This document shows positions 1 through 64,000 of a DNA stretch of 64,000 bases, in pieces. The notes beneath the pieces were generated by a model. That model did no database searches, was not told the DNA's origin, and saw nothing but the letters and a program-made list of their open reading frames with translations. Source of the DNA: Halorussus ruber (GTDB lineage Archaea > Halobacteriota > Halobacteria > Halobacteriales > Haladaptataceae); assembly GCF_004765785.1 (NCBI RefSeq), contig NZ_SBIT01000019.1, positions 1-64,000 of the forward strand, in the 5' to 3' direction. A program made the position numbers and the translations under genes. Position 1 is the first letter of the stretch. Every line of letters starts with the position of its first letter.

Positions 1-309
1 GCAGTCTAACTGGCTCACGACCCGGTTTTTGAACCCAGTGTAGTGGGCTAGTGCGACATCCTCGTCGCCGGTATAGTCCAGCAAGAGTGCTAGCGCAAGT
101 TGCGACGGGCCACTTCCACTATATCCCCAGCTGAAGCCCGAGGGACTGTGGTTCGCCAGTTCGAGGCTTGGTTCTGGTGTCACCCGCTCTTGACCGGGTT
201 GTTTTTCTACGACAGCGCGTCCGCGTCGCCGGTAGCCGACGTAGACGATATCCTGTTTCTGGTTTGGCCGTGTCTGTTCGAGCGATTGCGAGTCGGTTGT
301 TCCACTCAT
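1..309 (-). CDS. DUF6166 family protein, C-terminus cut by the window edge
   Basis: Reading the minus strand from an ATG at 309 gives 103 codons with no stop before base 1, so the gene continues off the left end. It opens MSGTTDSQS, carries a VYVGYRRRGRAVV stretch near residue 23, and around residues 65-85 has the segment SGFSWGYSGSGPSQLALALL, which I recognise as the hallmark of the DUF6166 family common on haloarchaeal plasmids. The function of that family is not known to me. A T-tract plus hairpin leader (337-365) precedes the start by 28 nt, the same arrangement as other orphan genes in this window. The start choice is good because no other ATG lies nearby upstream in frame. Confidence 0.8.
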   Translation of the reverse strand, partial: MSGTTDSQSLEQTRPNQKQDIVYVGYRRRGRAVVEKQPGQERVTPEPSLELANHSPSGFSWGYSGSGPSQLALALLLDYTGDEDVALAHYTGFKNRVVSQLDC

Positions 310-336
310 GATTCGATTCGAGGGACTACTTCGAGT

Positions 337-365
337 CCCCTGCACTCCTCAGGGGGTGAAAAACT
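337..365 (-). promoter_or_regulatory. T-tract plus hairpin leader, copy 1
   Basis: On the minus strand a run of five T is followed by a hairpin with a CCCC/GGGG stem and the purine-rich loop GAGGAGTGC, then about 28 nt to the ATG of the DUF6166 gene. It belongs to the repeated leader family seen at 2936, 5018, 14008, 15298, 59192, 60263, 60654, 61574 and 62685. Confidence 0.65.
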
Positions 366-391
366 CACCGCGGTCGCTTCTGGCCTAGCGT

Positions 392-1252
392 TTATGGAAG
401 CGAGATCTCCTCGGCTAGCGAGACGTCCGCTCCATCCCGCTCGACAATCCCCTTTTCAGCAAGAGTGGTGACTGCCTTCCGGACAGTTTCTGGCCGGTCA
501 ATGGAGTCGTCGTTGTCTGTAACTTCCCGATACAGAACCTCGATTTCCAGAGAGCCAGTTTGGAGATGTTCGATGACGGCCTGCTCGGTGAAGGCACGGT
601 CTGCGAGTGCTTCGACTCGGTCGGTGAACCCCGAGGGAAGCCCATCGAATCGCGTAATTGTCTGCTCAAACGTCATAAGGGGATGAGAGTAGCTGTACAG
701 TTGGTGAGCCTCGACAGTCCCTGAATTGACCGGGAGTTGTGCCTCAAGCTCTTCTCCGACAACGCTAAACTGCAGGCCAGACCGCACAAGCGCGAGCATA
801 TCTTCGGGGTCGTATCCACGACCTGCAACGCCTTTCAGGAGGAACATATCCCCTTTTGAGAGCGTGAAACCAGCAACTGACTCTCCTCCGTATATTCGCT
901 CTGCGCGTTCGCGCATCTTCGTCGAGAGCCGAAGCTTCCCGACGATCTGCTCCTCGAACAAGTCCACCTGAACACCCGTCTCACTAGCCAACTCTAATGT
1001 CCGTCCAACATCCTCGAACTCTGAGGTCGGCTCATTCTCAATGACAAACCCCATATCGAGGAGAGCATCTCGAACGAGCTCGAATTCCGCGGAAACGCCG
1101 AGCACAAGGTCGATGTCTTTTGTCTGATCTTTCAGCTGGTGTGCAGTCATCGCGCTTCCACCGACGAGATAGACCTCGACGCTCTGGTCAAGCTGGTTAT
1201 CCACGTCTTGGAGAAATTCGGTGATTGCCTCACGGCCACTAAACGGACTCAT
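392..1252 (-). CDS. Nucleotidyltransferase (DUF6036/AbiEii-like), likely toxin of a TA pair
   Basis: This 286-residue protein has a nucleotidyltransferase-fold signature at residues about 29-52: VYLVGGSAM followed by KDIDLVLG, that is a GGS motif and a DxD metal-binding pair. Enzymes of this superfamily transfer nucleotides to protein or RNA targets; AbiEii-type members act as toxins. The C-terminal third has a winged-helix look (residues about 230-280). It overlaps the upstream winged-helix gene by 4 bp (ATGA), so the two are translationally coupled. The order regulator first, nucleotidyltransferase second is that of type IV AbiE systems. The toxin assignment is inferred from fold and context. 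Confidence 0.72.
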   Translation of the reverse strand: MSPFSGREAITEFLQDVDNQLDQSVEVYLVGGSAMTAHQLKDQTKDIDLVLGVSAEFELVRDALLDMGFVIENEPTSEFEDVGRTLELASETGVQVDLFEEQIVGKLRLSTKMRERAERIYGGESVAGFTLSKGDMFLLKGVAGRGYDPEDMLALVRSGLQFSVVGEELEAQLPVNSGTVEAHQLYSYSHPLMTFEQTITRFDGLPSGFTDRVEALADRAFTEQAVIEHLQTGSLEIEVLYREVTDNDDSIDRPETVRKAVTTLAEKGIVERDGADVSLAEEISLP

Positions 1253-2187
1253 GGTGAGACCTCGTATTGCTGTTTGAGTGCCTCGAAATCACGTGTAGTT
1301 GGGATATACTCCGAGCTAGTTGGTTCACCGTGGAGGAACGAAAGCATATCTTCAATGAGTCCAGTCAAGCCGTATTCCGTTGCAGTTGTGCGTAATTGCT
1401 CTTCATCAAATGCGGTCGTCGTCAGTAGGAGGAGTGCGTAGCTCGTCCGCCGGCTGTCGGTCTTGGCGACGAGTGTGTGACAGACGAGCTGTTCGACAGT
1501 AATCTCGGTGTCGAGTTCGGAGTAGAAGACCGGCGGTTGGTTCGCACCAAAGAAGGTGAGGCCGTATTCTTCGTACCGTACAAGCCCTGATACTGCCCAA
1601 TTATCCGTATCTACGAGCTGTTCTCGGTCCTGTTTCGCTTCGACGGACACGAGTGCTTCCGCGGGGGTACTCCACAGAACGACTGCGCTTGGGGCGTCTT
1701 CTCTCGCTCGGTGTGCGTGTTCGTGGTCGACGAATGCCCGAGCAAATTCGACGAGGTCCGTGAGGTCGTCTGCAATCTTGTACTGGGTTCCGTCTTTGGT
1801 AAGCATTGCACGCTCTTGCAGTGGTGCAAGGAGTTGGTAGACCCGCTGGCGTGTTATCGGGAGTCGGTCTGCAATCTCGCTCACTTTCCGGGGTTGGTCC
1901 AGAAACCAGCAGACATGGAGGGTGCGTCGAGAGAGAATCTCCGAAAAATCGATATGGGGGTGTTGGCTTTGGAGTCGCCGGTAGGCGCGAAACACGGCTG
2001 TTTCTGTGGCTGAAGCCACTCTTCGATTGCGATTTCCGCGTTTCGTCACGACGAGGCCGTTCTGCTCTAACTCTTCGACCACTTCGTGGACGCGGCCCAT
2101 GCTATAGCTCGTTTGCTCGTGAAGGGCTGTAATCGATCGGTCCTCGGTCAATGCGTCGAGGACTCGAAGATGCGCTTCCCCCATCAT
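1249..2187 (-). CDS. Winged-helix transcriptional regulator, likely antitoxin partner
   Basis: The protein begins MMGEAHLRVLDAL and has two helix-turn-helix units, one near residues 5-60 (a MarR-like wing) and one near residues 95-150 (KVSEIADRLPITRQRVYQLL). The C-terminal half has no domain I can name. I chose 2187 rather than an in-frame ATG at 2319 because a strong TATA box (2209-2216, minus strand) lies about 25 nt before 2187, which fits leaderless transcription, and because the longer version would be translated through that TATA box and lacks acidic residues. It overlaps the nucleotidyltransferase gene by 4 bp. The pairing suggests an autoregulated antitoxin. Confidence 0.72.
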   Translation of the reverse strand: MMGEAHLRVLDALTEDRSITALHEQTSYSMGRVHEVVEELEQNGLVVTKRGNRNRRVASATETAVFRAYRRLQSQHPHIDFSEILSRRTLHVCWFLDQPRKVSEIADRLPITRQRVYQLLAPLQERAMLTKDGTQYKIADDLTDLVEFARAFVDHEHAHRAREDAPSAVVLWSTPAEALVSVEAKQDREQLVDTDNWAVSGLVRYEEYGLTFFGANQPPVFYSELDTEITVEQLVCHTLVAKTDSRRTSYALLLLTTTAFDEEQLRTTATEYGLTGLIEDMLSFLHGEPTSSEYIPTTRDFEALKQQYEVSP

Positions 2188-2199
2188 CTGGTAAGAGAT

Positions 2200-2233
2200 A
2201 CTAAAGCAGTATATAAGAGTCTTCGGCTTTAGT
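2200..2233 (-). promoter_or_regulatory. TATA box inside an inverted repeat, promoter of the winged-helix gene
   Basis: A minus-strand TATA box (TTATATAC, 2209-2216) is flanked by perfect 8-bp arms ACTAAAGC (2200-2207) and GCTTTAGT (2226-2233), 18 bp apart. An operator enclosing the TATA box would let a bound winged-helix dimer block TBP/TFB. Autoregulation is inferred. Confidence 0.6.
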
Positions 2234-2316
2234 TTACAAACATCGGTTTCGGGTTTTGTTTCAGCCACCGGTACTCGAATATCGATCCGTTGGTCGCTCC
2301 ACAGTAACTCGGACTT

Positions 2317-2345
2317 CATGCACCCCTCAGGGAGAACGAAAAACT
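2317..2345 (-). promoter_or_regulatory. Degenerate copy of the T-tract plus hairpin leader
   Basis: On the minus strand a T5 tract is followed by CTCCCTGAGGGGTGC and then directly by an ATG at 2319. The loop sequence of the family is kept but the right-hand stem is lost, so it looks like a relic or an upstream start for the winged-helix gene. Confidence 0.4.
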
Positions 2346-2387
2346 CATCGCGGTCACTCCGTCACGTTCCCTGGCTAGCTCGGGCAC

Positions 2388-2879
2388 TCAGTAGTGAACG
2401 TCTGCTGGAACAATCCAGAGATTCTCGCCCTCGTCGAGGATACGGTCAAGCTGGTCTCGATGCCGAATACCGCTCCCATGTTCGTCGTACAGGAAGATGG
2501 TGGGGCCGTCGTACGCGCCGACTTGGTGGAACGCATGTCGGGCAAGCCCTTCATCACGCATGATCTCCTCGCCGCTCAATTCCTCAAGCGCGTCCCGGAC
2601 GCGGTCAAGGTTCCGCTCGAACTCGCTCTTCGTTGCCTCCCACCCACGTTCCAGCAATTCCTGACCATCGTCGGATTCCACAGGAACGGCTACTGGCAGG
2701 TCGCCCCACCGGGCCTTCCCAGCGACTGACGTGCCCGACTCGTCAAACGTTACGTAGTAGTCGAACACAGCATCTGCGTGTGGGCTGGCCCCGACGAGTC
2801 GGTCGAATACCGTCTTTCCAGTCGCGAGTGCTTCGTCTCGTGTCGATGCCTCTACCAAGCTGTAAATCACCATATGCAT
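2388..2879 (-). CDS. Haloarchaeal protein of unknown function, paralogue of the next gene upstream
   Basis: The product has 163 residues, acidic and soluble, with no signal or membrane segment. It starts MHMVIYSLVEAST (a second ATG at 2873 is equally possible) and ends with LDRILDEGENLWIVPADVHY. The opening LVEAST...A...G segment and the closing LYDEHGSG...LWIVPA segment align by eye with residues about 105-230 of the protein encoded at 3072-3962, so both carry the same unnamed domain. No catalytic motif is visible. A leader hairpin (2936-2966) and a TTAACCAACA dyad (3016-3057) lie upstream. Confidence 0.7.
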   Translation of the reverse strand: MHMVIYSLVEASTRDEALATGKTVFDRLVGASPHADAVFDYYVTFDESGTSVAGKARWGDLPVAVPVESDDGQELLERGWEATKSEFERNLDRVRDALEELSGEEIMRDEGLARHAFHQVGAYDGPTIFLYDEHGSGIRHRDQLDRILDEGENLWIVPADVHY

Positions 2880-2935
2880 TGGTTCTCACTTCGGTTCGCC
2901 GACGCACACGACTACATGCCGCGCTACTGGTTGAT

Positions 2936-2966
2936 GCGCCGGCACTCATCGCCGGCGCAGAAAAAC
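2936..2966 (-). promoter_or_regulatory. T-tract plus hairpin leader, copy 2
   Basis: The minus strand shows T5, then a perfect 8-bp stem GCGCCGGC/GCCGGCGC around the loop GATGAGT. It sits 57 nt before the start at 2879. The stem differs from copy 1 but remains fully paired. Confidence 0.65.
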
Positions 2967-3015
2967 CACGGACCGACATCGTCCAACTGGAAAGGAGTGG
3001 TGAGTGGGACTGCAG

Positions 3016-3057
3016 TTAACCAACAAATGCCGAAATACGCGCTCGACTGTTGGTTAA
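3016..3057. repeat. TTAACCAACA dyad, copy 1
   Basis: Perfect 10-bp arms TTAACCAACA (3016-3025) and TGTTGGTTAA (3048-3057) are separated by 22 bp of unrelated sequence. The same arms with 21-22 bp spacing occur at 13508, 52474 and 60309. Here it lies 15 bp past the stop of the minus-strand gene at 3072. Confidence 0.75.
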
Positions 3058-3071
3058 GATTGTCCCACTGT

Positions 3072-3962
3072 CTACTGGTCTGCTTTGGGTTCTGGCCCGT
3101 ATCGAGGCAGCCTACATACCCGGCATTCCCACATCGGCTGACCACTCCACTTGTCGTCAGGGACGGTCTCGAAGTCGAGGAATCGGTGCCTCGTATCACG
3201 GTCGCACTCACGACACTCTAATTGTCTCCTGTTCGGTCGCTCGCGTTGCTGGCTGTCAACCGTGGTCTCTTCGACAGATCGCTGGAGTGCAATTGCGGGG
3301 ACCAGCCACACGTCGTCTGTGTCCTCAAGAAGCGTCATAAGACGATGTTCATCGTGAACGCTATGTCCGCTTTCGTCGTAGAGGAACGTCGCATGTTCGC
3401 CGTTGTGACCTGACTGCGTCGTGTCCTGCCACTCCGTCAGTTCACGGGCAGTCTCGAGTAGCTGTCTCCCCGAGTTGGACGTAATCCGTACTGCTTCGGG
3501 AAGCGAAGGCCATTCGCTGGCAAGTTGTGAGGCAGGCTCTTCGTCGAACTCGGAGATTAGTTGGCAGTCGTCGACCGCGGGGTCTCTGTCGGCCTTCACG
3601 AGGAGGCCCGCCGCCGCAGTCCCCTTCGCGACGGCGCTGTCGAACGTCGATGCTTCCACGACTAGATGAACAACGTGAAGCAGTGTCCACTCGGTATCTG
3701 AACTCGACTGGTCCTCTTCGGAGTTATCGAGGTGGTTCACCAGACAGAACCGACATTTGGTCCGACTCGAAGGAATAGTTGCTCCACATGAGGAACACTC
3801 GCTCTCCGTTACTGTCGTCTCGTTTGGATATCTTGTAGCGACTGCATCTAGTCGCTGTTGGCTCGACTCCTCGTCACTACTGTTAGAGAGTTTGTCGTCG
3901 GGAACATGCGTTGCTTCGCCGAGCGGCCGAAGTTCTTCGTGGTCTGAGTCCCGCTGAGTCAT
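3072..3962 (-). CDS. Zinc-finger protein with the same unknown domain as its downstream neighbour
   Basis: The protein has 296 residues from the ATG at 3962. Residues 1-55 are polar and disordered-looking; residues about 58-80 form a zinc ribbon (CSSCGATIPSSRTKCRFC); residues about 95-230 resemble the protein at 2388-2879; and the C-terminus has a second four-cysteine cluster (CRECD near 253 and CRVC near 283). Two zinc-binding modules round an unknown core suggest a nucleic-acid or protein adaptor, but no activity can be named. A TATA box (3991-3999) about 30 nt upstream supports the start. Confidence 0.7.
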   Translation of the reverse strand: MTQRDSDHEELRPLGEATHVPDDKLSNSSDEESSQQRLDAVATRYPNETTVTESECSSCGATIPSSRTKCRFCLVNHLDNSEEDQSSSDTEWTLLHVVHLVVEASTFDSAVAKGTAAAGLLVKADRDPAVDDCQLISEFDEEPASQLASEWPSLPEAVRITSNSGRQLLETARELTEWQDTTQSGHNGEHATFLYDESGHSVHDEHRLMTLLEDTDDVWLVPAIALQRSVEETTVDSQQRERPNRRQLECRECDRDTRHRFLDFETVPDDKWSGQPMWECRVCRLPRYGPEPKADQ

Positions 3963-3990
3963 CAAGTAATGTAGTACTGCTGCGTCTTCG

Positions 3991-3999
3991 TATTTAAAC
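3991..3999 (-). promoter_or_regulatory. TATA box of the zinc-finger gene
   Basis: The minus-strand sequence GTTTAAATA lies about 30 nt before the ATG at 3962, predicting a transcript with a very short leader. Confidence 0.55.
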
Positions 4000-4051
4000 G
4001 ATAGCCCTTGGTCAACCTATTGAGGCCCGCGAATTAGGGGAACACGCGCAT

Positions 4052-4981
4052 TTACATAACGAGTTCGTTCAATGTGTCTCGGTGGGTACGGATGGTCACC
4101 GTCGAGACATTCGCGGCCCGTGCGACGTCTGATTGGACCATCAAGCGGCCTGCGTCACATCCCGCTTTGTATAAACATGCGGCGGCGAATCCTGTCGGAT
4201 CAACGCCTGAAACGGCACCTGCTGATTCTGCCTGTTCTGCTAACTGCCGGGCACGATTCCTGATTCGGTCGGGGATGTTGAGCTCGGAGGCTAACTGGGG
4301 AATGAATCCACTCGGCCTCACCGGTTGGGCTGGAAGGCCGAGCTCCGTATTCAGCGTCTGATACGCAGTCCTCACTCGGGCCTGCTCGACACGAGCTGGC
4401 TCAGTAACGTCATCGAATGTTCGCGAGAGGCCGTTACATCGACATGCGCCGTGGACGCTTGCCGCCGCCATCGCCTCGATTGACTGACCCCGAAGCAGGT
4501 CTTCATTCTGGGCGCTCCGGAAGAGTTGGCATGCTTGGTCACGAATCGTCTCGGCGAGGCCGAGCGCGCTACTGATACGGCGGACCTCCCCGAGGCCGTG
4601 TGCGAGGTTGCGCTCGGCCTTCGATTGGAAGCGCCCGCGGGACTGTTCCCGGCGGAGTCGACCGAGTTGTCGTCGCTTTCGCCCGGACAGGTCATTTCCG
4701 TTCGCGTCGGTCCCACGCCCGATTTCCGTCGAGAGACCGCGGTCGTGGCGCGTCGTCGTCAGCGGCGCACCTGTACGCTCTCGGTTCTGTTCGTCGTTAC
4801 TGAACGACCGCCACTCCGGCCCGTGGTCGATGCGTTCGTCTTCGAGAACGAGTCCACACTCCTCACAGACGGTCTCTGCGACGTTGGTGGTGACCTGTCC
4901 GTCGCACTCCGGGCATTGGTTCGTTGTATCGTTCTGTACGTCCTCGTCGAACGCCGTCTCGTAGATAGCACTACTTGCCAT
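4052..4981 (-). CDS. tfb: Transcription initiation factor IIB (TFB) paralogue
   Basis: TFB bridges TBP-bound promoters and RNA polymerase. The N-terminus holds a zinc ribbon (CPECDGQ near residue 22 and CEECGLVL near residue 38), followed by the B-reader/linker with the typical DHGPEWRSF, then two cyclin-like repeats (residues about 110-200 and 210-305). The end VSTVTIRTHRDTLNELVM contains the second-repeat helix-turn-helix that reads the BRE. The length (309 residues from the ATG at 4981; an in-frame GTG lies at 4990) is normal for the family. It is one of the multiple TFBs haloarchaea use for alternative promoter programmes. It faces away from the helicase gene at 5136. Confidence 0.93.
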   Translation of the reverse strand: MASSAIYETAFDEDVQNDTTNQCPECDGQVTTNVAETVCEECGLVLEDERIDHGPEWRSFSNDEQNRERTGAPLTTTRHDRGLSTEIGRGTDANGNDLSGRKRRQLGRLRREQSRGRFQSKAERNLAHGLGEVRRISSALGLAETIRDQACQLFRSAQNEDLLRGQSIEAMAAASVHGACRCNGLSRTFDDVTEPARVEQARVRTAYQTLNTELGLPAQPVRPSGFIPQLASELNIPDRIRNRARQLAEQAESAGAVSGVDPTGFAAACLYKAGCDAGRLMVQSDVARAANVSTVTIRTHRDTLNELVM

Positions 4982-5017
4982 AGATATCACGACTTGTTCG
5001 AGGATATCGCCGACTCG

Positions 5018-5049
5018 ACACCCTCGCCCCTCGTGGGGTGTATAAAAAT
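5018..5049 (-). promoter_or_regulatory. TATA-like T-tract plus hairpin leader, copy 3 (tfb)
   Basis: The minus strand reads TTTTTATA and then a stem ACACCC/GGGTGT around a loop containing CGAGGGGCG. In this copy the T-tract is a plausible TATA box. The hairpin ends 37 nt before the tfb ATG. Confidence 0.6.
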
Positions 5050-5135
5050 CAGCCTCGGCTCATCCATATCCGAAATAGTAGTCCGATCAGTACCGCATAA
5101 GCGTTAAATCACAGCGGCGTAACCAGTCTGAGTGA

Positions 5136-7085
5136 ATGGCCGAGACCGAGGAACGAGCGTGCTGTCGCGGTGCCCGCGTCGCCGACAGCGAAGAACTGAC
5201 GAAAGACGCTGTTCGGGCCGCCTGCCGTGACGGTATCCGGTCGGCTATCGAGACGCAACTCGACGATGCAGACTCGACACCTATCGTTATCGACGGGCTA
5301 CCAACCATCGGGAAGACCCATCAAGCGTCGCGTGTCGCGGCTGAGCTTGACGAGCAGGTTGCAATACTCACGCACCGATACGAGACGCGCGATGACCATC
5401 TCGCCGCCCTCAAGGACCACTTTGAGGGGAACCCGGTCGAGATACCCACCTTCGACCGTACCTGTCCGACGAAACGAGGCGAACACGGCGAGCGATGGAA
5501 GGACCGCCTCAGCGAGTACCGCGCTCGGGGCGCGTCGCCGACGTACCTCCACCACTATTTTCGCGACACACTTCCCTGCATGGACGGCAAGGACTGTCCG
5601 TACCTCGCCCGACGAGACGTAGTCGAATCTGCAGACGTGGTCATCGGAGGGCCAGCACACGCCGGACTGGAAGATGTCGTCGAAGACCGCGTCGTGATCT
5701 TCGACGAGGACCCTCAAGAGACGTACCAGACCGAGTTCGACGCTTCGGACCTCGCCGAGTACGTCTCGGCGTTCCTCGCCAATCGGGACGAACTCCCGAT
5801 AGACAATTACGAACAACTCCGCCTCGTGGCGGGCAACAAGGATGGATTCGCACCCCAACACGAGACGATTCGTGACTTCCTGACCGACAGCGACAGTCTC
5901 GACCAGCAGACAGAAGCGATACGCGACGAGGGTGGTCACGTCGAAGCACCGACGGCCGTCTTCGCATTCCTTGAACTCGATGGCCCGACAATCGGCGAAG
6001 CGTCAGGTCACGACTGGGACGATACGCTCCGCTCGGAAGCTCAACTCGATTACGCTGAATTACCGGACGGTGCGAGCGTTGTCTACGACCAGAAAGAATC
6101 ACGACTCGTCGTTCGGCGCGCACCTGACCTTTCCGGGACGCGTGCGGTCGTCGGTCTCGACGGGACGCCCGTTGAACGACTCTGGCAAGGGCGACTTGGA
6201 GCCGACGATATCGAGTCGTGGCGCGTCCTCTGTAACGACTGTCGGAAACAGTACCTCACCGAAGTCGTCGGGTACACGTTCGTCCAGACGACGACGTCGG
6301 TGAAACCGTATAGTAGTGGCGAACATGTGAACGAGAACGACGACTACGGACTCATCGAGGGCGTTGCCAACCGGCATGAGACGAAGCCCAATGTCATCAC
6401 GACACTGGCGGCGGAAGACCAACTTTTCGAGAACGTTTCGTCTGAAGCGTTCGTTTACCCTGACCGAGTAGCAGAGCAGATTGAGGACTCGAAACACTAC
6501 GGGAACCTCCGAAGCAGTAACGACTTCGAGGGTACCGACGTAGGTATCATCCTCGGCTCCCGACATCCGGGGGACCGCGCGATTCAGATTACTGCAGCCT
6601 TAGAAGGGTATACTGCAGTCCGTGACGAACAAACGAAAGGAAACGAACTTGATTACGGCATCCCCGGAAACCCGTTCCTTCGCCATTACCGAGAACACGA
6701 GGTCGCCCAAGCAGTCCTTCGGTTTGGACGAACGTCCCCGGCGACGGTCTACATCCACACGTCTGCAATTCCCGACTGGTTGGCAGAGATGGTAGCTACC
6801 GACCCGTCCGCGGTCGATATCCGGTCACGTAGAGAAGGTGAACGCAGTATTCTCTACTCGCTTCACGACGACGGTCCGGGAACGGCTGGTGACATCGCGT
6901 CACGAGACACAGTCACGGTCGGAGAGAAACACACTCGGGACTGTCTCAAACGACTCCATCGGGAAGGCGTTGTCGAGCGCAACGATACCCAACCCTACTG
7001 CTGGCAGGGGACCGACCTCGGCGACGTTCCACATACTGCTGCCGTTGACCTCCCCGAGAGCAATGACTTGACGTCGTCCCAGTGA
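5136..7085 (+). CDS. XPD/DinG-like superfamily 2 helicase, divergent
   Basis: The protein has 649 residues. A Walker A motif (GLPTIGKT) lies near residue 54 and a DEAH-like box (VVIFDEDP) near residue 190. Between them are cysteines at RTCPTKRG, LPCMDG and KDCPYLARR followed by ADVVIGGPAHAG, which resembles the iron-sulphur region of XPD-type helicases ahead of motif II. Motif VI appears as QAVLRFGR near residue 528. Residues about 570-640 form a winged helix (TAGDIASRDT...LKRLHREGVVERND). The motifs are imperfect: DEDP is unusual for a catalytic DEAH box. It may be a replication or repair helicase of the plasmid, and a TATA-like GTTAAAT lies about 30 nt before the start. Confidence 0.62.
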   Translation: MAETEERACCRGARVADSEELTKDAVRAACRDGIRSAIETQLDDADSTPIVIDGLPTIGKTHQASRVAAELDEQVAILTHRYETRDDHLAALKDHFEGNPVEIPTFDRTCPTKRGEHGERWKDRLSEYRARGASPTYLHHYFRDTLPCMDGKDCPYLARRDVVESADVVIGGPAHAGLEDVVEDRVVIFDEDPQETYQTEFDASDLAEYVSAFLANRDELPIDNYEQLRLVAGNKDGFAPQHETIRDFLTDSDSLDQQTEAIRDEGGHVEAPTAVFAFLELDGPTIGEASGHDWDDTLRSEAQLDYAELPDGASVVYDQKESRLVVRRAPDLSGTRAVVGLDGTPVERLWQGRLGADDIESWRVLCNDCRKQYLTEVVGYTFVQTTTSVKPYSSGEHVNENDDYGLIEGVANRHETKPNVITTLAAEDQLFENVSSEAFVYPDRVAEQIEDSKHYGNLRSSNDFEGTDVGIILGSRHPGDRAIQITAALEGYTAVRDEQTKGNELDYGIPGNPFLRHYREHEVAQAVLRFGRTSPATVYIHTSAIPDWLAEMVATDPSAVDIRSRREGERSILYSLHDDGPGTAGDIASRDTVTVGEKHTRDCLKRLHREGVVERNDTQPYCWQGTDLGDVPHTAAVDLPESNDLTSSQ

Positions 7086-7172
7086 AAGCCGACCTGCGTT
7101 CCATTGGCACGGAAGATTTATATCCCCCGTCTCGTGGTCCCCCGTCGAATCGGCGGTAAATCGAAAGCAGTT

Positions 7173-7460
7173 CGCGGCGGCCCGCCTCGCGGCGTTTTCC
7201 GAATCCCGTCTACCAACCAAGTAGAACGTTCACCGTCTCCCAATCCCTGCTACTTGGCCTTTCCTCCAGTACCTCGGAAACTGAGCTACCACGTATAATT
7301 CTCTATACGGATCCCCTCAGATTAATCCCCTAATTCCTACCTGTACCCAACCTTTCCTTCTTCCACTACCCTGGCAATCCGTTTCTTCCTCACTACTGTC
7401 CTATCCCCTCCTTCCAGAATTGTCGGATACCGACCTTTCGCCGCGAGGCGGGCCGCCGCG
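7173..7460. repeat. 22-bp inverted repeats bounding a pyrimidine-rich spacer
   Basis: Bases 7173-7194 and 7439-7460 are perfect 22-bp inverted copies, entirely G+C except for one A/T pair. The 244-bp interval is strikingly different: AT-richer and pyrimidine-rich on the + strand (runs of CCTTCC and TTCCTC type). No coding frame or target-site duplication is visible. A further GGGCGCGC/GCGCGCCC hairpin follows at 7462-7492. It could be a small mobile element, a replication structure or a decayed end. Confidence 0.6.
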
Positions 7461-7527
7461 GGGGCGCGCCTCTACGGTAGTGGAGCGCGCCCGTCGCGAA
7501 GTTGCGACGAGCGCGCCACCTTCGACC

Positions 7528-7899
7528 ATGACGACAGAACACCCTGTCCGCAACGCGGACACGACTGAATCGAGGTATCGATCGACTCCGCGGTTCGAGC
7601 AACCGCTCAGCGACGATGAGGTCTGGACTATGCTCCAGACTGCGGCCAACAGCGACCGCATCATGCCCATCGTGAAGGGCAACTGGCAGCAGTCGGCCCG
7701 AGACTACGACTCGGCCGAAAGGGCTGCTCGGGCCCTCGTCTTCGACCTGAGTTTCTACACGAACTACCGGTTCAGCCAGGTTCGTCGGCTGTTCCGCCAG
7801 ACTGGAATGCGAGACGTCCTCACCGACGTAGAGATCGACGACATTGTCGAGGCGGCCTACTTTGAGCAGGGTGGCCGGAGTTACCCCACGTTTGAGTAG
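7528..7899 (+). CDS. Stand-alone primase-associated helical domain protein
   Basis: From the ATG at 7528 the product has 123 residues. The segment from LSDDEVWTMLQTA to VRRLFRQTGMRD matches by eye the helical domain near residues 215-285 of the primase encoded at 15330-16601 (LEDEELLEKAMDA ... MDDLFRQSGLLRD), a domain usually fused C-terminally to NrS-1-type primase-polymerases. Here no catalytic primase domain precedes it: the sequence upstream is a GC-rich repeat. It is therefore either a remnant of a lost primase or a stand-alone accessory. An upstream TTG at 7420 would add 36 residues that run through the inverted repeat and look non-coding. Confidence 0.6.
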   Translation: MTTEHPVRNADTTESRYRSTPRFEQPLSDDEVWTMLQTAANSDRIMPIVKGNWQQSARDYDSAERAARALVFDLSFYTNYRFSQVRRLFRQTGMRDVLTDVEIDDIVEAAYFEQGGRSYPTFE

Positions 7900-8087
7900 G
7901 TCTGCCCTCTTCGAGTTCGTCTCGTCGCAACAAAATTGAATAACTGACAGTAGTTTTCTCCGTTCTCTCTAGAGTTTCTTTCTCGGCATGAAAGAGAGTA
8001 CATTTCGCTGTCAAGGTCGTGGCTGCGCGCGCAACGAAGTGAGCACGGAGCGGAGGGTGGGGCGGCGGGCGTCGGGTGGACGGTATC

Positions 8088-8103
8088 AAAAAAGAAAGAA
8101 ACT
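8088..8103 (-). terminator. U-rich terminator of the OB-fold gene
   Basis: Eleven bases past the stop at 8114 the minus strand reads TTTCTTTCTTTTTTG, the oligo-T type of archaeal terminator. No stem is needed in archaea and none is seen. Confidence 0.5.
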
Positions 8104-8113
8104 GCTTAGCGCG

Positions 8114-9010
8114 CTACTCCCACCAGCGACCGCGCTCAGGGAACTGGATAGTCGTCCACCCAGTCACGGCGAGGGAGACACGTCCTTCGTACCAGTTCCG
8201 AGCCGCCCCACGGATGCACACGCGCTCGCCTTCCTCCATCCACGGCGCATTCGAGTTCTCCCAGACCGTGACCCGAGTTCGCCCGCTTTCGTCTTCGATG
8301 AGCCCGACTTGTGCTATACTGGGATGCGAGGGTTCCCACAACGTCTCGACACGTCCGGAGATGCTCACCTCCTTGCGATTCACGTCTTCAAGCTTGCCGA
8401 TTGGAATCACGTGTCCCGGCGCTGTCTGCAATTCTCCGTGAACGCCGACGACCGCACTCATCATGCTCGCCCCTTCGACCACGCGCTCGGCCAATCGCCG
8501 ACTGATCGCCGCTCTCGTCCACCCATCCAACTTCTCGCTTAATCGCTGTGTCTGCTCGTTCACGCTCGCTAGCTCATCTTGGGATAGCTCCTCACGTGGG
8601 TCTAGACGGTCTGGGTCCGCCATTGGGTCTACGCTCGCCGCCCGCTTCTGGAACTCTCGACGCCGCTCCTTGCTCCGCTCTGCCGCGATATCTCGCGCCC
8701 GCTTTGCCCGTCCGTCCTGCGTTCCGAGTTCGGCTTTGGCACTAATTCGCTCTAGTTCCGCTTCTCGTGCATTGATGCGCTCTTCCTGTTCGAGGGTCGC
8801 ACCTTGGATCCGCTCCTCATCCGTTTCGACGATTCCGTCTGGGTGATTCGCATCCACCTTCGCTTGGGTCTCCTGCTTGACCGTCGCCTTGAACTCCGGC
8901 GTCTCGTCCACGACCTCGAACCCGTCCGCATCGACCTCCGCTTCGTCCGCCTGTTCGAGTGCCTGTTCATCGACCGAAACGACCTTGCCGCTTGCGTTGT
9001 TACTAGACAT
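8114..9010 (-). CDS. OB-fold single-stranded-DNA-binding (RPA-like) protein
   Basis: The protein has 298 residues. Residues 1-110 are acidic and charged, with coiled-coil propensity (EEERINAREAELERISAKAE). Residues about 140-180 are helical, and residues about 195-295 form an OB fold (EVSISGRVETLW ... VGLIEDESGRTRVTVWEN ... GERVCIRGAARNWYEGRVSL), the arrangement of haloarchaeal RPA-type proteins that coat single-stranded DNA. It lies close to an XPD-like helicase and a primase-associated domain, so a plasmid replication or repair role is likely. An SD-like AGGTG lies 12 nt before the ATG. It lacks the zinc finger of larger RPAs. Confidence 0.75.
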   Translation of the reverse strand: MSSNNASGKVVSVDEQALEQADEAEVDADGFEVVDETPEFKATVKQETQAKVDANHPDGIVETDEERIQGATLEQEERINAREAELERISAKAELGTQDGRAKRARDIAAERSKERRREFQKRAASVDPMADPDRLDPREELSQDELASVNEQTQRLSEKLDGWTRAAISRRLAERVVEGASMMSAVVGVHGELQTAPGHVIPIGKLEDVNRKEVSISGRVETLWEPSHPSIAQVGLIEDESGRTRVTVWENSNAPWMEEGERVCIRGAARNWYEGRVSLAVTGWTTIQFPERGRWWE

Positions 9011-9048
9011 TGGTGTACTTGCACCTGAAGGCGTTCACGCGCCCGACA

Positions 9049-9155
9049 CCGCGATGCCTCAACATCGCGGATTTCCTCGACAACTACACCCAACAGACTC
9101 ATCTGCGCTCTCGCTCGCGCCTTCGCGCGCCCCTTTGGGGCGCGAGCGAGAGCGC
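9049..9155. other. Intergenic palindromes upstream of the OB-fold gene
   Basis: The 9011-9556 gap contains no convincing gene. It holds a perfect 8-bp hairpin (9049-9056/9063-9070, minus-strand loop TTGAGG) and a larger perfect palindrome with 17-bp arms (9105-9121/9139-9155), inside which an alternative CGCGCCCC/GGGGCGCG stem (9126-9133/9137-9144) can form. The remainder is very GC-rich. Function is unknown; a transcription block between divergent units or a structured leader are the simplest options. Confidence 0.55.
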
Positions 9156-9556
9156 GTCCGAGAAGGCGACTCATCCAACACCGCGCGGCGACCCGGCCGC
9201 TGCGAGCGTCCAGCGGAGTATGCGTCGCGGGGTGAGCACCCACGGCGCGCAACCCCCGACGGATACCCGCTGGCGTCGAGACCAGATGCATTTTAGCCCG
9301 GACCGGGCGCTCGCGGTGCGGAGAGCGCCCGCACGCCCGGAATGGTCGGTCGCGAGCGATGCGGCGGCCGGAAAGCGGCGAGCGGGGCGGGCCGTACTCA
9401 ATAAAGGCAACCTCGGTGATTAGAGGCCTTCAACTGCCACTAATCAGTATCCCAGCTGAAATAAACAGAGTGTCTTCTTCAGACGGGGGATACGGAGACA
9501 CAAATGGTGATTTCACTAACCGGAAGACAAATACCGATTATTACGCAGGTTGAACT

Positions 9557-10885
9557 ATGCAACGCCGGACTGCCCTCACTACGATAGGTGGCGTCACGAC
9601 AAGCGTAGTCGCTGGCTGCCTCACCCCGATGCGCGGCGATTCTGACGATCAAAACGCAAAGTCATCAACCGACGATAACATCGGCGCGGGCATATGGCCG
9701 CAAGTTGCCCACGACGCCCAGAACACCTCCCATACGCCGGACACACGCGGTCCTCGCGACGGGGCCTCTATAGCGTGGACTAGTCTCGGTGACCGACCTG
9801 TCTACCCACCTGTCGTCGACGATGCCCTCTACTTCACCGAGGCGTGGACTGACGGAACCGCATTTGCGCTTGCGTCCACGGATGGCACAGAACAGTGGTC
9901 GAATACCGAACTCCCGCCGATGCGGTGGGCTCCAGCCCTCTACGAGGATTTGTTGCTCGTCATCACGCGCCAGCAGGGCAACGTGGTCCGACTCCACGCG
10001 CTAGATACGGCGACCGGCAACCAAGCGTGGGTCCGTGAAGATGGGATCACGGCCTCTAGCGGGGAGCGGCCACCGATTGGCCCAACCGTCGCCGATAGGT
10101 CTGTCTACCTCGGCTCGAACCGCGGCATAATTGCGTGTGAGGCGGCGACAGGAGCTATTGAGTGGACAGCTACGCTCGGGAAGCACGTCGTTGACACCGA
10201 GGATGGCCCGACGTGGCGGACTGACTGGGCGACGCCAGCAGTCACCGCCGAGCGCGCGTTCACGTTCGACATGAACGACAGCTACCAGCAGACACGAGAG
10301 GTGTACGCAGTTAATCGGTCGACAGGCGACCGAGAGTGGACTAGAGAGTTAACGGTCGGAGATGGTTGGTTTCTAAAAGGTCACGTTGTCGCAGGTGCCG
10401 ACTACGTCTTCGTCTCAGCATTGAAGCCACACGTTTCGGTCGGGTTCGATGATTCGGAGTGGTCGGGGACAGAGAAGTTATTCGCACTTGAGGCCGAATC
10501 GGGGGCTGTTGTGTGGGAGTGGGAACTTCCTCGGAAAACACTCACCCCTCCGGCATACGCAGACGGTACGCTATACGTCGGTGAGTGGTATCCAGATGCC
10601 GATACCGGCCGGTTACATGCTCTCGTTGCGAGCGACGGAAGCCACAGATGGACATACCGGACCAATACCGGTGCTGTCAGATCACCTACGGTCGCTGGCG
10701 ATACCGTTTATATCAATCAAGGTAAGGAGCTTGCCGCTGTCGCAACTGCGGATGGAACACGCCGCTGGCAGTTAGAGGTCGGTGCACGTACTGGGTCTCT
10801 GGTTATCATTGGAGACACGGCGTATGTTCAGACAAACCCTGGCCACAATTACGATAGCCAGTTATTGGCAATCCGTGAATCGTAG
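9557..10885 (+). CDS. Tat lipoprotein with PQQ-like beta-propeller
   Basis: The N-terminus MQRRTALTTIGG...VAGCL has the twin arginines and lipobox cysteine (residue 20) of a Tat-exported haloarchaeal lipoprotein. The rest of the 442 residues is made of repeated propeller blades with A-G-W-type signatures: LHALDTATGNQAWVRE, IACEAATGAIEWTA, YAVNRSTGDREWTR, FALEAESGAVVWEW, LHALVASDGSHRWTY and AVATADGTRRWQLE. Such propellers at the cell surface act as scaffolds or in assembly; no PQQ enzyme residues are evident. A second, cytosolic relative is encoded at 30074-31297. Confidence 0.88.
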   Translation: MQRRTALTTIGGVTTSVVAGCLTPMRGDSDDQNAKSSTDDNIGAGIWPQVAHDAQNTSHTPDTRGPRDGASIAWTSLGDRPVYPPVVDDALYFTEAWTDGTAFALASTDGTEQWSNTELPPMRWAPALYEDLLLVITRQQGNVVRLHALDTATGNQAWVREDGITASSGERPPIGPTVADRSVYLGSNRGIIACEAATGAIEWTATLGKHVVDTEDGPTWRTDWATPAVTAERAFTFDMNDSYQQTREVYAVNRSTGDREWTRELTVGDGWFLKGHVVAGADYVFVSALKPHVSVGFDDSEWSGTEKLFALEAESGAVVWEWELPRKTLTPPAYADGTLYVGEWYPDADTGRLHALVASDGSHRWTYRTNTGAVRSPTVAGDTVYINQGKELAAVATADGTRRWQLEVGARTGSLVIIGDTAYVQTNPGHNYDSQLLAIRES

Positions 10886-11052
10886 TCTAGATGCTTGCGT
10901 GGTGCCCTCTAGAATAGTCGGTTGCGAGCGCAATAGCGTTCTTGTGAGCGAAGCGACTGAGGGTCTGAGACGGAGTCCCGCGCGGTCACAGGATGCTGAG
11001 CGGATAAGGACGTTCGAGTATCGTGACTCTCGTATCATTGAACGTCGGCTTG

Positions 11053-11562
11053 TCAGTTGTCGTCCGTCAGGAGATCCTCGATGAACCGGAATCCATTCAC
11101 AAATGTGATCGAGTCCTCGTATCCCTCACTCGCGAGCACGGCCTCGGCTCCCTCGCCGGCAAGGGTATCGGTCGTGTAGATATACACCTCGGTCACTACT
11201 CCATTACTGAGCTGCTGGGCTGCCAACGCGGCAAGGGCAGGATCAGCCCGCTCGACCTCGTCTGCTGGGCGGTCGTCGGCGTTCGCGATGTACCGCTGGA
11301 CGCCATCCATCACCCGTGAGACGATTGGCTCCGAGAACTCGAGCGGCGGCGCAACCGTCACCCACCCCTCGTTGATCGCGGCGTCGACGGGCGGCGTTTC
11401 GACGTCAGGGTCGTCGACGGTCAACTCCTCGTACACGCGTTCCGGTAAGACGAAGGTGACGTCGTTCCGGCGAGCGAATCGCCGAACAGCCTGGTACCGG
11501 CTGTTCGACGGCTGCCCCATCGCGACGAACAGGCCGGTGTCGGCGATATGAAGCGCGCTCAC
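11053..11562 (-). CDS. PIN-domain-like protein (VapC-like)
   Basis: The protein has 169 residues. The start HIADTGLFVAMG matches the first acidic strand of PIN nucleases (Asp8). Glu near residue 41 (VLPERVYEEL) and a C-terminal acidic strand (IYTTDTLAGEGAEAV) fit the remaining metal-binding positions. PIN toxins cleave RNA. It overlaps by 4 bp the upstream helix-turn-helix gene, so the pair looks like a toxin-antitoxin or regulator-nuclease unit. The product is longer than typical VapC (about 130 residues), so a non-toxin PIN role is possible. Confidence 0.68.
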   Translation of the reverse strand: MSALHIADTGLFVAMGQPSNSRYQAVRRFARRNDVTFVLPERVYEELTVDDPDVETPPVDAAINEGWVTVAPPLEFSEPIVSRVMDGVQRYIANADDRPADEVERADPALAALAAQQLSNGVVTEVYIYTTDTLAGEGAEAVLASEGYEDSITFVNGFRFIEDLLTDDN

Positions 11563-12158
11563 GCGTCGCCAACTGCGTCGCCGTCGTCAATATCCAACTC
11601 GTCGAGCGATGCTCCCGACGCTTCGATATCGTAGTGCTCGTGGACGACAGGCCGGAGCGCTTGGAGAATCATCTCCGCAGCCAGCGGCGAGATATCGAGA
11701 TCCTCGGCCATCAGCCGGTGGGTCACCTCGCCGCGTTCGCGGGCAATGGCGTAGGTAAGCGCCGTCGCGAGGCCGGCGACGCCGTGGCGGTCGATGTAGG
11801 TGTCGATGTCAGCGTTCGTCTCGCGACAGCCGACCGCGTCGATGAGCGCCGGCGTGATCTTGTACTTGCGGTCCCCGGCAGCCGTCGTCACGGTCAGGTC
11901 TATCTCACGGGCGGCATACTGGCGTGGCTGCTCATCCTGCGTGACTTCGACGACGTTGGCGTCGACGAGTCGGTTGACGTAGCTGTATGCGGTACCCTGT
12001 GCGAGTTCAAGGTCGTCCATCACGTTCTGGACAGTGGCCTCGCCCTCACGAGCGAGATACGCGTACAGTTGGGCTAGCTGTGGCTCTTCGAGGAGGTCCG
12101 CGACCGAGAGAAAGTCGCGGACGATGTCCCCGTCGGCGCGGTTTGAGGTGCGTGACAC
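11559..12158 (-). CDS. Helix-turn-helix regulator, partner of the PIN protein
   Basis: I place the start at the GTG at 12158 (VSRTSNRADGD), giving 199 residues; longer frames run into GC-rich non-coding sequence. Residues about 15-75 form a winged helix (EEPQLAQLYAYLAREGEATVQNVMDDLELAQGTAYSYVNRL in two parts). The C-terminal half is acidic and helical and may bind the PIN partner. An operator-like imperfect palindrome (12172-12195) lies just upstream, as expected for autoregulation. The protein resembles the DUF7437-type regulators of haloarchaea, though that name is from memory. Confidence 0.68.
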   Translation of the reverse strand: MSRTSNRADGDIVRDFLSVADLLEEPQLAQLYAYLAREGEATVQNVMDDLELAQGTAYSYVNRLVDANVVEVTQDEQPRQYAAREIDLTVTTAAGDRKYKITPALIDAVGCRETNADIDTYIDRHGVAGLATALTYAIARERGEVTHRLMAEDLDISPLAAEMILQALRPVVHEHYDIEASGASLDELDIDDGDAVGDA

Positions 12159-12171
12159 GGGCCGTTCTTGA

Positions 12172-12195
12172 TTACAGTTTACAGCGAAACAGTAA
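12172..12195 (-). promoter_or_regulatory. Operator-like palindrome before the regulator/PIN operon
   Basis: TTACAGTTT (12172-12180) and AAACAGTAA (12187-12195) form an inverted repeat with one mismatch in nine and 6 bp between the arms. It lies 14 bp upstream of the GTG start. Confidence 0.5.
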
Positions 12196-12353
12196 AGAGT
12201 GTTGGGGTCACTCCGCCAGCGCCGCGACGAGGTGCTCCTCGGGGTAGCGCGTCCGGTACGTCGCCAACCCGCCCAGGTACGCTGACGCGCGCTACACGCC
12301 TCTCGGCGCGACCCGACACAAAGCTTTTCCAGCATCTCCGAGGAGTCACGACT

Positions 12354-13310
12354 ATGCGCCGCCGCGCCCTCCTCGCGACCGCCGCCACGTCTCTCCCTGC
12401 AATCGTCGCTGGCTGTACCAGTTCCGGCGGGTTCAGTGGGGAAAACGCCGTCGCGGAAGTCTCTACAGCGAGACTTGAACTAACGACGATTGCTGACGCG
12501 GAACTCCCGACAGAGGTACTCTATACAGTCCGCTCAGCTGAAGGCGACGACGCGACTGACCAACTGTTCGATCGGATTCTCAACGGCGGTGCGACAACGA
12601 AGGCGACACGGCCGCCACTCCCCGAACAACGACATATCGCCTACCAGGAGGGCGTCTACGAGCTGTCCCACGACGTAATTGAGGAAACCCCTGCCACGAG
12701 GTACTCCGTAAAAGTGGATATCGTCACAGGCTCAGTGACCAAGGCAGAAGCCATTCAGTTCGCGGATCTCCCCGAGGTCGACCAGAATGAATTTGCCGGT
12801 CACGGGCTCGCTGATGGTGATCCGGTCGGTATTGGGACGACATTCCTCTACACGGACGCCGAACGCGAGCAATCTGTCCTCGTCCCTGAGTCAGAGTACT
12901 CGTACATCACCTGGGACAACGGTACTGAAGCCGAATGGGTCGTCGACGACGCCTACGACACGACCCTGAACACCTATCGATATACTGCCGAACAGGTGGC
13001 GACGGCCGCCGATTACGGCCAACAGATGCGTGAGCGGTTTGCGTTCGAACTCACGGGGCTTCCGGACGCCCAGCGGGACATCGTCGAAACGGCGATTACA
13101 GAGGGGCAGTACATTGTCGGCCCCGACGAAACGCCATCTGATGCGCTTGTGGCGCTCGCCGATCAGTTTCGCGGTCACGAACAGGCCCATGGACTCGACG
13201 AGGACGGCGAGGGTGATCTGAGCGGCACGTATCTGGTTCGGTATCAGGGTGACGTGTACTGGACGACGCTCGTCGTCCAGCGCGACGCGTTTCAGACGAC
13301 GGCAGGTTGA
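12354..13310 (+). CDS. Predicted Tat lipoprotein, unknown function
   Basis: The start MRRRALLATAATSLPAIVAGC has a twin-arginine motif and a lipobox cysteine at residue 21, so the 318-residue protein should be exported and lipid-anchored. The mature part is acidic (SSGGFSGENAVAEVSTARL onward), with no domain I recognise. I prefer the ATG at 12354 over an upstream frame opening at 12168 because it begins precisely at the signal peptide and has a TATA-like AAGCTTTT about 28 nt ahead. It is divergent from the PIN/regulator pair. Confidence 0.8.
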   Translation: MRRRALLATAATSLPAIVAGCTSSGGFSGENAVAEVSTARLELTTIADAELPTEVLYTVRSAEGDDATDQLFDRILNGGATTKATRPPLPEQRHIAYQEGVYELSHDVIEETPATRYSVKVDIVTGSVTKAEAIQFADLPEVDQNEFAGHGLADGDPVGIGTTFLYTDAEREQSVLVPESEYSYITWDNGTEAEWVVDDAYDTTLNTYRYTAEQVATAADYGQQMRERFAFELTGLPDAQRDIVETAITEGQYIVGPDETPSDALVALADQFRGHEQAHGLDEDGEGDLSGTYLVRYQGDVYWTTLVVQRDAFQTTAG

Positions 13311-13507
13311 ACGAGGGGCCGCTTAGGGAGCGGGAGCCATAACAGACGACAGGTGGGACTGAAAAAGGCTGGACGCTCAACGTGCCCCGACGACGCAAGC
13401 ACGAAGTGTATTATCGAATGCGTCTATATTGGTTATGGGAATCACGCTGGCGCGCATCCACGTGCTTCGGCCTCTTAGGTGCGTCCAAACTGCTAGTTCC
13501 AACGTGT

Positions 13508-13548
13508 TTAACCAACACTACGAAGGACTACGGTTCTGTGTTGGTTAA
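13508..13548. repeat. TTAACCAACA dyad, copy 2
   Basis: Perfect 10-bp arms at 13508-13517 and 13539-13548 have a 21-bp spacer. The dyad ends 12 bp before the stop codon of the minus-strand gene at 13560. The rest of the 13311-13559 gap shows no convincing gene. Confidence 0.75.
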
Positions 13549-13559
13549 CCAGTGACGGT

Positions 13560-13982
13560 CTAGAACTGATGTTCGGGCTTCACGTGGAATGTATCTGTGT
13601 CTGCGTTCGGCGTCTCGTTGGTTCGTTTCGAGGACGACCGTGAGAGGCGATTGACTAACTCGTCGCGAACTGCTTTGCGGTTGACTGTTGTTTCGTGCCA
13701 GCCGAGACGTTCGTCGTAATACCGCTTCTGGAATACCTCACCGACGTCGTCGACGGCGATGAACTGCGTCCGCTTCATGCCCGCTACGCTTGTCGAGACG
13801 TACTCGGCACCGACGTCTTCGTGGGTGAGTTCGACGAGTACGCACTCAACAAAGGAGATGATGGAAGTCGGACTTCTGTTGTGGGGAATCGTCAGTTCGA
13901 GATCTGCCCACGGTTCTTCGCTCAGTTGCTCAGTTTGCTCGCCATGGAGTCGTGATTGCTGTTGCTCGTGTTCTGAAGACAT
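13560..13982 (-). CDS. Hypothetical haloarchaeal protein
   Basis: The product has 140 residues and is soluble. The N-terminus is Gln/Glu-rich (MSSEHEQQQSRLHGEQ), the middle has a strand-rich core (SIISFVECVLVELTHEDVGAEYVS ... RTQFIAVDDVGEVFQKRYYDE, cited in parts), and the C-terminus is basic then polar. I do not recognise it. It carries its own T-tract plus hairpin leader (14008-14036) 26 nt before the ATG, as do the other single plasmid genes. Confidence 0.65.
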   Translation of the reverse strand: MSSEHEQQQSRLHGEQTEQLSEEPWADLELTIPHNRSPTSIISFVECVLVELTHEDVGAEYVSTSVAGMKRTQFIAVDDVGEVFQKRYYDERLGWHETTVNRKAVRDELVNRLSRSSSKRTNETPNADTDTFHVKPEHQF

Positions 13983-14007
13983 GGTTGTTGAGTGGGCACT
14001 TACTACA

Positions 14008-14036
14008 GCCCCTCACCCCTCTCGGGGGCGACAAAC
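14008..14036 (-). promoter_or_regulatory. T-tract plus hairpin leader, copy 4
   Basis: The minus strand shows a weakened T-tract (GTTTGTC) and a GCCCC/GGGGC stem around a loop containing GAGAGGGGTGA, 26 nt before the ATG at 13982. Confidence 0.6.
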
Positions 14037-14189
14037 TCCACTGTGAATCGCAACAGCATCCAATGAGTGTATTCTGATATGTCGGCGACAGACGTTCGTC
14101 GTTTGATGGCCCCTCGGCCGGAGAGAGCCATCGGTGTGCTCTAGCTCTTCTTTGGATAATTCTGGAGGTACAGAGAGCGCTTAATCAGG

Positions 14190-14633
14190 TCAATAGTCAC
14201 TTGTTTGCTGAAGCTCGTCCGGAAGTCGATCGAGACAGACTTCGAGGAAGCTGAGCGGGGCTTCAACCTCTATCACTCCCGGTTCATGGACTGATTCATC
14301 ATCAGTTTCGAGCTGGAAATGCGTTGTTCCGAGGTCTGGATGGTCATCGTCTTTGTGCCAGCCGAGATTCACGACATCGTCCGCCCAATGAACGCGCTGC
14401 ACGTCAGTTCCCTCACGTGGCCGCCAGAGGACCTCCACTTTAGCATCCGTCCGAGGGAATGACTCGCCAAGTAATAGTTCCACATCGACGTCTGCAACGA
14501 CGGTTCGTGGCCGAATCCGCGAGGGGTCATATCGCACATCGTGGAACCCAGGGACGTTCTCCATTCGTTCTTTGATACGACGAAGGCCTTCTCGTCGGGT
14601 AAATCCCCGACCACCAGCAAGCAATAGCACCAT
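14190..14633 (-). CDS. Putative toxin-like partner of the DUF7342 regulator
   Basis: The protein has 147 residues. Its central part (DAKVEVLWRPREGTDVQRVHW ... NLGWHKDDDHPDLGTTHF, in parts) resembles the WH..D.H.DLG..H pattern of TumE-type toxin families, but the similarity is from memory and weak. It follows the DUF7342 regulator by 8 nt on the same strand, so the two form an operon. No catalytic residues can be assigned. Confidence 0.6.
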   Translation of the reverse strand: MVLLLAGGRGFTRREGLRRIKERMENVPGFHDVRYDPSRIRPRTVVADVDVELLLGESFPRTDAKVEVLWRPREGTDVQRVHWADDVVNLGWHKDDDHPDLGTTHFQLETDDESVHEPGVIEVEAPLSFLEVCLDRLPDELQQTSDY

Positions 14634-14641
14634 CTATCTTG

Positions 14642-15211
14642 TTATCCTTCCTGCGGAAGCTTTGTAGACGACTCATCACCAAGCGACTCAGCACCTAATG
14701 TCGTAAGTGAACTCTTGAGGCTAATTGCGAGTTGAATTGATTCACGCATCTCAATGTTGTATTCCCACTCTTCGATGATTTCGAGGCGTTCACGACGTTC
14801 GTCGCCAGTCAAGTCATCACGGCCGATGCTCTGGCGCAGTTCTGCGAGCGACTCAATTTCGTAGGTGTCCTTCCACGCATCGACCTCCTCACCGACTGCA
14901 TTGAGTTCGTGCGTGAGTTCGTCGAGTGTGTGTGCTTCCGCAAGTTCACGGACCTCACGGAGGAACTGCGTGACGCTATCCGGCTTGTAGCTCTTGCCCT
15001 CGTTTGTCTCGACGACCTCTAGATCACCCTGTTCGACCATCCGCTCAAGATACTTCACAGCGGTATCGCGTGAGACATCTGCTTCTTCAGCGATCCATCC
15101 TGCGTTACGTGGTTCTGTCCGCGTTAGCGCGACATAGTGGACACGTTCTGCTGCATCCGTGTTCTCGGGCCAGCGGGGTTCTTTCTTACTCATGGGTTGT
15201 GTCTTCGTCAT
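14642..15211 (-). CDS. DUF7342-like winged-helix regulator
   Basis: The protein has 189 residues. A winged helix occupies residues about 20-75 (ERVHYVALTRTEPRNAGWIA, then EEADVSRDTAVKYLERMVEQ), followed by a long helical segment with coiled-coil character (FLREVRELAEAHTLDELTHE). The N-terminal domain and length match the DUF7342 family of haloarchaeal regulators. A second ATG at 15193 is possible, but the TATA box and operator favour 15211. It probably represses itself through the perfect palindrome at 15227-15242. Confidence 0.75.
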   Translation of the reverse strand: MTKTQPMSKKEPRWPENTDAAERVHYVALTRTEPRNAGWIAEEADVSRDTAVKYLERMVEQGDLEVVETNEGKSYKPDSVTQFLREVRELAEAHTLDELTHELNAVGEEVDAWKDTYEIESLAELRQSIGRDDLTGDERRERLEIIEEWEYNIEMRESIQLAISLKSSLTTLGAESLGDESSTKLPQEG

Positions 15212-15226
15212 GGCTACACTAATAGT

Positions 15227-15250
15227 TTCGCACTAGTGCGAATTATTTAG
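15227..15250 (-). promoter_or_regulatory. Perfect 16-bp palindromic operator next to a TATA box
   Basis: TTCGCACTAGTGCGAA (15227-15242) is a perfect palindrome. On the minus strand the TATA-like CTAAATAATT sits immediately upstream of it, and the ATG at 15211 lies 16 nt downstream. The position between TATA and start is ideal for autorepression by the wHTH product. Confidence 0.7.
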
Positions 15251-15297
15251 CACTCTACGATGGGTCAGTCATAGCGTCCTCGAAAATCTCGTACAGA

Positions 15298-15327
15298 GTG
15301 CGCCTCACCGTTCTGGCGCACAAAAAC
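15298..15327 (-). promoter_or_regulatory. T-tract plus hairpin leader, copy 5
   Basis: The minus strand shows T5, then a perfect 7-bp stem GTGCGCC/GGCGCAC with loop AGAACGGTGA. It starts three bases after the primase stop codon and lies 87 nt before the DUF7342 start, so it could serve as primase terminator or as leader. Confidence 0.6.
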
Positions 15328-15329
15328 TA

Positions 15330-16601
15330 TTACTCGGAGTCGTTTCCGAACAACTGCTTCGTCCGCCCCCAGACAGACTCCGACTGTGATTCCTCATCAT
15401 CCGGACTCCCATCAACAGTACGCTCTTCGTGGGTCTGATCTGTCGCTTGGTCACGCTGTGTAAGTTCGGCTGTGAGCCGCTCGACTTCTGCTTCGAGTTC
15501 GTCAATGCGGTCGTTCTTCCATTCGAGGAGTGTCTCTAGCTCTTCGACGCGCTCGTTCAATAGCCGATTCTTCTCGGTGAGATACGCTTGACTCCGGGCT
15601 GAGTCGTCACGGCCGGCGTCAGCGGATAAGTCCCCGGTCGAGGCAGAGGCCTGGGTCGATTCCTCCCTCGGTTCTGGGTCGTAGAAGTCGGAGGTGTTTC
15701 CAACTGCTCGCTCGATAGTCTTCTCCCCGTACGTCGACCCGTCTGCGTAGTGGACCTCGTCCCATTTGTCCCGAAGCAGACCCGACTGGCGGAACAGATC
15801 GTCCATCCGCGTTTGGTCGCCACCAGTCCAGAACGCAAGCAGATTGCAGAGTGCCATGTCGGCCTCCGACTGGCTGTCGTACCCGCCTGTACTCCCCTTC
15901 CAAAGGCGCTCGAACTTCGCGCCGTTTGACGCGTCCATCGCCTTCTCAAGCAGTTCTTCATCCTCGAGGTCAACGTCAACCTCACTCGGCCCATCTGCCG
16001 CGGACCCCTCGTCAGCGTTCCCACGCCGGTCAGAGTCGGCCTCCGAGTCGTCGTCGGTGTCTTGGACATACTCACGATGGATCGCCGCGAGCGCGTCCTG
16101 CCGTCGTGCAACCCGCATCGGTGTCTCCTCGACATGGTCGCCGGTGACGGTGAAGAACCGCGCCGTATCGTACAGCTCGAAACTCCCCCGCCGGTTCCGA
16201 CCGTCGGGGAGGTCACCTTTGATGAGCACGTGATAGCCGGTGCCGGACGGCGACACCTCCGTGTACGAGTCGAGGCGGTCGATAATGTCCAACGCCGCGT
16301 CATCAGCATCTCCGGTTTCGGGGTCCCGGCAGTCGTCGAGGTCCACGCCGACGATCGGATCATCATCGGTAAAGACGAACCCGATGCCGGCCGCGTTCCC
16401 CGTTTGGACGTAGTCGAGGGCGGTCTCGAACCCTGTCCATGTCTCCGAATCCGTCGAAGATGCGAACTCACCACTTCCCGGTGTCACCGGAATCTTCGTC
16501 ATTTTCCCGTCCCGTTGCTCCTCTTTCCAGCACACCCATTGATCGCGCTCGGCCAATTCATCTGGTAGTTCCGATACCGCAACTGGTGATTCAGAATTCA
16601 T
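15330..16601 (-). CDS. NrS-1-type primase-polymerase
   Basis: The protein has 423 residues. Residues about 10-170 form an archaeo-eukaryotic primase-like domain: RDQWVCWKEEQRDGKMTKIP, GFVFTDDDPIVGVDLDDC (metal-binding DLDD), SPSGTGYHVLIKG and ELYDTARFFTVTGDH. Residues about 215-300 are the helical domain typical of NrS-1-like enzymes (LFRQSGLLRDKW ... YGEKTIERAV). The C-terminus ends in a coiled coil (residues about 345-395). Such enzymes make primers and extend DNA for mobile-element replication. It lies beside the repeat cluster at 16685-16831. No SF3 helicase domain is fused. Confidence 0.82.
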   Translation of the reverse strand: MNSESPVAVSELPDELAERDQWVCWKEEQRDGKMTKIPVTPGSGEFASSTDSETWTGFETALDYVQTGNAAGIGFVFTDDDPIVGVDLDDCRDPETGDADDAALDIIDRLDSYTEVSPSGTGYHVLIKGDLPDGRNRRGSFELYDTARFFTVTGDHVEETPMRVARRQDALAAIHREYVQDTDDDSEADSDRRGNADEGSAADGPSEVDVDLEDEELLEKAMDASNGAKFERLWKGSTGGYDSQSEADMALCNLLAFWTGGDQTRMDDLFRQSGLLRDKWDEVHYADGSTYGEKTIERAVGNTSDFYDPEPREESTQASASTGDLSADAGRDDSARSQAYLTEKNRLLNERVEELETLLEWKNDRIDELEAEVERLTAELTQRDQATDQTHEERTVDGSPDDEESQSESVWGRTKQLFGNDSE

Positions 16602-16684
16602 CCTTAATCCTCTTCGTGAAACTTTCTCGGCACATCATGCACCCACCATCACGATGATGATAGAACGACTCTTGACCGATAGAC

Positions 16685-16831
16685 TGTCCACGCACCTGTC
16701 CAACGGGTGCAACCCATTCTATAGTAGTTGGTCTCAGGTCGGTGTTTTGCATGGACAGCACTCCCATCTTGCGATTTTGCGTGGACAAGGGTGTCCATGC
16801 AGTTTCTTTGGCTGTCCAGTCTGCGTGGACA
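16685..16831. repeat. Cluster of TGCRTGGACA repeats (possible operator, oriT or origin)
   Basis: The 16602-16955 gap, between the primase start and the end of the coupling-ATPase gene, holds five copies of the 10-mer TGCRTGGACA: forward at 16748, 16778 and 16822, and reverse at 16685 and 16792. Two partial TGTCCA copies lie at 16697 and 16813. Copies 16778 and 16792 face each other across 4 bp, making a near-perfect dyad. No gene is seen in the gap. The position suggests control of the primase promoter or an origin/oriT. Confidence 0.7.
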
Positions 16832-16955
16832 GGGAGCGCGGACCCCATATTCTGCTTGTATGAAGGTTTGTACTGCGGGGAATCGTAATCTGGCTCCTGC
16901 CGGATACGGGTACCTCCTAAGCCACGCCCACATTGTATCATATTTCTTGTGGATT

Positions 16956-19900
16956 TCATCGTTCGGGTAGTGTCTGGCCGTCTTGTGTCAGCGTGATTCC
17001 AACGTAGAACTGGACACGCTCACCGTCTACTCTCGACCGATCAGTCTCGAATTCAATGACGTTTCGCAACTTCCGAGTGAACCATCCCTTGTTCGTCCCG
17101 TCGATATCGTGCTGATCAGTCCATGTGGAATACGCCTGAAACAGTTCCTCCTGTGGAACTTTGGCCTCGTCCACCTGCCGGACATACATTGCGGTGAATG
17201 CCTCGACACCGTCGCCACTTGGATCGACGTCCACCGACTCAGCAGGTGGCTGGGAGTCAACTTCCTCGGGAGATGAGGAGATCGCCTCACTCTCAGTAGA
17301 GCTCTCGGACTGACCTGAATTGTCGGTCGGAGCGTCCAGCCACAAATCCGCAGGGCCGGGATTCTCTGAAAGCGCATAGGTCTCGCCCTCCTGGAAGAGC
17401 GTCGGACTGCCGTCTTCAGGTAGAACTAGTACGACGTAGCTGTCTCGCGGAACAGTCGTCTCCGGCAGTTCGTCACTCGGGATGAACGGGCGCTTGATTG
17501 GTGTCCAGTCTGTCTCGAACTCGTCTTTTCCGTCGTAGACGTGTGTTTCGCCGGGTTTATGAACGGTGTACTGTCCGGTTTCGCGGTCGTAACTGTAGTA
17601 GGCCGGAACACTATCTTTCGAGAGCGTTGCCTCGTCTGGTACACGGGCGAACTCTGTCTCGCCGTCAGAGAGTACACGCTCGTCACCGTCGCGCGTCCAG
17701 ACTGTCCGGTTCGTGTCGGAGGTACACGGTCGGACCGCGGTCACGCCGCCGTGGGCGGTCGCGCCACCGCCGAAGGTGACGACCTCGTCACAGTTGTAGA
17801 ACTGCTCGGTCCCATCTGCGCGCTCACGGAATGGCGGTGAGAGGATGTTCTCAACTCGTGTTGCCCATTTCGTCTCCGACTCACCCGGCCGAACAACCAA
17901 GATGGGCGTTCGGTCTGCGTCGTGGGCGCGCTTGAAATTCTGCAGAACCTTCACGGGGCGATCTGGTGTCGTGGTCTCGGCTTCGATATTGAACACGGTG
18001 TCGTGGTCCGGATGCGTTGCGACGGCGTCGGGTTGCTCACTCCCGTCCTGTTCGACAATCTCGACGCTAAACCCACGCTCGGTGAGTGCTGACTCGGTAT
18101 CGACGAGAACTGCATCATGAGTTTCACCACCCGCAGATCGAACCGACCCCGTCTCTGGCTCGACCATCGTCTCTCCATCGTCAGTAAGTCGGACCACGAT
18201 ATCGTCATTTTTCAGTTTGACTTCCATCAGCCCCGAGGCGTCGCGCACGTCGGGCAAGTCCTCGTGCTTGTAATCGATATCGGCGTCCTGATTGTCGAGG
18301 CGGACCGCGAGTTCATCGTCGACGGCGGCGACATCTATCCAACCATTCTCGTCTCGCACACCTTCTCGAATCTGGACTGCGCGAATCGCCTCGGCCATCG
18401 TCCTGTCCAGTATCTGTGTCGGAGTGGCCGCTTCATTCGAGTCGCTGTAAACGAGGTTTTGCATAATCTCCTCGTCAGTCAGCGGCTCCGTCCCATACCG
18501 CTCTAAACTCTGCTCGATGATGTCGTCAACCGCCTCAGTTGACCGGAGCGGTGGATACGGTGGGAAAGAATTGAGCAGGACCGGTTCTGAGTAGCGACCA
18601 CCGTCGAGTGGGAGTTTTGTCCACGCTTTGTACTGGTCGGTCGAGATGAGGTCCTCGGCCGTGTAGTCGCGGAACCGCTTCATCAACAGGCGGGCGTCGT
18701 CCACGTCGTTCACTGAGAAGGCGATGAGGTTGTCGCAGTTGTTCTGCATCGCTTTAAGTGTCTCGTCGTCGAACTGCGATGGATACTGGGACGCAAGCGT
18801 CACGGAGAGACGCATCGACCGGGCGCGAGCGAGCATCGATTCGATGTCGAGGTTGTCACTTGCGATGTCGTCGAACTCGTCGCAGAGGACGAAGTACGGC
18901 TCGGGGTCATTGTCGTGTTCGTACGACCGCTGTTGGATTGCGCTCCAGAGATTGCGCATCACGCCGAGCGTAATCATCTTCTTGATGTCCGTGTTCTCGA
19001 CGGGCGTACGGACGATGACGATGCGGTCGTTGTCGATGATATCCCGGAAGTCGATAGTGCTCTCGCGGTGGGAGATAATCCGACGGATGACCGAGTTCTC
19101 CACCCACGACTTGATGCGTTTTAGGATTGGCCGCACCGTTTCGTCGTCCATCTGGGCGATTTCGATACAGAACTCGCGGACGTAGGGGTCCTCGACGTTG
19201 GCCGCAAACTCCTCGCGGCGCTCGGCGTTCAACAGCGTGAAGTACATATCGATCACCGAGAACGGTTTCTCGGACTGCATCATCGCCCGACCCATCGACT
19301 CGGTAATCGACTCCATGTTGATCCCCCAGTACTCGTCGGTATCGAAAATCGCCTTCAGATTCTCGATGCGATTCTCGATCTCGTTTTCACGCTCCTCCTC
19401 GGTGTCACAGTCCGGTACTTCGAGGAAGTTGAGTCCGACCGTCTTGTTGAACTCGGACGAACCGGGTTCGATCCAGACTACGTCGTCAAGGCGATCTGCA
19501 GGGAGTTTCCGGAGGAGTTCTCGGGAATCACGGCCTTTCGGGTCGAAGTAGACGAAACCGTAGCCAGTGTTCGCCCATTGGACCATCATATTCTCCATCT
19601 CGGTGGTTTTCCCGTAGCCGGTCGTGCCCGTGATCCAGATATGGCGGAAGAGTGATTCGAACTGGAGCGGGGCTTCTCGAAAGCCGCGTTGGGGGTCTTC
19701 GTTGTAGCCAATCCAGAGCGGGGCAGACGACGTGTTGGCACCCGACTCGAGCATCTCACGGATGTACGAGCCTGCAACAAGGCCCTCGGTAGCTGTGTCG
19801 GTAATCGCTGGCTTTCCACCGACGTACGTCGTATCTCGCTCGGTGATATCGTACACCTCGCCGAGACGCGACTGAGCAGCTTTTGAAGAGTCGGACGCTG

Positions 19901-19997
19901 AACTATCGTCGCCAGGCGTCGATGACTCAGGCTGTGCTTGGTCGTCGGTCGTCTGTTCTGCAGAGTCGCTTCTATCGAAGAATCGGTCAAACACCAT
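16956..19997 (-). CDS. VirD4/TraD-like coupling ATPase with long C-terminal extension
   Basis: The protein starts MVFDRFFDRSD at 19997 and has 1013 residues; the frame continues upstream but that part overlaps the previous gene. The N-terminal 80 residues are polar. A RecA-like motor follows, with Walker A TGTTGYGKTTEM near residue 128 and Walker B YFVLCDEFDDI near residue 372, then an arginine/Gln-containing VTLASQYPSQF. These are hallmarks of T4SS coupling ATPases that bring DNA to the channel. After about residue 560 comes an extension with a restriction-fold-like stretch (HPDHDTVFNIEAETTT) and, at the end, a small helical domain like those ending D5/P4 primases (EELFQAYSTWTDQHDIDGTN). It overlaps the upstream gene by 11 bp. 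Confidence 0.82.
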   Translation of the reverse strand: MVFDRFFDRSDSAEQTTDDQAQPESSTPGDDSSASDSSKAAQSRLGEVYDITERDTTYVGGKPAITDTATEGLVAGSYIREMLESGANTSSAPLWIGYNEDPQRGFREAPLQFESLFRHIWITGTTGYGKTTEMENMMVQWANTGYGFVYFDPKGRDSRELLRKLPADRLDDVVWIEPGSSEFNKTVGLNFLEVPDCDTEEERENEIENRIENLKAIFDTDEYWGINMESITESMGRAMMQSEKPFSVIDMYFTLLNAERREEFAANVEDPYVREFCIEIAQMDDETVRPILKRIKSWVENSVIRRIISHRESTIDFRDIIDNDRIVIVRTPVENTDIKKMITLGVMRNLWSAIQQRSYEHDNDPEPYFVLCDEFDDIASDNLDIESMLARARSMRLSVTLASQYPSQFDDETLKAMQNNCDNLIAFSVNDVDDARLLMKRFRDYTAEDLISTDQYKAWTKLPLDGGRYSEPVLLNSFPPYPPLRSTEAVDDIIEQSLERYGTEPLTDEEIMQNLVYSDSNEAATPTQILDRTMAEAIRAVQIREGVRDENGWIDVAAVDDELAVRLDNQDADIDYKHEDLPDVRDASGLMEVKLKNDDIVVRLTDDGETMVEPETGSVRSAGGETHDAVLVDTESALTERGFSVEIVEQDGSEQPDAVATHPDHDTVFNIEAETTTPDRPVKVLQNFKRAHDADRTPILVVRPGESETKWATRVENILSPPFRERADGTEQFYNCDEVVTFGGGATAHGGVTAVRPCTSDTNRTVWTRDGDERVLSDGETEFARVPDEATLSKDSVPAYYSYDRETGQYTVHKPGETHVYDGKDEFETDWTPIKRPFIPSDELPETTVPRDSYVVLVLPEDGSPTLFQEGETYALSENPGPADLWLDAPTDNSGQSESSTESEAISSSPEEVDSQPPAESVDVDPSGDGVEAFTAMYVRQVDEAKVPQEELFQAYSTWTDQHDIDGTNKGWFTRKLRNVIEFETDRSRVDGERVQFYVGITLTQDGQTLPER

Positions 19998-21120
19998 TGT
20001 TTCCTCTGTCTTCTGGGTTGTAATCGGTAGACGGACCGTCGTCGGTGGGCCGGTCGTAGTGGCCTGCGTCGGCAGGAATCCGATCGCCGCGCTGAGTGTG
20101 CCGCCAGTCAATATTCGGCGTTTCGATGTCGTCGTTCGGGATGTGTGCAACCCCGGCGAGTTCATCGACAGTCATAATCATCCGCCGGTCGATCCAGTCA
20201 CGGTCGGCCATTCGGGTGATGTGGTCGTGGAGTTTCTGCGCTCGTTTGTTCTCAGTCCGGTGCCAGACTGGCGTATCATCGAGGCCCTGCTCGGTGATGC
20301 CGTTGTAGTAATTCCGGAACATCCCGGCAACCCCGTGAGCACGGGCCTCGGCTTCCTCCTTGTCCGGAGAGACTGCGAGAATACGGATATTGACGTGGAA
20401 CGCCTGCTGGCCACGCTGTTGTTCGATGGTTTTCGCGGCCTGCTTGTCCTTCTGACTGGCTGGCCGGGTTCGTGGATTCAACCACCCGACCGAGGTTCCC
20501 TGGCGGAGGGCGTGAGCCAAGTCATCAACGCTGTTGTGCTTGAATCGGTCACCACTCGTCCACGATTGCTTTGCTGGTCGGAACACGACCTGTGTGACGA
20601 CCTTGCTGTCGTCAAGCGAGAGCATCTCACTAGTGATTTCGCCGTACGGGTCGGCTTCGAACTCCTGGCTGTTGTAGTGGCGAATCGGGTAGTAGGGTAT
20701 CTTCTCCATCTTCAGCCACGCCCCAGCGACGTACTCGTCGGGGGCGATTCTGGGGAATGCGTGGCCGTCCTCGACGGGGAAGACCTCGCTGTTGGCATAG
20801 TTGTTGCCGACGCGGCGACGGAACTTGTCGGCGGCCGCCTCGGTCGCGGCGTGCATGTAGAACTTGATCTTGCCCTCGTCGAACCAGACCTCGAAGGAAT
20901 GGTGGTCGCTCGTGTTCTTTCCTCGGAAGTTCGTGGTCACGTCGTGGACTGATTGCAGGAGGCCTGCACCGTCGACCACGCCTTGATTCTCTTTGAACGG
21001 CCGAATCCGGAGGAGGACACCGGGCGTACTCTCCGGTCGCTGGACGAACGGGTCGTCAATCTGGAGTTGTGTTGCATCGTACTGGGACGACCCGAAGAGA
21101 ATCTGGCTGAGTTTAGACAT
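19987..21120 (-). CDS. DUF8128-like transfer protein
   Basis: The protein has 377 residues, without membrane segments. The beginning (FVQRPESTPGVLLRIRPFKE) and a late MTVDELAGVAHIPNDD segment match the kind of protein that sits directly before VirD4/TraG ATPases in archaeal and CPR transfer clusters (DUF8128); this similarity is to the N-terminal region of VirB4/TraG-type ATPases, including the xxELAxLxHxP signature that usually precedes their motor domain. It has no Walker motifs. It probably acts with the coupling ATPase at the membrane. It overlaps its neighbours by 8 and 11 bp. Confidence 0.68.
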   Translation of the reverse strand: MSKLSQILFGSSQYDATQLQIDDPFVQRPESTPGVLLRIRPFKENQGVVDGAGLLQSVHDVTTNFRGKNTSDHHSFEVWFDEGKIKFYMHAATEAAADKFRRRVGNNYANSEVFPVEDGHAFPRIAPDEYVAGAWLKMEKIPYYPIRHYNSQEFEADPYGEITSEMLSLDDSKVVTQVVFRPAKQSWTSGDRFKHNSVDDLAHALRQGTSVGWLNPRTRPASQKDKQAAKTIEQQRGQQAFHVNIRILAVSPDKEEAEARAHGVAGMFRNYYNGITEQGLDDTPVWHRTENKRAQKLHDHITRMADRDWIDRRMIMTVDELAGVAHIPNDDIETPNIDWRHTQRGDRIPADAGHYDRPTDDGPSTDYNPEDRGNNGV

Positions 21121-24100
21121 GGTCGTCCTCCTCGGTCATTGTTTCAGTTTGGTCGCTCTCTGCCGGTGCGCTTCCACCATCCATCCGAGCAGTTGCTTCG
21201 GACGTCCTGGTTCCGAGTGTCTGTGCAACGACTGCATCCACGACTTCTTGCTGTGAGAAGTCGTCTTCGAGGAGACGCGTCGCTTCTTCCTCACGGAGGT
21301 CGAATCGATTGGTGAGTGCGTTGCGGCGGGCCTCATTCTCGACGAACTCCTCGAAGGTGACGAACTCCTCAGGCTCAGCGTTAATTGCCTGCTGGATGAA
21401 CTCCCGATCGTCGGGTTCGTAGTCGATGACACGCTTCTCGAACTCGTCGGCCACGACGTGTAATGGGTACGTCCCGTGTTCCTCAACGCGGACAAGCGCC
21501 TGACTATACCCGAGGTCTTCCTTGCCAGCGTCGGCACTCCGGACGTACTTTCGTTGCTCACGAGTCAGCCCAATCTTGTCTGCCGTTTCCTCGTCTAAGT
21601 CCGGCAATTTGTGGAAGACCTTGATCGGACACATACCGATGATTTTCTCGGCTTGGTCGGTCTCGTAGAACTCTTGGGCGGTCTGTGAGAGCAACACCAT
21701 CCGAAGGCCAGCGTGGCGCTGGTGACGGAACGCGGTTTCGAGGAAATCGAGATTCGCCTGGTCCTCGAAGAGGTAGTGAGCCTCGTCGATTGCGAGTTCG
21801 ACGTTCCGGTCGGTCTTCTTCGCCTGCTGGTAAACCGTCGAGAGGAGCAACTGCATCAGGAACGTCTGGCGGTCAATACCCGATGCACTTCCCTCAATTT
21901 GGCCGAGGTCGATGTAGACGACCTTGTTGTCACCTTCGAGGATATCGATCTCCGAGCGCTCTGAGAGATTCGCGTACGCGCCTCCTTCACGGAATGGTTG
22001 GAATGCGATGGCGAGTTCGTCGGCGTACTGGGCGGCGCGCTCGCGGGCAGACTCGGACGTAGCGATATTGTGTTCGTCCGGATTCTCAGCGATGTCCGCA
22101 AGAATTCGATGCACATCCGTCATGGTCGGCGAGTTCTCAGGCGTGTGCGTCGAAACGTCGTCTTCAACAACTCCGGCCTGCCGGTAGGCCTCGTCGATGA
22201 CGTACGAAAGAACACCCGTTTCGGTTCCGAGGTTGATATCGCGTGCGGTCAGGAAGTTCTCAAGTACGGCGTACACCTCGTCTTTCTTCGCAGACAACGG
22301 TGAGATGCTGTCGTCAGATTCGAGGACTTCCTGGGGCGTCTCACGAATCTCTAGCGGGTTTAGTTGTGTGTCTCCCCCAACGGAGATTGTCTTCGCGTTG
22401 AGCGCGTCGGCGATTCCTTTGAACCCGCCGACCGGGTCGATCATGACCAGCATCATCTCCTGCTGGCGTTTCATCATCCGCAAGTGACGCATGATATCGC
22501 CGAACGTCTTCCCAGCGCCGGGCATTCCGACGACGAGTTCGCTATGGCCGGTTTCGAGATCCCACGGATTGATGCGGACGGGCGACCCGTTGTGGCCGTG
22601 GTAGCCGTACTCAACGCCGTCGTCCATCATCATGTAGTTCGAGGAGAACGGGAACATCGCGCCGACTGCCTGATTGGTCAGCGTCGACATTCGGTCACGG
22701 CCGAGTTCGTTCGCACCGAGCGGTGATACCGTCGCAAGCCCTTTCTCCTGCCAGCGGTTCGCCACCTTGAGCGTACAGTTTGCAGGAGCGTCCTTGACGA
22801 TTGAACGGAGGCGCGTCGTCTGGTTGTCGAGTTCCTGCTTGCTCTCGGCGGAGAGGCGAATGAAGACGCCGCCGCGGTAGAACGACGCCTTGTTCGCCCG
22901 GACGAGCGACCGCATGAACTTCCCGCGGTCGATGTCCTTCTGCAAGTCCTCGGCTTTGAGGCTGTTCGCGTCGTGCTGATTGACCTTCAGATCTGAGATC
23001 CAATCGGCCATCATGTCCTCGGCCGATTGGGTATCGAATGGGTCAAGGTGGATGCTGATGTCCGTCTGTAGGTCCGTCTCTAGCAGGAGACGCTCCAGTA
23101 TCCCATTGGCAGGTTTTTCCGGGAACTGCTCGATCCAGAATGTGCGGACGTACGTCTCGTCGTTGAGGACAGCGTAGGTCGTCTCCCAGTCAACAGCCGA
23201 TGGTGCAACGACCGACTGGTGCATCGTCGAGGCATCATCGAGACGGTCCTTAGAGGCGACATTCGTCTCGGTATCTGGTTCTGTGGCGTTGATGTCCTCG
23301 CTGTCGTCCATTGCATCAATGACACTGTCTGGGTCGGGAGTCGACGGCACGTCGTCGCTAAGACCGTGTGCGACAACCGGAAACGTCCCGATGGCGTTAG
23401 CGATATCGTCGTACTCCTCGGTATGGCCTGTCCAGTATTCTTTCGTCACGCGAGCGAGGTCGTAGGCGTCGACCGGACTCATCGAACATCGGTAGAGTGA
23501 CGACCCACCGCGGCGAATCTGGCCGAGACGTGATTCTAACTTGTCCTCTTTGAGGCGGTCGCGTTCGGCCTCAGAGAGTCCGTCAGACTGGAACCGGCTA
23601 AATACACGTCCCAAGACAGGAACATCAGCGAGATAGGCGAGGACACTATCGCCGGTTTCGTCAAGTTGTTCGACGTCGGCATCACGAACGGCGGTGATGA
23701 TGTAGTATTCGCGGATGGTCGTACTCTCGGAGTCGATATCGCCGTTCTGGTTGGTGTTGGTGGTGATGTACTCTTCAAGTAGTCGCTTGAGGACGGGGCG
23801 AGAGCGAACGTCGGCGTCACCGAGGCGATGCTGGTGATCGCGGACAACATCGTCCTGATCAACCTCTCGACTGGTGATGTAGAGCTTCACGGGGAAGTCG
23901 ACGGTCGAATTGACGAACTCGGAGAGCGACTCGACGGCTTTTGCCCACGCCTCGTCGTCTTCAAGTGCCATGTTCGCTGGCTCTACTCGCATTGCACCGA
24001 CGAGCGCGCCGTCCGACCGTTCGATAGCGTGCGGGAAGACCTGTCCAACGCGGGTTAGGTAACGGACGTCGCTGTTGTCTTCGCCGTGAGTGTACTCCTT

Positions 24101-24391
24101 GTTCTTGACTGCCCAGCCAAGGCGTGCGGCCAGCCATTCGGTCAACCACAGGTAAGAGGGCTTTACCTTGTGGAGCAACCCGAGGAGAAGGCTGAGCATG
24201 ATGCCGAGCCCGAGGAGTGGAATCGTGAATGTCGCCGGGACGAGTGCTGCGCCGATGAGCGTGACGAACGCCACACCGACGAACAGCATGAGTTCACCGA
24301 GAGTGTAGCCGCGGAAGAACGCGGTCGTCCCGCCGAGCGACTGATGAATTCGTCGTGCACTATACTCGTGATCGTCAGTGTTGGTACTCAT
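21113..24391 (-). CDS. VirB4/TraC-type conjugation ATPase with fused VirB3/PrgI-like N-terminus
   Basis: The protein has 1092 residues. Residues about 28-75 contain two hydrophobic helices (GELMLFVGVAFVTLIGAAL and FTIPLLGLGIMLSLLLGLL), matching PrgI/VirB3 proteins. The rest is a VirB4 ATPase: Walker A VVGMPGAGKT near residue 624 and Walker B VELAIDEAHYLF near residue 867, followed by RHAGLRMVLLSQTAQEF. VirB4 energises assembly of the pilus and channel in type IV secretion. Fusion of VirB3 and VirB4 is known in several conjugation systems. It is encoded just before the DUF8128-like gene (8-bp overlap). Confidence 0.88.
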   Translation of the reverse strand: MSTNTDDHEYSARRIHQSLGGTTAFFRGYTLGELMLFVGVAFVTLIGAALVPATFTIPLLGLGIMLSLLLGLLHKVKPSYLWLTEWLAARLGWAVKNKEYTHGEDNSDVRYLTRVGQVFPHAIERSDGALVGAMRVEPANMALEDDEAWAKAVESLSEFVNSTVDFPVKLYITSREVDQDDVVRDHQHRLGDADVRSRPVLKRLLEEYITTNTNQNGDIDSESTTIREYYIITAVRDADVEQLDETGDSVLAYLADVPVLGRVFSRFQSDGLSEAERDRLKEDKLESRLGQIRRGGSSLYRCSMSPVDAYDLARVTKEYWTGHTEEYDDIANAIGTFPVVAHGLSDDVPSTPDPDSVIDAMDDSEDINATEPDTETNVASKDRLDDASTMHQSVVAPSAVDWETTYAVLNDETYVRTFWIEQFPEKPANGILERLLLETDLQTDISIHLDPFDTQSAEDMMADWISDLKVNQHDANSLKAEDLQKDIDRGKFMRSLVRANKASFYRGGVFIRLSAESKQELDNQTTRLRSIVKDAPANCTLKVANRWQEKGLATVSPLGANELGRDRMSTLTNQAVGAMFPFSSNYMMMDDGVEYGYHGHNGSPVRINPWDLETGHSELVVGMPGAGKTFGDIMRHLRMMKRQQEMMLVMIDPVGGFKGIADALNAKTISVGGDTQLNPLEIRETPQEVLESDDSISPLSAKKDEVYAVLENFLTARDINLGTETGVLSYVIDEAYRQAGVVEDDVSTHTPENSPTMTDVHRILADIAENPDEHNIATSESARERAAQYADELAIAFQPFREGGAYANLSERSEIDILEGDNKVVYIDLGQIEGSASGIDRQTFLMQLLLSTVYQQAKKTDRNVELAIDEAHYLFEDQANLDFLETAFRHQRHAGLRMVLLSQTAQEFYETDQAEKIIGMCPIKVFHKLPDLDEETADKIGLTREQRKYVRSADAGKEDLGYSQALVRVEEHGTYPLHVVADEFEKRVIDYEPDDREFIQQAINAEPEEFVTFEEFVENEARRNALTNRFDLREEEATRLLEDDFSQQEVVDAVVAQTLGTRTSEATARMDGGSAPAESDQTETMTEEDDHV

Positions 24392-24397
24392 AAGAAA

Positions 24398-25594
24398 TTA
24401 CCACCGTGAAACCTTCTCTTTCGTGTTTCTGAATGCCTGCTTGGATCGCGCCTTCGCCGCCTGCGTCGCGTCTGTTACGTCTGCTTTTGCTTGGTCACGC
24501 ATCCGGCCGGACTCCGACTTCCGGCGGTCGTTGTAGCGGCCTGCGTGTTCCTTCGCGGACTGAGCAGACGACCCCAGTTTGTAAGCGTTCGAGTCGCCGC
24601 TGCCAAGCTGCGTCTGCCCACTCTTCGTGACCGGACCGTGTGCGTTCTGAGCGTACCCGCGATGGACGTTGCGGGCACCACGAACCGATTTCCCAGTTCC
24701 CTTCTTCGCCGCTGAGGCAGCGGTCGCCGGATTCGTCTTGATCGCGCCCTTACGAGCAATTGTTCTGATTGCAGGGGAGGACCAGTAGACAGTCATAATC
24801 GAGGCAAGACAAGCTGCGGGGATGAGAATGAGTCCGAGGAACAGCGAGAAGATACCACTTGCACCTGCTGTGAGATCCATCTGCCAGCCGATCCGGAAGA
24901 GAACTGCAGCAGGAAGTCCCGAAAGAACGAGACCCGGATATATACCCGCTGCACGGCGAGCGATTTCTGAGACTGGACTGAGCGGCCATATATCAAGTGC
25001 CCAGAAGACCCCCAGCAACGGAATTAGTAACGTCAGTACAAGGATTCCAAGCCATCGGAGGCCGTAGACGAGAGCTGCGATAATAAGCAGGGCGTTCGTG
25101 ACGATTGCCATAGTGAGCACGACGAAGAGGCCACCAACTGCTGACTCGACAAGGCTCCCTAATCCAACCGACATGCTGTCGACCGGGGAAAGGGTGAGTC
25201 CTATCGCATTGATAAACTGGAGCGGAAGCGATACAAGGGGGAACCAAACGAACGACCCGAGAAACACGAGACCAATACGTCGGACGAGACGCTTGCGGCG
25301 ATAGTGACTGACTGATCCGGACCGAAGGCCAATGTACGCGAGCCCGATAACGAGCAATATAATCGTTAGCGGCAGGATGTACTGGAGATAGAAATCGGCA
25401 TATAGGCTCTGCCATGGTGCATTATCGGGTGTACCGACGACGATGTACCTGGAGTTAGATTTCGGTGCTGGAACGCCAACGATGGGATTGAGGAGCGCCT
25501 CGAAGATGTCGTTCGCAAACCCAAGAAGCGCATCTTTTACGCCCGCGAGGACGTTCTTAATGGCGTCCTCAACCTGCTCTTCAAACCACCCCAT
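24398..25594 (-). CDS. VirB6/TrbL-like polytopic channel protein
   Basis: From the ATG at 25594 (TGATG overlap with the upstream stop) the product has 398 residues. It shows six to seven hydrophobic segments between residues about 70 and 285 (for example YILPLTIILLVIGLAYIGL, FVVLTMAIVTNALLIIAALV, ILVLTLLIPLLGVFWAL). The basic, polar C-terminal tail of about 110 residues (KGAIKTNPATAASAAKKGTG onward) should lie in the cytoplasm. The topology and the position beside VirB4 fit a VirB6/TrbL inner-membrane channel. Sequence identity to those families cannot be judged by eye. Confidence 0.7.
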   Translation of the reverse strand: MGWFEEQVEDAIKNVLAGVKDALLGFANDIFEALLNPIVGVPAPKSNSRYIVVGTPDNAPWQSLYADFYLQYILPLTIILLVIGLAYIGLRSGSVSHYRRKRLVRRIGLVFLGSFVWFPLVSLPLQFINAIGLTLSPVDSMSVGLGSLVESAVGGLFVVLTMAIVTNALLIIAALVYGLRWLGILVLTLLIPLLGVFWALDIWPLSPVSEIARRAAGIYPGLVLSGLPAAVLFRIGWQMDLTAGASGIFSLFLGLILIPAACLASIMTVYWSSPAIRTIARKGAIKTNPATAASAAKKGTGKSVRGARNVHRGYAQNAHGPVTKSGQTQLGSGDSNAYKLGSSAQSAKEHAGRYNDRRKSESGRMRDQAKADVTDATQAAKARSKQAFRNTKEKVSRW

Positions 25595-26484
25595 CAAGCA
25601 TCACTCCTGTTCGAGGTCGTTTGGGCCGGGTCAGTCGGACCACCGTCGACAATAGACAACTCGCATGAGTTGTTTGTCCCGCCGTATTCGATTATCTGTG
25701 AGTACGACGGGTTCACCCCGGCTTGGACAACTCCGGTGACGGTGAGAGGGGCCGTCCCAAGTTCGTCACAGTTCACGTGCGCTCCCATGCCGAGACGCCC
25801 TTCTGTTTGGTAGATTGGCGCTGACGAGTAGACGACCGTTGCCTCACCAGCGGGAAGAAGAGCACCGTGACCGAACTCCATTGTCTCCTGAGACTTGACT
25901 CGACAGAGCGGGGCGTTCGACCACCGGGTCTTCGTAAGGAATGATGGTGCATTCCCTGTATTCTCGATAGTGAACGCAGCGTGTTGTTCCCATGTCGATC
26001 TATCCCTCTCCCAGGCCATATCCGGGTGATTCCGCGCCCACTTGAGGTCTGTAATCATGAGCTCGGGTTGGAGGGAAATCGTCGTCTCACCAATAGTCTC
26101 ATCACTAGCGACAGCGACCACGCGGTAGTCACCTGGCGTGTACCCATCTTCGGTCTCACCGAGTAGCTGAAACGATACCTGTGTCACTCCTTCCTGAACT
26201 TGCTGGAGCGCGTTCATGTCACCGGCAGGGTTGAGGAGGTTCACCGAATCTACCTCTGTATCGCTGGCGAGTTTGACAACGAGATCCGTCTCGACCATTC
26301 CGACGCGCTCAAAGACGTTGGTGTCACTTCCAGAGGCAGGAGATGTACTAGAACTTGTGCTGTTAGTCTCTGATGGCGATGATGAACAGCCAGCAAGCGT
26401 AATGATTGCTCCGCTAAGTCCAGTAAGAGCTGTTCGACGGTCGATACACCTACCGTGATTGGATGAAGTTGTGTTCTCGCTCAT
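25594..26484 (-). CDS. Tat lipoprotein of the transfer operon
   Basis: From the ATG at 26484 the product has 296 residues and starts with a twin-arginine/lipobox signal (CIDRRTALTGLSGAIITLAGC). A Ser/Thr-rich linker follows (SSSPSETNSTSSSTSPASGS), then a beta-rich domain with paired cysteines. It overlaps the upstream surface-protein gene by 4 bp, so it is part of the transfer operon and may be an outer-face component playing a VirB7-like stabilising role; that role is inferred from position only. An upstream in-frame extension beyond 26484 lies inside the neighbouring gene and is rejected. Confidence 0.75.
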   Translation of the reverse strand: MSENTTSSNHGRCIDRRTALTGLSGAIITLAGCSSSPSETNSTSSSTSPASGSDTNVFERVGMVETDLVVKLASDTEVDSVNLLNPAGDMNALQQVQEGVTQVSFQLLGETEDGYTPGDYRVVAVASDETIGETTISLQPELMITDLKWARNHPDMAWERDRSTWEQHAAFTIENTGNAPSFLTKTRWSNAPLCRVKSQETMEFGHGALLPAGEATVVYSSAPIYQTEGRLGMGAHVNCDELGTAPLTVTGVVQAGVNPSYSQIIEYGGTNNSCELSIVDGGPTDPAQTTSNRSDA

Positions 26485-28238
26485 GTTCTGTTTGAGAGTC
26501 CGAGCAATTCGCCACCAGACATGTAGTTGAAGCCGAAGAGCAGGACTGCTACAGGGAGGAACCAGAGTATCGTCACGACGACGAGTTGGATGATCGACTG
26601 AGCGTCCGGAAAGTCGGCAGGAAGCGTCGTAACGTCCGTCGATACGGCATACGGTTTCTCGGCCTGCCACCACGCTGTTGGAGTGTACTCCCCGCGAACA
26701 ACTGACCCAGAATCCGAGAGCGTCACAATACCTGTCCCACTACTGTTCAGCGCCGTCGTCTGATTCTCGATTGCCACACGGCCGGTTGTGACAGCGTCGC
26801 CGGTCGCGTTCTCCGTTACTTTCGCACGGACGACCGCATGGGTCGCATTGGCGTCGACGACTGTGAGGGTAAGATCCGTCTCGCGAACAGTCTGCTGCTT
26901 GGAGAGCGAGACCGTTCGTGATTGGCCTCGAACGATACCGTGAATCGTGACCTCGCGGAAGTCGCGCTCGTCCAAGGTTGTGGAACTTAGCGCGAGCGAG
27001 TCCGCGTTCACGTACGGATCAGCCGATTCAAGGTCGATGTTCGGCGGGAGCGACGGTCCTGTCTGTTCTGTCCCCCACGATTCCTCAATAGCAAGTGGGT
27101 GCGTGCCGTCGTCGGTTGGTTCAGTCGGAATGTACGGTGTCTGCTGGCTGGGGAACGCGTGAACCTGTACGGGACGTACTGACGATTCAGCACGCGACGT
27201 GTTAGTCGCAGTCCGCGTGACCATCGTCTGCCACCCGTCACTTCCTGCGGTGTAGAACCACCAATTGCTTCGCGCTTGAACCTCCTCGTCGACCGCGATT
27301 GTTGACCATTCCGTGTTCGGATGGACGACTGCGCCGGTTCGGTTCTCGTCGGTTTCAAACTGGACACGGTTCCCAGTGATACCGGAGAGTTGGTTGACAG
27401 AGACGTTCTGAGAGGTCGACACCGTTTTCGACGCTTCGAGGGTCTCAACGTTGCGCGTCCAGTCGACACTACAACCGGAACCCGTATCGTTCCACGTTGG
27501 GCACTCAAGCGTAACGTGACGGAGTTGCACCGTGATGGTAGCCGTGACAGTCAGCTGTGGCGACCCTGAGAGGTCGGTGTACTGGAGTGTCGCTTGATGG
27601 CCGCTCCCAGCATCAAGGGATTGGCCATCTGCGGTAAGCTCAACGGATTCGATTTGAGTCTGGTCGATTGACCAGCGGTCACGCTCCGATCCGTTTTGAT
27701 CACTTTGTGGAGTGGCCACCCGATAATCACTTATTGCGCGGACCTGACCCTCCGGGGAAACGTAGCGTGTCGTCTCGTTCCCCTGATGGAGGACTGTCGA
27801 CGGTTGGACAGCGAAGATACTGACGTATGCATCTTTGATGTACACACCATCCTCAAGCGATGCTCCCGCTGGGTGGACCGACGACCGCTCGCTTCCTGGA
27901 GTGTAGTCCCCGAAATCGCCGCGGTTCCAGTCATCGGCGGCCTGTGGTGGCTGGGCAAACGGAATGTCCGTCGACTGGGCAAGCCGCCGAGTGAACTCGC
28001 TGCGAGAAGCGACGTTCGAATCACCGAAATCGTCCGCGGACAGGTTACCTTTGTCTGTGTCTTCCGACCAGAGACGCTGGAACGTACTGTTGTTCACGCC
28101 GTAGTCGGGCCCATCGTCAGGGACTGGAGAGTCGCCATTAGATGGTGTCGCGGTATGTACGCTTCCTGCAATAACGATGGTGCTACTGCTCACGAGGAAC
28201 AGGGCAAGCACAGCGGTTATTGAGCGGCGGGCAGACAT
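26481..28238 (-). CDS. Secreted, C-terminally anchored surface protein of the transfer operon
   Basis: The protein has 585 residues. A Sec signal peptide occupies residues about 1-27 (MSARRSITAVLALFLVSSST then IVIAGSV). The long Asn/Thr-rich, beta-strand-rich extracellular part contains many NxT/S sites, and a single membrane segment lies at residues about 555-578 (IIQLVVVTILWFLPVAVLLF). The organisation is that of a surface adhesin or mating-pair factor held in the membrane. No catalytic motif is seen. It sits between the pilin-like gene and the lipoprotein gene. Confidence 0.72.
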   Translation of the reverse strand: MSARRSITAVLALFLVSSSTIVIAGSVHTATPSNGDSPVPDDGPDYGVNNSTFQRLWSEDTDKGNLSADDFGDSNVASRSEFTRRLAQSTDIPFAQPPQAADDWNRGDFGDYTPGSERSSVHPAGASLEDGVYIKDAYVSIFAVQPSTVLHQGNETTRYVSPEGQVRAISDYRVATPQSDQNGSERDRWSIDQTQIESVELTADGQSLDAGSGHQATLQYTDLSGSPQLTVTATITVQLRHVTLECPTWNDTGSGCSVDWTRNVETLEASKTVSTSQNVSVNQLSGITGNRVQFETDENRTGAVVHPNTEWSTIAVDEEVQARSNWWFYTAGSDGWQTMVTRTATNTSRAESSVRPVQVHAFPSQQTPYIPTEPTDDGTHPLAIEESWGTEQTGPSLPPNIDLESADPYVNADSLALSSTTLDERDFREVTIHGIVRGQSRTVSLSKQQTVRETDLTLTVVDANATHAVVRAKVTENATGDAVTTGRVAIENQTTALNSSGTGIVTLSDSGSVVRGEYTPTAWWQAEKPYAVSTDVTTLPADFPDAQSIIQLVVVTILWFLPVAVLLFGFNYMSGGELLGLSNRT

Positions 28239-28287
28239 TCGTTCGTTGGAGGACTGCGGAGGATGTTCGATATCGGTTCAGGGCGGG

Positions 28288-28767
28288 TTAGAATGGCTTC
28301 ACGCAGTCCGAGAAGCCAAAGCCCATCTGACTGCCGACTTTGTCGATGAGTTCGGGTGAGACGAGAGCGAGCGCGACGATGCCGAAGCCGATGCCAGACA
28401 TGACAAGTTTCTCCTTGGCCTCGTTCTTTTTCTCAGGATTGCCGCCCGCACGCATGTACGAGAGTCCGGCCTTGCCGGTGTAGTAGCCGGTTGCGGGCAG
28501 GCCGAGTCCGGCGACTGCGCTAAACACTAGTTCGATGCCAGTCGCGACGCCAGTATCGCAGTAGACATCGCCGACTTGGCTTTGTGCAGCAGCGGGACCG
28601 ATTGCGGCGATAAAGAACGTAAGTCCCATTGCAAGGGTCGTCACTCGCGGAGAGGTGCGGGTGATGATTGCTCTGAAACGGTGTCTGAGTTGGTACATAG
28701 GGTGTGACTCGTTACTCGAACACTCAGTTGATACCTCGCTCGTGAGGTCTGTTGTTTGTTCGTTCAT
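28288..28767 (-). CDS. VirB2/TraA-like pilin candidate
   Basis: I start at the ATG at 28767 (159 residues). After a polar leader come two hydrophobic segments, TTLAMGLTFFIAAIGPAAAQ (with an AQ/S cleavage-like end) and FSAVAGLGLPATGYYTGKAG, then a third, MSGIGFGIVALALVSPELI. A small, hydrophobic-hairpin protein with a signal-like N-terminus as first gene of a VirB4/VirB6 operon fits VirB2-type pilins. Two cysteines (CDTG and the CVKPF end) could form a disulphide. An in-frame internal ATG (MYQLRHRFRAI) could be the true start. Confidence 0.62.
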   Translation of the reverse strand: MNEQTTDLTSEVSTECSSNESHPMYQLRHRFRAIITRTSPRVTTLAMGLTFFIAAIGPAAAQSQVGDVYCDTGVATGIELVFSAVAGLGLPATGYYTGKAGLSYMRAGGNPEKKNEAKEKLVMSGIGFGIVALALVSPELIDKVGSQMGFGFSDCVKPF

Positions 28768-28781
28768 GAGGTGGGGTTGCT

Positions 28782-28860
28782 CTTGCACCTGAACACGGTC
28801 ATGTCGGTTGTCCGACCGCGGACCAATACCAAGGCGGCAGAGTTGTCACTACTATATCCG
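28782..28860 (-). promoter_or_regulatory. Promoter and SD-type leader of the transfer operon
   Basis: A minus-strand TATA-like GATATAGTAG lies near 28848-28857. The predicted leader of about 60 nt contains TTCAGGTGCAAG (28782-28793), whose AGGTG resembles a Shine-Dalgarno site. The same 12-mer precedes the OB-fold gene (9018-9029). The 28861-29165 remainder of the gap has no gene that I can support. Confidence 0.45.
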
Positions 28861-29165
28861 CGATATGGCGTATTGTTCCGCAGTCAAGCGACCGCGATTC
28901 GGCGGTAACTCGTGGTGCTGGTCACGGTCGTATATACCTTCTGTTCGTCTAAGAATAGTCAGTATATTTCTAGAAGTGCCACAGATAATGCTGTAGAGAA
29001 ACGCATCTGACCATAGATGATACGTCGCCAATGACAAGAAATCTGGTTAATGGTTTTCGACAATACACTAGTACTGGCCGACATACTCGGACTTTTTTGT
29101 CGGGAGCGTGACCACTACGTTCCACACCAATCTCACGGATGGTGCGGCCACATCACTTCGGGGGT

Positions 29166-29756
29166 CTACTTGTCGGCGTCCGACTTCGTGTTATACTGGT
29201 TGTCGAGCCATTTTTTGATAGCGGTCGCTTCGTTCTCGACACCGTCTTCAGCAATCCAGAGTACCTGCCATCCATTGTCGGTGAGTGTCTGATGTTTCGT
29301 GCAGTCTTTCGTGGTCGGCGGTGAGTAGACCTCTTCGGGGTGGTCGCCAAGATCAGAGTTCGTCTCGCCAGCACATCCATCTGGGGTGTGCCAGTACGCA
29401 GCACCAGGTTCAAGTGCGATTTTCGCGTCCGTATCGGCGAAGTCAAGTTGGTATCCCAAGTGGCGGTAGTCGTGCTGGAACCGATTTCGGTAGTCCCACT
29501 CCGTGAGATAGCTCTCTACTTGTTGTTCAAGGTCCGTTCCTGTGCCACGTATCTCAGGTTCTTCTTTGACGTGTACCTGCCAATTTCCAGGAGATGCTCC
29601 GAACGGTGTGCGACCCCAGACGTAGCCGTCAGGCGGTGAATTGTTTTTAATAAATTCTCGATATTCTTCGTCGCTTCCTACCTCCTTCGCCCCTGCAACG
29701 GCTTCGAGAACCTCTTGGTCGGCTCCCATCAAATCCCGCGCATTAAATGTTACCAT
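29166..29756 (-). CDS. Vsr/DUF559-like endonuclease-fold protein
   Basis: The protein has 196 residues. The C-terminal half reads LGYQLDFADTDAKIALEPGAAYWH ... KDCTKHQTLTDNGWQVLWI (cited in parts), matching the Vsr/DUF559 layout of the restriction-endonuclease fold: an acidic strand (DFAD), a KIALEP strand carrying the E, a following H, and the closing K-Q-L-GW-VL motif. Such proteins nick or cleave DNA. The N-terminal 80 residues are unknown. A strong TATA box ends 21 nt before the ATG (leaderless). It is monocistronic and could serve a small mobile defence or repair role. Confidence 0.65.
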   Translation of the reverse strand: MVTFNARDLMGADQEVLEAVAGAKEVGSDEEYREFIKNNSPPDGYVWGRTPFGASPGNWQVHVKEEPEIRGTGTDLEQQVESYLTEWDYRNRFQHDYRHLGYQLDFADTDAKIALEPGAAYWHTPDGCAGETNSDLGDHPEEVYSPPTTKDCTKHQTLTDNGWQVLWIAEDGVENEATAIKKWLDNQYNTKSDADK

Positions 29757-29776
29757 AGAAGTGGTGATGTGGAAGA

Positions 29777-29788
29777 ATATATAAATTT
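29777..29788 (-). promoter_or_regulatory. TATA box of the endonuclease-like gene
   Basis: Minus-strand AATTTATATATT is one of the strongest TATA boxes in the window and sits 21-32 nt before the ATG at 29756. Confidence 0.65.
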
Positions 29789-29877
29789 CTGGCGTTACCG
29801 CGGATCATCTATAAATAAGCAAGGCGAGCACATCCGGTTTTGACGATGAAGCAGTATACTACTAGCTCTATTGCTGT

Positions 29878-30030
29878 CTACGCAGCTTCCGGGTGAACGC
29901 CCGTCGGTGGAGATTCAAATTTAAGATTCTCAACCGAAAACAGATACCTCGTTGCTGTCTCACGGGGACCGTTCAATTCTGAATCAACCCAGTTGCAATA
30001 GAGGGACTTGCCACATGAGGCAGACTCCTA
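29878..30030 (-). pseudogene. C-terminal remnant of a gene, probably a transposase
   Basis: In the 29757-30073 gap one minus-strand frame, ending in TAG at 29878-29880, reads GKSLYCNWVDSELNGPRE, then TATRYLFSVENLKFESPPTG and VHPEAA. This reads as a real protein end and resembles the C-termini of haloarchaeal transposases as I remember them. Upstream the frame is closed by stops and nothing else of the gene is left. No terminal repeats are visible. Confidence 0.4.
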
Positions 30031-30073
30031 GAGCTACCGAACTCTTAATTCATCACCTTCAGGAACATCTTGT

Positions 30074-31297
30074 ATGACTGATGGCTGGTCTTTCGTGAGA
30101 CGGAATCTCCGGAATACAGGGACAACCTCCAGTACAGTCCCATCACATGACCCCGAACTGCTGTGGCAACACGATACCGAGGCGCGAATATTCGGCACCC
30201 CACTCGTTGTCGGAGACCGCGTGTACGTGACGACGAGCGCACAAGCACACCACTCGATCGACTGTGCTGTTGCAATTAACCAAGAGAGCGGCGACAGGGT
30301 GTGGATGACTGCTTCCGAGGCAACTGAGGCACGGGGAACGCCCGCAGTAGCAAATGGAACACTCTACTTCGGTGACCTCGACGCTCGAATCTTCGCAGTT
30401 GGCGTTGACGATGGAACCGTCAGCCAGACAACCGACTATCTCGGCGGATCTCCGACCGACGGTATCTACCCACTCGTCTACGACGACACCATATTCCTCA
30501 GTCGGTACCGTCTAGAAGCACGGGACCCCGAAAGCTTCGAGCTACGCTGGCATTCAGACGACAATTGTTGCTTCGAGGAACCGTTTGCTATTGCGGACGG
30601 ACAGATCTTCGCTGGCGGATTCCGGATGACTGGCGACCGAATCTACGTTGGACAGGACGATAGTGACCTCCCAAGCTTCGTCAACGAGTCTGAACCCGTC
30701 CTCAAGGCGCTCGATACGGAGACGGGAGCATCGAATTGGGAAATGTCTCTCGACGGACTGCCACGCGCTCCTGCCGTCGTCGGTGAAACCATCTATGTCC
30801 CGACGGCTGGCAGTACTCCCCAGGGTACTCGCGTTAGTGTGATACAATCTAATACTGACGAACAGCCGATACCAGACGAAGAACCTGCTGAGTATCGAAC
30901 GTATGGATCTGTACATGCAGTTGACGCCCAGACCGGAACTGAACGCTGGACAACCCGACTCTCGGAACCAGCACGAACGATGCCAGCCGTCGATAGAGAC
31001 TACGTCTGTTTTGGAACGGCGGACGGCACGCTCGTCACCCTCAACGCAGAAACCGGAGAACAAGAATGGCAGCAACAGATCAACGACGACAAGAGCGTTC
31101 TCTCCTCACCCACAATCGCCAATGATATCGTCCTCGTCGGAAGTGATGATTCATATCTTGTAGCATTCGACGTAGAAACTGGTGCGGAGCTATGGCGCTT
31201 CAAGACAGAGGCTGCTGTTGATGCGAATCCGTCCGTCGTTGACGGAGTTGTGTACGTTGCAGACAACGTGGGGAATGTCTATGCGCTAGGGTCGTAG
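30074..31297 (+). CDS. Cytosolic PQQ-like beta-propeller protein
   Basis: The protein has 407 residues without signal peptide. Propeller blades recur throughout: AINQESGDRVWMTAS, ALDTETGASNWEMS, AVDAQTGTERWTTR, TLNAETGEQEWQQQ, AFDVETGAELWRFK and a final VDGVVYVADNVGNVYALGS. It resembles the lipoprotein at 9557-10885 in blade pattern but lacks its export signal. Cysteines near residue 155 (DDNCCFEE) are unusual. A TATA-like CTTAAT lies about 27 nt before the ATG. A scaffold role is likely; the ligand is unknown. Confidence 0.85.
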   Translation: MTDGWSFVRRNLRNTGTTSSTVPSHDPELLWQHDTEARIFGTPLVVGDRVYVTTSAQAHHSIDCAVAINQESGDRVWMTASEATEARGTPAVANGTLYFGDLDARIFAVGVDDGTVSQTTDYLGGSPTDGIYPLVYDDTIFLSRYRLEARDPESFELRWHSDDNCCFEEPFAIADGQIFAGGFRMTGDRIYVGQDDSDLPSFVNESEPVLKALDTETGASNWEMSLDGLPRAPAVVGETIYVPTAGSTPQGTRVSVIQSNTDEQPIPDEEPAEYRTYGSVHAVDAQTGTERWTTRLSEPARTMPAVDRDYVCFGTADGTLVTLNAETGEQEWQQQINDDKSVLSSPTIANDIVLVGSDDSYLVAFDVETGAELWRFKTEAAVDANPSVVDGVVYVADNVGNVYALGS

Positions 31298-31444
31298 AAC
31301 TCCCGATACCCGGCCGGCGTGCTGTTCCCTATCTAAACTGCGACCACGTCGTCGCGGGTCACCTCAAGAATCTCGAAAATGGCAAGTCGTTTACCCAGTA
31401 GCCATGAACTCGGTGGCAGCGTTGTCGGCCATTATTGTTGTAAG

Positions 31445-31819
31445 CTACTCGCCGGACTTGATCCACGCCTCTGCCTCTTCTGCCCGCTCTGGAGGGAGGT
31501 GCCGTATCTTGTCGGGGGACAGCGGCCATACTGGAATCTTCCAGAGCGCCATGAAGAGTTTCATCCACATCCCTCCACCGACGGCGACGACCCTCCCGAT
31601 ATCGCCGCGATTACCGTGCTTGAGGTCGCCCGAGGCCTTCGTGTGCATTGAGAGGTAGTCCGTACCGGAGAGTCGGACGCGTTCGTAGACGTGAACCTTG
31701 TCGTGTTTCTCGGCGATGTCCATCAACCGCTCGTAGGACTGTTCCAAGTCCGTGGCACTCGCGTCCGTAGTGAGTTCCGTGTAGACGATGTTCCCGTCTA
31801 TTTTCGTGATTCGCATCAT
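31445..31819 (-). CDS. SpoIIAA/STAS-like protein
   Basis: The protein has 124 residues and opens MMRITKIDGNIVYTELTTDA (the second Met, at 31816, is equally possible). The pattern of an N-terminal beta hairpin, a helix (LEQSYERLMDIAEKHDKVHV), a strand and amphipathic helices ending with ...KIRHLPPERAEEAEAWI is that of the SpoIIAA-like/DUF3478 family, a STAS-type fold thought to associate with membranes or bind lipids. It starts two bases after the stop of the metal exporter and is probably co-transcribed with it. Confidence 0.75.
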   Translation of the reverse strand: MMRITKIDGNIVYTELTTDASATDLEQSYERLMDIAEKHDKVHVYERVRLSGTDYLSMHTKASGDLKHGNRGDIGRVVAVGGGMWMKLFMALWKIPVWPLSPDKIRHLPPERAEEAEAWIKSGE

Positions 31820-31821
31820 CG

Positions 31822-32763
31822 TTAGTGGGCGTGATTGTTCAGATGCGTGTCGCGGTCGCTGTAGCTGGGACAGAGTTCGACGGTGGCGTGGTCGACGCCG
31901 TTGTGGGCGAGTTCCTCGTGGACGCGCCGAGACACGTCTTCGGCCTCTGCCATCGTCTCCACATCGGTCTCGATGTGCGTGGTAGCCACGGTGATCTGGC
32001 TACAGATCTGCCACGCGTGGAGGTCGTCCACAGCGGTCACGCCATCGATCTCGCGGAGGACGGCCTGCACTTTGTCCGAGTCGAACGGCGTCCGGTGCAG
32101 GAAGATCACACTACTCCCGCGCAACACCTTCCCCGCCGACCACGTGATGACGACGGCAATCAACCCCGCGACGATCGGGTCAATGATCTGGAAGCCGGTC
32201 ATTTCGATGACGATAGTGGAAACGATGACGGCGACCGACCCCCCGGCGTCGCCGAGCAGGTGGTAGAACGCACCTCGCTCGTTGAGGCTCATCTCGCCGC
32301 CCTGCAGGACGTAGACCGACCCGACGTTGACCAGCAGGCCACCCGTGGCGATGACGAGCGTGGGGCCCGTACCGATAGCCACCGGGTCAAGGAACCGCTG
32401 GTAGGACTCCCAGAGGATGAACCCGACCATCGGCAACAATAAGAGGCCGTTGAGGAAGGCCGCGAGCGGTTCAAGCCGGTGGAGGCCGTACGACCAGCGG
32501 TCGCCCTCGCCGTAGTGGTCGGCGACGTGGGCGGCGGCGAACGCCATCACGTAGGCGAGGGCGTCGAACAGCATATGGAAGGCGTCGCTCAGCAGCGCGA
32601 CCGAACCGAAGAGCAGACCGCCGACGAGTTCGGCGAGGAACCCGAGGAGGTTGATGACGGAGACGGCAGCCAGCTTCCGACTGCTCGTGGATGACGTGCC
32701 GTGCCCGTGGCTGTGGTCGTCGTGCGAGCCATCGTGGGCGTGGCCTGACTCATGTTCGTTCAT
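31822..32763 (-). CDS. CDF-family divalent metal cation exporter
   Basis: The protein has 313 residues. A His/Asp-rich N-terminus (HAHDGSHDDHSHGHG) is followed by six membrane helices. The metal-site signature is in helix 2 (SDAFHMLFDALAYVMA, with the HxxxD pair) and helix 5. A C-terminal cytoplasmic ferredoxin-like domain of about 90 residues follows. These are the features of CzcD/ZitB-type zinc (or cobalt/cadmium) proton antiporters, which lower cytosolic metal. The His-rich loop points to zinc. It forms an operon with the SpoIIAA-like gene. Confidence 0.92.
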   Translation of the reverse strand: MNEHESGHAHDGSHDDHSHGHGTSSTSSRKLAAVSVINLLGFLAELVGGLLFGSVALLSDAFHMLFDALAYVMAFAAAHVADHYGEGDRWSYGLHRLEPLAAFLNGLLLLPMVGFILWESYQRFLDPVAIGTGPTLVIATGGLLVNVGSVYVLQGGEMSLNERGAFYHLLGDAGGSVAVIVSTIVIEMTGFQIIDPIVAGLIAVVITWSAGKVLRGSSVIFLHRTPFDSDKVQAVLREIDGVTAVDDLHAWQICSQITVATTHIETDVETMAEAEDVSRRVHEELAHNGVDHATVELCPSYSDRDTHLNNHAH

Positions 32764-33208
32764 CTTACCTCAGCTTTGACACTCCTTTTTTATTAAAATA
32801 GCTGCTACAAATGCGGCTTCTATAGATAGAGATTAACAATAGATACGAGATATATTATTAATATGGTGGACGGGTTGATGGTCGAGATGTACAGCCTTGA
32901 CGATGACGAACTGACCTATGTACAGGATAGCTGACCAGTCTCGACGAGAACAGTTGCAGGGCGGATACGGCGGATTCTGACCTCTCGCAGTACGTGCCCG
33001 AGGTCGTCTCAACAGAAGGCAGATTACGTATACCGTTTTTTGGTTTACGATGTTTTGTCATGGTTTCGCTCGTTATAGTGCTTAGTTCGGTTGTGTAGGA
33101 CTGTACAACCGACTAAGCAAAAACATAAAGTAGATAGAATGAGGACCAAGAAACCAGAATGACCCGCCTTAGAATCACGCACCCCCGCAGAAATCTGGCT
33201 AGACCTCC
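32764..33208. other. Intergenic stretch with a strong hairpin before the integrase
   Basis: No gene is supported here; a 23-codon + strand ORF at 32862 (MVDGLMVEMYSLDDDEL) is too short to judge. The notable feature is a long stem at 33080-33118: a 15-nt arm pairing with a 14-nt arm with one bulged T and a 10-nt loop, followed by A5 (33119-33123). Seen from the minus strand it has the T-tract plus hairpin shape of the leader family but lacks the purine loop. It may be an integrase site, a terminator or a divergent copy. Confidence 0.5.
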
Positions 33209-34447
33209 ATGAGCGAGAACATCAGCTGGAGCCATCACGACCTCGACGGTCTCGAAGAACTGTACTGGGATGAAATCGCGCCCGCATTGCGCCGTGATGG
33301 ACGCGACCCGCATACTCGGCCATCCTACGAGACGCTCGCTGACCTCGGATATAGTGGTATCAGCTATACCCTTCGCGAACACCACGGCCTCACCGTCAAA
33401 GAGTTTCTCACCGACGTGGTCGACCTCGACGACCCCACCGTTTCCAGTAAATCACATGACGACTACGTCTGGCAGATATCGTCCACCGAGACCATCGACG
33501 AGCTCGAAGCCTACCTCCGCGCGCTCGACCGCCGTCGGAAGCTTGCCGACTCCACGCTCGCCTCGAAACGCACCCATCTAGCGACCTATGCGCAAATCTA
33601 CGAGGACCTCCACGGGACGTCGGACCTCCTCACACCGCTTTCTGATCCGTCAGAGCAGGCCACAGAGACGGAACGCGCCTACCAAGTCGTGGAGGTCCTC
33701 GACGACAAACTTGCAACCGACGGCACGAAATTTACGTACGTTGGGACGGTTCAGGGCTGGTACGACCGACTCGACCGGCACGGCGCGGCCGCCTATAATC
33801 CCTTGGACGGCGTGACAACCGACTTCGGCTGGGAGCGCACAGAACCCGACAATAAGGCACTTGCGCCGTCGGACGTCCGCGCGCTCAACAACGAGACCAA
33901 CACGCCTGCAGATCGCCTCCTACTCGTCGCACTCGCCGCGTGGGGGTTACGGTCGGGTGAGGTCGCGCGACTCCACGTCAGCCAGTTCGTTGGGGTCGAC
34001 TCCGACGACCCACACCTCGAGTTCGAGGAGCGGAAGAACGGCCCGAGCACGGTCAGCCTCCTCTACGGCTTGGACGCCTACCGGGAGCGCCAGCACGAAC
34101 TCGTCGACGACTACGACGAGTGGAATGGCTATCTCTTTCCTTCGACGCAGGCTGAGACCGGCCACATCGACTCGGATACCGTCCGAAATCGGTTCCACCG
34201 ACTCGCCAAACAGGCTAATGTCCGCGTCGACGGTGGTCTCCCGAAGCCCCACATGGCTCGTCGGTTCTGGTATAGCCAGTACCAGGACGCGCTTGCAGAC
34301 GTGCTCGACCGCCTCGATATCATCGCTGATGAGCAGGGGAGTTCATCCGCGGATGTAGTTCATCAGAACTATCTCTCCGAGGAGAAACGCCGGGAGGCTC
34401 GGCGACCTGCGATGCGGAAGTTGCTCGCAGACGCGTTCAGCAAGTAG
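33209..34447 (+). CDS. Tyrosine recombinase (integrase)
   Basis: The protein has 412 residues. Residues about 85-190 are a SAM-like core-binding domain. The catalytic domain carries the first arginine in AAWGLRSGEVARLH, the HxxR box in PHMARRFWYSQY and the nucleophilic tyrosine in VVHQNYLSEE near the C-terminus. These R-H-R-Y residues define tyrosine recombinases that integrate or resolve DNA. It stands immediately upstream of and co-oriented with the Mre11-HamB cluster, so it probably mobilised that cluster or its ancestor. No attachment-site duplication or tRNA is visible nearby. Confidence 0.88.
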   Translation: MSENISWSHHDLDGLEELYWDEIAPALRRDGRDPHTRPSYETLADLGYSGISYTLREHHGLTVKEFLTDVVDLDDPTVSSKSHDDYVWQISSTETIDELEAYLRALDRRRKLADSTLASKRTHLATYAQIYEDLHGTSDLLTPLSDPSEQATETERAYQVVEVLDDKLATDGTKFTYVGTVQGWYDRLDRHGAAAYNPLDGVTTDFGWERTEPDNKALAPSDVRALNNETNTPADRLLLVALAAWGLRSGEVARLHVSQFVGVDSDDPHLEFEERKNGPSTVSLLYGLDAYRERQHELVDDYDEWNGYLFPSTQAETGHIDSDTVRNRFHRLAKQANVRVDGGLPKPHMARRFWYSQYQDALADVLDRLDIIADEQGSSSADVVHQNYLSEEKRREARRPAMRKLLADAFSK

Positions 34448-34540
34448 TTAGAAATATCTCCCGACAAACTCAACTCGAGGAACGTCAACAACCGCTAAAA
34501 CCACTAACTATTTCATACCTATGGTGTGAGGGATCCGTAT

Positions 34541-35713
34541 ATGAAACAAACTCGGGTTCTTCATGTCAGCGACACTCATTTAGGATACAGACAGTACTGC
34601 TCTGACATCCGTCGGAACGACTTTTTTGATAACTTCGAGCAAACTATTGAGATAGCAGTTGACCGTGATGTAGACGCGGTTGTTCACACTGGAGACCTGT
34701 TTCACGGTTCTAATCCTTCTATTCAGAATATCGACAGATGTGCTGAAATCCTCGGACAACTTGACAGGGCCGGTATCCCAATGTATGGGATTGTTGGGAA
34801 CCACGAACGGAAGAACGACACACAACTCCTTGACTTGGTCGGGCGAATGGGTGACGTACGACGATTGAAGAAAGAACCAACACTCGTCGGTAATATCGCG
34901 CTCTACGGGATCGACGCAATCCCGGAGCGACGTTGGGAGGGAGCGTCCTTCGAATTGGCAGAACCACCGGCGGAGGCGACTACGACCGTACTGTGTCTTC
35001 ATCAATCTCTCGCGCCGCCGTTAGATGAAGAACACGCAAAACACGATCTCGAAGACGTGATTGACCGAGTCGGGATCGAGCTCGACGGAATCGCTTTGGG
35101 TGACATTCACCGGCCGAAGAGTGACCTGATCGGGGACACGGAGGTGTGGTACGCAGGGTCGACTGCCCGAACACAAAAGAACCAGACTCAGGCCGGTACC
35201 GTCCAACTGCTCAAGGTCAAGGACGGGGATTTATCTCGAAAGCAGATCGGACTCGACACCCGCTCGTTCTGCCCTATCACCGTTGAGTTCGGATCCGACG
35301 ACGGTGCTGGTCACTTGCGAGACAGACTCAGACAGGAATCGTTACAGGACGCGGTCGCCGCGCTGGAACTCACTGGTGAGCGCGGTGCGGTGACGGCGAA
35401 CGACGCTGTGACCGCGGCTCGTGAGGAAGGAGCGGCGGTGGTGACTGTCTCTGACGAACGCGGACGGGTCGATCTCGACTCCGGGAGTCTCGACGTGAGG
35501 GAAGTGGCGAGCCATGACGACGCCGTTGAGGAGCGTCTCAACGACGAGGAATTCCCATCTGTCGTCCACGAGGCGGACTCTCGAATCCGGACGGACGACG
35601 ACCTCCCGACTCGCACGGACCCCGCCGCAGATGAGTTTGAGTCAGACCTGAGAGAGGCGATGGCCTCCGAGTTCGACGACGAGGAGGCAGCGACGGTGGA
35701 GGTGGACGAATGA
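34541..35713 (+). CDS. mre11: Mre11-like nuclease
   Basis: The start MKQTRVLHVSDTHLG at 34541 gives 390 residues. All phosphodiesterase motifs of Mre11/SbcD are visible: DTHLG, HTGDLFHGS, GNHERKND, LHQSLAPP and ALGDIHRP. Mre11 is a Mn-dependent 3'-5' exonuclease and endonuclease that processes DNA ends with Rad50. The acidic C-terminal 100 residues (DLREAMASEFDDEEAAT near the end) probably carry the Rad50-binding region. It overlaps rad50 by 4 bp. This is an accessory copy, distinct from the usual chromosomal mre11 expected in haloarchaea. Confidence 0.9.
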   Translation: MKQTRVLHVSDTHLGYRQYCSDIRRNDFFDNFEQTIEIAVDRDVDAVVHTGDLFHGSNPSIQNIDRCAEILGQLDRAGIPMYGIVGNHERKNDTQLLDLVGRMGDVRRLKKEPTLVGNIALYGIDAIPERRWEGASFELAEPPAEATTTVLCLHQSLAPPLDEEHAKHDLEDVIDRVGIELDGIALGDIHRPKSDLIGDTEVWYAGSTARTQKNQTQAGTVQLLKVKDGDLSRKQIGLDTRSFCPITVEFGSDDGAGHLRDRLRQESLQDAVAALELTGERGAVTANDAVTAAREEGAAVVTVSDERGRVDLDSGSLDVREVASHDDAVEERLNDEEFPSVVHEADSRIRTDDDLPTRTDPAADEFESDLREAMASEFDDEEAATVEVDE

Positions 35714-38700
35714 GAGTCAAGCGCATTGAGGTCGAAAATCTCCAGAGCTACGACACGGAGACGGTGTCACTTCCCGAGGGAGTGATCTCAGTTCACGGCG
35801 AAAACGGGGCTGGGAAGACAACGCTTCTGCGTGCGATCTTCGGTGGGCTGTTTATGACGAACATGAAGAAGCTAGCAGAAATCAACATCCTTGACGACCT
35901 CATTCGTAGCGGACACGACAGTGCTGAGATTCGGCTCACCTTCGTCGCCGACGGCAAGCAGTATGAAACCACCTGGCAAATCGAACCGGGGAAGACCGCC
36001 GGAGCAACTCTCACCTCGCCGTCACTCGACAGTCCAGTTGAAGGATTCGAAGATGTCCAGAAGCACGTTGAGGAGATTGTCGGAATGGACGCCGAGACGT
36101 TCGTCCGATCCGTCTACGTCCAGCAAGGCGAGATCGACCGGTTGCTACGGGACGACGACCGGGAGGAACTGATTGACGACCTCCTAGAACTGGGCCAGTT
36201 CGACGAGTATCGAGCGCAGGCCAAGGGTGCGCGTCGAGCAGCCAGGAACCTCCGCGACGAAGCAGAGTCGAGAGCGAATACTCTCGATGAGCAGGTTGAG
36301 GACGGGTTCGAGTACGATACCGACGGCTATCGTGACGAGATCGGGGTAGTTGGAAGGAAGATCGATGACACGGAAGGTGAGAAAGAGGAGCAAGAGGAGA
36401 AGCTAGACAAACTCCATAACCTCCGAGAGAAAGCCAATGAGCAGATCGAACGTCATGGAGAACTTAAGTCGGAGATCGAGTCGAAGAAAGACGAACGCAA
36501 AGATCTCGTCGAGAAACGGGACGAGCAAGAGAAGGAGAAGTTGTCGGCCAAAGAGCAAATTACCGAGAATGAAGGTCGGATTGAGGAACTGCAGTCGGAG
36601 GTCACCGACCTATCGGAGACGGTGGCCGAGACGGAGACGCCAGTAACTACGGACGAGTTCAAGATTGACCTGAGTACCCGCGAGGACGCTGAAGCGTCAC
36701 TCGAACGCGCCCAAGATGGCGTTGAGTCGGCCAAGGTGACGATGAACGACCGGGAGAACAAACTGAAGACGGCGAAGAGCGACCGAGAGCGACTGGAGAG
36801 CAATCAGTCTGAACTTAAAGGAAGACGTGACGAGAAGAAGACGGAAATCTCCCAACTGGAGAGGGAAATCGAGGCGGCCAAGCGGAATGCTGGCCGTGCG
36901 AAGATACGTCTAGAGGACGCCGTCGAATCCCGCCGGGAGACAGTGATCGAGTTCCTGCCCGAGGAGCAACGTCCGGATGAGGTGTCCGACGATACCGAGA
37001 AAGTTGTAGCAGACGCACTTGAGGAATACAACAACCAAGTTCAAGAGTGTCATAAGAGGCGCGCTAGTGTCGAGACGGAGCTTGACAACGTCAAAGAAGA
37101 CCTCGAAGACGCACAGAAGTCGGTCAAGGACACCGAAGAGAGCATTGAGGAGATTGAGAGGGATGTGGAGACCCTCGAAGAAAAGATGTCAGATGCCGAG
37201 GACGAACACGACCGCCTCCGTAAGGAGTTCACAGAGCAGGTGGCAGAACTTGACGACCGACTGGCCGTATTCGACCTCGGAGTTAACACGGAAACCGTCG
37301 ACGAGGTGATCGACGACGACCTCCCGGCGAAGCGCGAAGAATTGCAGTCGCAACTCAGTGACGCCAAAGAACAGGTTACAGAACTCAAGACCAAACTGGA
37401 GAATCTCCGCGAGACGCGCTCGGAGCTGGATGGTCTCGATGGCGGTGCCGTCTGTCCGACGTGTCAGCAGGAGGTCAAGGCGAAGCATCTCGAGACGAAA
37501 CGCGAAGATGTCGAGAAGAAGATTCAAAAGCGAAATGAAGAACTAGAAGATGCCAAGCAGCGAGAAGCGGAACTGAGCGAAGAACTGACGACCTTGGAGG
37601 AAATCCGAGAGGACCTCCTCAACTTCCGGACGTTCCGCGACGACGATCTCGCCGAGGCCAAAGCACAAGTCGAGGAAATTCAGTCTGACCTCACGGATCG
37701 CCGTGAGGACCGCTCGAACGCTGAGGACGAACTGTCGGCGGCCGAGTCGGAGGAATCCGACGCCCAAGAGTTGGTAGAGAAACTGCGAGCGGAGCGAGCG
37801 GGGATCCAGTCCGAGATCGATGATATTGAGTCCCGCGTCTCGGCCGGAAAGGAGGCGCTAGAGACGTTCGAGACTGTCGAAGAGCGACGGGAGGCAGTTG
37901 ATGACGCCAAAGACCGGGTTGACGACCTCCAGTCGAAGCGGTCGGATCTCATTGACGAACGTGAGGAACTCACGGGAGAGATCGAAGAACTTGACGAGAA
38001 GATCGAGAGCCAGATGGAGGCAGTCACGGAGGCCGAAGACAAATTCGAGGAGGCGAAGGCGGCGGTCGATACTGCCGAGACGATCCGCGATTACATTGAC
38101 GACGCTGTCGACGCATACGACAAAATCGATGACCTCCAGCAGGAGATCAATAATCTTGAAAACGACATCGATAACGCCCAAGAACGAATAGACGAACTGG
38201 AAGAGAGAATCGATAAACTGGACGGAGAGGTCGAAGAGCGACAGGAGGAACGTGACAAGATCAACGTAGACGAGCTTGAGGAGAACCTGAAGAGATTAGA
38301 CGACGAGATCGATACTGTTGAGGGCGAGATTGGCGATTTGGAAGACGAAATTCAGAGTCTCCACGAACGCAAAACCACCTTGGAGAACGAACTTGAGCGA
38401 CTGGAAGATCTCCACGACAAGCGCGACACAGCTCAAGAGAAACGCGAGTGGGCACAGAGCCGCGCCGACGAATTTGAACGGCTTGCAGGTATCTATAGGG
38501 AGGTCAAGACGGAACTCCGGGATCAATACCTCGACTTCGTTGAGCAGTTTACGAACGACATCTTCAGGGAGGTGTACAAAAACGAGAGCTACCAGCAGGT
38601 AGAAATCGTAGCAGAGGACGAGTCGGAGACGGCCTACGCCATCACCCTCCACCGCTCCGATGGGGAGACCGTCGCACCTCACAACGCCAGCGGCGGAGAG

Positions 38701-39012
38701 CGCGCGGTGGTGAACCTCGCGCTCCGGGCTGGCGTGTACAAACTTATTGCCCAGCGACGAGGCGGCGACGCTGAGCGGCTGCCACCGTTGATTCTTGACG
38801 AACCGACGACGTACCTTGACGACGGTCACGTCGGCCGTCTCGACCAGATGTTGGACACAATTGCCGACTGGGGCGTCCCGCAGATTCTGGTCGTCTCACA
38901 CGACGACACGCTCGTCGACGGGGCCGAACACGAGTGCCGCGTCACTGTCGACGACGGGGCGAATGCATCGCGCGTCGATCTCCAGCGTGGCGCGGCTCTA
39001 GGTGACGACTGA
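35710..39012 (+). CDS. rad50: Rad50-like SMC ATPase
   Basis: The protein has 1100 residues. Walker A (GENGAGKTTLLRAIF) lies near residue 31, the Q-loop region VYVQQGEIDRLLRDD near residue 137, then some 450 residues of coiled coil, the zinc hook CPTCQQE near residue 581, a second coiled coil, the ABC signature NASGGERAVVNLALR near residue 994, Walker B LILDEPTTYLDD near residue 1028, and the H-loop LVVSHDD. Rad50 dimers tether DNA ends and gate Mre11. The stop overlaps the nurA start by one base (TGATG), so translation is coupled. Confidence 0.95.
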   Translation: MRVKRIEVENLQSYDTETVSLPEGVISVHGENGAGKTTLLRAIFGGLFMTNMKKLAEINILDDLIRSGHDSAEIRLTFVADGKQYETTWQIEPGKTAGATLTSPSLDSPVEGFEDVQKHVEEIVGMDAETFVRSVYVQQGEIDRLLRDDDREELIDDLLELGQFDEYRAQAKGARRAARNLRDEAESRANTLDEQVEDGFEYDTDGYRDEIGVVGRKIDDTEGEKEEQEEKLDKLHNLREKANEQIERHGELKSEIESKKDERKDLVEKRDEQEKEKLSAKEQITENEGRIEELQSEVTDLSETVAETETPVTTDEFKIDLSTREDAEASLERAQDGVESAKVTMNDRENKLKTAKSDRERLESNQSELKGRRDEKKTEISQLEREIEAAKRNAGRAKIRLEDAVESRRETVIEFLPEEQRPDEVSDDTEKVVADALEEYNNQVQECHKRRASVETELDNVKEDLEDAQKSVKDTEESIEEIERDVETLEEKMSDAEDEHDRLRKEFTEQVAELDDRLAVFDLGVNTETVDEVIDDDLPAKREELQSQLSDAKEQVTELKTKLENLRETRSELDGLDGGAVCPTCQQEVKAKHLETKREDVEKKIQKRNEELEDAKQREAELSEELTTLEEIREDLLNFRTFRDDDLAEAKAQVEEIQSDLTDRREDRSNAEDELSAAESEESDAQELVEKLRAERAGIQSEIDDIESRVSAGKEALETFETVEERREAVDDAKDRVDDLQSKRSDLIDEREELTGEIEELDEKIESQMEAVTEAEDKFEEAKAAVDTAETIRDYIDDAVDAYDKIDDLQQEINNLENDIDNAQERIDELEERIDKLDGEVEERQEERDKINVDELEENLKRLDDEIDTVEGEIGDLEDEIQSLHERKTTLENELERLEDLHDKRDTAQEKREWAQSRADEFERLAGIYREVKTELRDQYLDFVEQFTNDIFREVYKNESYQQVEIVAEDESETAYAITLHRSDGETVAPHNASGGERAVVNLALRAGVYKLIAQRRGGDAERLPPLILDEPTTYLDDGHVGRLDQMLDTIADWGVPQILVVSHDDTLVDGAEHECRVTVDDGANASRVDLQRGAALGDD

Positions 39013-40286
39013 TGGACGAGCGAACGCTGTCGGTCGTGAACGACCTCGTCGGGCGCGTCGACGAGGAGCTTACCCGGGACACAGACGACCAAACGGCGAA
39101 CGCACGGGAACTGTTCGAACTGCTGTCTCTAGACGGCGGATCCGTCGAACCGTTCGAGTCGGTGGAGTACCTCAAGACACCGACAGCCGAACTGGGGACA
39201 TGGGAGGACGACCCGTGGGGGGATCCGACGTACGGTGTCGACGCCAGCACAACACGACCGATGGAGTACGACAATGGACTCATCGTTGATGTCGCACACG
39301 CCAAACTTGGTGTGAACGGGGCGTCGGCCGACCGGAGCGTCGAGCGTCGCGGAACAGTGGTCACGGGATTGTACTCTGGTAGCCGAAATCTCACCGTTCC
39401 TTCCACGGAGACAAACGACACCGATATCATCGGCGAGGTAATTCAGGTCCCAGATAGTCGGGTCCAGCGGAACGTCACCTCGACGCTCACGTCTGCCGTC
39501 CAACGCCGAGCCGAGGCGCGACACGCGAAGCGGTGTCTCGACGCCGTTGACGGTCCCCTGTTCCTCGACGGCTCAGTGTACCCACTGGGCCTGCTCCCAC
39601 GTATCCCTGACTCTGATGGAGACGGCTCCCTCGATCCGGAGTGGGAGCTCCCGACGGAGGTTGTCCGGACCTACGTCGACATCGTGGACGACTGTTTCGA
39701 GCGTGACGTTCCGGTGTACGGCGTCGTGAAAACCTCCGAGATAGATACCCTGATAGAAGCGCTCCGGAGGAAGATCGAGCGCAACGAGGTTCGGACCGAC
39801 GACGGCCGCCGTCGGCGTGTTCCATACCGGACAGACGCACAGTTCATCGCCTCCGTACTCCGGAACGACAGCTTAGAGCATCTGGCGTACACGACGTGGT
39901 TCGTCGAGACCACCCCAAACTACCCGTCGGACCGCTCGGAACGACTTGACCCGCTGGCGGCACACCTTGATCATGGGACTCCGGCCGATTACCGGCGGGC
40001 GTTCTGTCACATCAGGCTACCCGAGACGGGCAACGTGTTCCGCATCGAGACGCCGTTGCTATTCCTTGAACGTGGGGCGGGTCCAGAGGCACTCCGGCTG
40101 AAAGCGCTCCGGGAAATTGCACGACGTTGCGACGTGCCAGGCGCAGTAGCGCGTGCAGACCGGATCGCCCGAATCAGTCCGAAGAACCGCAACCACATCA
40201 GAAACCGATTGGAGAAAGCAGAACCGTCGTACGACTATAATGACGGGCGGTGGGGTTACCTCCACAACAGAAAAGAAGGTGAGTGA
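39012..40286 (+). CDS. nurA: NurA-like nuclease
   Basis: The protein has 424 residues. NurA is a 5'-3' nuclease that works inside a HerA ring. The two acidic signatures of the RNase H-like NurA core are visible: YGVDASTTRPMEYDNG near residue 74 and PLFLDGSVYPLGL near residue 178. Later segments (YGVVKTSEIDTLIEAL, FCHIRLPETGNVFRIETPLL) match the usual NurA order. It is longer than thermophile NurA (about 340 residues), mainly at the N-terminus. It is preceded by rad50 and followed after one base by herA, the classical archaeal order of partners. Confidence 0.85.
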   Translation: MDERTLSVVNDLVGRVDEELTRDTDDQTANARELFELLSLDGGSVEPFESVEYLKTPTAELGTWEDDPWGDPTYGVDASTTRPMEYDNGLIVDVAHAKLGVNGASADRSVERRGTVVTGLYSGSRNLTVPSTETNDTDIIGEVIQVPDSRVQRNVTSTLTSAVQRRAEARHAKRCLDAVDGPLFLDGSVYPLGLLPRIPDSDGDGSLDPEWELPTEVVRTYVDIVDDCFERDVPVYGVVKTSEIDTLIEALRRKIERNEVRTDDGRRRRVPYRTDAQFIASVLRNDSLEHLAYTTWFVETTPNYPSDRSERLDPLAAHLDHGTPADYRRAFCHIRLPETGNVFRIETPLLFLERGAGPEALRLKALREIARRCDVPGAVARADRIARISPKNRNHIRNRLEKAEPSYDYNDGRWGYLHNRKEGE

Positions 40287-40287
40287 C

Positions 40288-42141
40288 ATGAGAGACAGTT
40301 TAACCGATCAAATCGACGAAATCATCGATGACGACGAGACCGACGACGCACAGAGCGAATCAGACGACCGTGACGAGTCGGGCTCGGTGACCGACGACGA
40401 AATCCCCGAACGACACGTTCCGAGTTCGATTGACTCCGACGATACCTTGGGCCACGTCCTAGCCAGTGAGGAGATCCACGTCAGTCGGACGGACCATCAG
40501 GTGAACGCCTTCGTCCGAACGAGCTGCAGAGATGAACTGCGTTTAGGAGACTACGTCCAAATTCCGTACCCGCCAGACGGCGACTCGGAACTGTTCGCCG
40601 TAACCGACCGACTCCGGTACGAACCGTACACAGAGTTCGACGATAAGACGGACGCACACAACCGTATCAGTTCACAGGCTGCACTCGACGAAGCAGAGTA
40701 CGTTCTCGTCGCCGAACTTGACCCGCTCTCTATCCTCGGCAAGTCCGAGGATGGGGAGTTCGAACAAAACGTCGTTGACAGGGTTCCGAAGCCGAACGCC
40801 CCGGTACAGTTGACCCGTGACGAGGACCGCCTCCGAACCGGTCTCGGTATCCCAAGCGATGGCGTCTTCGCCGGATGGCTCTCTGTCGGGGGTGACTGTG
40901 TCGAAGTGGATGGTCAATATGTGCCGTACTACCTCTCAAATCCCGGTGTTGACGACGACGGTGACGCGCCAGCGGTCTTCCGGCACACGCTGGTCGCCGG
41001 GTCAACTGGAAAGGGAAAAACACAGTTCACGAAGAACATTCTCCGTCAGTACGTCGACGGAACGCGATACCAAATCAAGGCTCATGACAGTGGGGTAACT
41101 AGCCAGAAACGTCTCAACGTTGTCCTATTTGACCCTGAAAACGAGTACGCACAAATGGCGGACGACAACGACCTGAGTGAGGAACTAACGGACCGACTCC
41201 TGAAACACGGTGTCGAGTACGGCGGCGTCGACGATCTGGAGGTGTTCGTCCCGCAGGTATCCGAGACACCCTCTCCACAGTATAAGGACTCAAGAGAGTC
41301 AAACGAGTTGACGATTCCGTTCGAGATCGTCCGTGGGCGACCGCAGCTTCTGATGCCTTTTGGAGGAAGTCCGGTGACCAGAGGCGCGCTAAAAGACTGT
41401 GTATCGTCGTACTTTGAGGAGTTCAACCAGGAGGACAACGGATGGGAGACGGATCGTTCGGTCAGCAGACCACGGTACGAAGATTTCGTCAACTATGTCG
41501 ACAGCGAGGAAGACGACCTCGCGGACACTCACGAAATCGGGTCGAACACGATGTCTGCGGTGAAGCGCCGAATCGGCCGACAGGAGTTCAATCACGTCTT
41601 CGATTGTGGGACTGGACTTCTTCCCGACATCTCGAACGAACTGTTCCGAGAGGGGCGTGTGTCGGTGATTCCGACGAGTCACCTCCGTGGGCGAAAAGAT
41701 ACGCTGACGGTCTTGTCGATCCTCTCCTATGTAATCGACAACAAAATCCGGGACTTCCGGGTCAATTCAGAGGTCCGCAACACGCCGATCCTGCTCGCCG
41801 TCGACGAGGCTCATAACTACTTCTCCTCGCCAGAGACGATTCAGGAGGAGTACGTTGTCGAGCGTGCTCGACGGACGGTGAAGCAAGGACGGAAATATCA
41901 ACTTGGCCTCTGTCTCGTGACACAGAACCCGCAGGACATTGACGACGAGATTCTGACTCAGATCAACACGAATGTTTTCCTTGGGATGAAATCGCGGGTA
42001 GTCGAAGAGGTTCCTTCAGTTCCGAAACAGTTCGCACAGGACCTCCCGACGTTCGACAGGGGCCAAGCAGTCGTGCAGGCCCCTGATGTCGAACCTGTCG
42101 AAGTGCAGGGGCTCTCGTTCTGTGTGACACGCCACAGTTAA
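40288..42141 (+). CDS. herA: HerA-like DNA translocase
   Basis: I start at the ATG at 40288 (617 residues), one base past the nurA stop. The first 55 residues are acidic and disordered. An N-terminal HAS-barrel-like region follows (HVSRTDHQVNAFVRTSC, LGDYVQIPYP). The motor has Walker A LVAGSTGKGKTQF near residue 237, Walker B ILLAVDEAHNYF near residue 505, and an arginine-finger region (RARRTVKQGRKYQLGLCLVT). HerA is a hexameric DNA pump that drives NurA. HerA proteins also occur as motors in several phage-defence systems, a relevant precedent here. Confidence 0.88.
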   Translation: MRDSLTDQIDEIIDDDETDDAQSESDDRDESGSVTDDEIPERHVPSSIDSDDTLGHVLASEEIHVSRTDHQVNAFVRTSCRDELRLGDYVQIPYPPDGDSELFAVTDRLRYEPYTEFDDKTDAHNRISSQAALDEAEYVLVAELDPLSILGKSEDGEFEQNVVDRVPKPNAPVQLTRDEDRLRTGLGIPSDGVFAGWLSVGGDCVEVDGQYVPYYLSNPGVDDDGDAPAVFRHTLVAGSTGKGKTQFTKNILRQYVDGTRYQIKAHDSGVTSQKRLNVVLFDPENEYAQMADDNDLSEELTDRLLKHGVEYGGVDDLEVFVPQVSETPSPQYKDSRESNELTIPFEIVRGRPQLLMPFGGSPVTRGALKDCVSSYFEEFNQEDNGWETDRSVSRPRYEDFVNYVDSEEDDLADTHEIGSNTMSAVKRRIGRQEFNHVFDCGTGLLPDISNELFREGRVSVIPTSHLRGRKDTLTVLSILSYVIDNKIRDFRVNSEVRNTPILLAVDEAHNYFSSPETIQEEYVVERARRTVKQGRKYQLGLCLVTQNPQDIDDEILTQINTNVFLGMKSRVVEEVPSVPKQFAQDLPTFDRGQAVVQAPDVEPVEVQGLSFCVTRHS

Positions 42142-42157
42142 TCCCCTCTCCATGTTG

Positions 42158-42164
42158 TTTTAAG
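42158..42164 (+). promoter_or_regulatory. Possible separate promoter for hamA
   Basis: In the 48-bp gap between herA and hamA the sequence TTTTAAG lies about 29 nt before the hamA ATG, a normal TATA position. It suggests that the Hachiman pair can also be transcribed alone. Confidence 0.45.
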
Positions 42165-42189
42165 TGATAGCGTTTCAACTATCCGAGTA

Positions 42190-43158
42190 ATGACTGCGAC
42201 GCAGTCGGAACGCACGAACTGGGGGGAGCTAACGGAGGTGGAGGAAGAGACCATAGAGGAAGTAGTCTTCTCGATGGATGGGGATTCGACGGACCGAGTA
42301 GATGTCGAAATCAAATGTATCAAACCCGGCCCGAATGGGTGGAAGTTCCACCAGTTCGTCGAAACACTACACGATTATTTCCACACGTACGTCCTTCCTC
42401 CGAGCGTCCGTGCCGACACCCCAGAGTTCCGGTGGCATCGGAAGGCGCGTAAGAAGGCTGCGCCGAATGAGAACTTTGAGAGTGGTGGTGTTGTCTCTGA
42501 GTTCCTGCTGTACCTGTTCACTGAGGCGTACCTTGACGCGCCACTCGCCGCCCACAGACTCTACGAACTGGACAGTCGAAATCAGGAGAAAAAAGGGTCA
42601 GACGGTCTCTTCGTCGGGAGACACCGCGGTGAAGAGTGTCTCTACGTCGGCGAAGCGAAGTTCTACGACAGTATCGCCTCCGCGATTGAGGACGCGTTCG
42701 ACAGTATCTCCGAGTTCCACACACGGGGTGTCAACGACCGGATGGAGCGCGAACTCGAACTAGCCAGTACCGACTTCGCCGAGAAGACGGACTCACTGTC
42801 GACTGATGAGGTCGAGGCGCTCGCGAACCGGCTCTCGCCACGTGCTCATGAAGACTACAAGATCGTCCATCCGTTATTCCTCGGTCACGAGACGGCTCGA
42901 CTCGACTGGTACCCGAATCCCGGTCCAGATGTACTCGAATTCGGAGACGACAGTCCACCAAGAGAGCAACAGATAGAGGACGAACTCAAAGAGAACCTTC
43001 GGGAGATTCCGTACCTGAAGCGGCGGGAGGAGAAGGCTTCAGAACTCGGACCGGCTCGGGGAACCGTTGAGATGGTGTTCTTCCCATTCCCAGTTCACGA
43101 CACCACCGAGTTCAAGCGGCTACTCTACGAAGGCCTGTTCAATCCAGAAAATGCCTAG
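42190..43158 (+). CDS. hamA: HamA-like nuclease (DUF1837) of a Hachiman system
   Basis: The protein has 322 residues. The central DUF1837 core is clear: SEFLLYLFTEAYLDAPLAAH, then KGSDGLFVGR, ECLYVGEAKFYDSI and AIEDAFDSISEFH. The D...ExK pattern (SDG and GEAK near residue 155) is the restriction-fold active site of HamA, the nuclease that degrades DNA when freed by HamB. It is somewhat longer than typical HamA, mainly at the N-terminus and in a charged insert (residues about 180-215). It overlaps hamB by 8 bp, the expected pair arrangement. Anti-virus activity is established for bacterial Hachiman and inferred here. Confidence 0.85.
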   Translation: MTATQSERTNWGELTEVEEETIEEVVFSMDGDSTDRVDVEIKCIKPGPNGWKFHQFVETLHDYFHTYVLPPSVRADTPEFRWHRKARKKAAPNENFESGGVVSEFLLYLFTEAYLDAPLAAHRLYELDSRNQEKKGSDGLFVGRHRGEECLYVGEAKFYDSIASAIEDAFDSISEFHTRGVNDRMERELELASTDFAEKTDSLSTDEVEALANRLSPRAHEDYKIVHPLFLGHETARLDWYPNPGPDVLEFGDDSPPREQQIEDELKENLREIPYLKRREEKASELGPARGTVEMVFFPFPVHDTTEFKRLLYEGLFNPENA

Positions 43159-45760
43159 CGACGGCCCCACCACCTACGAGTCAGCTGCGAACAGCGACCT
43201 GTTCCGGAACTGTCTCGAACAGCTTGCAGTAGAGCGGTTGTTCACCGATCTCGGTCTGGACAGGAACGTGACCGTTGACGACTCACGACTCCGTCGTGCA
43301 GCCTGGATCGCCTCGTTGCTGGCGAACAGTGACGACGAAACCCATCGCCAGCTGGCGGTGTCATTCGCCATTCTCGCATACCACCATGCCGATAGCGAGC
43401 GTAACGAAGAGCTCTACCGCAACTACCTCTTCACTGTGATGAGCCGTCTCGGAAACGTTCCAGTCGTGCAGTCGTACTTCGGAGACGGTTCTGAGACGGC
43501 TGTTGCATCGGGCCCGTCCGGACCGAACGACCCCGAAGATGGAATTCCAGAAACACTGAAGTACGAACTTGAAGGTACAGAGGCACACTACTCTGTCGGG
43601 ACTAACAACACGGCTACCGGCGGAGTAGACGACCTCGTCTTGACGCGGTTCCAGAAGGATGTCTGGGACGAGTTGGTGACTGGACGCGATACGGCCTTCT
43701 CCGGACCGACTTCCTCGGGGAAGTCGTTCCTCGTCCGGAAGTATATCGAGTACCTAGCCACGACGTGTACTGAGTTCTGCGGCCTCTACCTCGTTCCGTC
43801 TAGAGCACTAATCGCAGAGGTCAGTGCGGAGTTGGGTGGCGACCTCCCGGACTCCGTTCAGGTGCGGACAGAGGTGGTCAATCCTAGTGAACTAGACGAG
43901 ACTGCCGTGTACGTGCTGACACCTGAACGCACGCTCAGCTTACTGGAGTCAGCAGATGATGTCGATCTTGACTTTTGCTTTATGGATGAGATCCAGAGCG
44001 TTGAGAAATCGCAGCGGGGACCATTATTCGAGTTCGTCTTGGACTCGATTATCAACGTGTGGCCCGATGCACAGGTAGTCGGTGCGGGCCCGTTCGTCGA
44101 AAACGTTGCGTCGCCCATCGAGAATGCAAAGACGTACCTCGATGATGAACCCTCAGAGGATTCGGATGTTGAGGAGGTTGTGACAACGTACTCGCCGGTG
44201 TATCGTCTCCAGTCGGAGTTTACCTTTGAGCCTCGCTCGAACGAACTCAGACTAACCGTCGGTGATCAAACGAGCTTCGAGACTGAAAAGCAGATCGAGC
44301 GTCCAAACGACGTGAAGTTTTCGACAGTGAAGGGGAATAAGAGTGAGACGGTCAGGGCTTTCGCCGAACTGTACAGAATGGGGGACCCACTTCTCGTGTA
44401 TGCCGAGACGGTTACCCGAGCGGAGAATCTCGCTGAACGGATTGCTGGCGACCGGGAAAAAGACACTACTCGGTTTCCCGAACTCGTTTCATTCCTCCGT
44501 GAGGAATTGACAGAGTCATACCCGCTCATCAAGTGTCTCCAGGCCGGAGTGGCGTACCATCACGGTGGTGTCCCACCATTTGCACGCTCCGAAATTGAGT
44601 CGCTCTACCGAAACGGCGAAATTGATACAATCGTCTCAACGACGACCCTTCTCGAGGGAGTGAACCTCCCAGCGGGGAAGATTTTGGTCGTAGATCACAC
44701 GGTTGGTGGTGAAAAAGGAGAAGAACTCTCACAGTTCCAGCTACAGAATCTCGTAGGCCGTGTTGGTCGGGTCGGTGAACGTCTCCACGGCGAAGTATTG
44801 TACGTCGATCATAAGGATGACCGCTGGGCAAATGATCAGATTAGTGGAATTGCCCGCAAGCAAATCAAGCCCACAACCACTGAAATCCTCGGTACGAGGA
44901 CGGAGGCAGTAGTCAATCTTCTTAACTTTCCGCTTCACCGGGTTGCGCCTGGGTCAAAGAGATCAACCGCAGTGTTCCTGAAATCACGGTATCTCATCGA
45001 TTCGGACCAGACAGAGCGATTCGTACTCTGGAGGCTGAAACAAAGCGAAGAGTCCGATGTCGAAGAGTATTTCAAAAGGATCCGGAGTGGGCTTCAGGAG
45101 CTCCAAGAACGAATAGACGTACCAGTAACAGTCGTTGAGCAAAACCCGGCCGTCGATCCAGACATTGCAAACAATTTGTACACCGAAGTCTGTGCCGACC
45201 CGTCGGGGTGGGTCGTTCATCCTGAGCGTATTGCCAAGGATCTCTCCGATCTCGTCGAACGTCTTGACGAGGTGGCTGCGCTCGTCCCTGAGGGTCGTTG
45301 GGAAGACCAGGCCAAGACAAAATGGATATCCGATACTTCTACGCTCGCTGACCTCGCTACTGGGTGGCTCCAGGAGAAAGACTACAAAACCCTCGTGACA
45401 ATTAGTGGATTGGACGACATCTCGAAACTACTCAGAGCACTCCGACAGGACGTCAGGTACGTGCTCTCGAAGTATTTCAAAGTGGTCGGCGACATACTTG
45501 CGCACGTCGACACCGGCGGTGTGGCTTCCGAAGCTGTTGAGTTCACGAAACGGCTGAATCTTTATTTCGAACACGGTACCTCATCGGAGGCGACATTACA
45601 GTTGATGAATCTCGGACTCTCTCGATCTGTTGCGCTCCGTCTCTCACTACCTATTGAGTTGCCTACGAGAAGCCGAATTGAACGCTATCTTGCCGACTCA
45701 GATGAACCGTTAAACCCATTTGTTGAGCAGCGAATTAATCGGCATGGCATCGGCGAGTAA
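43151..45760 (+). CDS. hamB: HamB-like helicase of a Hachiman system
   Basis: From the ATG at 43151 (MPSDGPTTYESA) the product has 869 residues. Superfamily 2 motifs appear in order: Q-like TRFQKDVWDELV, Walker A SGPTSSGKSFL near residue 185, LVPSRALIAEVS (Ia), DFCFMDEIQSVE (motif II, DEIQ) near residue 279, AYHHGGVPPFAR, TTTLLEGVNLPAGK (motif V) and LQNLVGRVGRVG (motif VI). HamB surveys DNA and restrains HamA. The roughly 140-residue N-terminal domain and the helical C-terminal 250 residues fit known HamB proteins in size. An IS6 remnant starts 11 bp after its stop. Confidence 0.87.
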   Translation: MPSDGPTTYESAANSDLFRNCLEQLAVERLFTDLGLDRNVTVDDSRLRRAAWIASLLANSDDETHRQLAVSFAILAYHHADSERNEELYRNYLFTVMSRLGNVPVVQSYFGDGSETAVASGPSGPNDPEDGIPETLKYELEGTEAHYSVGTNNTATGGVDDLVLTRFQKDVWDELVTGRDTAFSGPTSSGKSFLVRKYIEYLATTCTEFCGLYLVPSRALIAEVSAELGGDLPDSVQVRTEVVNPSELDETAVYVLTPERTLSLLESADDVDLDFCFMDEIQSVEKSQRGPLFEFVLDSIINVWPDAQVVGAGPFVENVASPIENAKTYLDDEPSEDSDVEEVVTTYSPVYRLQSEFTFEPRSNELRLTVGDQTSFETEKQIERPNDVKFSTVKGNKSETVRAFAELYRMGDPLLVYAETVTRAENLAERIAGDREKDTTRFPELVSFLREELTESYPLIKCLQAGVAYHHGGVPPFARSEIESLYRNGEIDTIVSTTTLLEGVNLPAGKILVVDHTVGGEKGEELSQFQLQNLVGRVGRVGERLHGEVLYVDHKDDRWANDQISGIARKQIKPTTTEILGTRTEAVVNLLNFPLHRVAPGSKRSTAVFLKSRYLIDSDQTERFVLWRLKQSEESDVEEYFKRIRSGLQELQERIDVPVTVVEQNPAVDPDIANNLYTEVCADPSGWVVHPERIAKDLSDLVERLDEVAALVPEGRWEDQAKTKWISDTSTLADLATGWLQEKDYKTLVTISGLDDISKLLRALRQDVRYVLSKYFKVVGDILAHVDTGGVASEAVEFTKRLNLYFEHGTSSEATLQLMNLGLSRSVALRLSLPIELPTRSRIERYLADSDEPLNPFVEQRINRHGIGE

Positions 45761-45771
45761 GTCGGTCCTTC

Positions 45772-45954
45772 TTACGTTATCGTCCAGTTTTTCCTCCTCA
45801 GCTGGGTGCGTCCATTGAGCGTTTGGTGCGGTCGCTGGAAGTTATAGTAATAGACGAACCACGCAAGCCACTTACGGACGCTCCGCCGACTGCCCACCCA
45901 CGACGAATTGAAGCGGTTGATCCGCATCTTGAGGATGTGAAACCACTTTTCGAT
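45772..45954 (-). pseudogene. IS6-family transposase, C-terminal fragment
   Basis: The minus-strand frame ending in TAA (45772-45774) reads GQIEKWFHILKMRINRFNSS, VGSRRSVRKWLAWFVYYYNF and QRPHQTLNGRTQLRRKNW, the end of an IS6-type DDE transposase with the catalytic E in the first part. It is cut at 45954 by an IS4-type insertion; the upstream part reappears at 47391-47653. The N-terminus is missing. Confidence 0.82.
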
Positions 45955-47390
45955 CTGTCCCGTTTCAAGTACTTAAATCCGCTGTGCGCTCGTTAGATCG
46001 GGCTGATGGGAACACAAATCAAACGACCGATTGACTGTTCATCCCCATTAACCGTCGGGGCTGAATTTTACTCGCTGCTCGACGTAGTCGACAGCGAGTC
46101 TATTGCCGATGATTTCGAAATCGGCACTCACACCGCCAAACACGACTTTGCCAACCATCTCAAAGTCGCCATCTTCGAGGGTGTCCACCCCTCCGATTCG
46201 CTTGCTGAGCTCGCTGAGAAAACAGATACCCATGATGAGTTAGAGTACATGGCTGGCTCGACCTTCTCTCGGTTGACGAACGACCGCGACTACCGCGCGG
46301 TCGTTCGTCTCTTCTTTGAGCTACTCCACTCACCCCAGCTCTACCACCAACGTGGTGTCCAACGCAAACAGCTCGACTGGCTTGATCGAACTGTTGTGGC
46401 GACTGATTCCACGAATCTCACCGTGACTCGGTCGGTCGCAATCCCTAGCGAAAGCCGTGACACCGAGATTTTGCACGTGATACAGCCAGGTGAGAAAGGC
46501 CTTCATCTCAATCTTGCCGCACGCGTTGACGGCAATGCCAAGCATCCGCTTGGCGTGACGATTACGCCAGGCGTGATGCGGGAACCGACCCAGTTCGACC
46601 ATCTCCAAAGCGACGTCGAGGTCTTTGCAGACCTCGACTCGCCAATTCACGTGTTCGATCGGGGCTACCTCGATTACGAGCGGTTCTGCTCACTTAACGA
46701 GCAGGACAAGGACTTCATTTGTCCGCTTCAGACGGACGCAAGGGTCGACGTCCTGGAGCACGTCCAGGACGTCGAGATTACCGACGAACAAGGGACACGA
46801 CACCTCCGCGATGAACGAATCGAACTCGCTGAGACCAACGAAGAATTTCGCCGCATCGTCTTCGAGGATGTCGACGGCGAAGAACTCGCGTATCTGACGA
46901 CGTTGTCGTCAGGATACGCTCCTGTGGAGGTGATGAGCATCTACACGCTGCGAACCATGATCGAGATCCTCTTCCGCGAACTGAAACAGTACACGAACAT
47001 TGAGAATTTCCACTCACAATCGCTGAACGGAGTCCTATTCGAGATCTTCTGTACGTTAATCGGGTATGTGCTCGTCGAGTGGTTCCGGCAGCGCCACCCG
47101 CTGCGGGGTGGCGTGCCGGAAGCGATTCGAGCGATCCGTACGCGGTGGAACACGTCGCTGCGAACCTACGGCTGAATTCGTCTCACGGCGACTGGAGCGC
47201 CGCCGCTGGAGCGGCGGCACTCCTCTGTCTGTCCGTTTCCCGTCCAAATCTGGAGAATGACCCGAGATGGACGCTTTCTCTCCGGGCAGTTCTTTCTGAG
47301 AACGTTGTGCTGCTTGAGCACGCGTACAGTCGTCGACTGAATCTGTTGAGTCGCTTGCTCGGTGACTTTATCACCTCGAAACGGGACAGT
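45955..47390 (+). mobile_element. IS4-family (ISH8-like) insertion sequence, 1436 bp
   Basis: The ends are inverted repeats: CTGTCCCGTTTC at 45955-45966 and its complement at 47379-47390, extending imperfectly. The element is flanked by an 8-bp direct repeat TTTTCGAT (45947-45954 and 47391-47398), a target duplication inside the IS6 transposase remnant. It encodes one transposase (46006-47175). The 215 bp after that gene contain a GC hairpin but no gene. It appears intact. Confidence 0.88.
46006..47175 (+). CDS. IS4-family transposase
   Basis: The protein has 389 residues and is full length for the ISH8-type group. The DDE residues can be placed: the first D in VVATDSTNLTV near residue 131, the second in HVFDRGYLDYERF near residue 218, and E in TLRTMIEILFRELKQY near residue 330, which also contains the Y-R-E-K signature of IS4 transposases. 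It lies inside terminal repeats with a target duplication, so it is probably active or recently so. Confidence 0.92.
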   Translation: MGTQIKRPIDCSSPLTVGAEFYSLLDVVDSESIADDFEIGTHTAKHDFANHLKVAIFEGVHPSDSLAELAEKTDTHDELEYMAGSTFSRLTNDRDYRAVVRLFFELLHSPQLYHQRGVQRKQLDWLDRTVVATDSTNLTVTRSVAIPSESRDTEILHVIQPGEKGLHLNLAARVDGNAKHPLGVTITPGVMREPTQFDHLQSDVEVFADLDSPIHVFDRGYLDYERFCSLNEQDKDFICPLQTDARVDVLEHVQDVEITDEQGTRHLRDERIELAETNEEFRRIVFEDVDGEELAYLTTLSSGYAPVEVMSIYTLRTMIEILFRELKQYTNIENFHSQSLNGVLFEIFCTLIGYVLVEWFRQRHPLRGGVPEAIRAIRTRWNTSLRTYG

Positions 47391-47653
47391 TTTCGATGTG
47401 GTATCGGTCGGTGTAGTCAAGCCGACCGCTCAGCCCTGATCGAGAGAGTAATTAGATACCCATAGCCATCGACCAGAAAACACTGCTTGTGAACAATCGT
47501 GTTTCTGGGTGAGACCGTGGAGGAGCGCAGCCGCCGGATCGGTGCCTCGACGACCAAACATGGAGGCATCAAGCAGCACCTTCGTTTCGAGGTTGATTGC
47601 AGCGTACACCCAAGATCATTCACCGTTGATGCGGACAGGTTTCGTCCAGAAGA
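47391..47653 (-). pseudogene. IS6-family transposase, central fragment
   Basis: The minus-strand frame reads SWVYAAINLETKVLLDASMF, GRRGTDPAAALLHGLTQKHD and, after a frame change, FLVDGYGY and GLSGRLDYTDRYHIE, the middle of an IS6-type transposase. It is broken by an in-frame TGA (near 47619) and a frameshift, and interrupted at 47391 by the IS4-type element. The two fragments together show that an older IS6 copy was present before the insertion. Confidence 0.8.
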
Positions 47654-48067
47654 TTACCCCTTATTAAGATCGTCTGGTATGTCGAGGCCGCGGGCCTCCA
47701 TGATGTAGCGGGCCCAGAGTTCGGGATGGTCGGCAGCCATCCGGAAGATTGCGTCATGGTGTTCGCGGCCAGCTACGTTCTTCACGCCGTGTTCGTGGAG
47801 GATCCGGTCTACCTCGAACTTCTGGGTTTCCTCTTGGGCTTCACGGGTTTCTTTACGGGCGTAGATGTTCATCTGCATATCGCCTTGCACGAACGGAAAC
47901 GCAGGCTCCTCGTAGGGGTCAGTTTGCTCCGACTCTTGTTCGTGACCGGTGGTCGTCTCGGAGTCGATTTCAGTCGTTGTTTCGGAGGTCGTCGTCTCAG
48001 CCGTTGAATCCTCATCCTTGTCCTTCGATTGCTCGCCAGCAGCTTCATCTAAATCCTCAAAGCCCAT
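47654..48067 (-). CDS. ParA partner protein, small acidic
   Basis: The protein has 137 residues. Residues 1-55 are very acidic and Thr-rich (low complexity). The C-terminal 75 residues are more structured (NIYARKETREAQEETQKFEV, DRILHEHGVKNVAGREHHDA). It shares one base with the parA stop, so it is the second gene of a par operon and takes the place of ParB. Centromere binding is inferred from position; there is no recognisable helix-turn-helix of the ParB type. Confidence 0.7.
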   Translation of the reverse strand: MGFEDLDEAAGEQSKDKDEDSTAETTTSETTTEIDSETTTGHEQESEQTDPYEEPAFPFVQGDMQMNIYARKETREAQEETQKFEVDRILHEHGVKNVAGREHHDAIFRMAADHPELWARYIMEARGLDIPDDLNKG

Positions 48068-48987
48068 TATCGAATCACCTCTCCGGCTTCGACGATTGCG
48101 GCGAGTTCCGCGTAGTATGGAAGCTGGTCACACTCTGGGTCGTGGTCGCGGAGTGGTTTACCGACGTCGTGGGCTTTGTCGATAGCACCACGGTGTCGAA
48201 TTCCGGGGAGGGGGCCGTCGTAATCATCGGCGTCAATGGCCTGCCAGTCTTCATCGGTAATACGGGCGAAGTTCGGGATGATCGCATCTGCGTTTCCGAG
48301 ATTGTTCAGCTCCTCCAGGAGACTTCGATCCCGTGTGTCGTAGTCTATGCGCGCGCGAAGATCTGTCGGAACAACGGCGAGGATGTTTAGGTCGAAGTAT
48401 TCGCGTGCTTCTTTGACGAGTCGGTTCATTGTATTGGTCAGTCCGCTCTCGTAGCCATTCTCCGGGCGAAGTGGAAGGATAATATTTCCGGTCGCGTACA
48501 TCGCGTTGTCGTTCAGTTTCCCACGATTCGCCGGGCAGTCCACGACGATGTAGTCGTACTCGTCGCCGAGAAGTCGGTCCACGATGTTCTTTTTCAGTCT
48601 CGTCGTCCCCATCGTCGCTTCCTTGAGCGCGCTTTGAACGGTTTCGAGGTCCTCATGAGCAGGGAAGAGGTCGAGGCCCTCTGCAACCGAGACAATGTGT
48701 TCTCGGGGGTCGTCGCCATCGACGATAACGTCCTTCGCGTGGTTGTCTTCCTCGTCGTCGGCGCTCGCGTAGATGTCCTCGTGGCCGAGGTTCAGCGTCA
48801 TGTGGCCGTTGTCATCAAGATCGACGATAAGCGCCTGCTCGTTCCGGTGAGCGAGCTCACGGGCGAGATTGATCGCCGTCGTGGTCTTTCCGGACCCACC
48901 CTTGAGCAGGTTGACGGCGACAGCGCGCGGTTCCGGGCCGATACTCTCGTAGGGTTCGAGAACCCCTGGGGGGTTATTCTGTGTCAT
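48067..48987 (-). CDS. parA: ParA-type partition ATPase
   Basis: I start at the ATG at 48987 (MTQNNPPGVLEPYESIG), giving 306 residues; longer frames run into the repeat field. The deviant Walker A is present (NLLKGGSGKTTTAINLA) near residue 27, with switch I DLDDNGHMTLNLG and Walker B YDYIVVDCPANRG. ParA forms nucleoid-bound gradients that position plasmids. It is co-transcribed with the small partner downstream, and its promoter region is packed with ATTGTACAAT repeats that probably serve as centromere and operator. Confidence 0.93.
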   Translation of the reverse strand: MTQNNPPGVLEPYESIGPEPRAVAVNLLKGGSGKTTTAINLARELAHRNEQALIVDLDDNGHMTLNLGHEDIYASADDEEDNHAKDVIVDGDDPREHIVSVAEGLDLFPAHEDLETVQSALKEATMGTTRLKKNIVDRLLGDEYDYIVVDCPANRGKLNDNAMYATGNIILPLRPENGYESGLTNTMNRLVKEAREYFDLNILAVVPTDLRARIDYDTRDRSLLEELNNLGNADAIIPNFARITDEDWQAIDADDYDGPLPGIRHRGAIDKAHDVGKPLRDHDPECDQLPYYAELAAIVEAGEVIR

Positions 48988-49015
48988 GGGGGAGTGTTCT
49001 GGAATCGGCGCACAC

Positions 49016-49640
49016 GATACCGATTGTACAATTGGTGGCGTTTGTACAAACGATACCGAGTGCGACGAGTCCGACGCTTGTAGGCTAATCCGCTCACGCA
49101 GACTGTATAAAGATTTCCACCGATTGTACAACAGATAACGGTTCTGAAAGTTGGACCGATTGTACAATGTGTAGCGATTGTAGCGTTTGTACCGTGAGGT
49201 GAGTTTATTGGTAGAGCATCATCACCTATCGATTATAGAGTAACCATCCATTGTACAATCGGTACCGTTTTTCTAATTTGTAAATTGTATAATGGCCAAC
49301 GACCGCACCAAGCTGTAGTCCTATTTACAGCCGATTATACAATTAGCCCCTTTTTGTACAATCGGTGCCAATTCTACAACTCGTGCAAATGGTGCAATCG
49401 GTAGTGAGTACTTAGTTTGGCTATTCCACCGATTAGATCGGTGAAATCCGCCCTCGATTGTACAATTTGTACAAATGGCACAAATTGTATCGTTTCTAGT
49501 CTCTCGATCAGTTGAGTAACCTTTCAGTAGCTCGCCGAAGGCAGTCTCGTTCACGCTAGCAATACCACACCTACTACCGGGGCACAATCGATACCAATTT
49601 CACAATTTGTACCACTTAGACAAACGGTAGCGATTTTATA
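49016..49640. repeat. ATTGTACAAT repeat field upstream of parA (probable centromere/operator)
   Basis: The palindrome ATTGTACAAT occurs intact at 49023, 49159, 49250 and 49457 and in close variants (for example 49123, 49353, 49474-49490 and 49600), many set in a longer CGATTGTACAAT-TTGTAC context. Copies are spread over about 600 bp of AT-rich non-coding DNA between parA and orc1. A parA TATA box (TTTATAC) is at 49104-49112. Such iterated palindromes beside a par operon are typical of parS-like sites. Confidence 0.75.
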
Positions 49641-49700
49641 TATCACGTGTACGCTGGTCTTCTCCGGAGTCTCGACCTGGCTATCAGCGATAAGGTCGAG

Positions 49701-49722
49701 TTTACACATCGATGACGGGGGG
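49701..49722 (-). repeat. ORB-like origin repeat, left of orc1
   Basis: On the minus strand it reads ACCCCCCGTCATCGATGTGT then AAA, the same as the repeats at 51395-52052. A degenerate second copy lies near 49743-49760. The repeats on both sides of the Orc1/Cdc6 gene point inward. Confidence 0.7.
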
Positions 49723-49874
49723 TGGCTGGGAAAGTCGAAGTTGTATACACTTCGTTAACGCTATAGTGTCTACTCGCTATTTTTTCGGCTTTCACAGGGG
49801 TTAGGGTGGAGAAGCTGTTATTTAGACTCCGACGATGGTGAAGGCTTTTATGAGTGGAGTATATCATAGGGGAT

Positions 49875-51344
49875 ATGCGCCGCTCTGATGGGGGACAAAA
49901 CCCAGAGGACAAGCCCGCCACATCTGATACGGAGGAACGCGGTACAAACGTGGAATCCGACCAGCAGACAGACGCGCCCATAGCTGACCAGCAAACAGAT
50001 AGTGGGACGGGTCTTGATGACGGGGAGACGGAGTCTCAGACTATTCGTGAGATGATCGAGGAGCAAGAGGAAAACGACACCAATGTCTCTGTCTTCGCCA
50101 ATCCACGGCTCGTCGATCCGAACACCATTATTGACGCCGATCGCATCGTCGGCCGTGATGAGCAACTCAATCAAATTATCTCGTTTCTCCGCCCCGTTCT
50201 GAACGGCCATCGGCCGCCGAATATGCTTCTCTATGGTCCGTCTGGAACTGGGAAGTCCCTGATCATCAACGCCGTCGCCGAACAAATCAACGAGCTGTGC
50301 GTCACGCGTGACATCAGCTTTGGCGTCATTCGTCTTAACTGCCAGGCGGTCGATACGCTGGACCGTGCTGCGTACGAGTTTGTAACGACGGTGGCTGACG
50401 ACGTGGACGTTGATCCTGGTGTCCCACCAACGGGGGTATCCACCAAGCAGAAGTTCAACCGACTGTACGAACTCGTGAGTACTCACTACGAAGTCGCTCT
50501 ATTCGTTCTCGACGAGATTGACTATCTCAAGGGGCGTCGCGACCGTGATGAGCCAGCGTACTCCCGTATTCTCTACCAGTTGTCACGGGCGAGCGTCGAG
50601 GGTGAGATCGACGGTCAAGTCTCGGTCGCCGCGCTCACGAACGACCCACAGTTCATGAAGAACATCGATGGCAGAGCAGAGTCGTCGTTCAACCCTGATG
50701 ATGTCACCTTCCCGGACTACGACGCGAATCAACTCCGCAGCATCCTCAAACACCGTCGCGATGCCTTCCGAGATGGCGCATTAACTGAAGACGTCATCCC
50801 GCTCGGAGCCGCGTTCGCTGCACAAAGTCACGGAGACGCACGGAAAGCCATCGACCTCATCCGGAAGGCTGGCGAGCTCGCTGATAAGTATGGCCACGAC
50901 CAAGTTACGGAAGAACACGTTCGTGAGGCTCAGAGCGAAATCGATGTGGACCGAACGCAGAAACTGATCGAAGGATTGTCCACGCAAAAGAAGCTCTGTC
51001 TGTACGCGACTGCCGCGGTCCACTACTATTCTCACTCATCGCTGGACTCAGTCCCAAGTCCAGTCGGGTACGAGGTGTACAAGTGGTTGACCGAGAGTAT
51101 CGATGCTGATCAGATGACGCGTGAGACGTATGTGAAGTACGTGAAGGAACTGGAAGCCTACGGACTTATTGTTAGTGAGCGACGTGGCCGTGGTCGAGGT
51201 CGTGGGATGCATATGGAGTTCCAGTTCGGGAAGAATACCGAGGCGATGATCGACCATCTCACTCACGATTCCCGCCTCACGAGTATCGAGGACGACTTGT
51301 TGAAGAGTGTCGTTAACGCGCAGGTCAACGATTTTCTTGACTGA
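49875..51344 (+). CDS. orc1: Orc1/Cdc6 replication initiator
   Basis: From the ATG at 49875 (MRRSDGGQNPED) the protein has 489 residues; a GTG at 49854 would add seven. The first 65 residues are acidic and disordered. The AAA+ core follows: Walker A LLYGPSGTGKS near residue 120, Walker B LFVLDEIDYLKG near residue 212, sensor 1 VAALTNDPQFM and sensor 2 HGDARKAIDLIRKAG. A C-terminal winged helix (residues about 385-450) binds the ORB repeats. A TATA box (49844-49853) at about -27 predicts a leaderless transcript. Flanking repeats make this the likely replication origin. Confidence 0.93.
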   Translation: MRRSDGGQNPEDKPATSDTEERGTNVESDQQTDAPIADQQTDSGTGLDDGETESQTIREMIEEQEENDTNVSVFANPRLVDPNTIIDADRIVGRDEQLNQIISFLRPVLNGHRPPNMLLYGPSGTGKSLIINAVAEQINELCVTRDISFGVIRLNCQAVDTLDRAAYEFVTTVADDVDVDPGVPPTGVSTKQKFNRLYELVSTHYEVALFVLDEIDYLKGRRDRDEPAYSRILYQLSRASVEGEIDGQVSVAALTNDPQFMKNIDGRAESSFNPDDVTFPDYDANQLRSILKHRRDAFRDGALTEDVIPLGAAFAAQSHGDARKAIDLIRKAGELADKYGHDQVTEEHVREAQSEIDVDRTQKLIEGLSTQKKLCLYATAAVHYYSHSSLDSVPSPVGYEVYKWLTESIDADQMTRETYVKYVKELEAYGLIVSERRGRGRGRGMHMEFQFGKNTEAMIDHLTHDSRLTSIEDDLLKSVVNAQVNDFLD

Positions 51345-51394
51345 GAAGGTGATTTGCGCGAATCGTCGGAATCAGGCGTTGATACTAACCTCAG

Positions 51395-52052
51395 ACCCCC
51401 CGTCATCGATGTGTATTAGGAGCTGTGACCCCCCGTTGTCGAAGTGTAACTTACGGGCACCCCCCGTCATCGATGTGTAAGTCATAGTTGGTAGTGACGA
51501 AGTGTCGTGTACACTTTGATGACAAGCCAACAGAGGTATGTGTCGGTATATGATCAAGAAAAGAAATTCTCCTCAAGACGTCGAGATAAGCAGTTATCGG
51601 TGGAGACGAAAGCTATCGATGTGTAAGCCGAACCCCCTCCCCCCGTTATCGATGTGTAAATGCTTCAAAGGAGGGAGAGGGTCGAGCAACAGATAGTACT
51701 CAGAGGCCGAAAAACGGTGTAGGACGCCGATAGAGACCGTCAAACAGGCGAACCCGCTTAGTTATTAGAATACTTATTAGAAAGGGAGGTTTTTTATCGC
51801 TACAACATAAACCAAAGCCGCACTAGAACTCTCGTGGAAGTGAGGGAGAACGTCCTCGACCGACCGAACGAACACTTAACGTCCTGCATCTGATTCTCAA
51901 CTGATTCGCTAGTCTTCCCTATTCCATCGTCTCATAACCGTTACTGCGGCTTTCTCCTTCCCGCAACGTCATCTATACTGTCTTCTTTGCTTCCACCCTT
52001 GACCGTTTACACATCGATAACGGGGGGAGAGGGTTCACGTTACACATCGACG
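51395..52052. repeat. Replication origin repeats (ORB-like) right of orc1
   Basis: The consensus CCCCCCGTCATCGATGTGTA occurs at 51395-51415, 51428-51449 (variant), 51459-51480 and 51638-51660, with a half copy at 51613-51626. Inverted copies lie at 52006-52028 and 52039-52052. The G-run plus inner element matches haloarchaeal ORB sites. Between the opposing groups lies an AT-rich tract (about 51758-51815, TTATTAGAATACTTATTAG) suited to unwinding. No gene is present in 51345-52134. Confidence 0.82.
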
Positions 52053-52134
52053 TTTCTACTCCTTTCCTCATCACAGCTCGAAAACGGGGTGTAGGACTGC
52101 TATCCGCACCGATAACTAATTGCCGAATACCAGT

Positions 52135-52461
52135 TCACTCCTCGTCTGGATTGACGGGGCCTTTGTACTGTGAACGGATTTTGTCTCCGTCCCGCCATTG
52201 CCAATAGTAGTAGCGATTGCCGTTAATCTCCTTGATCGTAATCGTCGCCTTCGACGGGACGTCATCTGGGAGATCGTCCGGCCGTTCTTCGATTTCATTT
52301 TCTTCCTCTTTCTCGGCAAGACGAGCTTCACGCTCACGGTATTCAGCAAGGTCCTCGGCATAACTGGCGACGTGACGAAGAAGCTCAGGCGAAGAATCGT
52401 TGAGGGTGTTGACGATGTCGGTGGGAAGTTCAGCTGGAGGTGTTGGTGGCTCGTAGGACAT
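52135..52461 (-). CDS. Small haloarchaeal protein with RYYYWQWRDGD motif
   Basis: The protein has 108 residues: a helical, charged N-terminal two-thirds and a C-terminal strand pair reading KATITIKEINGNRYYYWQWR then DGDKIRSQYKGPVNPDEE. This C-terminal motif recurs in small plasmid and phage proteins that I associate with DUF6788, an uncertain memory. It may bind nucleic acid through its aromatic/basic hairpin. It lies next to the origin and carries a TTAACCAACA dyad in its promoter region. Confidence 0.68.
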   Translation of the reverse strand: MSYEPPTPPAELPTDIVNTLNDSSPELLRHVASYAEDLAEYREREARLAEKEEENEIEERPDDLPDDVPSKATITIKEINGNRYYYWQWRDGDKIRSQYKGPVNPDEE

Positions 52462-52473
52462 ACTTTAAGTGTG

Positions 52474-52514
52474 TTAACCAACACTACCGCTGGCGTCTTA
52501 GGAATGTTGGTTAA
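52474..52514. repeat. TTAACCAACA dyad, copy 3
   Basis: Arms at 52474-52483 and 52505-52514 are perfect (11 bp if the flanking GTTAAC is included), with a 21-bp spacer. It begins 13 bp upstream of the start of the gene at 52135-52461, so here it could act on that promoter. Confidence 0.75.
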
Positions 52515-52717
52515 CAACGAACTCGTCACTGCAACTTTCGCGTCCAGATATTGTCGGCTTCATCGGAGTTAGCTAACACACAAGTTCTCGTACCTCTCTG
52601 AATAAAAGAAATCCCCGCAAGGTCGTGAAGCGGTGTTTTGGATTCCACGTATTGACGGTATTTAAAAGCGGAATAGACAGGAAAATTATTTGTATTTCAA
52701 ATCAATCGTTTGACTAT

Positions 52718-53068
52718 ATGGCTGCGCCCTCCCTTACCGACGGAATTTCAAGAGCAATCGAAGTTATTGCGGTTCCCTCTATTGTGGTTCTAGCACTCGT
52801 TGGAGGAACAAAGGTAGTTTACGATGCACATACAGCGGGTATCGTATATCTTGGAATGACTGGACTATTTCTCCTCGGCATCTACACTTCCGCCAAGTAC
52901 TGGAATACTCAATACACGATCGGATTCGTAGGATGTGGGGTCCTAATTTGGTTTGGAGTACCTGGAATCATGCCAGATCTGATTCCATCGCTGTTTGCCG
53001 ATCTCGGCAAGCTCCTAGTCCTATTATTCCTCGTCTCGGTGGGTTTAATGATACGCGATAAGTGGTAA
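52718..53068 (+). CDS. Small integral membrane protein, unknown function
   Basis: The ATG at 52718 (MAAPSLTDG) gives 116 residues. Four hydrophobic segments follow: VIAVPSIVVLALVGGTKVVY, AGIVYLGMTGLFLLGIYTSA, GFVGCGVLIWFGVPGIM and LGKLLVLLFLVSVGLMI. No family is recognised. An AT-rich promoter (TTATTTGTA) sits about 28 nt upstream, and the gene ends 311 bp before the Cas4-like gene. Its base composition is more AT-rich than its neighbours. Confidence 0.65.
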   Translation: MAAPSLTDGISRAIEVIAVPSIVVLALVGGTKVVYDAHTAGIVYLGMTGLFLLGIYTSAKYWNTQYTIGFVGCGVLIWFGVPGIMPDLIPSLFADLGKLLVLLFLVSVGLMIRDKW

Positions 53069-53379
53069 TGTATGAGTGCCGTCCAAGATGGACTACCGTT
53101 ATGAGTTGATCCAATACATCTCCATCCGTTTCTCGTTCCGCCCTCAAGGAAATGTAGAGATAAAACTATAGAGCACCATAATCCTAATATTAGCTTTAAT
53201 TTAGGTGGCGTGCGGGAGGTTCAAATTCATCGTTATTGCGGATTTTCCACGGAGTACAATTGGTGGAGGTGAAGTGAGGGTACTTAAATGAATAGTTGTA
53301 TATTTTACCTAAATTCGGGGACGGCGGCCGATTTGGAAAAATCACGAACCCTATGGGTATTGCGTGAGTATCCGATTGT
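53069..53379. other. AT-rich intergenic stretch before the Cas4-MrfB-MrfA cluster
   Basis: No gene is seen. AATTTAGGT (53198-53206) and ACCTAAATT (53307-53315) form a perfect but widely spaced 9-bp inverted repeat. The low GC content contrasts with the flanks and may mark a junction. Confidence 0.35.
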
Positions 53380-54219
53380 ATGGCTGGCGAACAGGAACAG
53401 TCGAGGCAAACCAACGAGATTGCTGGTCACCAGTTAGATCTCTTCGAGAGGTTATCTGATGATGATATAGAGCGAATCGTCCCGCTCAGTACGCTGGAGA
53501 CTCAACACTACTGCGAGCAGAAAGCACAATTTGCATGTGCTGAAGTCCCAGATGAAGAAAGCCTTCCAGAACGACTTGTTCGTGCACAGGCACAACACAG
53601 CAAACTGGTCAAAACAACGGGGGCTACCGATGATGACTACGGCTTAGCCGAGGTCTGGTCAGATATACAAGAAGGGGACGTTTCCTTGTTGTATCCACCG
53701 TTCGCTCACGAGATCGTTAATATGCTCTTGGTTGGGCGGCCGACCTTTATTCGGTTTGCAGAAGGCCTCCCGACCCAGTTGACGCTTGTTCGAGGTGTGA
53801 CTAAAGAACGCTACCTTGACCAACTCTTTCCGAATGAGCAATTTCTCTTGTGGTGTCACGGGAACTTACTTGATCGGATTGGATTCGACGTCTCGGAACT
53901 CTCCATCCGCTATCTCAAATATCCACAGTCCAAATTCAATGCGGTGGAAGTGAGCAGAGCCCAAATGCTACTTGCAGCCGAGGACGGCGACAATATCACC
54001 GTTCAACTTGACGAGAACTCAACACTCCATCCAAATATCCGCCAACACCCACTCGAATACGAACGAGATACCCAGCGTGGTAAGCAACTACGAGACTATG
54101 TAGCCTTCTGGCGCGACAACGGCGAACCCTCCGGTGCAGGTCACTGGAAGCAATGTGCCAGTTGTCGGTTCCGAACGGATTGTGACTTAGCACTAGCGCA
54201 GGGAGAAAACCGAGGGTGA
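53380..54219 (+). CDS. Cas4-like RecB-family protein
   Basis: The protein has 279 residues. The N-terminal LSTLETQHYCEQKAQFAC resembles the first cysteine helix of Cas4, and the C-terminal WKQCASCRFRTDCDLA resembles its three-cysteine iron-sulphur end, so a 4Fe-4S cluster is likely. The PD-(D/E)XK residues between are not obvious, so nuclease activity is uncertain. It precedes an exonuclease and a helicase gene on the same strand. No cas1 or cas2 or CRISPR array is present, so it is a non-CRISPR Cas4 relative. Confidence 0.65.
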   Translation: MAGEQEQSRQTNEIAGHQLDLFERLSDDDIERIVPLSTLETQHYCEQKAQFACAEVPDEESLPERLVRAQAQHSKLVKTTGATDDDYGLAEVWSDIQEGDVSLLYPPFAHEIVNMLLVGRPTFIRFAEGLPTQLTLVRGVTKERYLDQLFPNEQFLLWCHGNLLDRIGFDVSELSIRYLKYPQSKFNAVEVSRAQMLLAAEDGDNITVQLDENSTLHPNIRQHPLEYERDTQRGKQLRDYVAFWRDNGEPSGAGHWKQCASCRFRTDCDLALAQGENRG

Positions 54220-54226
54220 AAGCTTC

Positions 54227-54316
54227 ATGCACAACGCAAACAAGAAACAACAGACGCAGTCGACCCAAGAACCGCTTCTAATTGCTGGAAAGAATAGCAT
54301 CGGTGGAGACTCATGA
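54227..54316 (+). CDS. Possible 29-residue protein coupled to the exonuclease gene
   Basis: An ATG at 54227 opens a 29-codon frame (MHNANKKQQTQSTQEPLL...) whose TGA overlaps the next start as ATGA. It fills nearly the whole gap between two genes. The 4-bp overlap is the same arrangement as in many real pairs here. It is Gln/Lys-rich, unlike shadow frames, but too short to identify. Confidence 0.4.
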   Translation: MHNANKKQQTQSTQEPLLIAGKNSIGGDS

Positions 54317-55749
54317 TTGGGCTAACTGTCCTGCCGGAGGTCACGATGCAACGGTGTCAAGGTCAACAGCTCCAAGATATCGTTCGCTATTTTGACTCCG
54401 ATATCATCTTCACTCCGTCACAGGTCCACGAGCCTTTCCTCAAGCAGCAAATTGGTAACTCAGTGGAGGTGATGACCCAACCGCTCCAACTTGGCCGTCC
54501 ACTCGAACTAATAGAAAACAATGGCGTCAGGTTGGTTTGGATATCAACCCCCACCGATCTCAAGAAAGTTATTGCAAATAAACAGAAACACCGAGAATAC
54601 GGGTGCTCAGATACGTATCTTCTGTCCGATCTCCTCGCTGTTTCCATCGATTTGGTGAATCTAGATGCGAATCTCGAAGGTCTCGAACAATACCGTACAC
54701 CCCTTGTTGAAAACGATGCGTTGGGTGAGTTCACTCACTTAACCATCGAAGCAAATCCAGACTACCGTGCTGAATGGCATGGCGTTGATGTCCAAGGCGT
54801 CATGCCTGGAGCTAATGAACAGCAAGGGACCACTCATACTAGTGTCGCACACTTCGAACTACAGGCAGACGGCATTGTCGGCGGAAAAACCAGAAAGCTG
54901 AGTAAATTTGGACTCCGAGCCGTCGACCAAGTTGGTGAATCACGGGCGGAGACGTTGAATAAGGCCGGTATTGAGTCGAGACAGGGCCTCTCGACAGCGT
55001 CAGTTCACGAGATCTCGAATTTGTCTGGGCTTGGTCAATCAACTGCCCAGACGATGATCGAATCCGCACAAGTGATTGAGCAGGGAGAGATACGGAAAGC
55101 CCCGAATGCAAGCCTCCCCGATGGTGACCCAATCTTCATCGACATTGAGACGGATGGCCTCAATCCCACGATTGTCTGGCTCATCGGCGTTCTACTCCCG
55201 GGTGAGGAAGGCCGATATATGCCGTTTATCGAGACGGACCCATCACAGCCAGAGGTGGCCCTTGAGGCGTTTCTCTCGTGGCTTGCCGAATTTGGGCGTG
55301 GCCGTCCAGTCGTGGCTTACAACGGCTGGAACTTTGACTTCCCAGTCATCAACGAACATATCGCAGACTACTGCCCCAGATATCTCGATCTCTGGGAGAA
55401 TACGTATCGGTTCGACCTCTACGACTGGGCAGTCAACAAGAACAACGCTACCCTCCCCGGATTAACAAATAAATTGGATGATGTCGCTCAGGCTCTCGGA
55501 TGGGAACCACTCGATACTGGCCTGACTGGGGCTGAAGTCGCCCGACTGTTCCAGCGGTATGCTGAAAACCCCTGTCCGGCAACTGAGCTAGATTGGGAGC
55601 GACACAAAAAATACTGTGAGGACGATGTTCGAGCCTTAGCGCACATCTACAACCGAATCAAGGAATCGACCAATCGAATGACGACTAGTGGGAGTTCTCG
55701 CTCGTCAATGGCAGACTCCACGTCACAAGGAACCCTGAGTGATTTCTAA
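54313..55749 (+). CDS. mrfB: MrfB/YprB-like DEDDy exonuclease
   Basis: The protein has 478 residues. The first 190 residues are an unidentified domain; residues about 200-260 hold helix-hairpin-helix-like turns (VDQVGESRAETLNKAGI, ISNLSGLGQSTAQTMI); and residues about 275-455 are a DEDDy 3'-5' exonuclease with FIDIETDGL (DxE), YNGWNFDFPVI (D) and YCEDDVRAL (Y...D). Bacillus MrfB (YprB) has this fold and works with helicase MrfA in removing mitomycin adducts. Here the helicase gene follows three bases later, which supports the identification. Confidence 0.78.
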   Translation: MIGLTVLPEVTMQRCQGQQLQDIVRYFDSDIIFTPSQVHEPFLKQQIGNSVEVMTQPLQLGRPLELIENNGVRLVWISTPTDLKKVIANKQKHREYGCSDTYLLSDLLAVSIDLVNLDANLEGLEQYRTPLVENDALGEFTHLTIEANPDYRAEWHGVDVQGVMPGANEQQGTTHTSVAHFELQADGIVGGKTRKLSKFGLRAVDQVGESRAETLNKAGIESRQGLSTASVHEISNLSGLGQSTAQTMIESAQVIEQGEIRKAPNASLPDGDPIFIDIETDGLNPTIVWLIGVLLPGEEGRYMPFIETDPSQPEVALEAFLSWLAEFGRGRPVVAYNGWNFDFPVINEHIADYCPRYLDLWENTYRFDLYDWAVNKNNATLPGLTNKLDDVAQALGWEPLDTGLTGAEVARLFQRYAENPCPATELDWERHKKYCEDDVRALAHIYNRIKESTNRMTTSGSSRSSMADSTSQGTLSDF

Positions 55750-55752
55750 TCC

Positions 55753-58191
55753 ATGACCCAGAACCCAACCCCATCGCTCGATGCCGTACTGAATACCGAT
55801 ACCCTCGAAGAAACCTTCCCAGATTACGAGGAACAACTCGCCAACACAATCGCGGACCCGCCACGACCAGCAGACACCGTTCCAGCCGAGAATGTCTTAC
55901 CATCCGAACTCGCAGAACACCTTGATAACGACCTCTATACTCATCAGGCTAAGGCAATACAGGAGCTGAAAGACGGCAACAATGTCACCGTCGCAACCTC
56001 CACCGCGTCTGGGAAAACCTGGGTCTACACGCTCTATTATTGCCTCCAAAAAATGCGGAACCCAAATGCCAGGGCATTGTTCCTGTATCCGACGAAAGCA
56101 CTGAGCGCCGATCAGGAAAAAGCGGTCAACGACTTGCTCAATAAGTTCGATATCGACGCTCGGGCCGAAACCTACGATGGTGACACGAAGCAGGACCGGA
56201 AGAAGCTCATCAGGGACCGAGTAGACGTGATTATCTCGAACTTCGCAGGGATCAATCAGTACCTTGACTCCCACATGAAGTGGCGTGATGCCTTCCGGAA
56301 CTGTGAACTCATGGCCATCGACGAATGCCATACCTACACAGGTGTTCACGGGATGCATGTCGCGTGGGTCATCCGGCGACTCCGCCGACTTCTTGACCAT
56401 TACGACTCCGACCCACAGTTGGTTTGTTCGACCGCTACGATAGGGAATCCTCGAGAGCATTCGGAGAATCTGACCGGTGCAGAGTTCCAGGTAATCGACG
56501 AAGACGGAAGTCCGCACGGCCGCCGTGAGATAGGATTCTGGCAACCGCCGATACAGGAGACAGACGATGAGGTCGTTAGCGGATTAGACGAGGACGAGGT
56601 TCTTCCTTCGATGCGGCGAAATGCTGATGATGAGGCTGCAGGTACCCTTGTACATCTCGCAAAGAACGATATTCAGACGCTGATGTTTACTGATTCCCGC
56701 CAAGGAACTGAGATTGGCGTTAAACGAGCCATCGAAGCCTCACGGAAACATCCCGATGGAAAGTACATCGACGTCGAACCATATCATGCAGGACTCAGCA
56801 AAAAGAAGCGACGCGCGGTTGAGAACCAGCTGAACGCCGGACAGGTTGACGGTGTAATCTCAACTAGTGCACTCGAATTGGGAATCGATATTGGGTCAAT
56901 GGATGCAACGGTGCTAGCTGGATATCCCGGAACGAGGCAATCATTCTGGCAGCGCATCGGACGTGCAGGCCGGGGGAATACCGACTCGCTGTCAGTATTC
57001 GTTCCGCAATCCGATGCAATTGACCAGTACATACTGAACAACCCCGACTACGTGCTTGAGGATAACGTGGAGGATGCTGTAATCGACCTCTCAAATAATC
57101 CGGTGTACGCGAAGCACGTTCTCTGTGCGGCATCTGAACGCCCGCTTACCGAAGAGGACACTAAGTGGTTCGGACCAAGAGAGCGGCTTGAGAAAGCGAT
57201 TGGGATGTGGCACGCTGCGGGACAGATGGTCGGTGATTTGAACCGCGGCGCACAGTATAATGGGACTGCTCGACCCCAGAGTGACATTTCGCTGTACGCG
57301 ACTAGTGACGAACAGTACGATGTGAGACAGGTAGATGGAGAGATCGACATGGAACCCTTGGACAAAGAGCGCGTGTACCGAGAATACCATCCCGGTGCGT
57401 TGGTGCTGTATGATGGGGTCCAATACGAAGTGCAGGACGTTGTCGAGGATCGGCCCAATCCGTACGTCACGGTAGAACGCTCGAATTCAACGAATTACAC
57501 CCAGGCGATACACGACAAACAGATTACTGACCTAGAGGTTGAACGGTCGTACGACCTTGGAGATGGATATCAACTCTGTGCAGGAATGGGAACAGTGCAT
57601 ATCGATTACAGCGCATACAACGTCATCGATATGCATTCCGGAGAGATTGTCGAACCGATGGTTCCCATCGACCTGGACTCCATTTCGATACGGACACAGC
57701 TCATGTGGATTTCGTTCCCCCAACAAATCATCAACCGGGTTTTGAGAGAGGTCCCCCAGAGCTCCTATATCCAGCCTAGTGAGGGCGCAGGACCCACCCC
57801 TATGGGTGAAAAAGAGTACACCCTTGTTGGAGGGCTCCACGGTGGCGAACACGGAATGATCAAGATGGCACCGTTGGAACTCCGGCTAGACAACAGCGAC
57901 ATGGGCGGACTGTCGACACTTCGCCATCACGAAGTAGGGACACCAGTTTGGTTCATTCACGATGCAGTTGAGGGCGGTGTCGGGTTCTCACACAGCGTCT
58001 ACGAGAACTTCGAGACAGTCGCTCAGCGTACCCTCGAGCGCATTGATGGCTGTGACTGTGGCCGCGATGTGGGATGTCCATCTTGTTTGATGAGTAGTCA
58101 ATGTGGAAATCAGAACGAACCGCTACACAGACTGGCCGCAGTTAGTCTACTCCGGGCCGCCCTTGAGCAAGTTGAGAAAGCAGATACTTGA
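55753..58191 (+). CDS. mrfA: MrfA/YprA-like DUF1998 helicase
   Basis: The protein has 812 residues. Superfamily 2 motifs: the Q-region YTHQAKAIQELKDGNN, Walker A ATSTASGKTWV near residue 80, DEAH-type MAIDECHTYTGV near residue 190, VCSTATIGNP, ALELGIDIGSMDATV and QRIGRAGRGN. The C-terminus is the MrfA zinc domain with four cysteines (CDCGRDVGCPSCLMSSQCG). Such helicases translocate 3'-5' and feed a partner exonuclease. It starts three bases after the mrfB stop. No deviation in key residues is seen. Confidence 0.87.
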   Translation: MTQNPTPSLDAVLNTDTLEETFPDYEEQLANTIADPPRPADTVPAENVLPSELAEHLDNDLYTHQAKAIQELKDGNNVTVATSTASGKTWVYTLYYCLQKMRNPNARALFLYPTKALSADQEKAVNDLLNKFDIDARAETYDGDTKQDRKKLIRDRVDVIISNFAGINQYLDSHMKWRDAFRNCELMAIDECHTYTGVHGMHVAWVIRRLRRLLDHYDSDPQLVCSTATIGNPREHSENLTGAEFQVIDEDGSPHGRREIGFWQPPIQETDDEVVSGLDEDEVLPSMRRNADDEAAGTLVHLAKNDIQTLMFTDSRQGTEIGVKRAIEASRKHPDGKYIDVEPYHAGLSKKKRRAVENQLNAGQVDGVISTSALELGIDIGSMDATVLAGYPGTRQSFWQRIGRAGRGNTDSLSVFVPQSDAIDQYILNNPDYVLEDNVEDAVIDLSNNPVYAKHVLCAASERPLTEEDTKWFGPRERLEKAIGMWHAAGQMVGDLNRGAQYNGTARPQSDISLYATSDEQYDVRQVDGEIDMEPLDKERVYREYHPGALVLYDGVQYEVQDVVEDRPNPYVTVERSNSTNYTQAIHDKQITDLEVERSYDLGDGYQLCAGMGTVHIDYSAYNVIDMHSGEIVEPMVPIDLDSISIRTQLMWISFPQQIINRVLREVPQSSYIQPSEGAGPTPMGEKEYTLVGGLHGGEHGMIKMAPLELRLDNSDMGGLSTLRHHEVGTPVWFIHDAVEGGVGFSHSVYENFETVAQRTLERIDGCDCGRDVGCPSCLMSSQCGNQNEPLHRLAAVSLLRAALEQVEKADT

Positions 58192-58196
58192 GCGGA

Positions 58197-59147
58197 TCAC
58201 GTCTCGTCTGGTTCGCTGGTCGACCCGTCAATCATCTTGATGATCTCTTTTGCCGTGTTGCTAATCCGGTCAAGCCGATTTTGGATCGACGCTGGATCAT
58301 CGCCCTGCCACGCAGCGAGGTAGAACGCCGACCCACTCGTGTCAAGCCCACAGTACCGGCCAACAATGTACGCGACGGCTTCTGCTTCGACCTCGCGTTT
58401 CGCCCGTTCGGTTTCGTCGGTGATGTCTGAGTGGAGGAGTGCGTGGGCGTACTCGTGAATCAGCGTGACAACGAGATCGGCCTGATTCGAGCGGGCTTTC
58501 GCCTCGACGACTGGTTGGAGATCACGTTGATTCCGGTATTTGCAGACGCCCGTTGCGTCGCCATGCTCCCACTCGTCAGCATTGACGATACGAACTGTCA
58601 CGCCGATATCAGCGGCTGCATTCTTGAGTGCAGGCACGAGGTCGTCAGCGTCGCCAGTTGCCTCGGTCTCCAGTTCGGGAAGCGGTTCACCTTCGGTCTG
58701 AGACACATCGAAGACCGCCGTTGGCTTGAAGCCGACAAGCCCTTTCGACCACTCCTCCGGCGGCGTCTCGTCGTACTCACAACCGATCTGCTCGTGGTAG
58801 CTCGGCGAATTCTCGCACTCGGGACATCGGTTGGTGATGATCGGTGTCCAGATCCAGATGGCCTGTTCGCCTTCCTGGACGTGCCGGTCGAACTCATTCC
58901 GCCACGTGTTGTAGCCTGCGACCTTCGTCGCTTCGGGATACTGGAGCTTAATGAGAAGCGTGTTCCGATGGGAATAGTCGTGGAAGCGACTCTGGACGTC
59001 CAGCCAGTCTTGGAACTCCTCGCTGGCCTGCGCATCGTCGACGTGGTCGACGAGGTCGTCGATCCACGCTTCGATGGTACTGTGCATCTCGTCGCGTCGG
59101 GCGTCGGTCTCCTCGAACGAGACCGACGAGTCACTAGTCGTAGTCAT
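58197..59147 (-). CDS. ardC: ArdC-type antirestriction protein (ssDNA-binding domain plus zincin)
   Basis: The protein has 316 residues. Residues about 20-110 match the ArdC N-terminal DUF1738 domain (LVDHVDDAQASEEFQDWLDV ... YSHRNTLLIKLQYPEATKVA ... WIWTPIIT). A CxxC pair (CPEC) follows in a loop. The metallopeptidase signature HEYAH lies near residue 228, followed by an acidic third-ligand region (KREVEAEAVAYIVG). ArdC shields incoming plasmid ssDNA and antagonises restriction. It has its own leader hairpin (59192-59219). The gene is monocistronic, convergent with mrfA. Confidence 0.83.
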   Translation of the reverse strand: MTTTSDSSVSFEETDARRDEMHSTIEAWIDDLVDHVDDAQASEEFQDWLDVQSRFHDYSHRNTLLIKLQYPEATKVAGYNTWRNEFDRHVQEGEQAIWIWTPIITNRCPECENSPSYHEQIGCEYDETPPEEWSKGLVGFKPTAVFDVSQTEGEPLPELETEATGDADDLVPALKNAAADIGVTVRIVNADEWEHGDATGVCKYRNQRDLQPVVEAKARSNQADLVVTLIHEYAHALLHSDITDETERAKREVEAEAVAYIVGRYCGLDTSGSAFYLAAWQGDDPASIQNRLDRISNTAKEIIKMIDGSTSEPDET

Positions 59148-59191
59148 AATTTCAGTAAATCGTGTTCACGGCGACTGCGTCGGAGTAGGAC

Positions 59192-59219
59192 GCGCCGCAC
59201 CCCTCAGGGCGCAAAAAAC
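59192..59219 (-). promoter_or_regulatory. T-tract plus hairpin leader, copy 6 (ardC)
   Basis: The minus strand shows T6, then a GCGCC/GGCGC stem with loop CTGAGGGGTGC, 45 nt before the ardC ATG. It begins 11 bp beyond the stop of the DUF6610 gene. Confidence 0.65.
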
Positions 59220-59229
59220 ACTCGTGGCG

Positions 59230-60231
59230 TCAGGCCGGCGGGAGGTAGACGCTCTGCTCACCAGCAAGTTCCTCAAGATTGTTCCGATGGCGGTGCGAAA
59301 AGTAGCAGTCGTAGCTGCAGTAGCCACAGATCTCTCCCGTGTCGTACTCTGCGACGTAGGGACCGCGCTCGGTTGTCCACACGTTTGTGCCACACTCGGT
59401 GCACGCTGCGCTCTCGATATCGTCCGGTGACGGACCCTGATACGCGATTTTGCGCCCGTCCTCTTGGGGTGTCGACTCGGGCCAGACGCCCTGTGCCTGC
59501 CAGAACTCACGAATCCGGGCGAGGCCGTGGCGCACGGTCTTGCGAATCGTCACATGGTCGGCGTTGCGACCGCTGTCGTCCCACCCGTCGGGCGTCCAGA
59601 ACTCGCCGAACTGCGCCCCGCGATGGATACCGTTCCAGTCAAGGCCGACGATATCGGCCGGTGGGTTATCCGTCAGCGTCGGACGAGTAAGCTGGTCGAT
59701 TACGCCGAGTTGCTTGGGCGGGCTCCCACCGAGAATATGGACGCGACGGCCACGCCAGTCCACGGGGTCGGAGAATTCATGGGCAAGTCGATCAGCGTAG
59801 CCGCGGGAGTACCCGACGATGAGATCATCGGGGACCGCGCGAATCGCGGCACGGCACTTCGGAACGATCACGAGATCTGCATCTGGGTAACTTCCCTGGA
59901 TTTCGCGTGCGGCGGTAACGTATTCACCGACCTCGTTGACGTCGTAGGCGTCACCGATTACCCCGACCTGCGGTTCGTACTCGAAAAAGCGCTCGACGTA
60001 TCGATCAAGGTCGGGATTGCGAAAGTCGTTGTCGAGCATCCCGACTGGTAGTTCCAAGTCTGTGTACTGGTGCTGTTGGTAGGTACAGTCTTCGCGAAAG
60101 CCTGTGAGAAAACCGAGTCGGAATGCATCAAGCGCGAAGGGAACGCGGTGAAGGAACGCTACGTGGTCGGCTTGCCGGGCAGTTGTAATTTCAGTTGCGA
60201 TGCGACTGGTCGGACGTGCTGAGAGCGCCAT
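59230..60231 (-). CDS. DUF6610-like protein, possible TIM-barrel transglycosylase relative
   Basis: The protein has 333 residues. The layout DADLVIVPKCRAAIRAVPDD ... VGYSRGYADR ... HILGGSPPKQLGVIDQL ... IVGLDWNGIHRGAQFGEFW resembles viral and plasmid relatives of tRNA-guanine transglycosylase (DpdA type) and the haloarchaeal DUF6610 family. The C-terminal part has four cysteines (CTECG and CGYCSYDC) as a zinc site. If so, it might insert a 7-deazaguanine into DNA; that is inference, and no partner dpd genes are visible. The leader hairpin and a dyad lie upstream. Confidence 0.6.
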   Translation of the reverse strand: MALSARPTSRIATEITTARQADHVAFLHRVPFALDAFRLGFLTGFREDCTYQQHQYTDLELPVGMLDNDFRNPDLDRYVERFFEYEPQVGVIGDAYDVNEVGEYVTAAREIQGSYPDADLVIVPKCRAAIRAVPDDLIVGYSRGYADRLAHEFSDPVDWRGRRVHILGGSPPKQLGVIDQLTRPTLTDNPPADIVGLDWNGIHRGAQFGEFWTPDGWDDSGRNADHVTIRKTVRHGLARIREFWQAQGVWPESTPQEDGRKIAYQGPSPDDIESAACTECGTNVWTTERGPYVAEYDTGEICGYCSYDCYFSHRHRNNLEELAGEQSVYLPPA

Positions 60232-60262
60232 CTCGGATTACCTCGAAGATGCGGGAGTGGTC

Positions 60263-60290
60263 GCCCCGCACCCCTCGGGGGCAGAAAAAC
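60263..60290 (-). promoter_or_regulatory. T-tract plus hairpin leader, copy 7
   Basis: The minus strand shows T5, then a GCCCC/GGGGC stem with loop CGAGGGGTGC. It ends 32 nt before the ATG at 60231. Confidence 0.65.
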
Positions 60291-60308
60291 TAGTCGCAGA
60301 CGCCAATA

Positions 60309-60350
60309 TTAACCAACAGCGCCAGTAGAACTCTCCCTACTGTTGGTTAC
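60309..60350. repeat. TTAACCAACA dyad, copy 4
   Basis: Arms at 60309-60318 and 60341-60350 (last base changed) have a 22-bp spacer. The right arm overlaps the stop codon of the minus-strand gene at 60347. Confidence 0.7.
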
Positions 60351-60646
60351 TCCTCAAAGAGACACCGAGTGGCCGCCTCCTCGCCTGTAAGCGTCCGTTG
60401 GTCGTCAGCGGTATCGGCAAACAGGGTTGACTGGTCACTCTCGGCCGAGCGCGCTACTTCGGGGCGGTCGTCGACGCCGAACTGGTCTGCTTCCGGCCGG
60501 TCCAGCTTGGAATCACGCTCACGGTGGTCGACCTCAGCGCCGAAATCTTCGAGGGATGTCTCGACGCTTTCTTCGACGACTTCGAGTCGGCCGTCGTCTC
60601 CAAACGCGGTCTGGTGCCGAATCTCTATCTCTGGTCGATTACTCAT
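60347..60646 (-). CDS. Small acidic haloarchaeal protein, unknown
   Basis: From the ATG at 60646 the product has 99 residues, beginning MSNRPEIEIRHQTAFGDDGR, Asp/Glu-rich, with no hydrophobic segment. The upstream frame to 60685 runs through the leader hairpin and is rejected. A hairpin leader (60654-60682) ends 8 nt before the ATG and a GTGTTACCA palindrome (60704-60726) lies beyond. No family is recognised. Confidence 0.6.
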   Translation of the reverse strand: MSNRPEIEIRHQTAFGDDGRLEVVEESVETSLEDFGAEVDHRERDSKLDRPEADQFGVDDRPEVARSAESDQSTLFADTADDQRTLTGEEAATRCLFEE

Positions 60647-60653
60647 GTTCTTC

Positions 60654-60682
60654 GAGCCTCCGCCCGTTCGAGGCTCAAAAAA
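60654..60682 (-). promoter_or_regulatory. T-tract plus hairpin leader, copy 8
   Basis: The minus strand shows T6, then a perfect GAGCCTC/GAGGCTC stem with loop GAACGGGCG, ending 8 nt before the ATG at 60646. The stem shares no sequence with copies 6 or 7 yet pairs perfectly. Confidence 0.65.
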
Positions 60683-60703
60683 CAACGTTTTCCGCGAGAC
60701 GGA

Positions 60704-60726
60704 GTGTTACCAGTAGTTGGTAACAC
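60704..60726. promoter_or_regulatory. Palindromic operator candidate
   Basis: Perfect 9-bp arms GTGTTACCA and TGGTAACAC are separated by 5 bp, upstream of the small acidic gene and its leader. It is distinct from the TTAACCAACA dyads in spacing. Confidence 0.5.
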
Positions 60727-60777
60727 TATTTCTTTATTCAGAACGGTCCGTGTAACCTCCGCTCAATATAGAGCGTG

Positions 60778-60918
60778 GGCCTTGTTTAGACGCGGGATGA
60801 AACGCGCAGATGAAGACAGTCGTCTTAGAATGGGTGGCCGGGTGAGGGCATGTCCAGTACATTCTCGATTCCGTACTCAGTCTGGGTTAGTCGCACTGCG
60901 GTGCGTCTAAACAAGGTC
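60778..60918. mobile_element. 141-bp MITE with 16-bp terminal repeats and 9-bp target duplication
   Basis: Ends 60778-60793 and 60903-60918 are inverted repeats (15 of 16 match; core CCTTGTTTAGACGC). Direct repeats TAGAGCGTG flank it (60769-60777 and 60919-60927). The interior has no ORF, so it is a non-autonomous element. The parent transposase is not in this window. Confidence 0.85.
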
Positions 60919-60973
60919 TAGAGCGTGTATTGACCTGCCAGAACGGTTATTTGCTGTTCATGTCGTAGCACGG

Positions 60974-61243
60974 ATGAAGACGGTTATGGTAAACCTTTGG
61001 CGTCTCCTCACGCTGGGCCTTCTCACAACGCTCCCTATCGCTCTCTACAACTTCTGGATCCGGCATTCTGATTGGACGAGAACCCAGAAACTATACAAGA
61101 CGTTTGCGCTATTGACGAGCGCGAGCATTTTGGTAGTATTCGGAGATACCGTCGGAATTCAAGTCCCCGACTGCTCGAACTTGGATTCCTTGGCGTTGGG
61201 TTGGTATCGCTCGTATTGTGGGCGTGGTTTGGGGCAGAAGTGA
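60974..61243 (+). CDS. Small membrane protein, possibly frameshifted
   Basis: The 89-residue frame has two hydrophobic helices (VNLWRLLTLGLLTTLPIALY and FALLTSASILVVFGDTVGI), then an unlikely hydrophilic tail (RSYCGRGLGQK). The overlapping frame from about 61150 reads LGFLGVGLVSLVLWAWFGAE then VRRNQAA, a good third helix with a proper end at 61261. A single-base shift between 61165 and 61185 would join them, so the gene may be frameshifted or the sequence may carry an error. Confidence 0.5.
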   Translation: MKTVMVNLWRLLTLGLLTTLPIALYNFWIRHSDWTRTQKLYKTFALLTSASILVVFGDTVGIQVPDCSNLDSLALGWYRSYCGRGLGQK

Positions 61244-61352
61244 GGCGCAATCAAGCCGCTTGAATTGATAGATTCGCACCACGCATTGAGCAAAACCACT
61301 GAATCAATTACGGGCTATAAATTGAATAAAGAAATCGTATCGCCAACTACCG

Positions 61353-61568
61353 TTACGCCTGCTCTGCACGAATTTCTTCTGCACGTCGCTTGAGCCGTCG
61401 AAGGATTTGGATACGATTCTGGTGAGTATTCTCGTAGGCGACACAGGCACGGAGCGTGTCCATGTCGTCTATCGTCGCAATGCTTGGGTCGATGAGCCGG
61501 ATGTTTCGCGGCTCAAGTCGTTGTTCTGGTGAGAGTCCGTTCGATTCGTCGTCTCTGACATTGCTCAC
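61353..61568 (-). CDS. Small haloarchaeal protein of unknown function
   Basis: The GTG at 61568 gives 71 residues (VSNVRDDESNGLSPEQR ... RIQILRRLKRRAEEIRAEQA), with an acidic first half and a basic amphipathic helix at the end. The leader hairpin (61574-61600) ends 5 nt before the GTG, which supports this start rather than the longer frame that runs through the hairpin. No family is recognised. Confidence 0.6.
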   Translation of the reverse strand: MSNVRDDESNGLSPEQRLEPRNIRLIDPSIATIDDMDTLRACVAYENTHQNRIQILRRLKRRAEEIRAEQA

Positions 61569-61573
61569 TTGTT

Positions 61574-61608
61574 GTCGCCTCCGCTCCTGTCGGAGGCGAC
61601 GAAAAAAC
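61574..61608 (-). promoter_or_regulatory. T-tract plus hairpin leader, copy 9
   Basis: The minus strand shows T6, then the longest stem of the family, 10 bp (GTCGCCTCCG/CGGAGGCGAC), with loop ACAGGAG. Confidence 0.65.
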
Positions 61609-61690
61609 AACCGAGAGCGATTTTTTGGACTCCACGCCGGAAGACTACATGAGACGTGTTTCGAGGTGCGGATGAAAGAGCGCGACCGGA

Positions 61691-62128
61691 CTAGCAGTCG
61701 CGGTCGGTGTACCGCTGGCGCTCCGGCCGAATCCCTCCAGCGAGGACCTCGCTTTCGGAGTGATCGCCGACGCTTCTATCGAGATCGACGAGTTTGAACA
61801 CGCCGTCACCGGTCCAGCCACAGTCGGCCGAACATCGAGCGACCGCGTACGCATTTGCACCCTCGCCGAGATGGATACCGTTGAGCGTGAGCGCGCTATC
61901 GCACGCTGGACAGATAGGACTGACCGAGGTGTACGTGTTCCCGAGAATAGCCCTGATGTCTACTGTGGAGTTACCGAGCGTCTCGTTGAGGACAGTTCCA
62001 ACAGCCGCCTCGAGTAATTCACTGAGGGCCTGCTGTTCGGCTTCGTCTTCTGGAAGGTTGGTGTTCGTAACTGCGATGGTTAGTCGTGCAAGCGGAGCGT
62101 CGACGTTGGTGTTTTCGGGGGAAGTCAT
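61691..62128 (-). CDS. Zinc-ribbon protein, unknown function
   Basis: The protein has 145 residues. The N-terminal 65 residues are helical (EDEAEQQALSELLEAAVGTV). A zinc ribbon follows (CPACDSALTLNG near residue 74 and CSADCGWTG near residue 99), with an acidic tail. It is a small nucleic-acid- or protein-binding candidate. Unlike its neighbours, it has no T-tract hairpin; a small GCGTG/CACGC stem lies at 62169-62182. It follows the SWIM gene by 80 bp and may be co-transcribed with it. Confidence 0.68.
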   Translation of the reverse strand: MTSPENTNVDAPLARLTIAVTNTNLPEDEAEQQALSELLEAAVGTVLNETLGNSTVDIRAILGNTYTSVSPICPACDSALTLNGIHLGEGANAYAVARCSADCGWTGDGVFKLVDLDRSVGDHSESEVLAGGIRPERQRYTDRDC

Positions 62129-62208
62129 GGAGTTCGGAATCTGTTGAGAGTCGTTGTGCTTCGATACAGCGTGAGAACACGCAAGGGGTCGTCTCGACGT
62201 GCAGAGTG

Positions 62209-62655
62209 TTATTCAGGGAGGTCACGTCGCCCGGTCCGGTAGCACTCCCAGCACGGAAAATCGCTGGAGAGGTCTGCACAGTCGCAGTCTGGCTCGTCGG
62301 CCTCCGCTTGTTCTTCGGAGTTCTCCTCGTAGTCGTGGGAGTGGCCCGGAGGCTGGACAGTCTTGCCACCGTCGGCGAGGAGTTGGTGGTGGCGGACGGC
62401 GTCGAGAATGGGTCGGCGGAGCGCGACCGCGACACGGTGTTTACACGCACCGCTGTATTTCGCGTCTGCCGGGCACGTACACGCGGTCGGTAGGTCGTCC
62501 TTGATGCGGACGGTGTACTCGTGATTCTCCGGGTCGGCGTAGCTTCCGTTTCGAACACGTACATCACCGTTCTGGAGTTCGAATTCGAGGGCTTCGTACT
62601 GGGCGCGTTTCCTAACTCTACTCGTCGTCTTGAGTCTTGCAAGTGGTGTCGTCAT
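62209..62655 (-). CDS. SWIM zinc-finger protein
   Basis: The protein has 148 residues. The SWIM signature CxCx(n)CxH is visible as CTCPADAKYSGACKH near residue 60, following the usual preceding strand (HEYTVRIKDDLPTACTC). A second cysteine-rich tail (CDCADLSSDFPCWEC) may bind another zinc. SWIM domains bind DNA or protein and accompany transposases and SWI2/SNF2 helicases; here it stands alone. Its leader hairpin (62685-62712) ends 30 nt before the ATG. Confidence 0.85.
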   Translation of the reverse strand: MTTPLARLKTTSRVRKRAQYEALEFELQNGDVRVRNGSYADPENHEYTVRIKDDLPTACTCPADAKYSGACKHRVAVALRRPILDAVRHHQLLADGGKTVQPPGHSHDYEENSEEQAEADEPDCDCADLSSDFPCWECYRTGRRDLPE

Positions 62656-62684
62656 TGTGGTCGTGAGGCACTGAGAAGTCGAGT

Positions 62685-62712
62685 GCCCCGCACCCTTCGG
62701 GGGCAGAAAAAC
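62685..62712 (-). promoter_or_regulatory. T-tract plus hairpin leader, copy 10 (SWIM gene)
   Basis: The minus strand shows T5, then a GCCCC/GGGGC stem with loop CGAAGGGTGC, nearly identical to copy 7 but with a loop change. Confidence 0.65.
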
Positions 62713-62831
62713 TAACCGAACGGCTCTAACTCGTCCATTGAAGCGACGTATCTATCTCGTCGTGAAACGCATGGAGCGACTCTCTTTGTGGATGAGACCT
62801 GTTTATTATCTGCATCTTGGTGGGTCGTTGT

Positions 62832-63257
62832 TCAATCGAGTTGTTGGAACCACTGAGCGAGTTCCTGCTGGAAGCAAGTGAACCACTGCAAGTCATCGTG
62901 GAGTACGTCGTACACAATGTCGTGATCGACGTCGCCGTATCTATGCGCGAGAATATTTCGAAACCCGACTGCTTCTTCGAGCTTCGCCTGCGTCTCGCTC
63001 GAGATGATGTCTGCTTCCCCAAGCGCCTGTATCTCCTGTTTGGCGGTTCCGCTCGGGGAGAGATTCTCTGTCGACCGAACGTGCTGAGCGAGGTCGATAC
63101 ATGCCTGAATGAGGTTCATCAACGTCCGCTCGACTGCTCGCTGGGTCACCATATCGTCCACATACTCGGCCTTTGAGAGACCTCGCATCTGTTTGAGGTC
63201 CTCGATGTACTGGTTGATGTGGCGGAGTTTGTCAACGAACACGTCTTCGTTGACCAT
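62832..63257 (-). CDS. hepT: HepT-like toxin (HEPN RNase)
   Basis: The protein has 141 residues, all-helical. The HEPN active motif RNILAHRY (Rx4HxY form) lies near residue 102, within GFRNILAHRYGDVD, as in HepT toxins of the MntA-HepT family. HepT cleaves RNA until its tyrosine is AMPylated by MntA. The start directly abuts the MntA stop (TAG then ATG), so the two are coupled. Confidence 0.87.
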   Translation of the reverse strand: MVNEDVFVDKLRHINQYIEDLKQMRGLSKAEYVDDMVTQRAVERTLMNLIQACIDLAQHVRSTENLSPSGTAKQEIQALGEADIISSETQAKLEEAVGFRNILAHRYGDVDHDIVYDVLHDDLQWFTCFQQELAQWFQQLD

Positions 63258-63692
63258 CTATGCGTCTCCGCTTGCTAATCGGTCGATGAATTCACGCTGT
63301 TGGCGTTTCCGCTCGTCGACCGTTGATTCGTACTCGTCTTTGATTTGCTCGTGGTATGTCTCGACGGCCTGTTCGTCGCCAGTTAGCAGGAGACCGTCTT
63401 GGAGAGCGGCGTGTGCGACGGCGGTCGGGAGTTGCTCGATATCGCTTACGTCCACAAACTCCTCGGCATACTGCTGGAGGTCCGCATCAATTTGGTTTCG
63501 CAGTCGGAATCGTTCCCGAGCGTCCAATGTCTCCGGGAAACGGAGTGCGATGTCCACGTCTGAGTCTGGTCCAGCAGTTCCGCGTGCGTGCGAGCCGAAG
63601 AGAATCGCAAAGACGACTCGCTGTTGGTCGAGATACGACCGCAGTCGGTCGAGCTCGACGCGTTCGACCGCGGAGTCGTCTGTATACACCAT
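63258..63692 (-). CDS. mntA: MntA-like nucleotidyltransferase antitoxin
   Basis: From the ATG at 63692 the product has 144 residues. The minimal nucleotidyltransferase motif is clear: LFGSHARGTAGPDSDVDIAL, with GS and DxD. MntA AMPylates the toxin's tyrosine and neutralises it. I prefer 63692 to the ATG at 63716 because the TATA box CTATATTA at 63717-63724 lies 27 nt before 63692, which fits leaderless transcription and would make 63716 untranscribed. Confidence 0.85.
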   Translation of the reverse strand: MVYTDDSAVERVELDRLRSYLDQQRVVFAILFGSHARGTAGPDSDVDIALRFPETLDARERFRLRNQIDADLQQYAEEFVDVSDIEQLPTAVAHAALQDGLLLTGDEQAVETYHEQIKDEYESTVDERKRQQREFIDRLASGDA

Positions 63693-63735
63693 ACGTACGT
63701 GTTCATCGTCCCGCATAATATAGTTGTGTTGCCGA

Positions 63736-63981
63736 TTAGTCGAAGCGCTTGCCGAGTTCACGGACCTCGGAAGCATCTTCTTCCTCTGGTATCTTGATCA
63801 CGTCTCGCATCTCGTCCACTTGCTCGGTGTCGAAGACATCCTGAAGGTCGCGGAGCGAACGGTTGTCGATGAGGTGCTCGATGGTATCACTAAACGACTC
63901 TCCCTCCTGTTTACTTGCTTTGATGCGCTCGTAGAGGTCGTCATCAAGCTGAACGTGGCGCAACATCCTTGTCGACGACAT
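63736..63981 (-). CDS. VapB-like antitoxin, apparently without VapC
   Basis: The protein has 81 residues. It begins RMLRHVQLDDDLYERIKASK, a strand-helix-helix pattern typical of ribbon-helix-helix or VapB-like haloarchaeal antitoxins, and ends in an acidic tail. The usual VapC PIN gene is absent downstream, where the MntA/HepT pair follows after 43 bp. It could be an orphan antitoxin or a third member of the neighbouring locus. The start is close to the window end, so its upstream context is not visible. Confidence 0.68.
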   Translation of the reverse strand: MSSTRMLRHVQLDDDLYERIKASKQEGESFSDTIEHLIDNRSLRDLQDVFDTEQVDEMRDVIKIPEEEDASEVRELGKRFD

Positions 63982-64000
63982 TGCCGCCGAAGTTGAATCA

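What the first reader, a model, noticed from the sequence alone, without database searches (positions are those of the whole stretch)
34541..45760. Six-gene Mre11-Rad50-NurA-HerA-HamA-HamB cluster: candidate composite defence system
An accessory copy of the whole archaeal end-resection set (Mre11, Rad50, NurA, HerA) is encoded in tight coupling (overlaps of 4 and 1 bp, then a 1-bp gap), followed after 48 bp by HamA and HamB of a Hachiman system (8-bp overlap). All key motifs look intact. Hachiman pairs and HerA motors are established in phage defence, and HamAB is reported to respond to damaged or aberrant DNA. Joining them to a DNA-end processor suggests a system in which Mre11/Rad50/NurA/HerA generate or remove the DNA structures that HamB senses, or add a second layer of DNA degradation. 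I know of no described six-gene system of this kind.
Basis: partly seen in the sequence, partly recalled or inferred. Interest (0 to 1): 0.92.

Follow-up and report, generated by a model that had tools for sequence, protein, structure and literature searches.

The report
Mobile DNA-end-processing cassette with Hachiman pair
A plasmid-like contig of a salt-loving archaeon carries a spare copy of the whole archaeal DNA-end-processing set joined to a known anti-virus enzyme pair (Hachiman); the four processing genes prove to be a widespread mobile cassette that sits beside different DNA-destroying defence enzymes in different species, which hints at a modular immune machine still to be tested.

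Summary
The six genes are real, intact and at the stated coordinates. The core is a four-gene accessory cassette, mre11-rad50-nurA-herA (MRNH): about 45 of 391 haloarchaeal genomes carry it, mostly beside the chromosomal mre11-rad50 and nurA-herA pairs, which lie apart and form separate clades. Its four genes co-evolve (distance correlations 0.94-0.98) under purifying selection. hamAB follows herA in only two loci, this window and one metagenome bin. There all six genes have diverged in parallel (54-75% identity, dS 1.1-1.9) with order and spacing kept, and this HamA type was found nowhere else. Other cassettes have other DNA-attacking partners: an OLD nuclease behind herA (7 loci), a PLD protein, or Argonaute within 15 kb (10 loci; 7 of 48 sampled Argonautes, about 0.05 expected). 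In a few genomes the cassette supplies the only clear Mre11, so a repair role is not excluded. Best reading: a mobile RecBCD-like DNA-end degrader paired with exchangeable nucleases that act when end processing fails or ends persist. Hachiman is one module, not an obligatory part. No such family was found in the papers searched.

The parts
34541..35713 (+). mre11 (accessory): metallophosphoesterase nuclease, motifs intact
   Evidence: accessory clade
35710..39012 (+). rad50 (accessory): Walker A GENGAGKT, zinc hook CPTC, signature SGGE, Walker B LILDEP
39012..40286 (+). nurA (accessory): NurA nuclease
   Evidence: model matches NurA structures
40288..42141 (+). herA (accessory): DUF87/HerA translocase, Walker A and B intact
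42142..42189 (+). 48-bp herA-hamA gap; TTTTAAGTGAT element about 29 nt before hamA, nearly identical in the second six-gene locus: possible TATA-type promoter of hamAB (inference)
42190..43158 (+). hamA: Hachiman effector nuclease, D138...GE155xK157 intact
43151..45760 (+). hamB: Hachiman SF2 Ski2-like sensor helicase
33209..34447 (+). tyrosine integrase directly upstream; possible mobility gene of the island, not shown to belong
46006..47175 (+). IS4-family transposase directly downstream (boundary of the cluster)

Best explanation
The cluster is a mobile DNA-end-processing cassette (MRNH) with a Hachiman module added behind it. Proposed mechanism: Mre11-Rad50 binds and opens DNA ends, including blocked ones, and HerA-NurA then threads and degrades the duplex. 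This gives a RecBCD-like first layer against linear incoming or replicating foreign DNA. HamAB is the second layer. It scans DNA, and where a 3' end or single strand persists because the invader protects its ends or inhibits MRNH, HamB loads, HamA is released and DNA, the host's included, is destroyed. In other cassettes OLD nuclease, PLD protein or Argonaute would fill the second-layer slot. Shown here: accessory nature, intact motifs, co-inheritance of the six genes, recurrence of the four-gene core, alternative nuclease neighbours. Inferred: antiviral role, division of labour, and that HamAB responds to failed rather than normal end processing.
For: Patchy four-gene unit in about 45 of 391 genomes, separate from the chromosomal copies. 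Mirror-tree r 0.94-0.98 on 43 loci. dN/dS 0.04-0.24 in all pairs and genes compared. Six genes of window and L032 in parallel divergence, dS 1.1-1.9 and dN/dS 0.13-0.23, same order, gap 48 vs 47 bp. The cassette-linked HamA lineage is 71% identical within, about 30% at most to other haloarchaeal HamAs found. OLD nuclease behind herA in 7 loci; MRNH-PLD-pAgo in one run in L167; pAgo within 15 kb in 10 loci, 6 changes on the tree; 7 of 48 sampled pAgos against 0.05 expected; BREX and McrBC-like genes nearby. Literature: HamB needs a 3' DNA end (PMC12278908); T. kodakarensis HerA-NurA degrades both strands and is suggested to be antiviral (PMC12977600); OLD and Gabija act when RecBCD is inhibited or absent from DNA (PMC12904381, PMC10568477, PMC12407980).
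Against: Only two six-gene loci, one of them an 11.9-kb contig of a metagenome bin whose host assignment is uncertain. Many cassettes have no conserved partner right behind herA. In G250, G324, G044, G021 and G361 the cassette supplies the only clear Mre11, and in G250 and G324 it sits beside the proteasome-ATPase gene that normally flanks chromosomal mre11-rad50, which suits a repair role. Closeness to defence genes can be plain defence-island clustering. A possible separate hamAB promoter weakens the operon argument. No experiment was possible.
Confidence: 0.45

Rival explanations
1. Mobile spare repair set. MRNH is an alternative double-strand-break repair module carried by plasmids and sometimes replacing the chromosomal copy; hamAB and the other defence genes are neighbours in an accessory region.
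For: Sole clear Mre11 in G250, G324, G044, G021, G361, with four relatives in the same genus lacking a clear Mre11 and NurA; cassette beside the proteasome-ATPase gene in that genus; a Halocatena cassette lies among metabolic genes.
Against: Most carriers keep the chromosomal sets; repeated placement beside OLD and Argonaute genes; six-gene co-inheritance at high synonymous divergence.
Confidence: 0.27
2. Feeding model. MRNH resects ends and makes the 3' overhangs or fragments that activate HamAB, as RecBCD products supply guides to some Argonautes.
For: HamB requires a 3' end (PMC12278908); RecBCD processing contributes small DNAs to pAgos (PMC10269773), and pAgo is a recurrent neighbour.
Against: T. 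kodakarensis HerA-NurA does not make 3' overhangs but cuts both strands (PMC12977600); hamAB occurs without MRNH beside it in the other haloarchaeal loci read.
Confidence: 0.15
3. Coincidence of an accessory region: two independent modules that happen to be adjacent and were inherited together in one small lineage.
For: Two loci only, one lineage (1 change on the tree); possible own promoter for hamAB.
Against: Order and spacing kept while synonymous sites changed heavily; analogous nuclease partners in the same slot in other clades.
Confidence: 0.13

Closest known systems
Hachiman (HamAB)
   Same: HamA PF08878 with D-GEXK motif, HamB Ski2-like helicase, overlapping hamA-hamB order
   Different: Attached behind an accessory Mre11-Rad50-NurA-HerA set; HamA lineage distinct, with an insert at about residues 239-249
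Archaeal Mre11-Rad50 / HerA-NurA operon of hyperthermophiles
   Same: Same four proteins in one tight cluster, motifs intact
   Different: Patchy extra copy in haloarchaea; the usual order recalled from memory is herA-mre11-rad50-nurA, here mre11-rad50-nurA-herA; linked to defence nucleases
HerA-based defence (HerA-SIR2, HerA-DUF4297)
   Same: HerA motor beside a nuclease
   Different: Partner here is NurA; no SIR2 or DUF4297; full Mre11-Rad50 present
OLD / Gabija with RecBCD as the watched enzyme
   Same: End-directed nuclease linked to a DNA-end-processing machine; OLD is found behind herA in 7 other cassettes
   Different: Here the processor is encoded next to the nuclease; in this window the partner is HamAB, not OLD
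Haloarchaeal pAgo-AgaP (APAP, PMC11442185)
   Same: PLD-like protein and pAgo lie beside or behind several cassettes
   Different: Not in this window; coupling to MRNH not found in the papers searched

Membership tests
Hachiman | HamA (DUF1837) nuclease with D-GEXK motif | tested here: met
   PF08878 1e-28; D138, E155, K157 invariant; model's top hits are E. coli HamA 8zue_A, 8vx9_A
Hachiman | HamB SF2 Ski2-like helicase | tested here: met
   PADLOC HamB1 1.7e-177; matches solved HamB 8vx9_B 1e-12
Hachiman | HamAB complex protects against phage, senses DNA ends or damage | not testable with these tools
   needs experiment
Archaeal Mre11-Rad50-HerA-NurA set | Catalytic and ATPase motifs of all four proteins | tested here: met
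Archaeal Mre11-Rad50-HerA-NurA set | Orthology to the host's housekeeping copies | tested here: not met
   separate clades, about 30-36% identity to own chromosomal copies
HerA-SIR2 / HerA-DUF4297 | SIR2 or DUF4297 partner next to HerA | tested here: not met
   no such family among the six genes and their neighbours
Lamassu | LmuA effector with LmuB SMC protein | tested here: not met
   Rad50 scores on LmuB models through its SMC-like parts, but no LmuA in the cluster and Rad50 models score far higher
Gabija | GajA (OLD-type) with GajB helicase | tested here: not met
   no GajA or GajB among the listed PADLOC matches of the six genes (for Rad50 and HamB only the best 25 are listed)

The most novel reading that the evidence does not exclude
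Haloarchaea carry an undescribed family of modular immune systems: a mobile DNA-end-processing core (Mre11-Rad50-NurA-HerA) encoded beside an exchangeable nuclease (Hachiman, OLD, or PLD/Argonaute) that is licensed by the state of the core, so that the watched repair enzyme and its guard travel as one unit.
Probability: 0.35. Interest if true: 0.85.

Novelty: new variant of a known kind. Interest (0 to 1): 0.68.

Why it matters
Whether archaeal HerA-NurA serves repair or antiviral DNA destruction is disputed (PMC12977600). A mobile, complete extra set linked to defence nucleases offers a copy that can probably be deleted and tested. It also bears on how Hachiman and OLD tell self from foreign DNA: in bacteria several such nucleases respond to the state of RecBCD, and here a functional analogue of RecBCD would be encoded next to the nuclease.

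Tried and rejected
1) IetA as a cargo type: PADLOC called c9 IetA, but the same protein (about 80% identical) flanks chromosomal mre11-rad50 and has a proteasomal-ATPase domain, so it is the proteasome-activating ATPase, a chromosomal landmark, not cargo. 2) Lamassu and PbeC-type hits of Rad50: rejected as SMC-like coiled-coil and ATPase similarity. 3) Viral origin: no relative of the cassette NurA or of this HamA in viral contigs. 4) Wider spread: in a 295-genome phylum sample the cassette NurA was seen only in haloarchaea. 6) L106, first labelled chromosomal, groups with accessory Mre11; it is probably another accessory copy of that bin. 7) The AgaP motif HxK-GSxN was found by a crude regular expression in only one PLD protein (L167), so identity with AgaP is not claimed for the others.

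Full report
OBSERVATION. mre11, rad50, nurA and herA are coupled with overlaps of 4 and 1 bp and a gap of 1 bp if herA starts at ATG 40288. hamA follows after 48 bp and hamB overlaps hamA by 8 bp. Catalytic motifs are present in Mre11 and HerA, Rad50 and HamA (D138, GE155xK157). Structure models from family alignments find NurA structures and E. coli HamA as top matches, although the HamA model is of moderate confidence (mean pLDDT 67). The window is nearly all of a 64.8-kb contig with orc1/cdc6, parA and TraG/VirD4-like ATPase genes, so it is probably a plasmid or part of one (inference).

THE SET IS ACCESSORY. The same genome has chromosomal nurA-herA on contig C1 and mre11-rad50 on contig C5, far from each other and only about 30-36% identical to the cassette proteins. 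In the NurA tree all 52 cassette sequences form one side of a fully supported branch and all 19 chromosomal ones the other. Mre11 splits the same way, except L106, which seems to be a further accessory copy.

A FOUR-GENE CASSETTE FAMILY. A search of 391 haloarchaeal genomes, followed by neighbourhoods of up to 20 kb, shows mre11-rad50-nurA-herA in this order in about 45 genomes (my count), mostly with the same tight junctions. Some copies are truncated by contig ends, incomplete or interrupted. Named carriers include Natrinema, Halorubrum, Natribaculum, Halosimplex, Haloferax, Halocatena and Halorhabdus, several of them on plasmids. Distance matrices of the four proteins correlate at 0.94-0.98 over 43 loci, and no permutation reaches this. 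dN/dS is 0.04-0.24. One pair of cassettes with identical NurA and Mre11 sits in different host families (L070 and L172), which indicates recent transfer. The family was seen only in haloarchaea in a 295-genome phylum sample and not in viral contigs.

HAMAB IN THIS FAMILY. HamA is rare: 14 of 391 genomes. Only the window and L032/L116, a contig of the metagenome bin ERR2683608_bin.7, have it behind herA. In the other loci read, hamAB stands without the cassette genes. Between window and L032 protein identities are 64 (Mre11), 54 (Rad50), 68 (NurA), 75 (HerA), 71 (HamA) and 66% (HamB). Synonymous divergence is similar and high in all six genes (dS 1.1-1.9) with dN/dS 0.13-0.23. The two cassettes are sisters in both trees. 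The HamA lineage is not found elsewhere in 170 genomes of the second host's family or 28 of the window's family. So the six genes appear to have been joined once and inherited together for a long time. The sister clade of 12 cassettes has no hamAB. The herA-hamA gap carries a conserved TTAAGTGAT element about 29 nt before the start codon in both loci, which fits a haloarchaeal TATA-type promoter close to a leaderless start; this is inference.

OTHER PARTNERS. In one clade an OLD-type nuclease lies behind herA in the same direction in 7 loci, at 273-326 bp in five of them and about 1.7 kb on in the other two. In another clade a PLD-like protein follows after 23-45 bp (L065, L166, L167), and in L167 an Argonaute follows that. 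Argonaute genes lie within 15 kb of 10 cassettes, needing 6 changes on the NurA tree. In the 391-genome sample, 7 of 48 Piwi genes do so, against about 0.05 expected for random placement. That expectation uses nominal numbers (45 cassettes, 30 kb each, 3.6-Mb genomes) and ignores the general clustering of defence genes, so it shows association with defence regions, not function. BREX-type and McrBC-like genes also occur nearby. One clade (Halorubrum, Natrinema) has no conserved gene behind herA.

A COUNTERWEIGHT. In G250, G324, G044, G021 and G361 the cassette supplies the only clear Mre11. In G250 and G324 it lies beside the proteasome-activating ATPase gene, the usual neighbour of chromosomal mre11-rad50. 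Four genomes of the same genus have no clear Mre11 and no NurA match. The cassette can therefore stand as the sole set, so a repair function is possible and the defence reading is not proven.

MECHANISM. [quoted passage not shown] HerA-NurA of Thermococcus kodakarensis degrades both strands, does not make 3' overhangs, and is suggested to be antiviral; [quoted passage not shown] OLD, Gabija and a retron act when RecBCD is inhibited or missing from DNA, and P2 Old kills recBC mutants (PMC12904381, PMC10568477, PMC12407980). RecBCD processing contributes to the guide DNAs of some Argonautes (PMC10269773). The partners of MRNH are thus the kinds of enzyme that respond to the state of DNA ends. 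I therefore favour a two-layer system: MRNH destroys accessible ends, and the partner nuclease acts where ends persist. The alternative, that MRNH feeds HamAB with ends, makes the opposite prediction for an MRNH deletion. Genome comparison cannot decide between them.

NOVELTY. The components are known. Nine searches of the open paper library found no description of an accessory mre11-rad50-nurA-herA cassette, its link to Hachiman, OLD or Argonaute, or the six-gene arrangement; subscription papers and most preprints are not in that library. I rate it a new variant of a known kind.

Noticed in passing
window 54313-58191: RNase_H_2 protein followed by a DEAD helicase with MrfA zinc-binding domain: resembles the MrfB-MrfA exonuclease-helicase pair of mitomycin repair. 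A related pair (42/63% identity) follows herA in the Natribaculum breve plasmid (L041).
   Followed up: partly
L041:9134-11460: The Natribaculum breve herA is split by an insertion with two ORFs on the opposite strand.
   Followed up: no
window 16956-28238: Block of minus-strand genes with two TraG/VirD4-like ATPases (1069 and 1092 aa) and several proteins without Pfam match: possible conjugation-type apparatus.
   Followed up: no
window 15330-16601: Protein with NrS-1 polymerase HBD domain, a primase-polymerase-type gene usual in mobile elements.
   Followed up: no
window 58197-60231: ArdC-N/IrrE-like protein (weak match) and a DUF6610 protein side by side.
   Followed up: no
genus g26 (G073, G157, G236, G253): Genomes at least 94% complete without a NurA match and with only weak Mre11 matches; related genomes of the same genus carry the cassette instead.
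   Followed up: partly
L167:8492-14719: MRNH followed directly by a PLD-like protein and an Argonaute on the same strand: another apparent six-gene run.
   Followed up: partly
L035, L036, L037, L042 upstream of mre11: Divergent metallo-beta-lactamase-fold protein of about 800 aa conserved upstream of Halorubrum cassettes.
   Followed up: no
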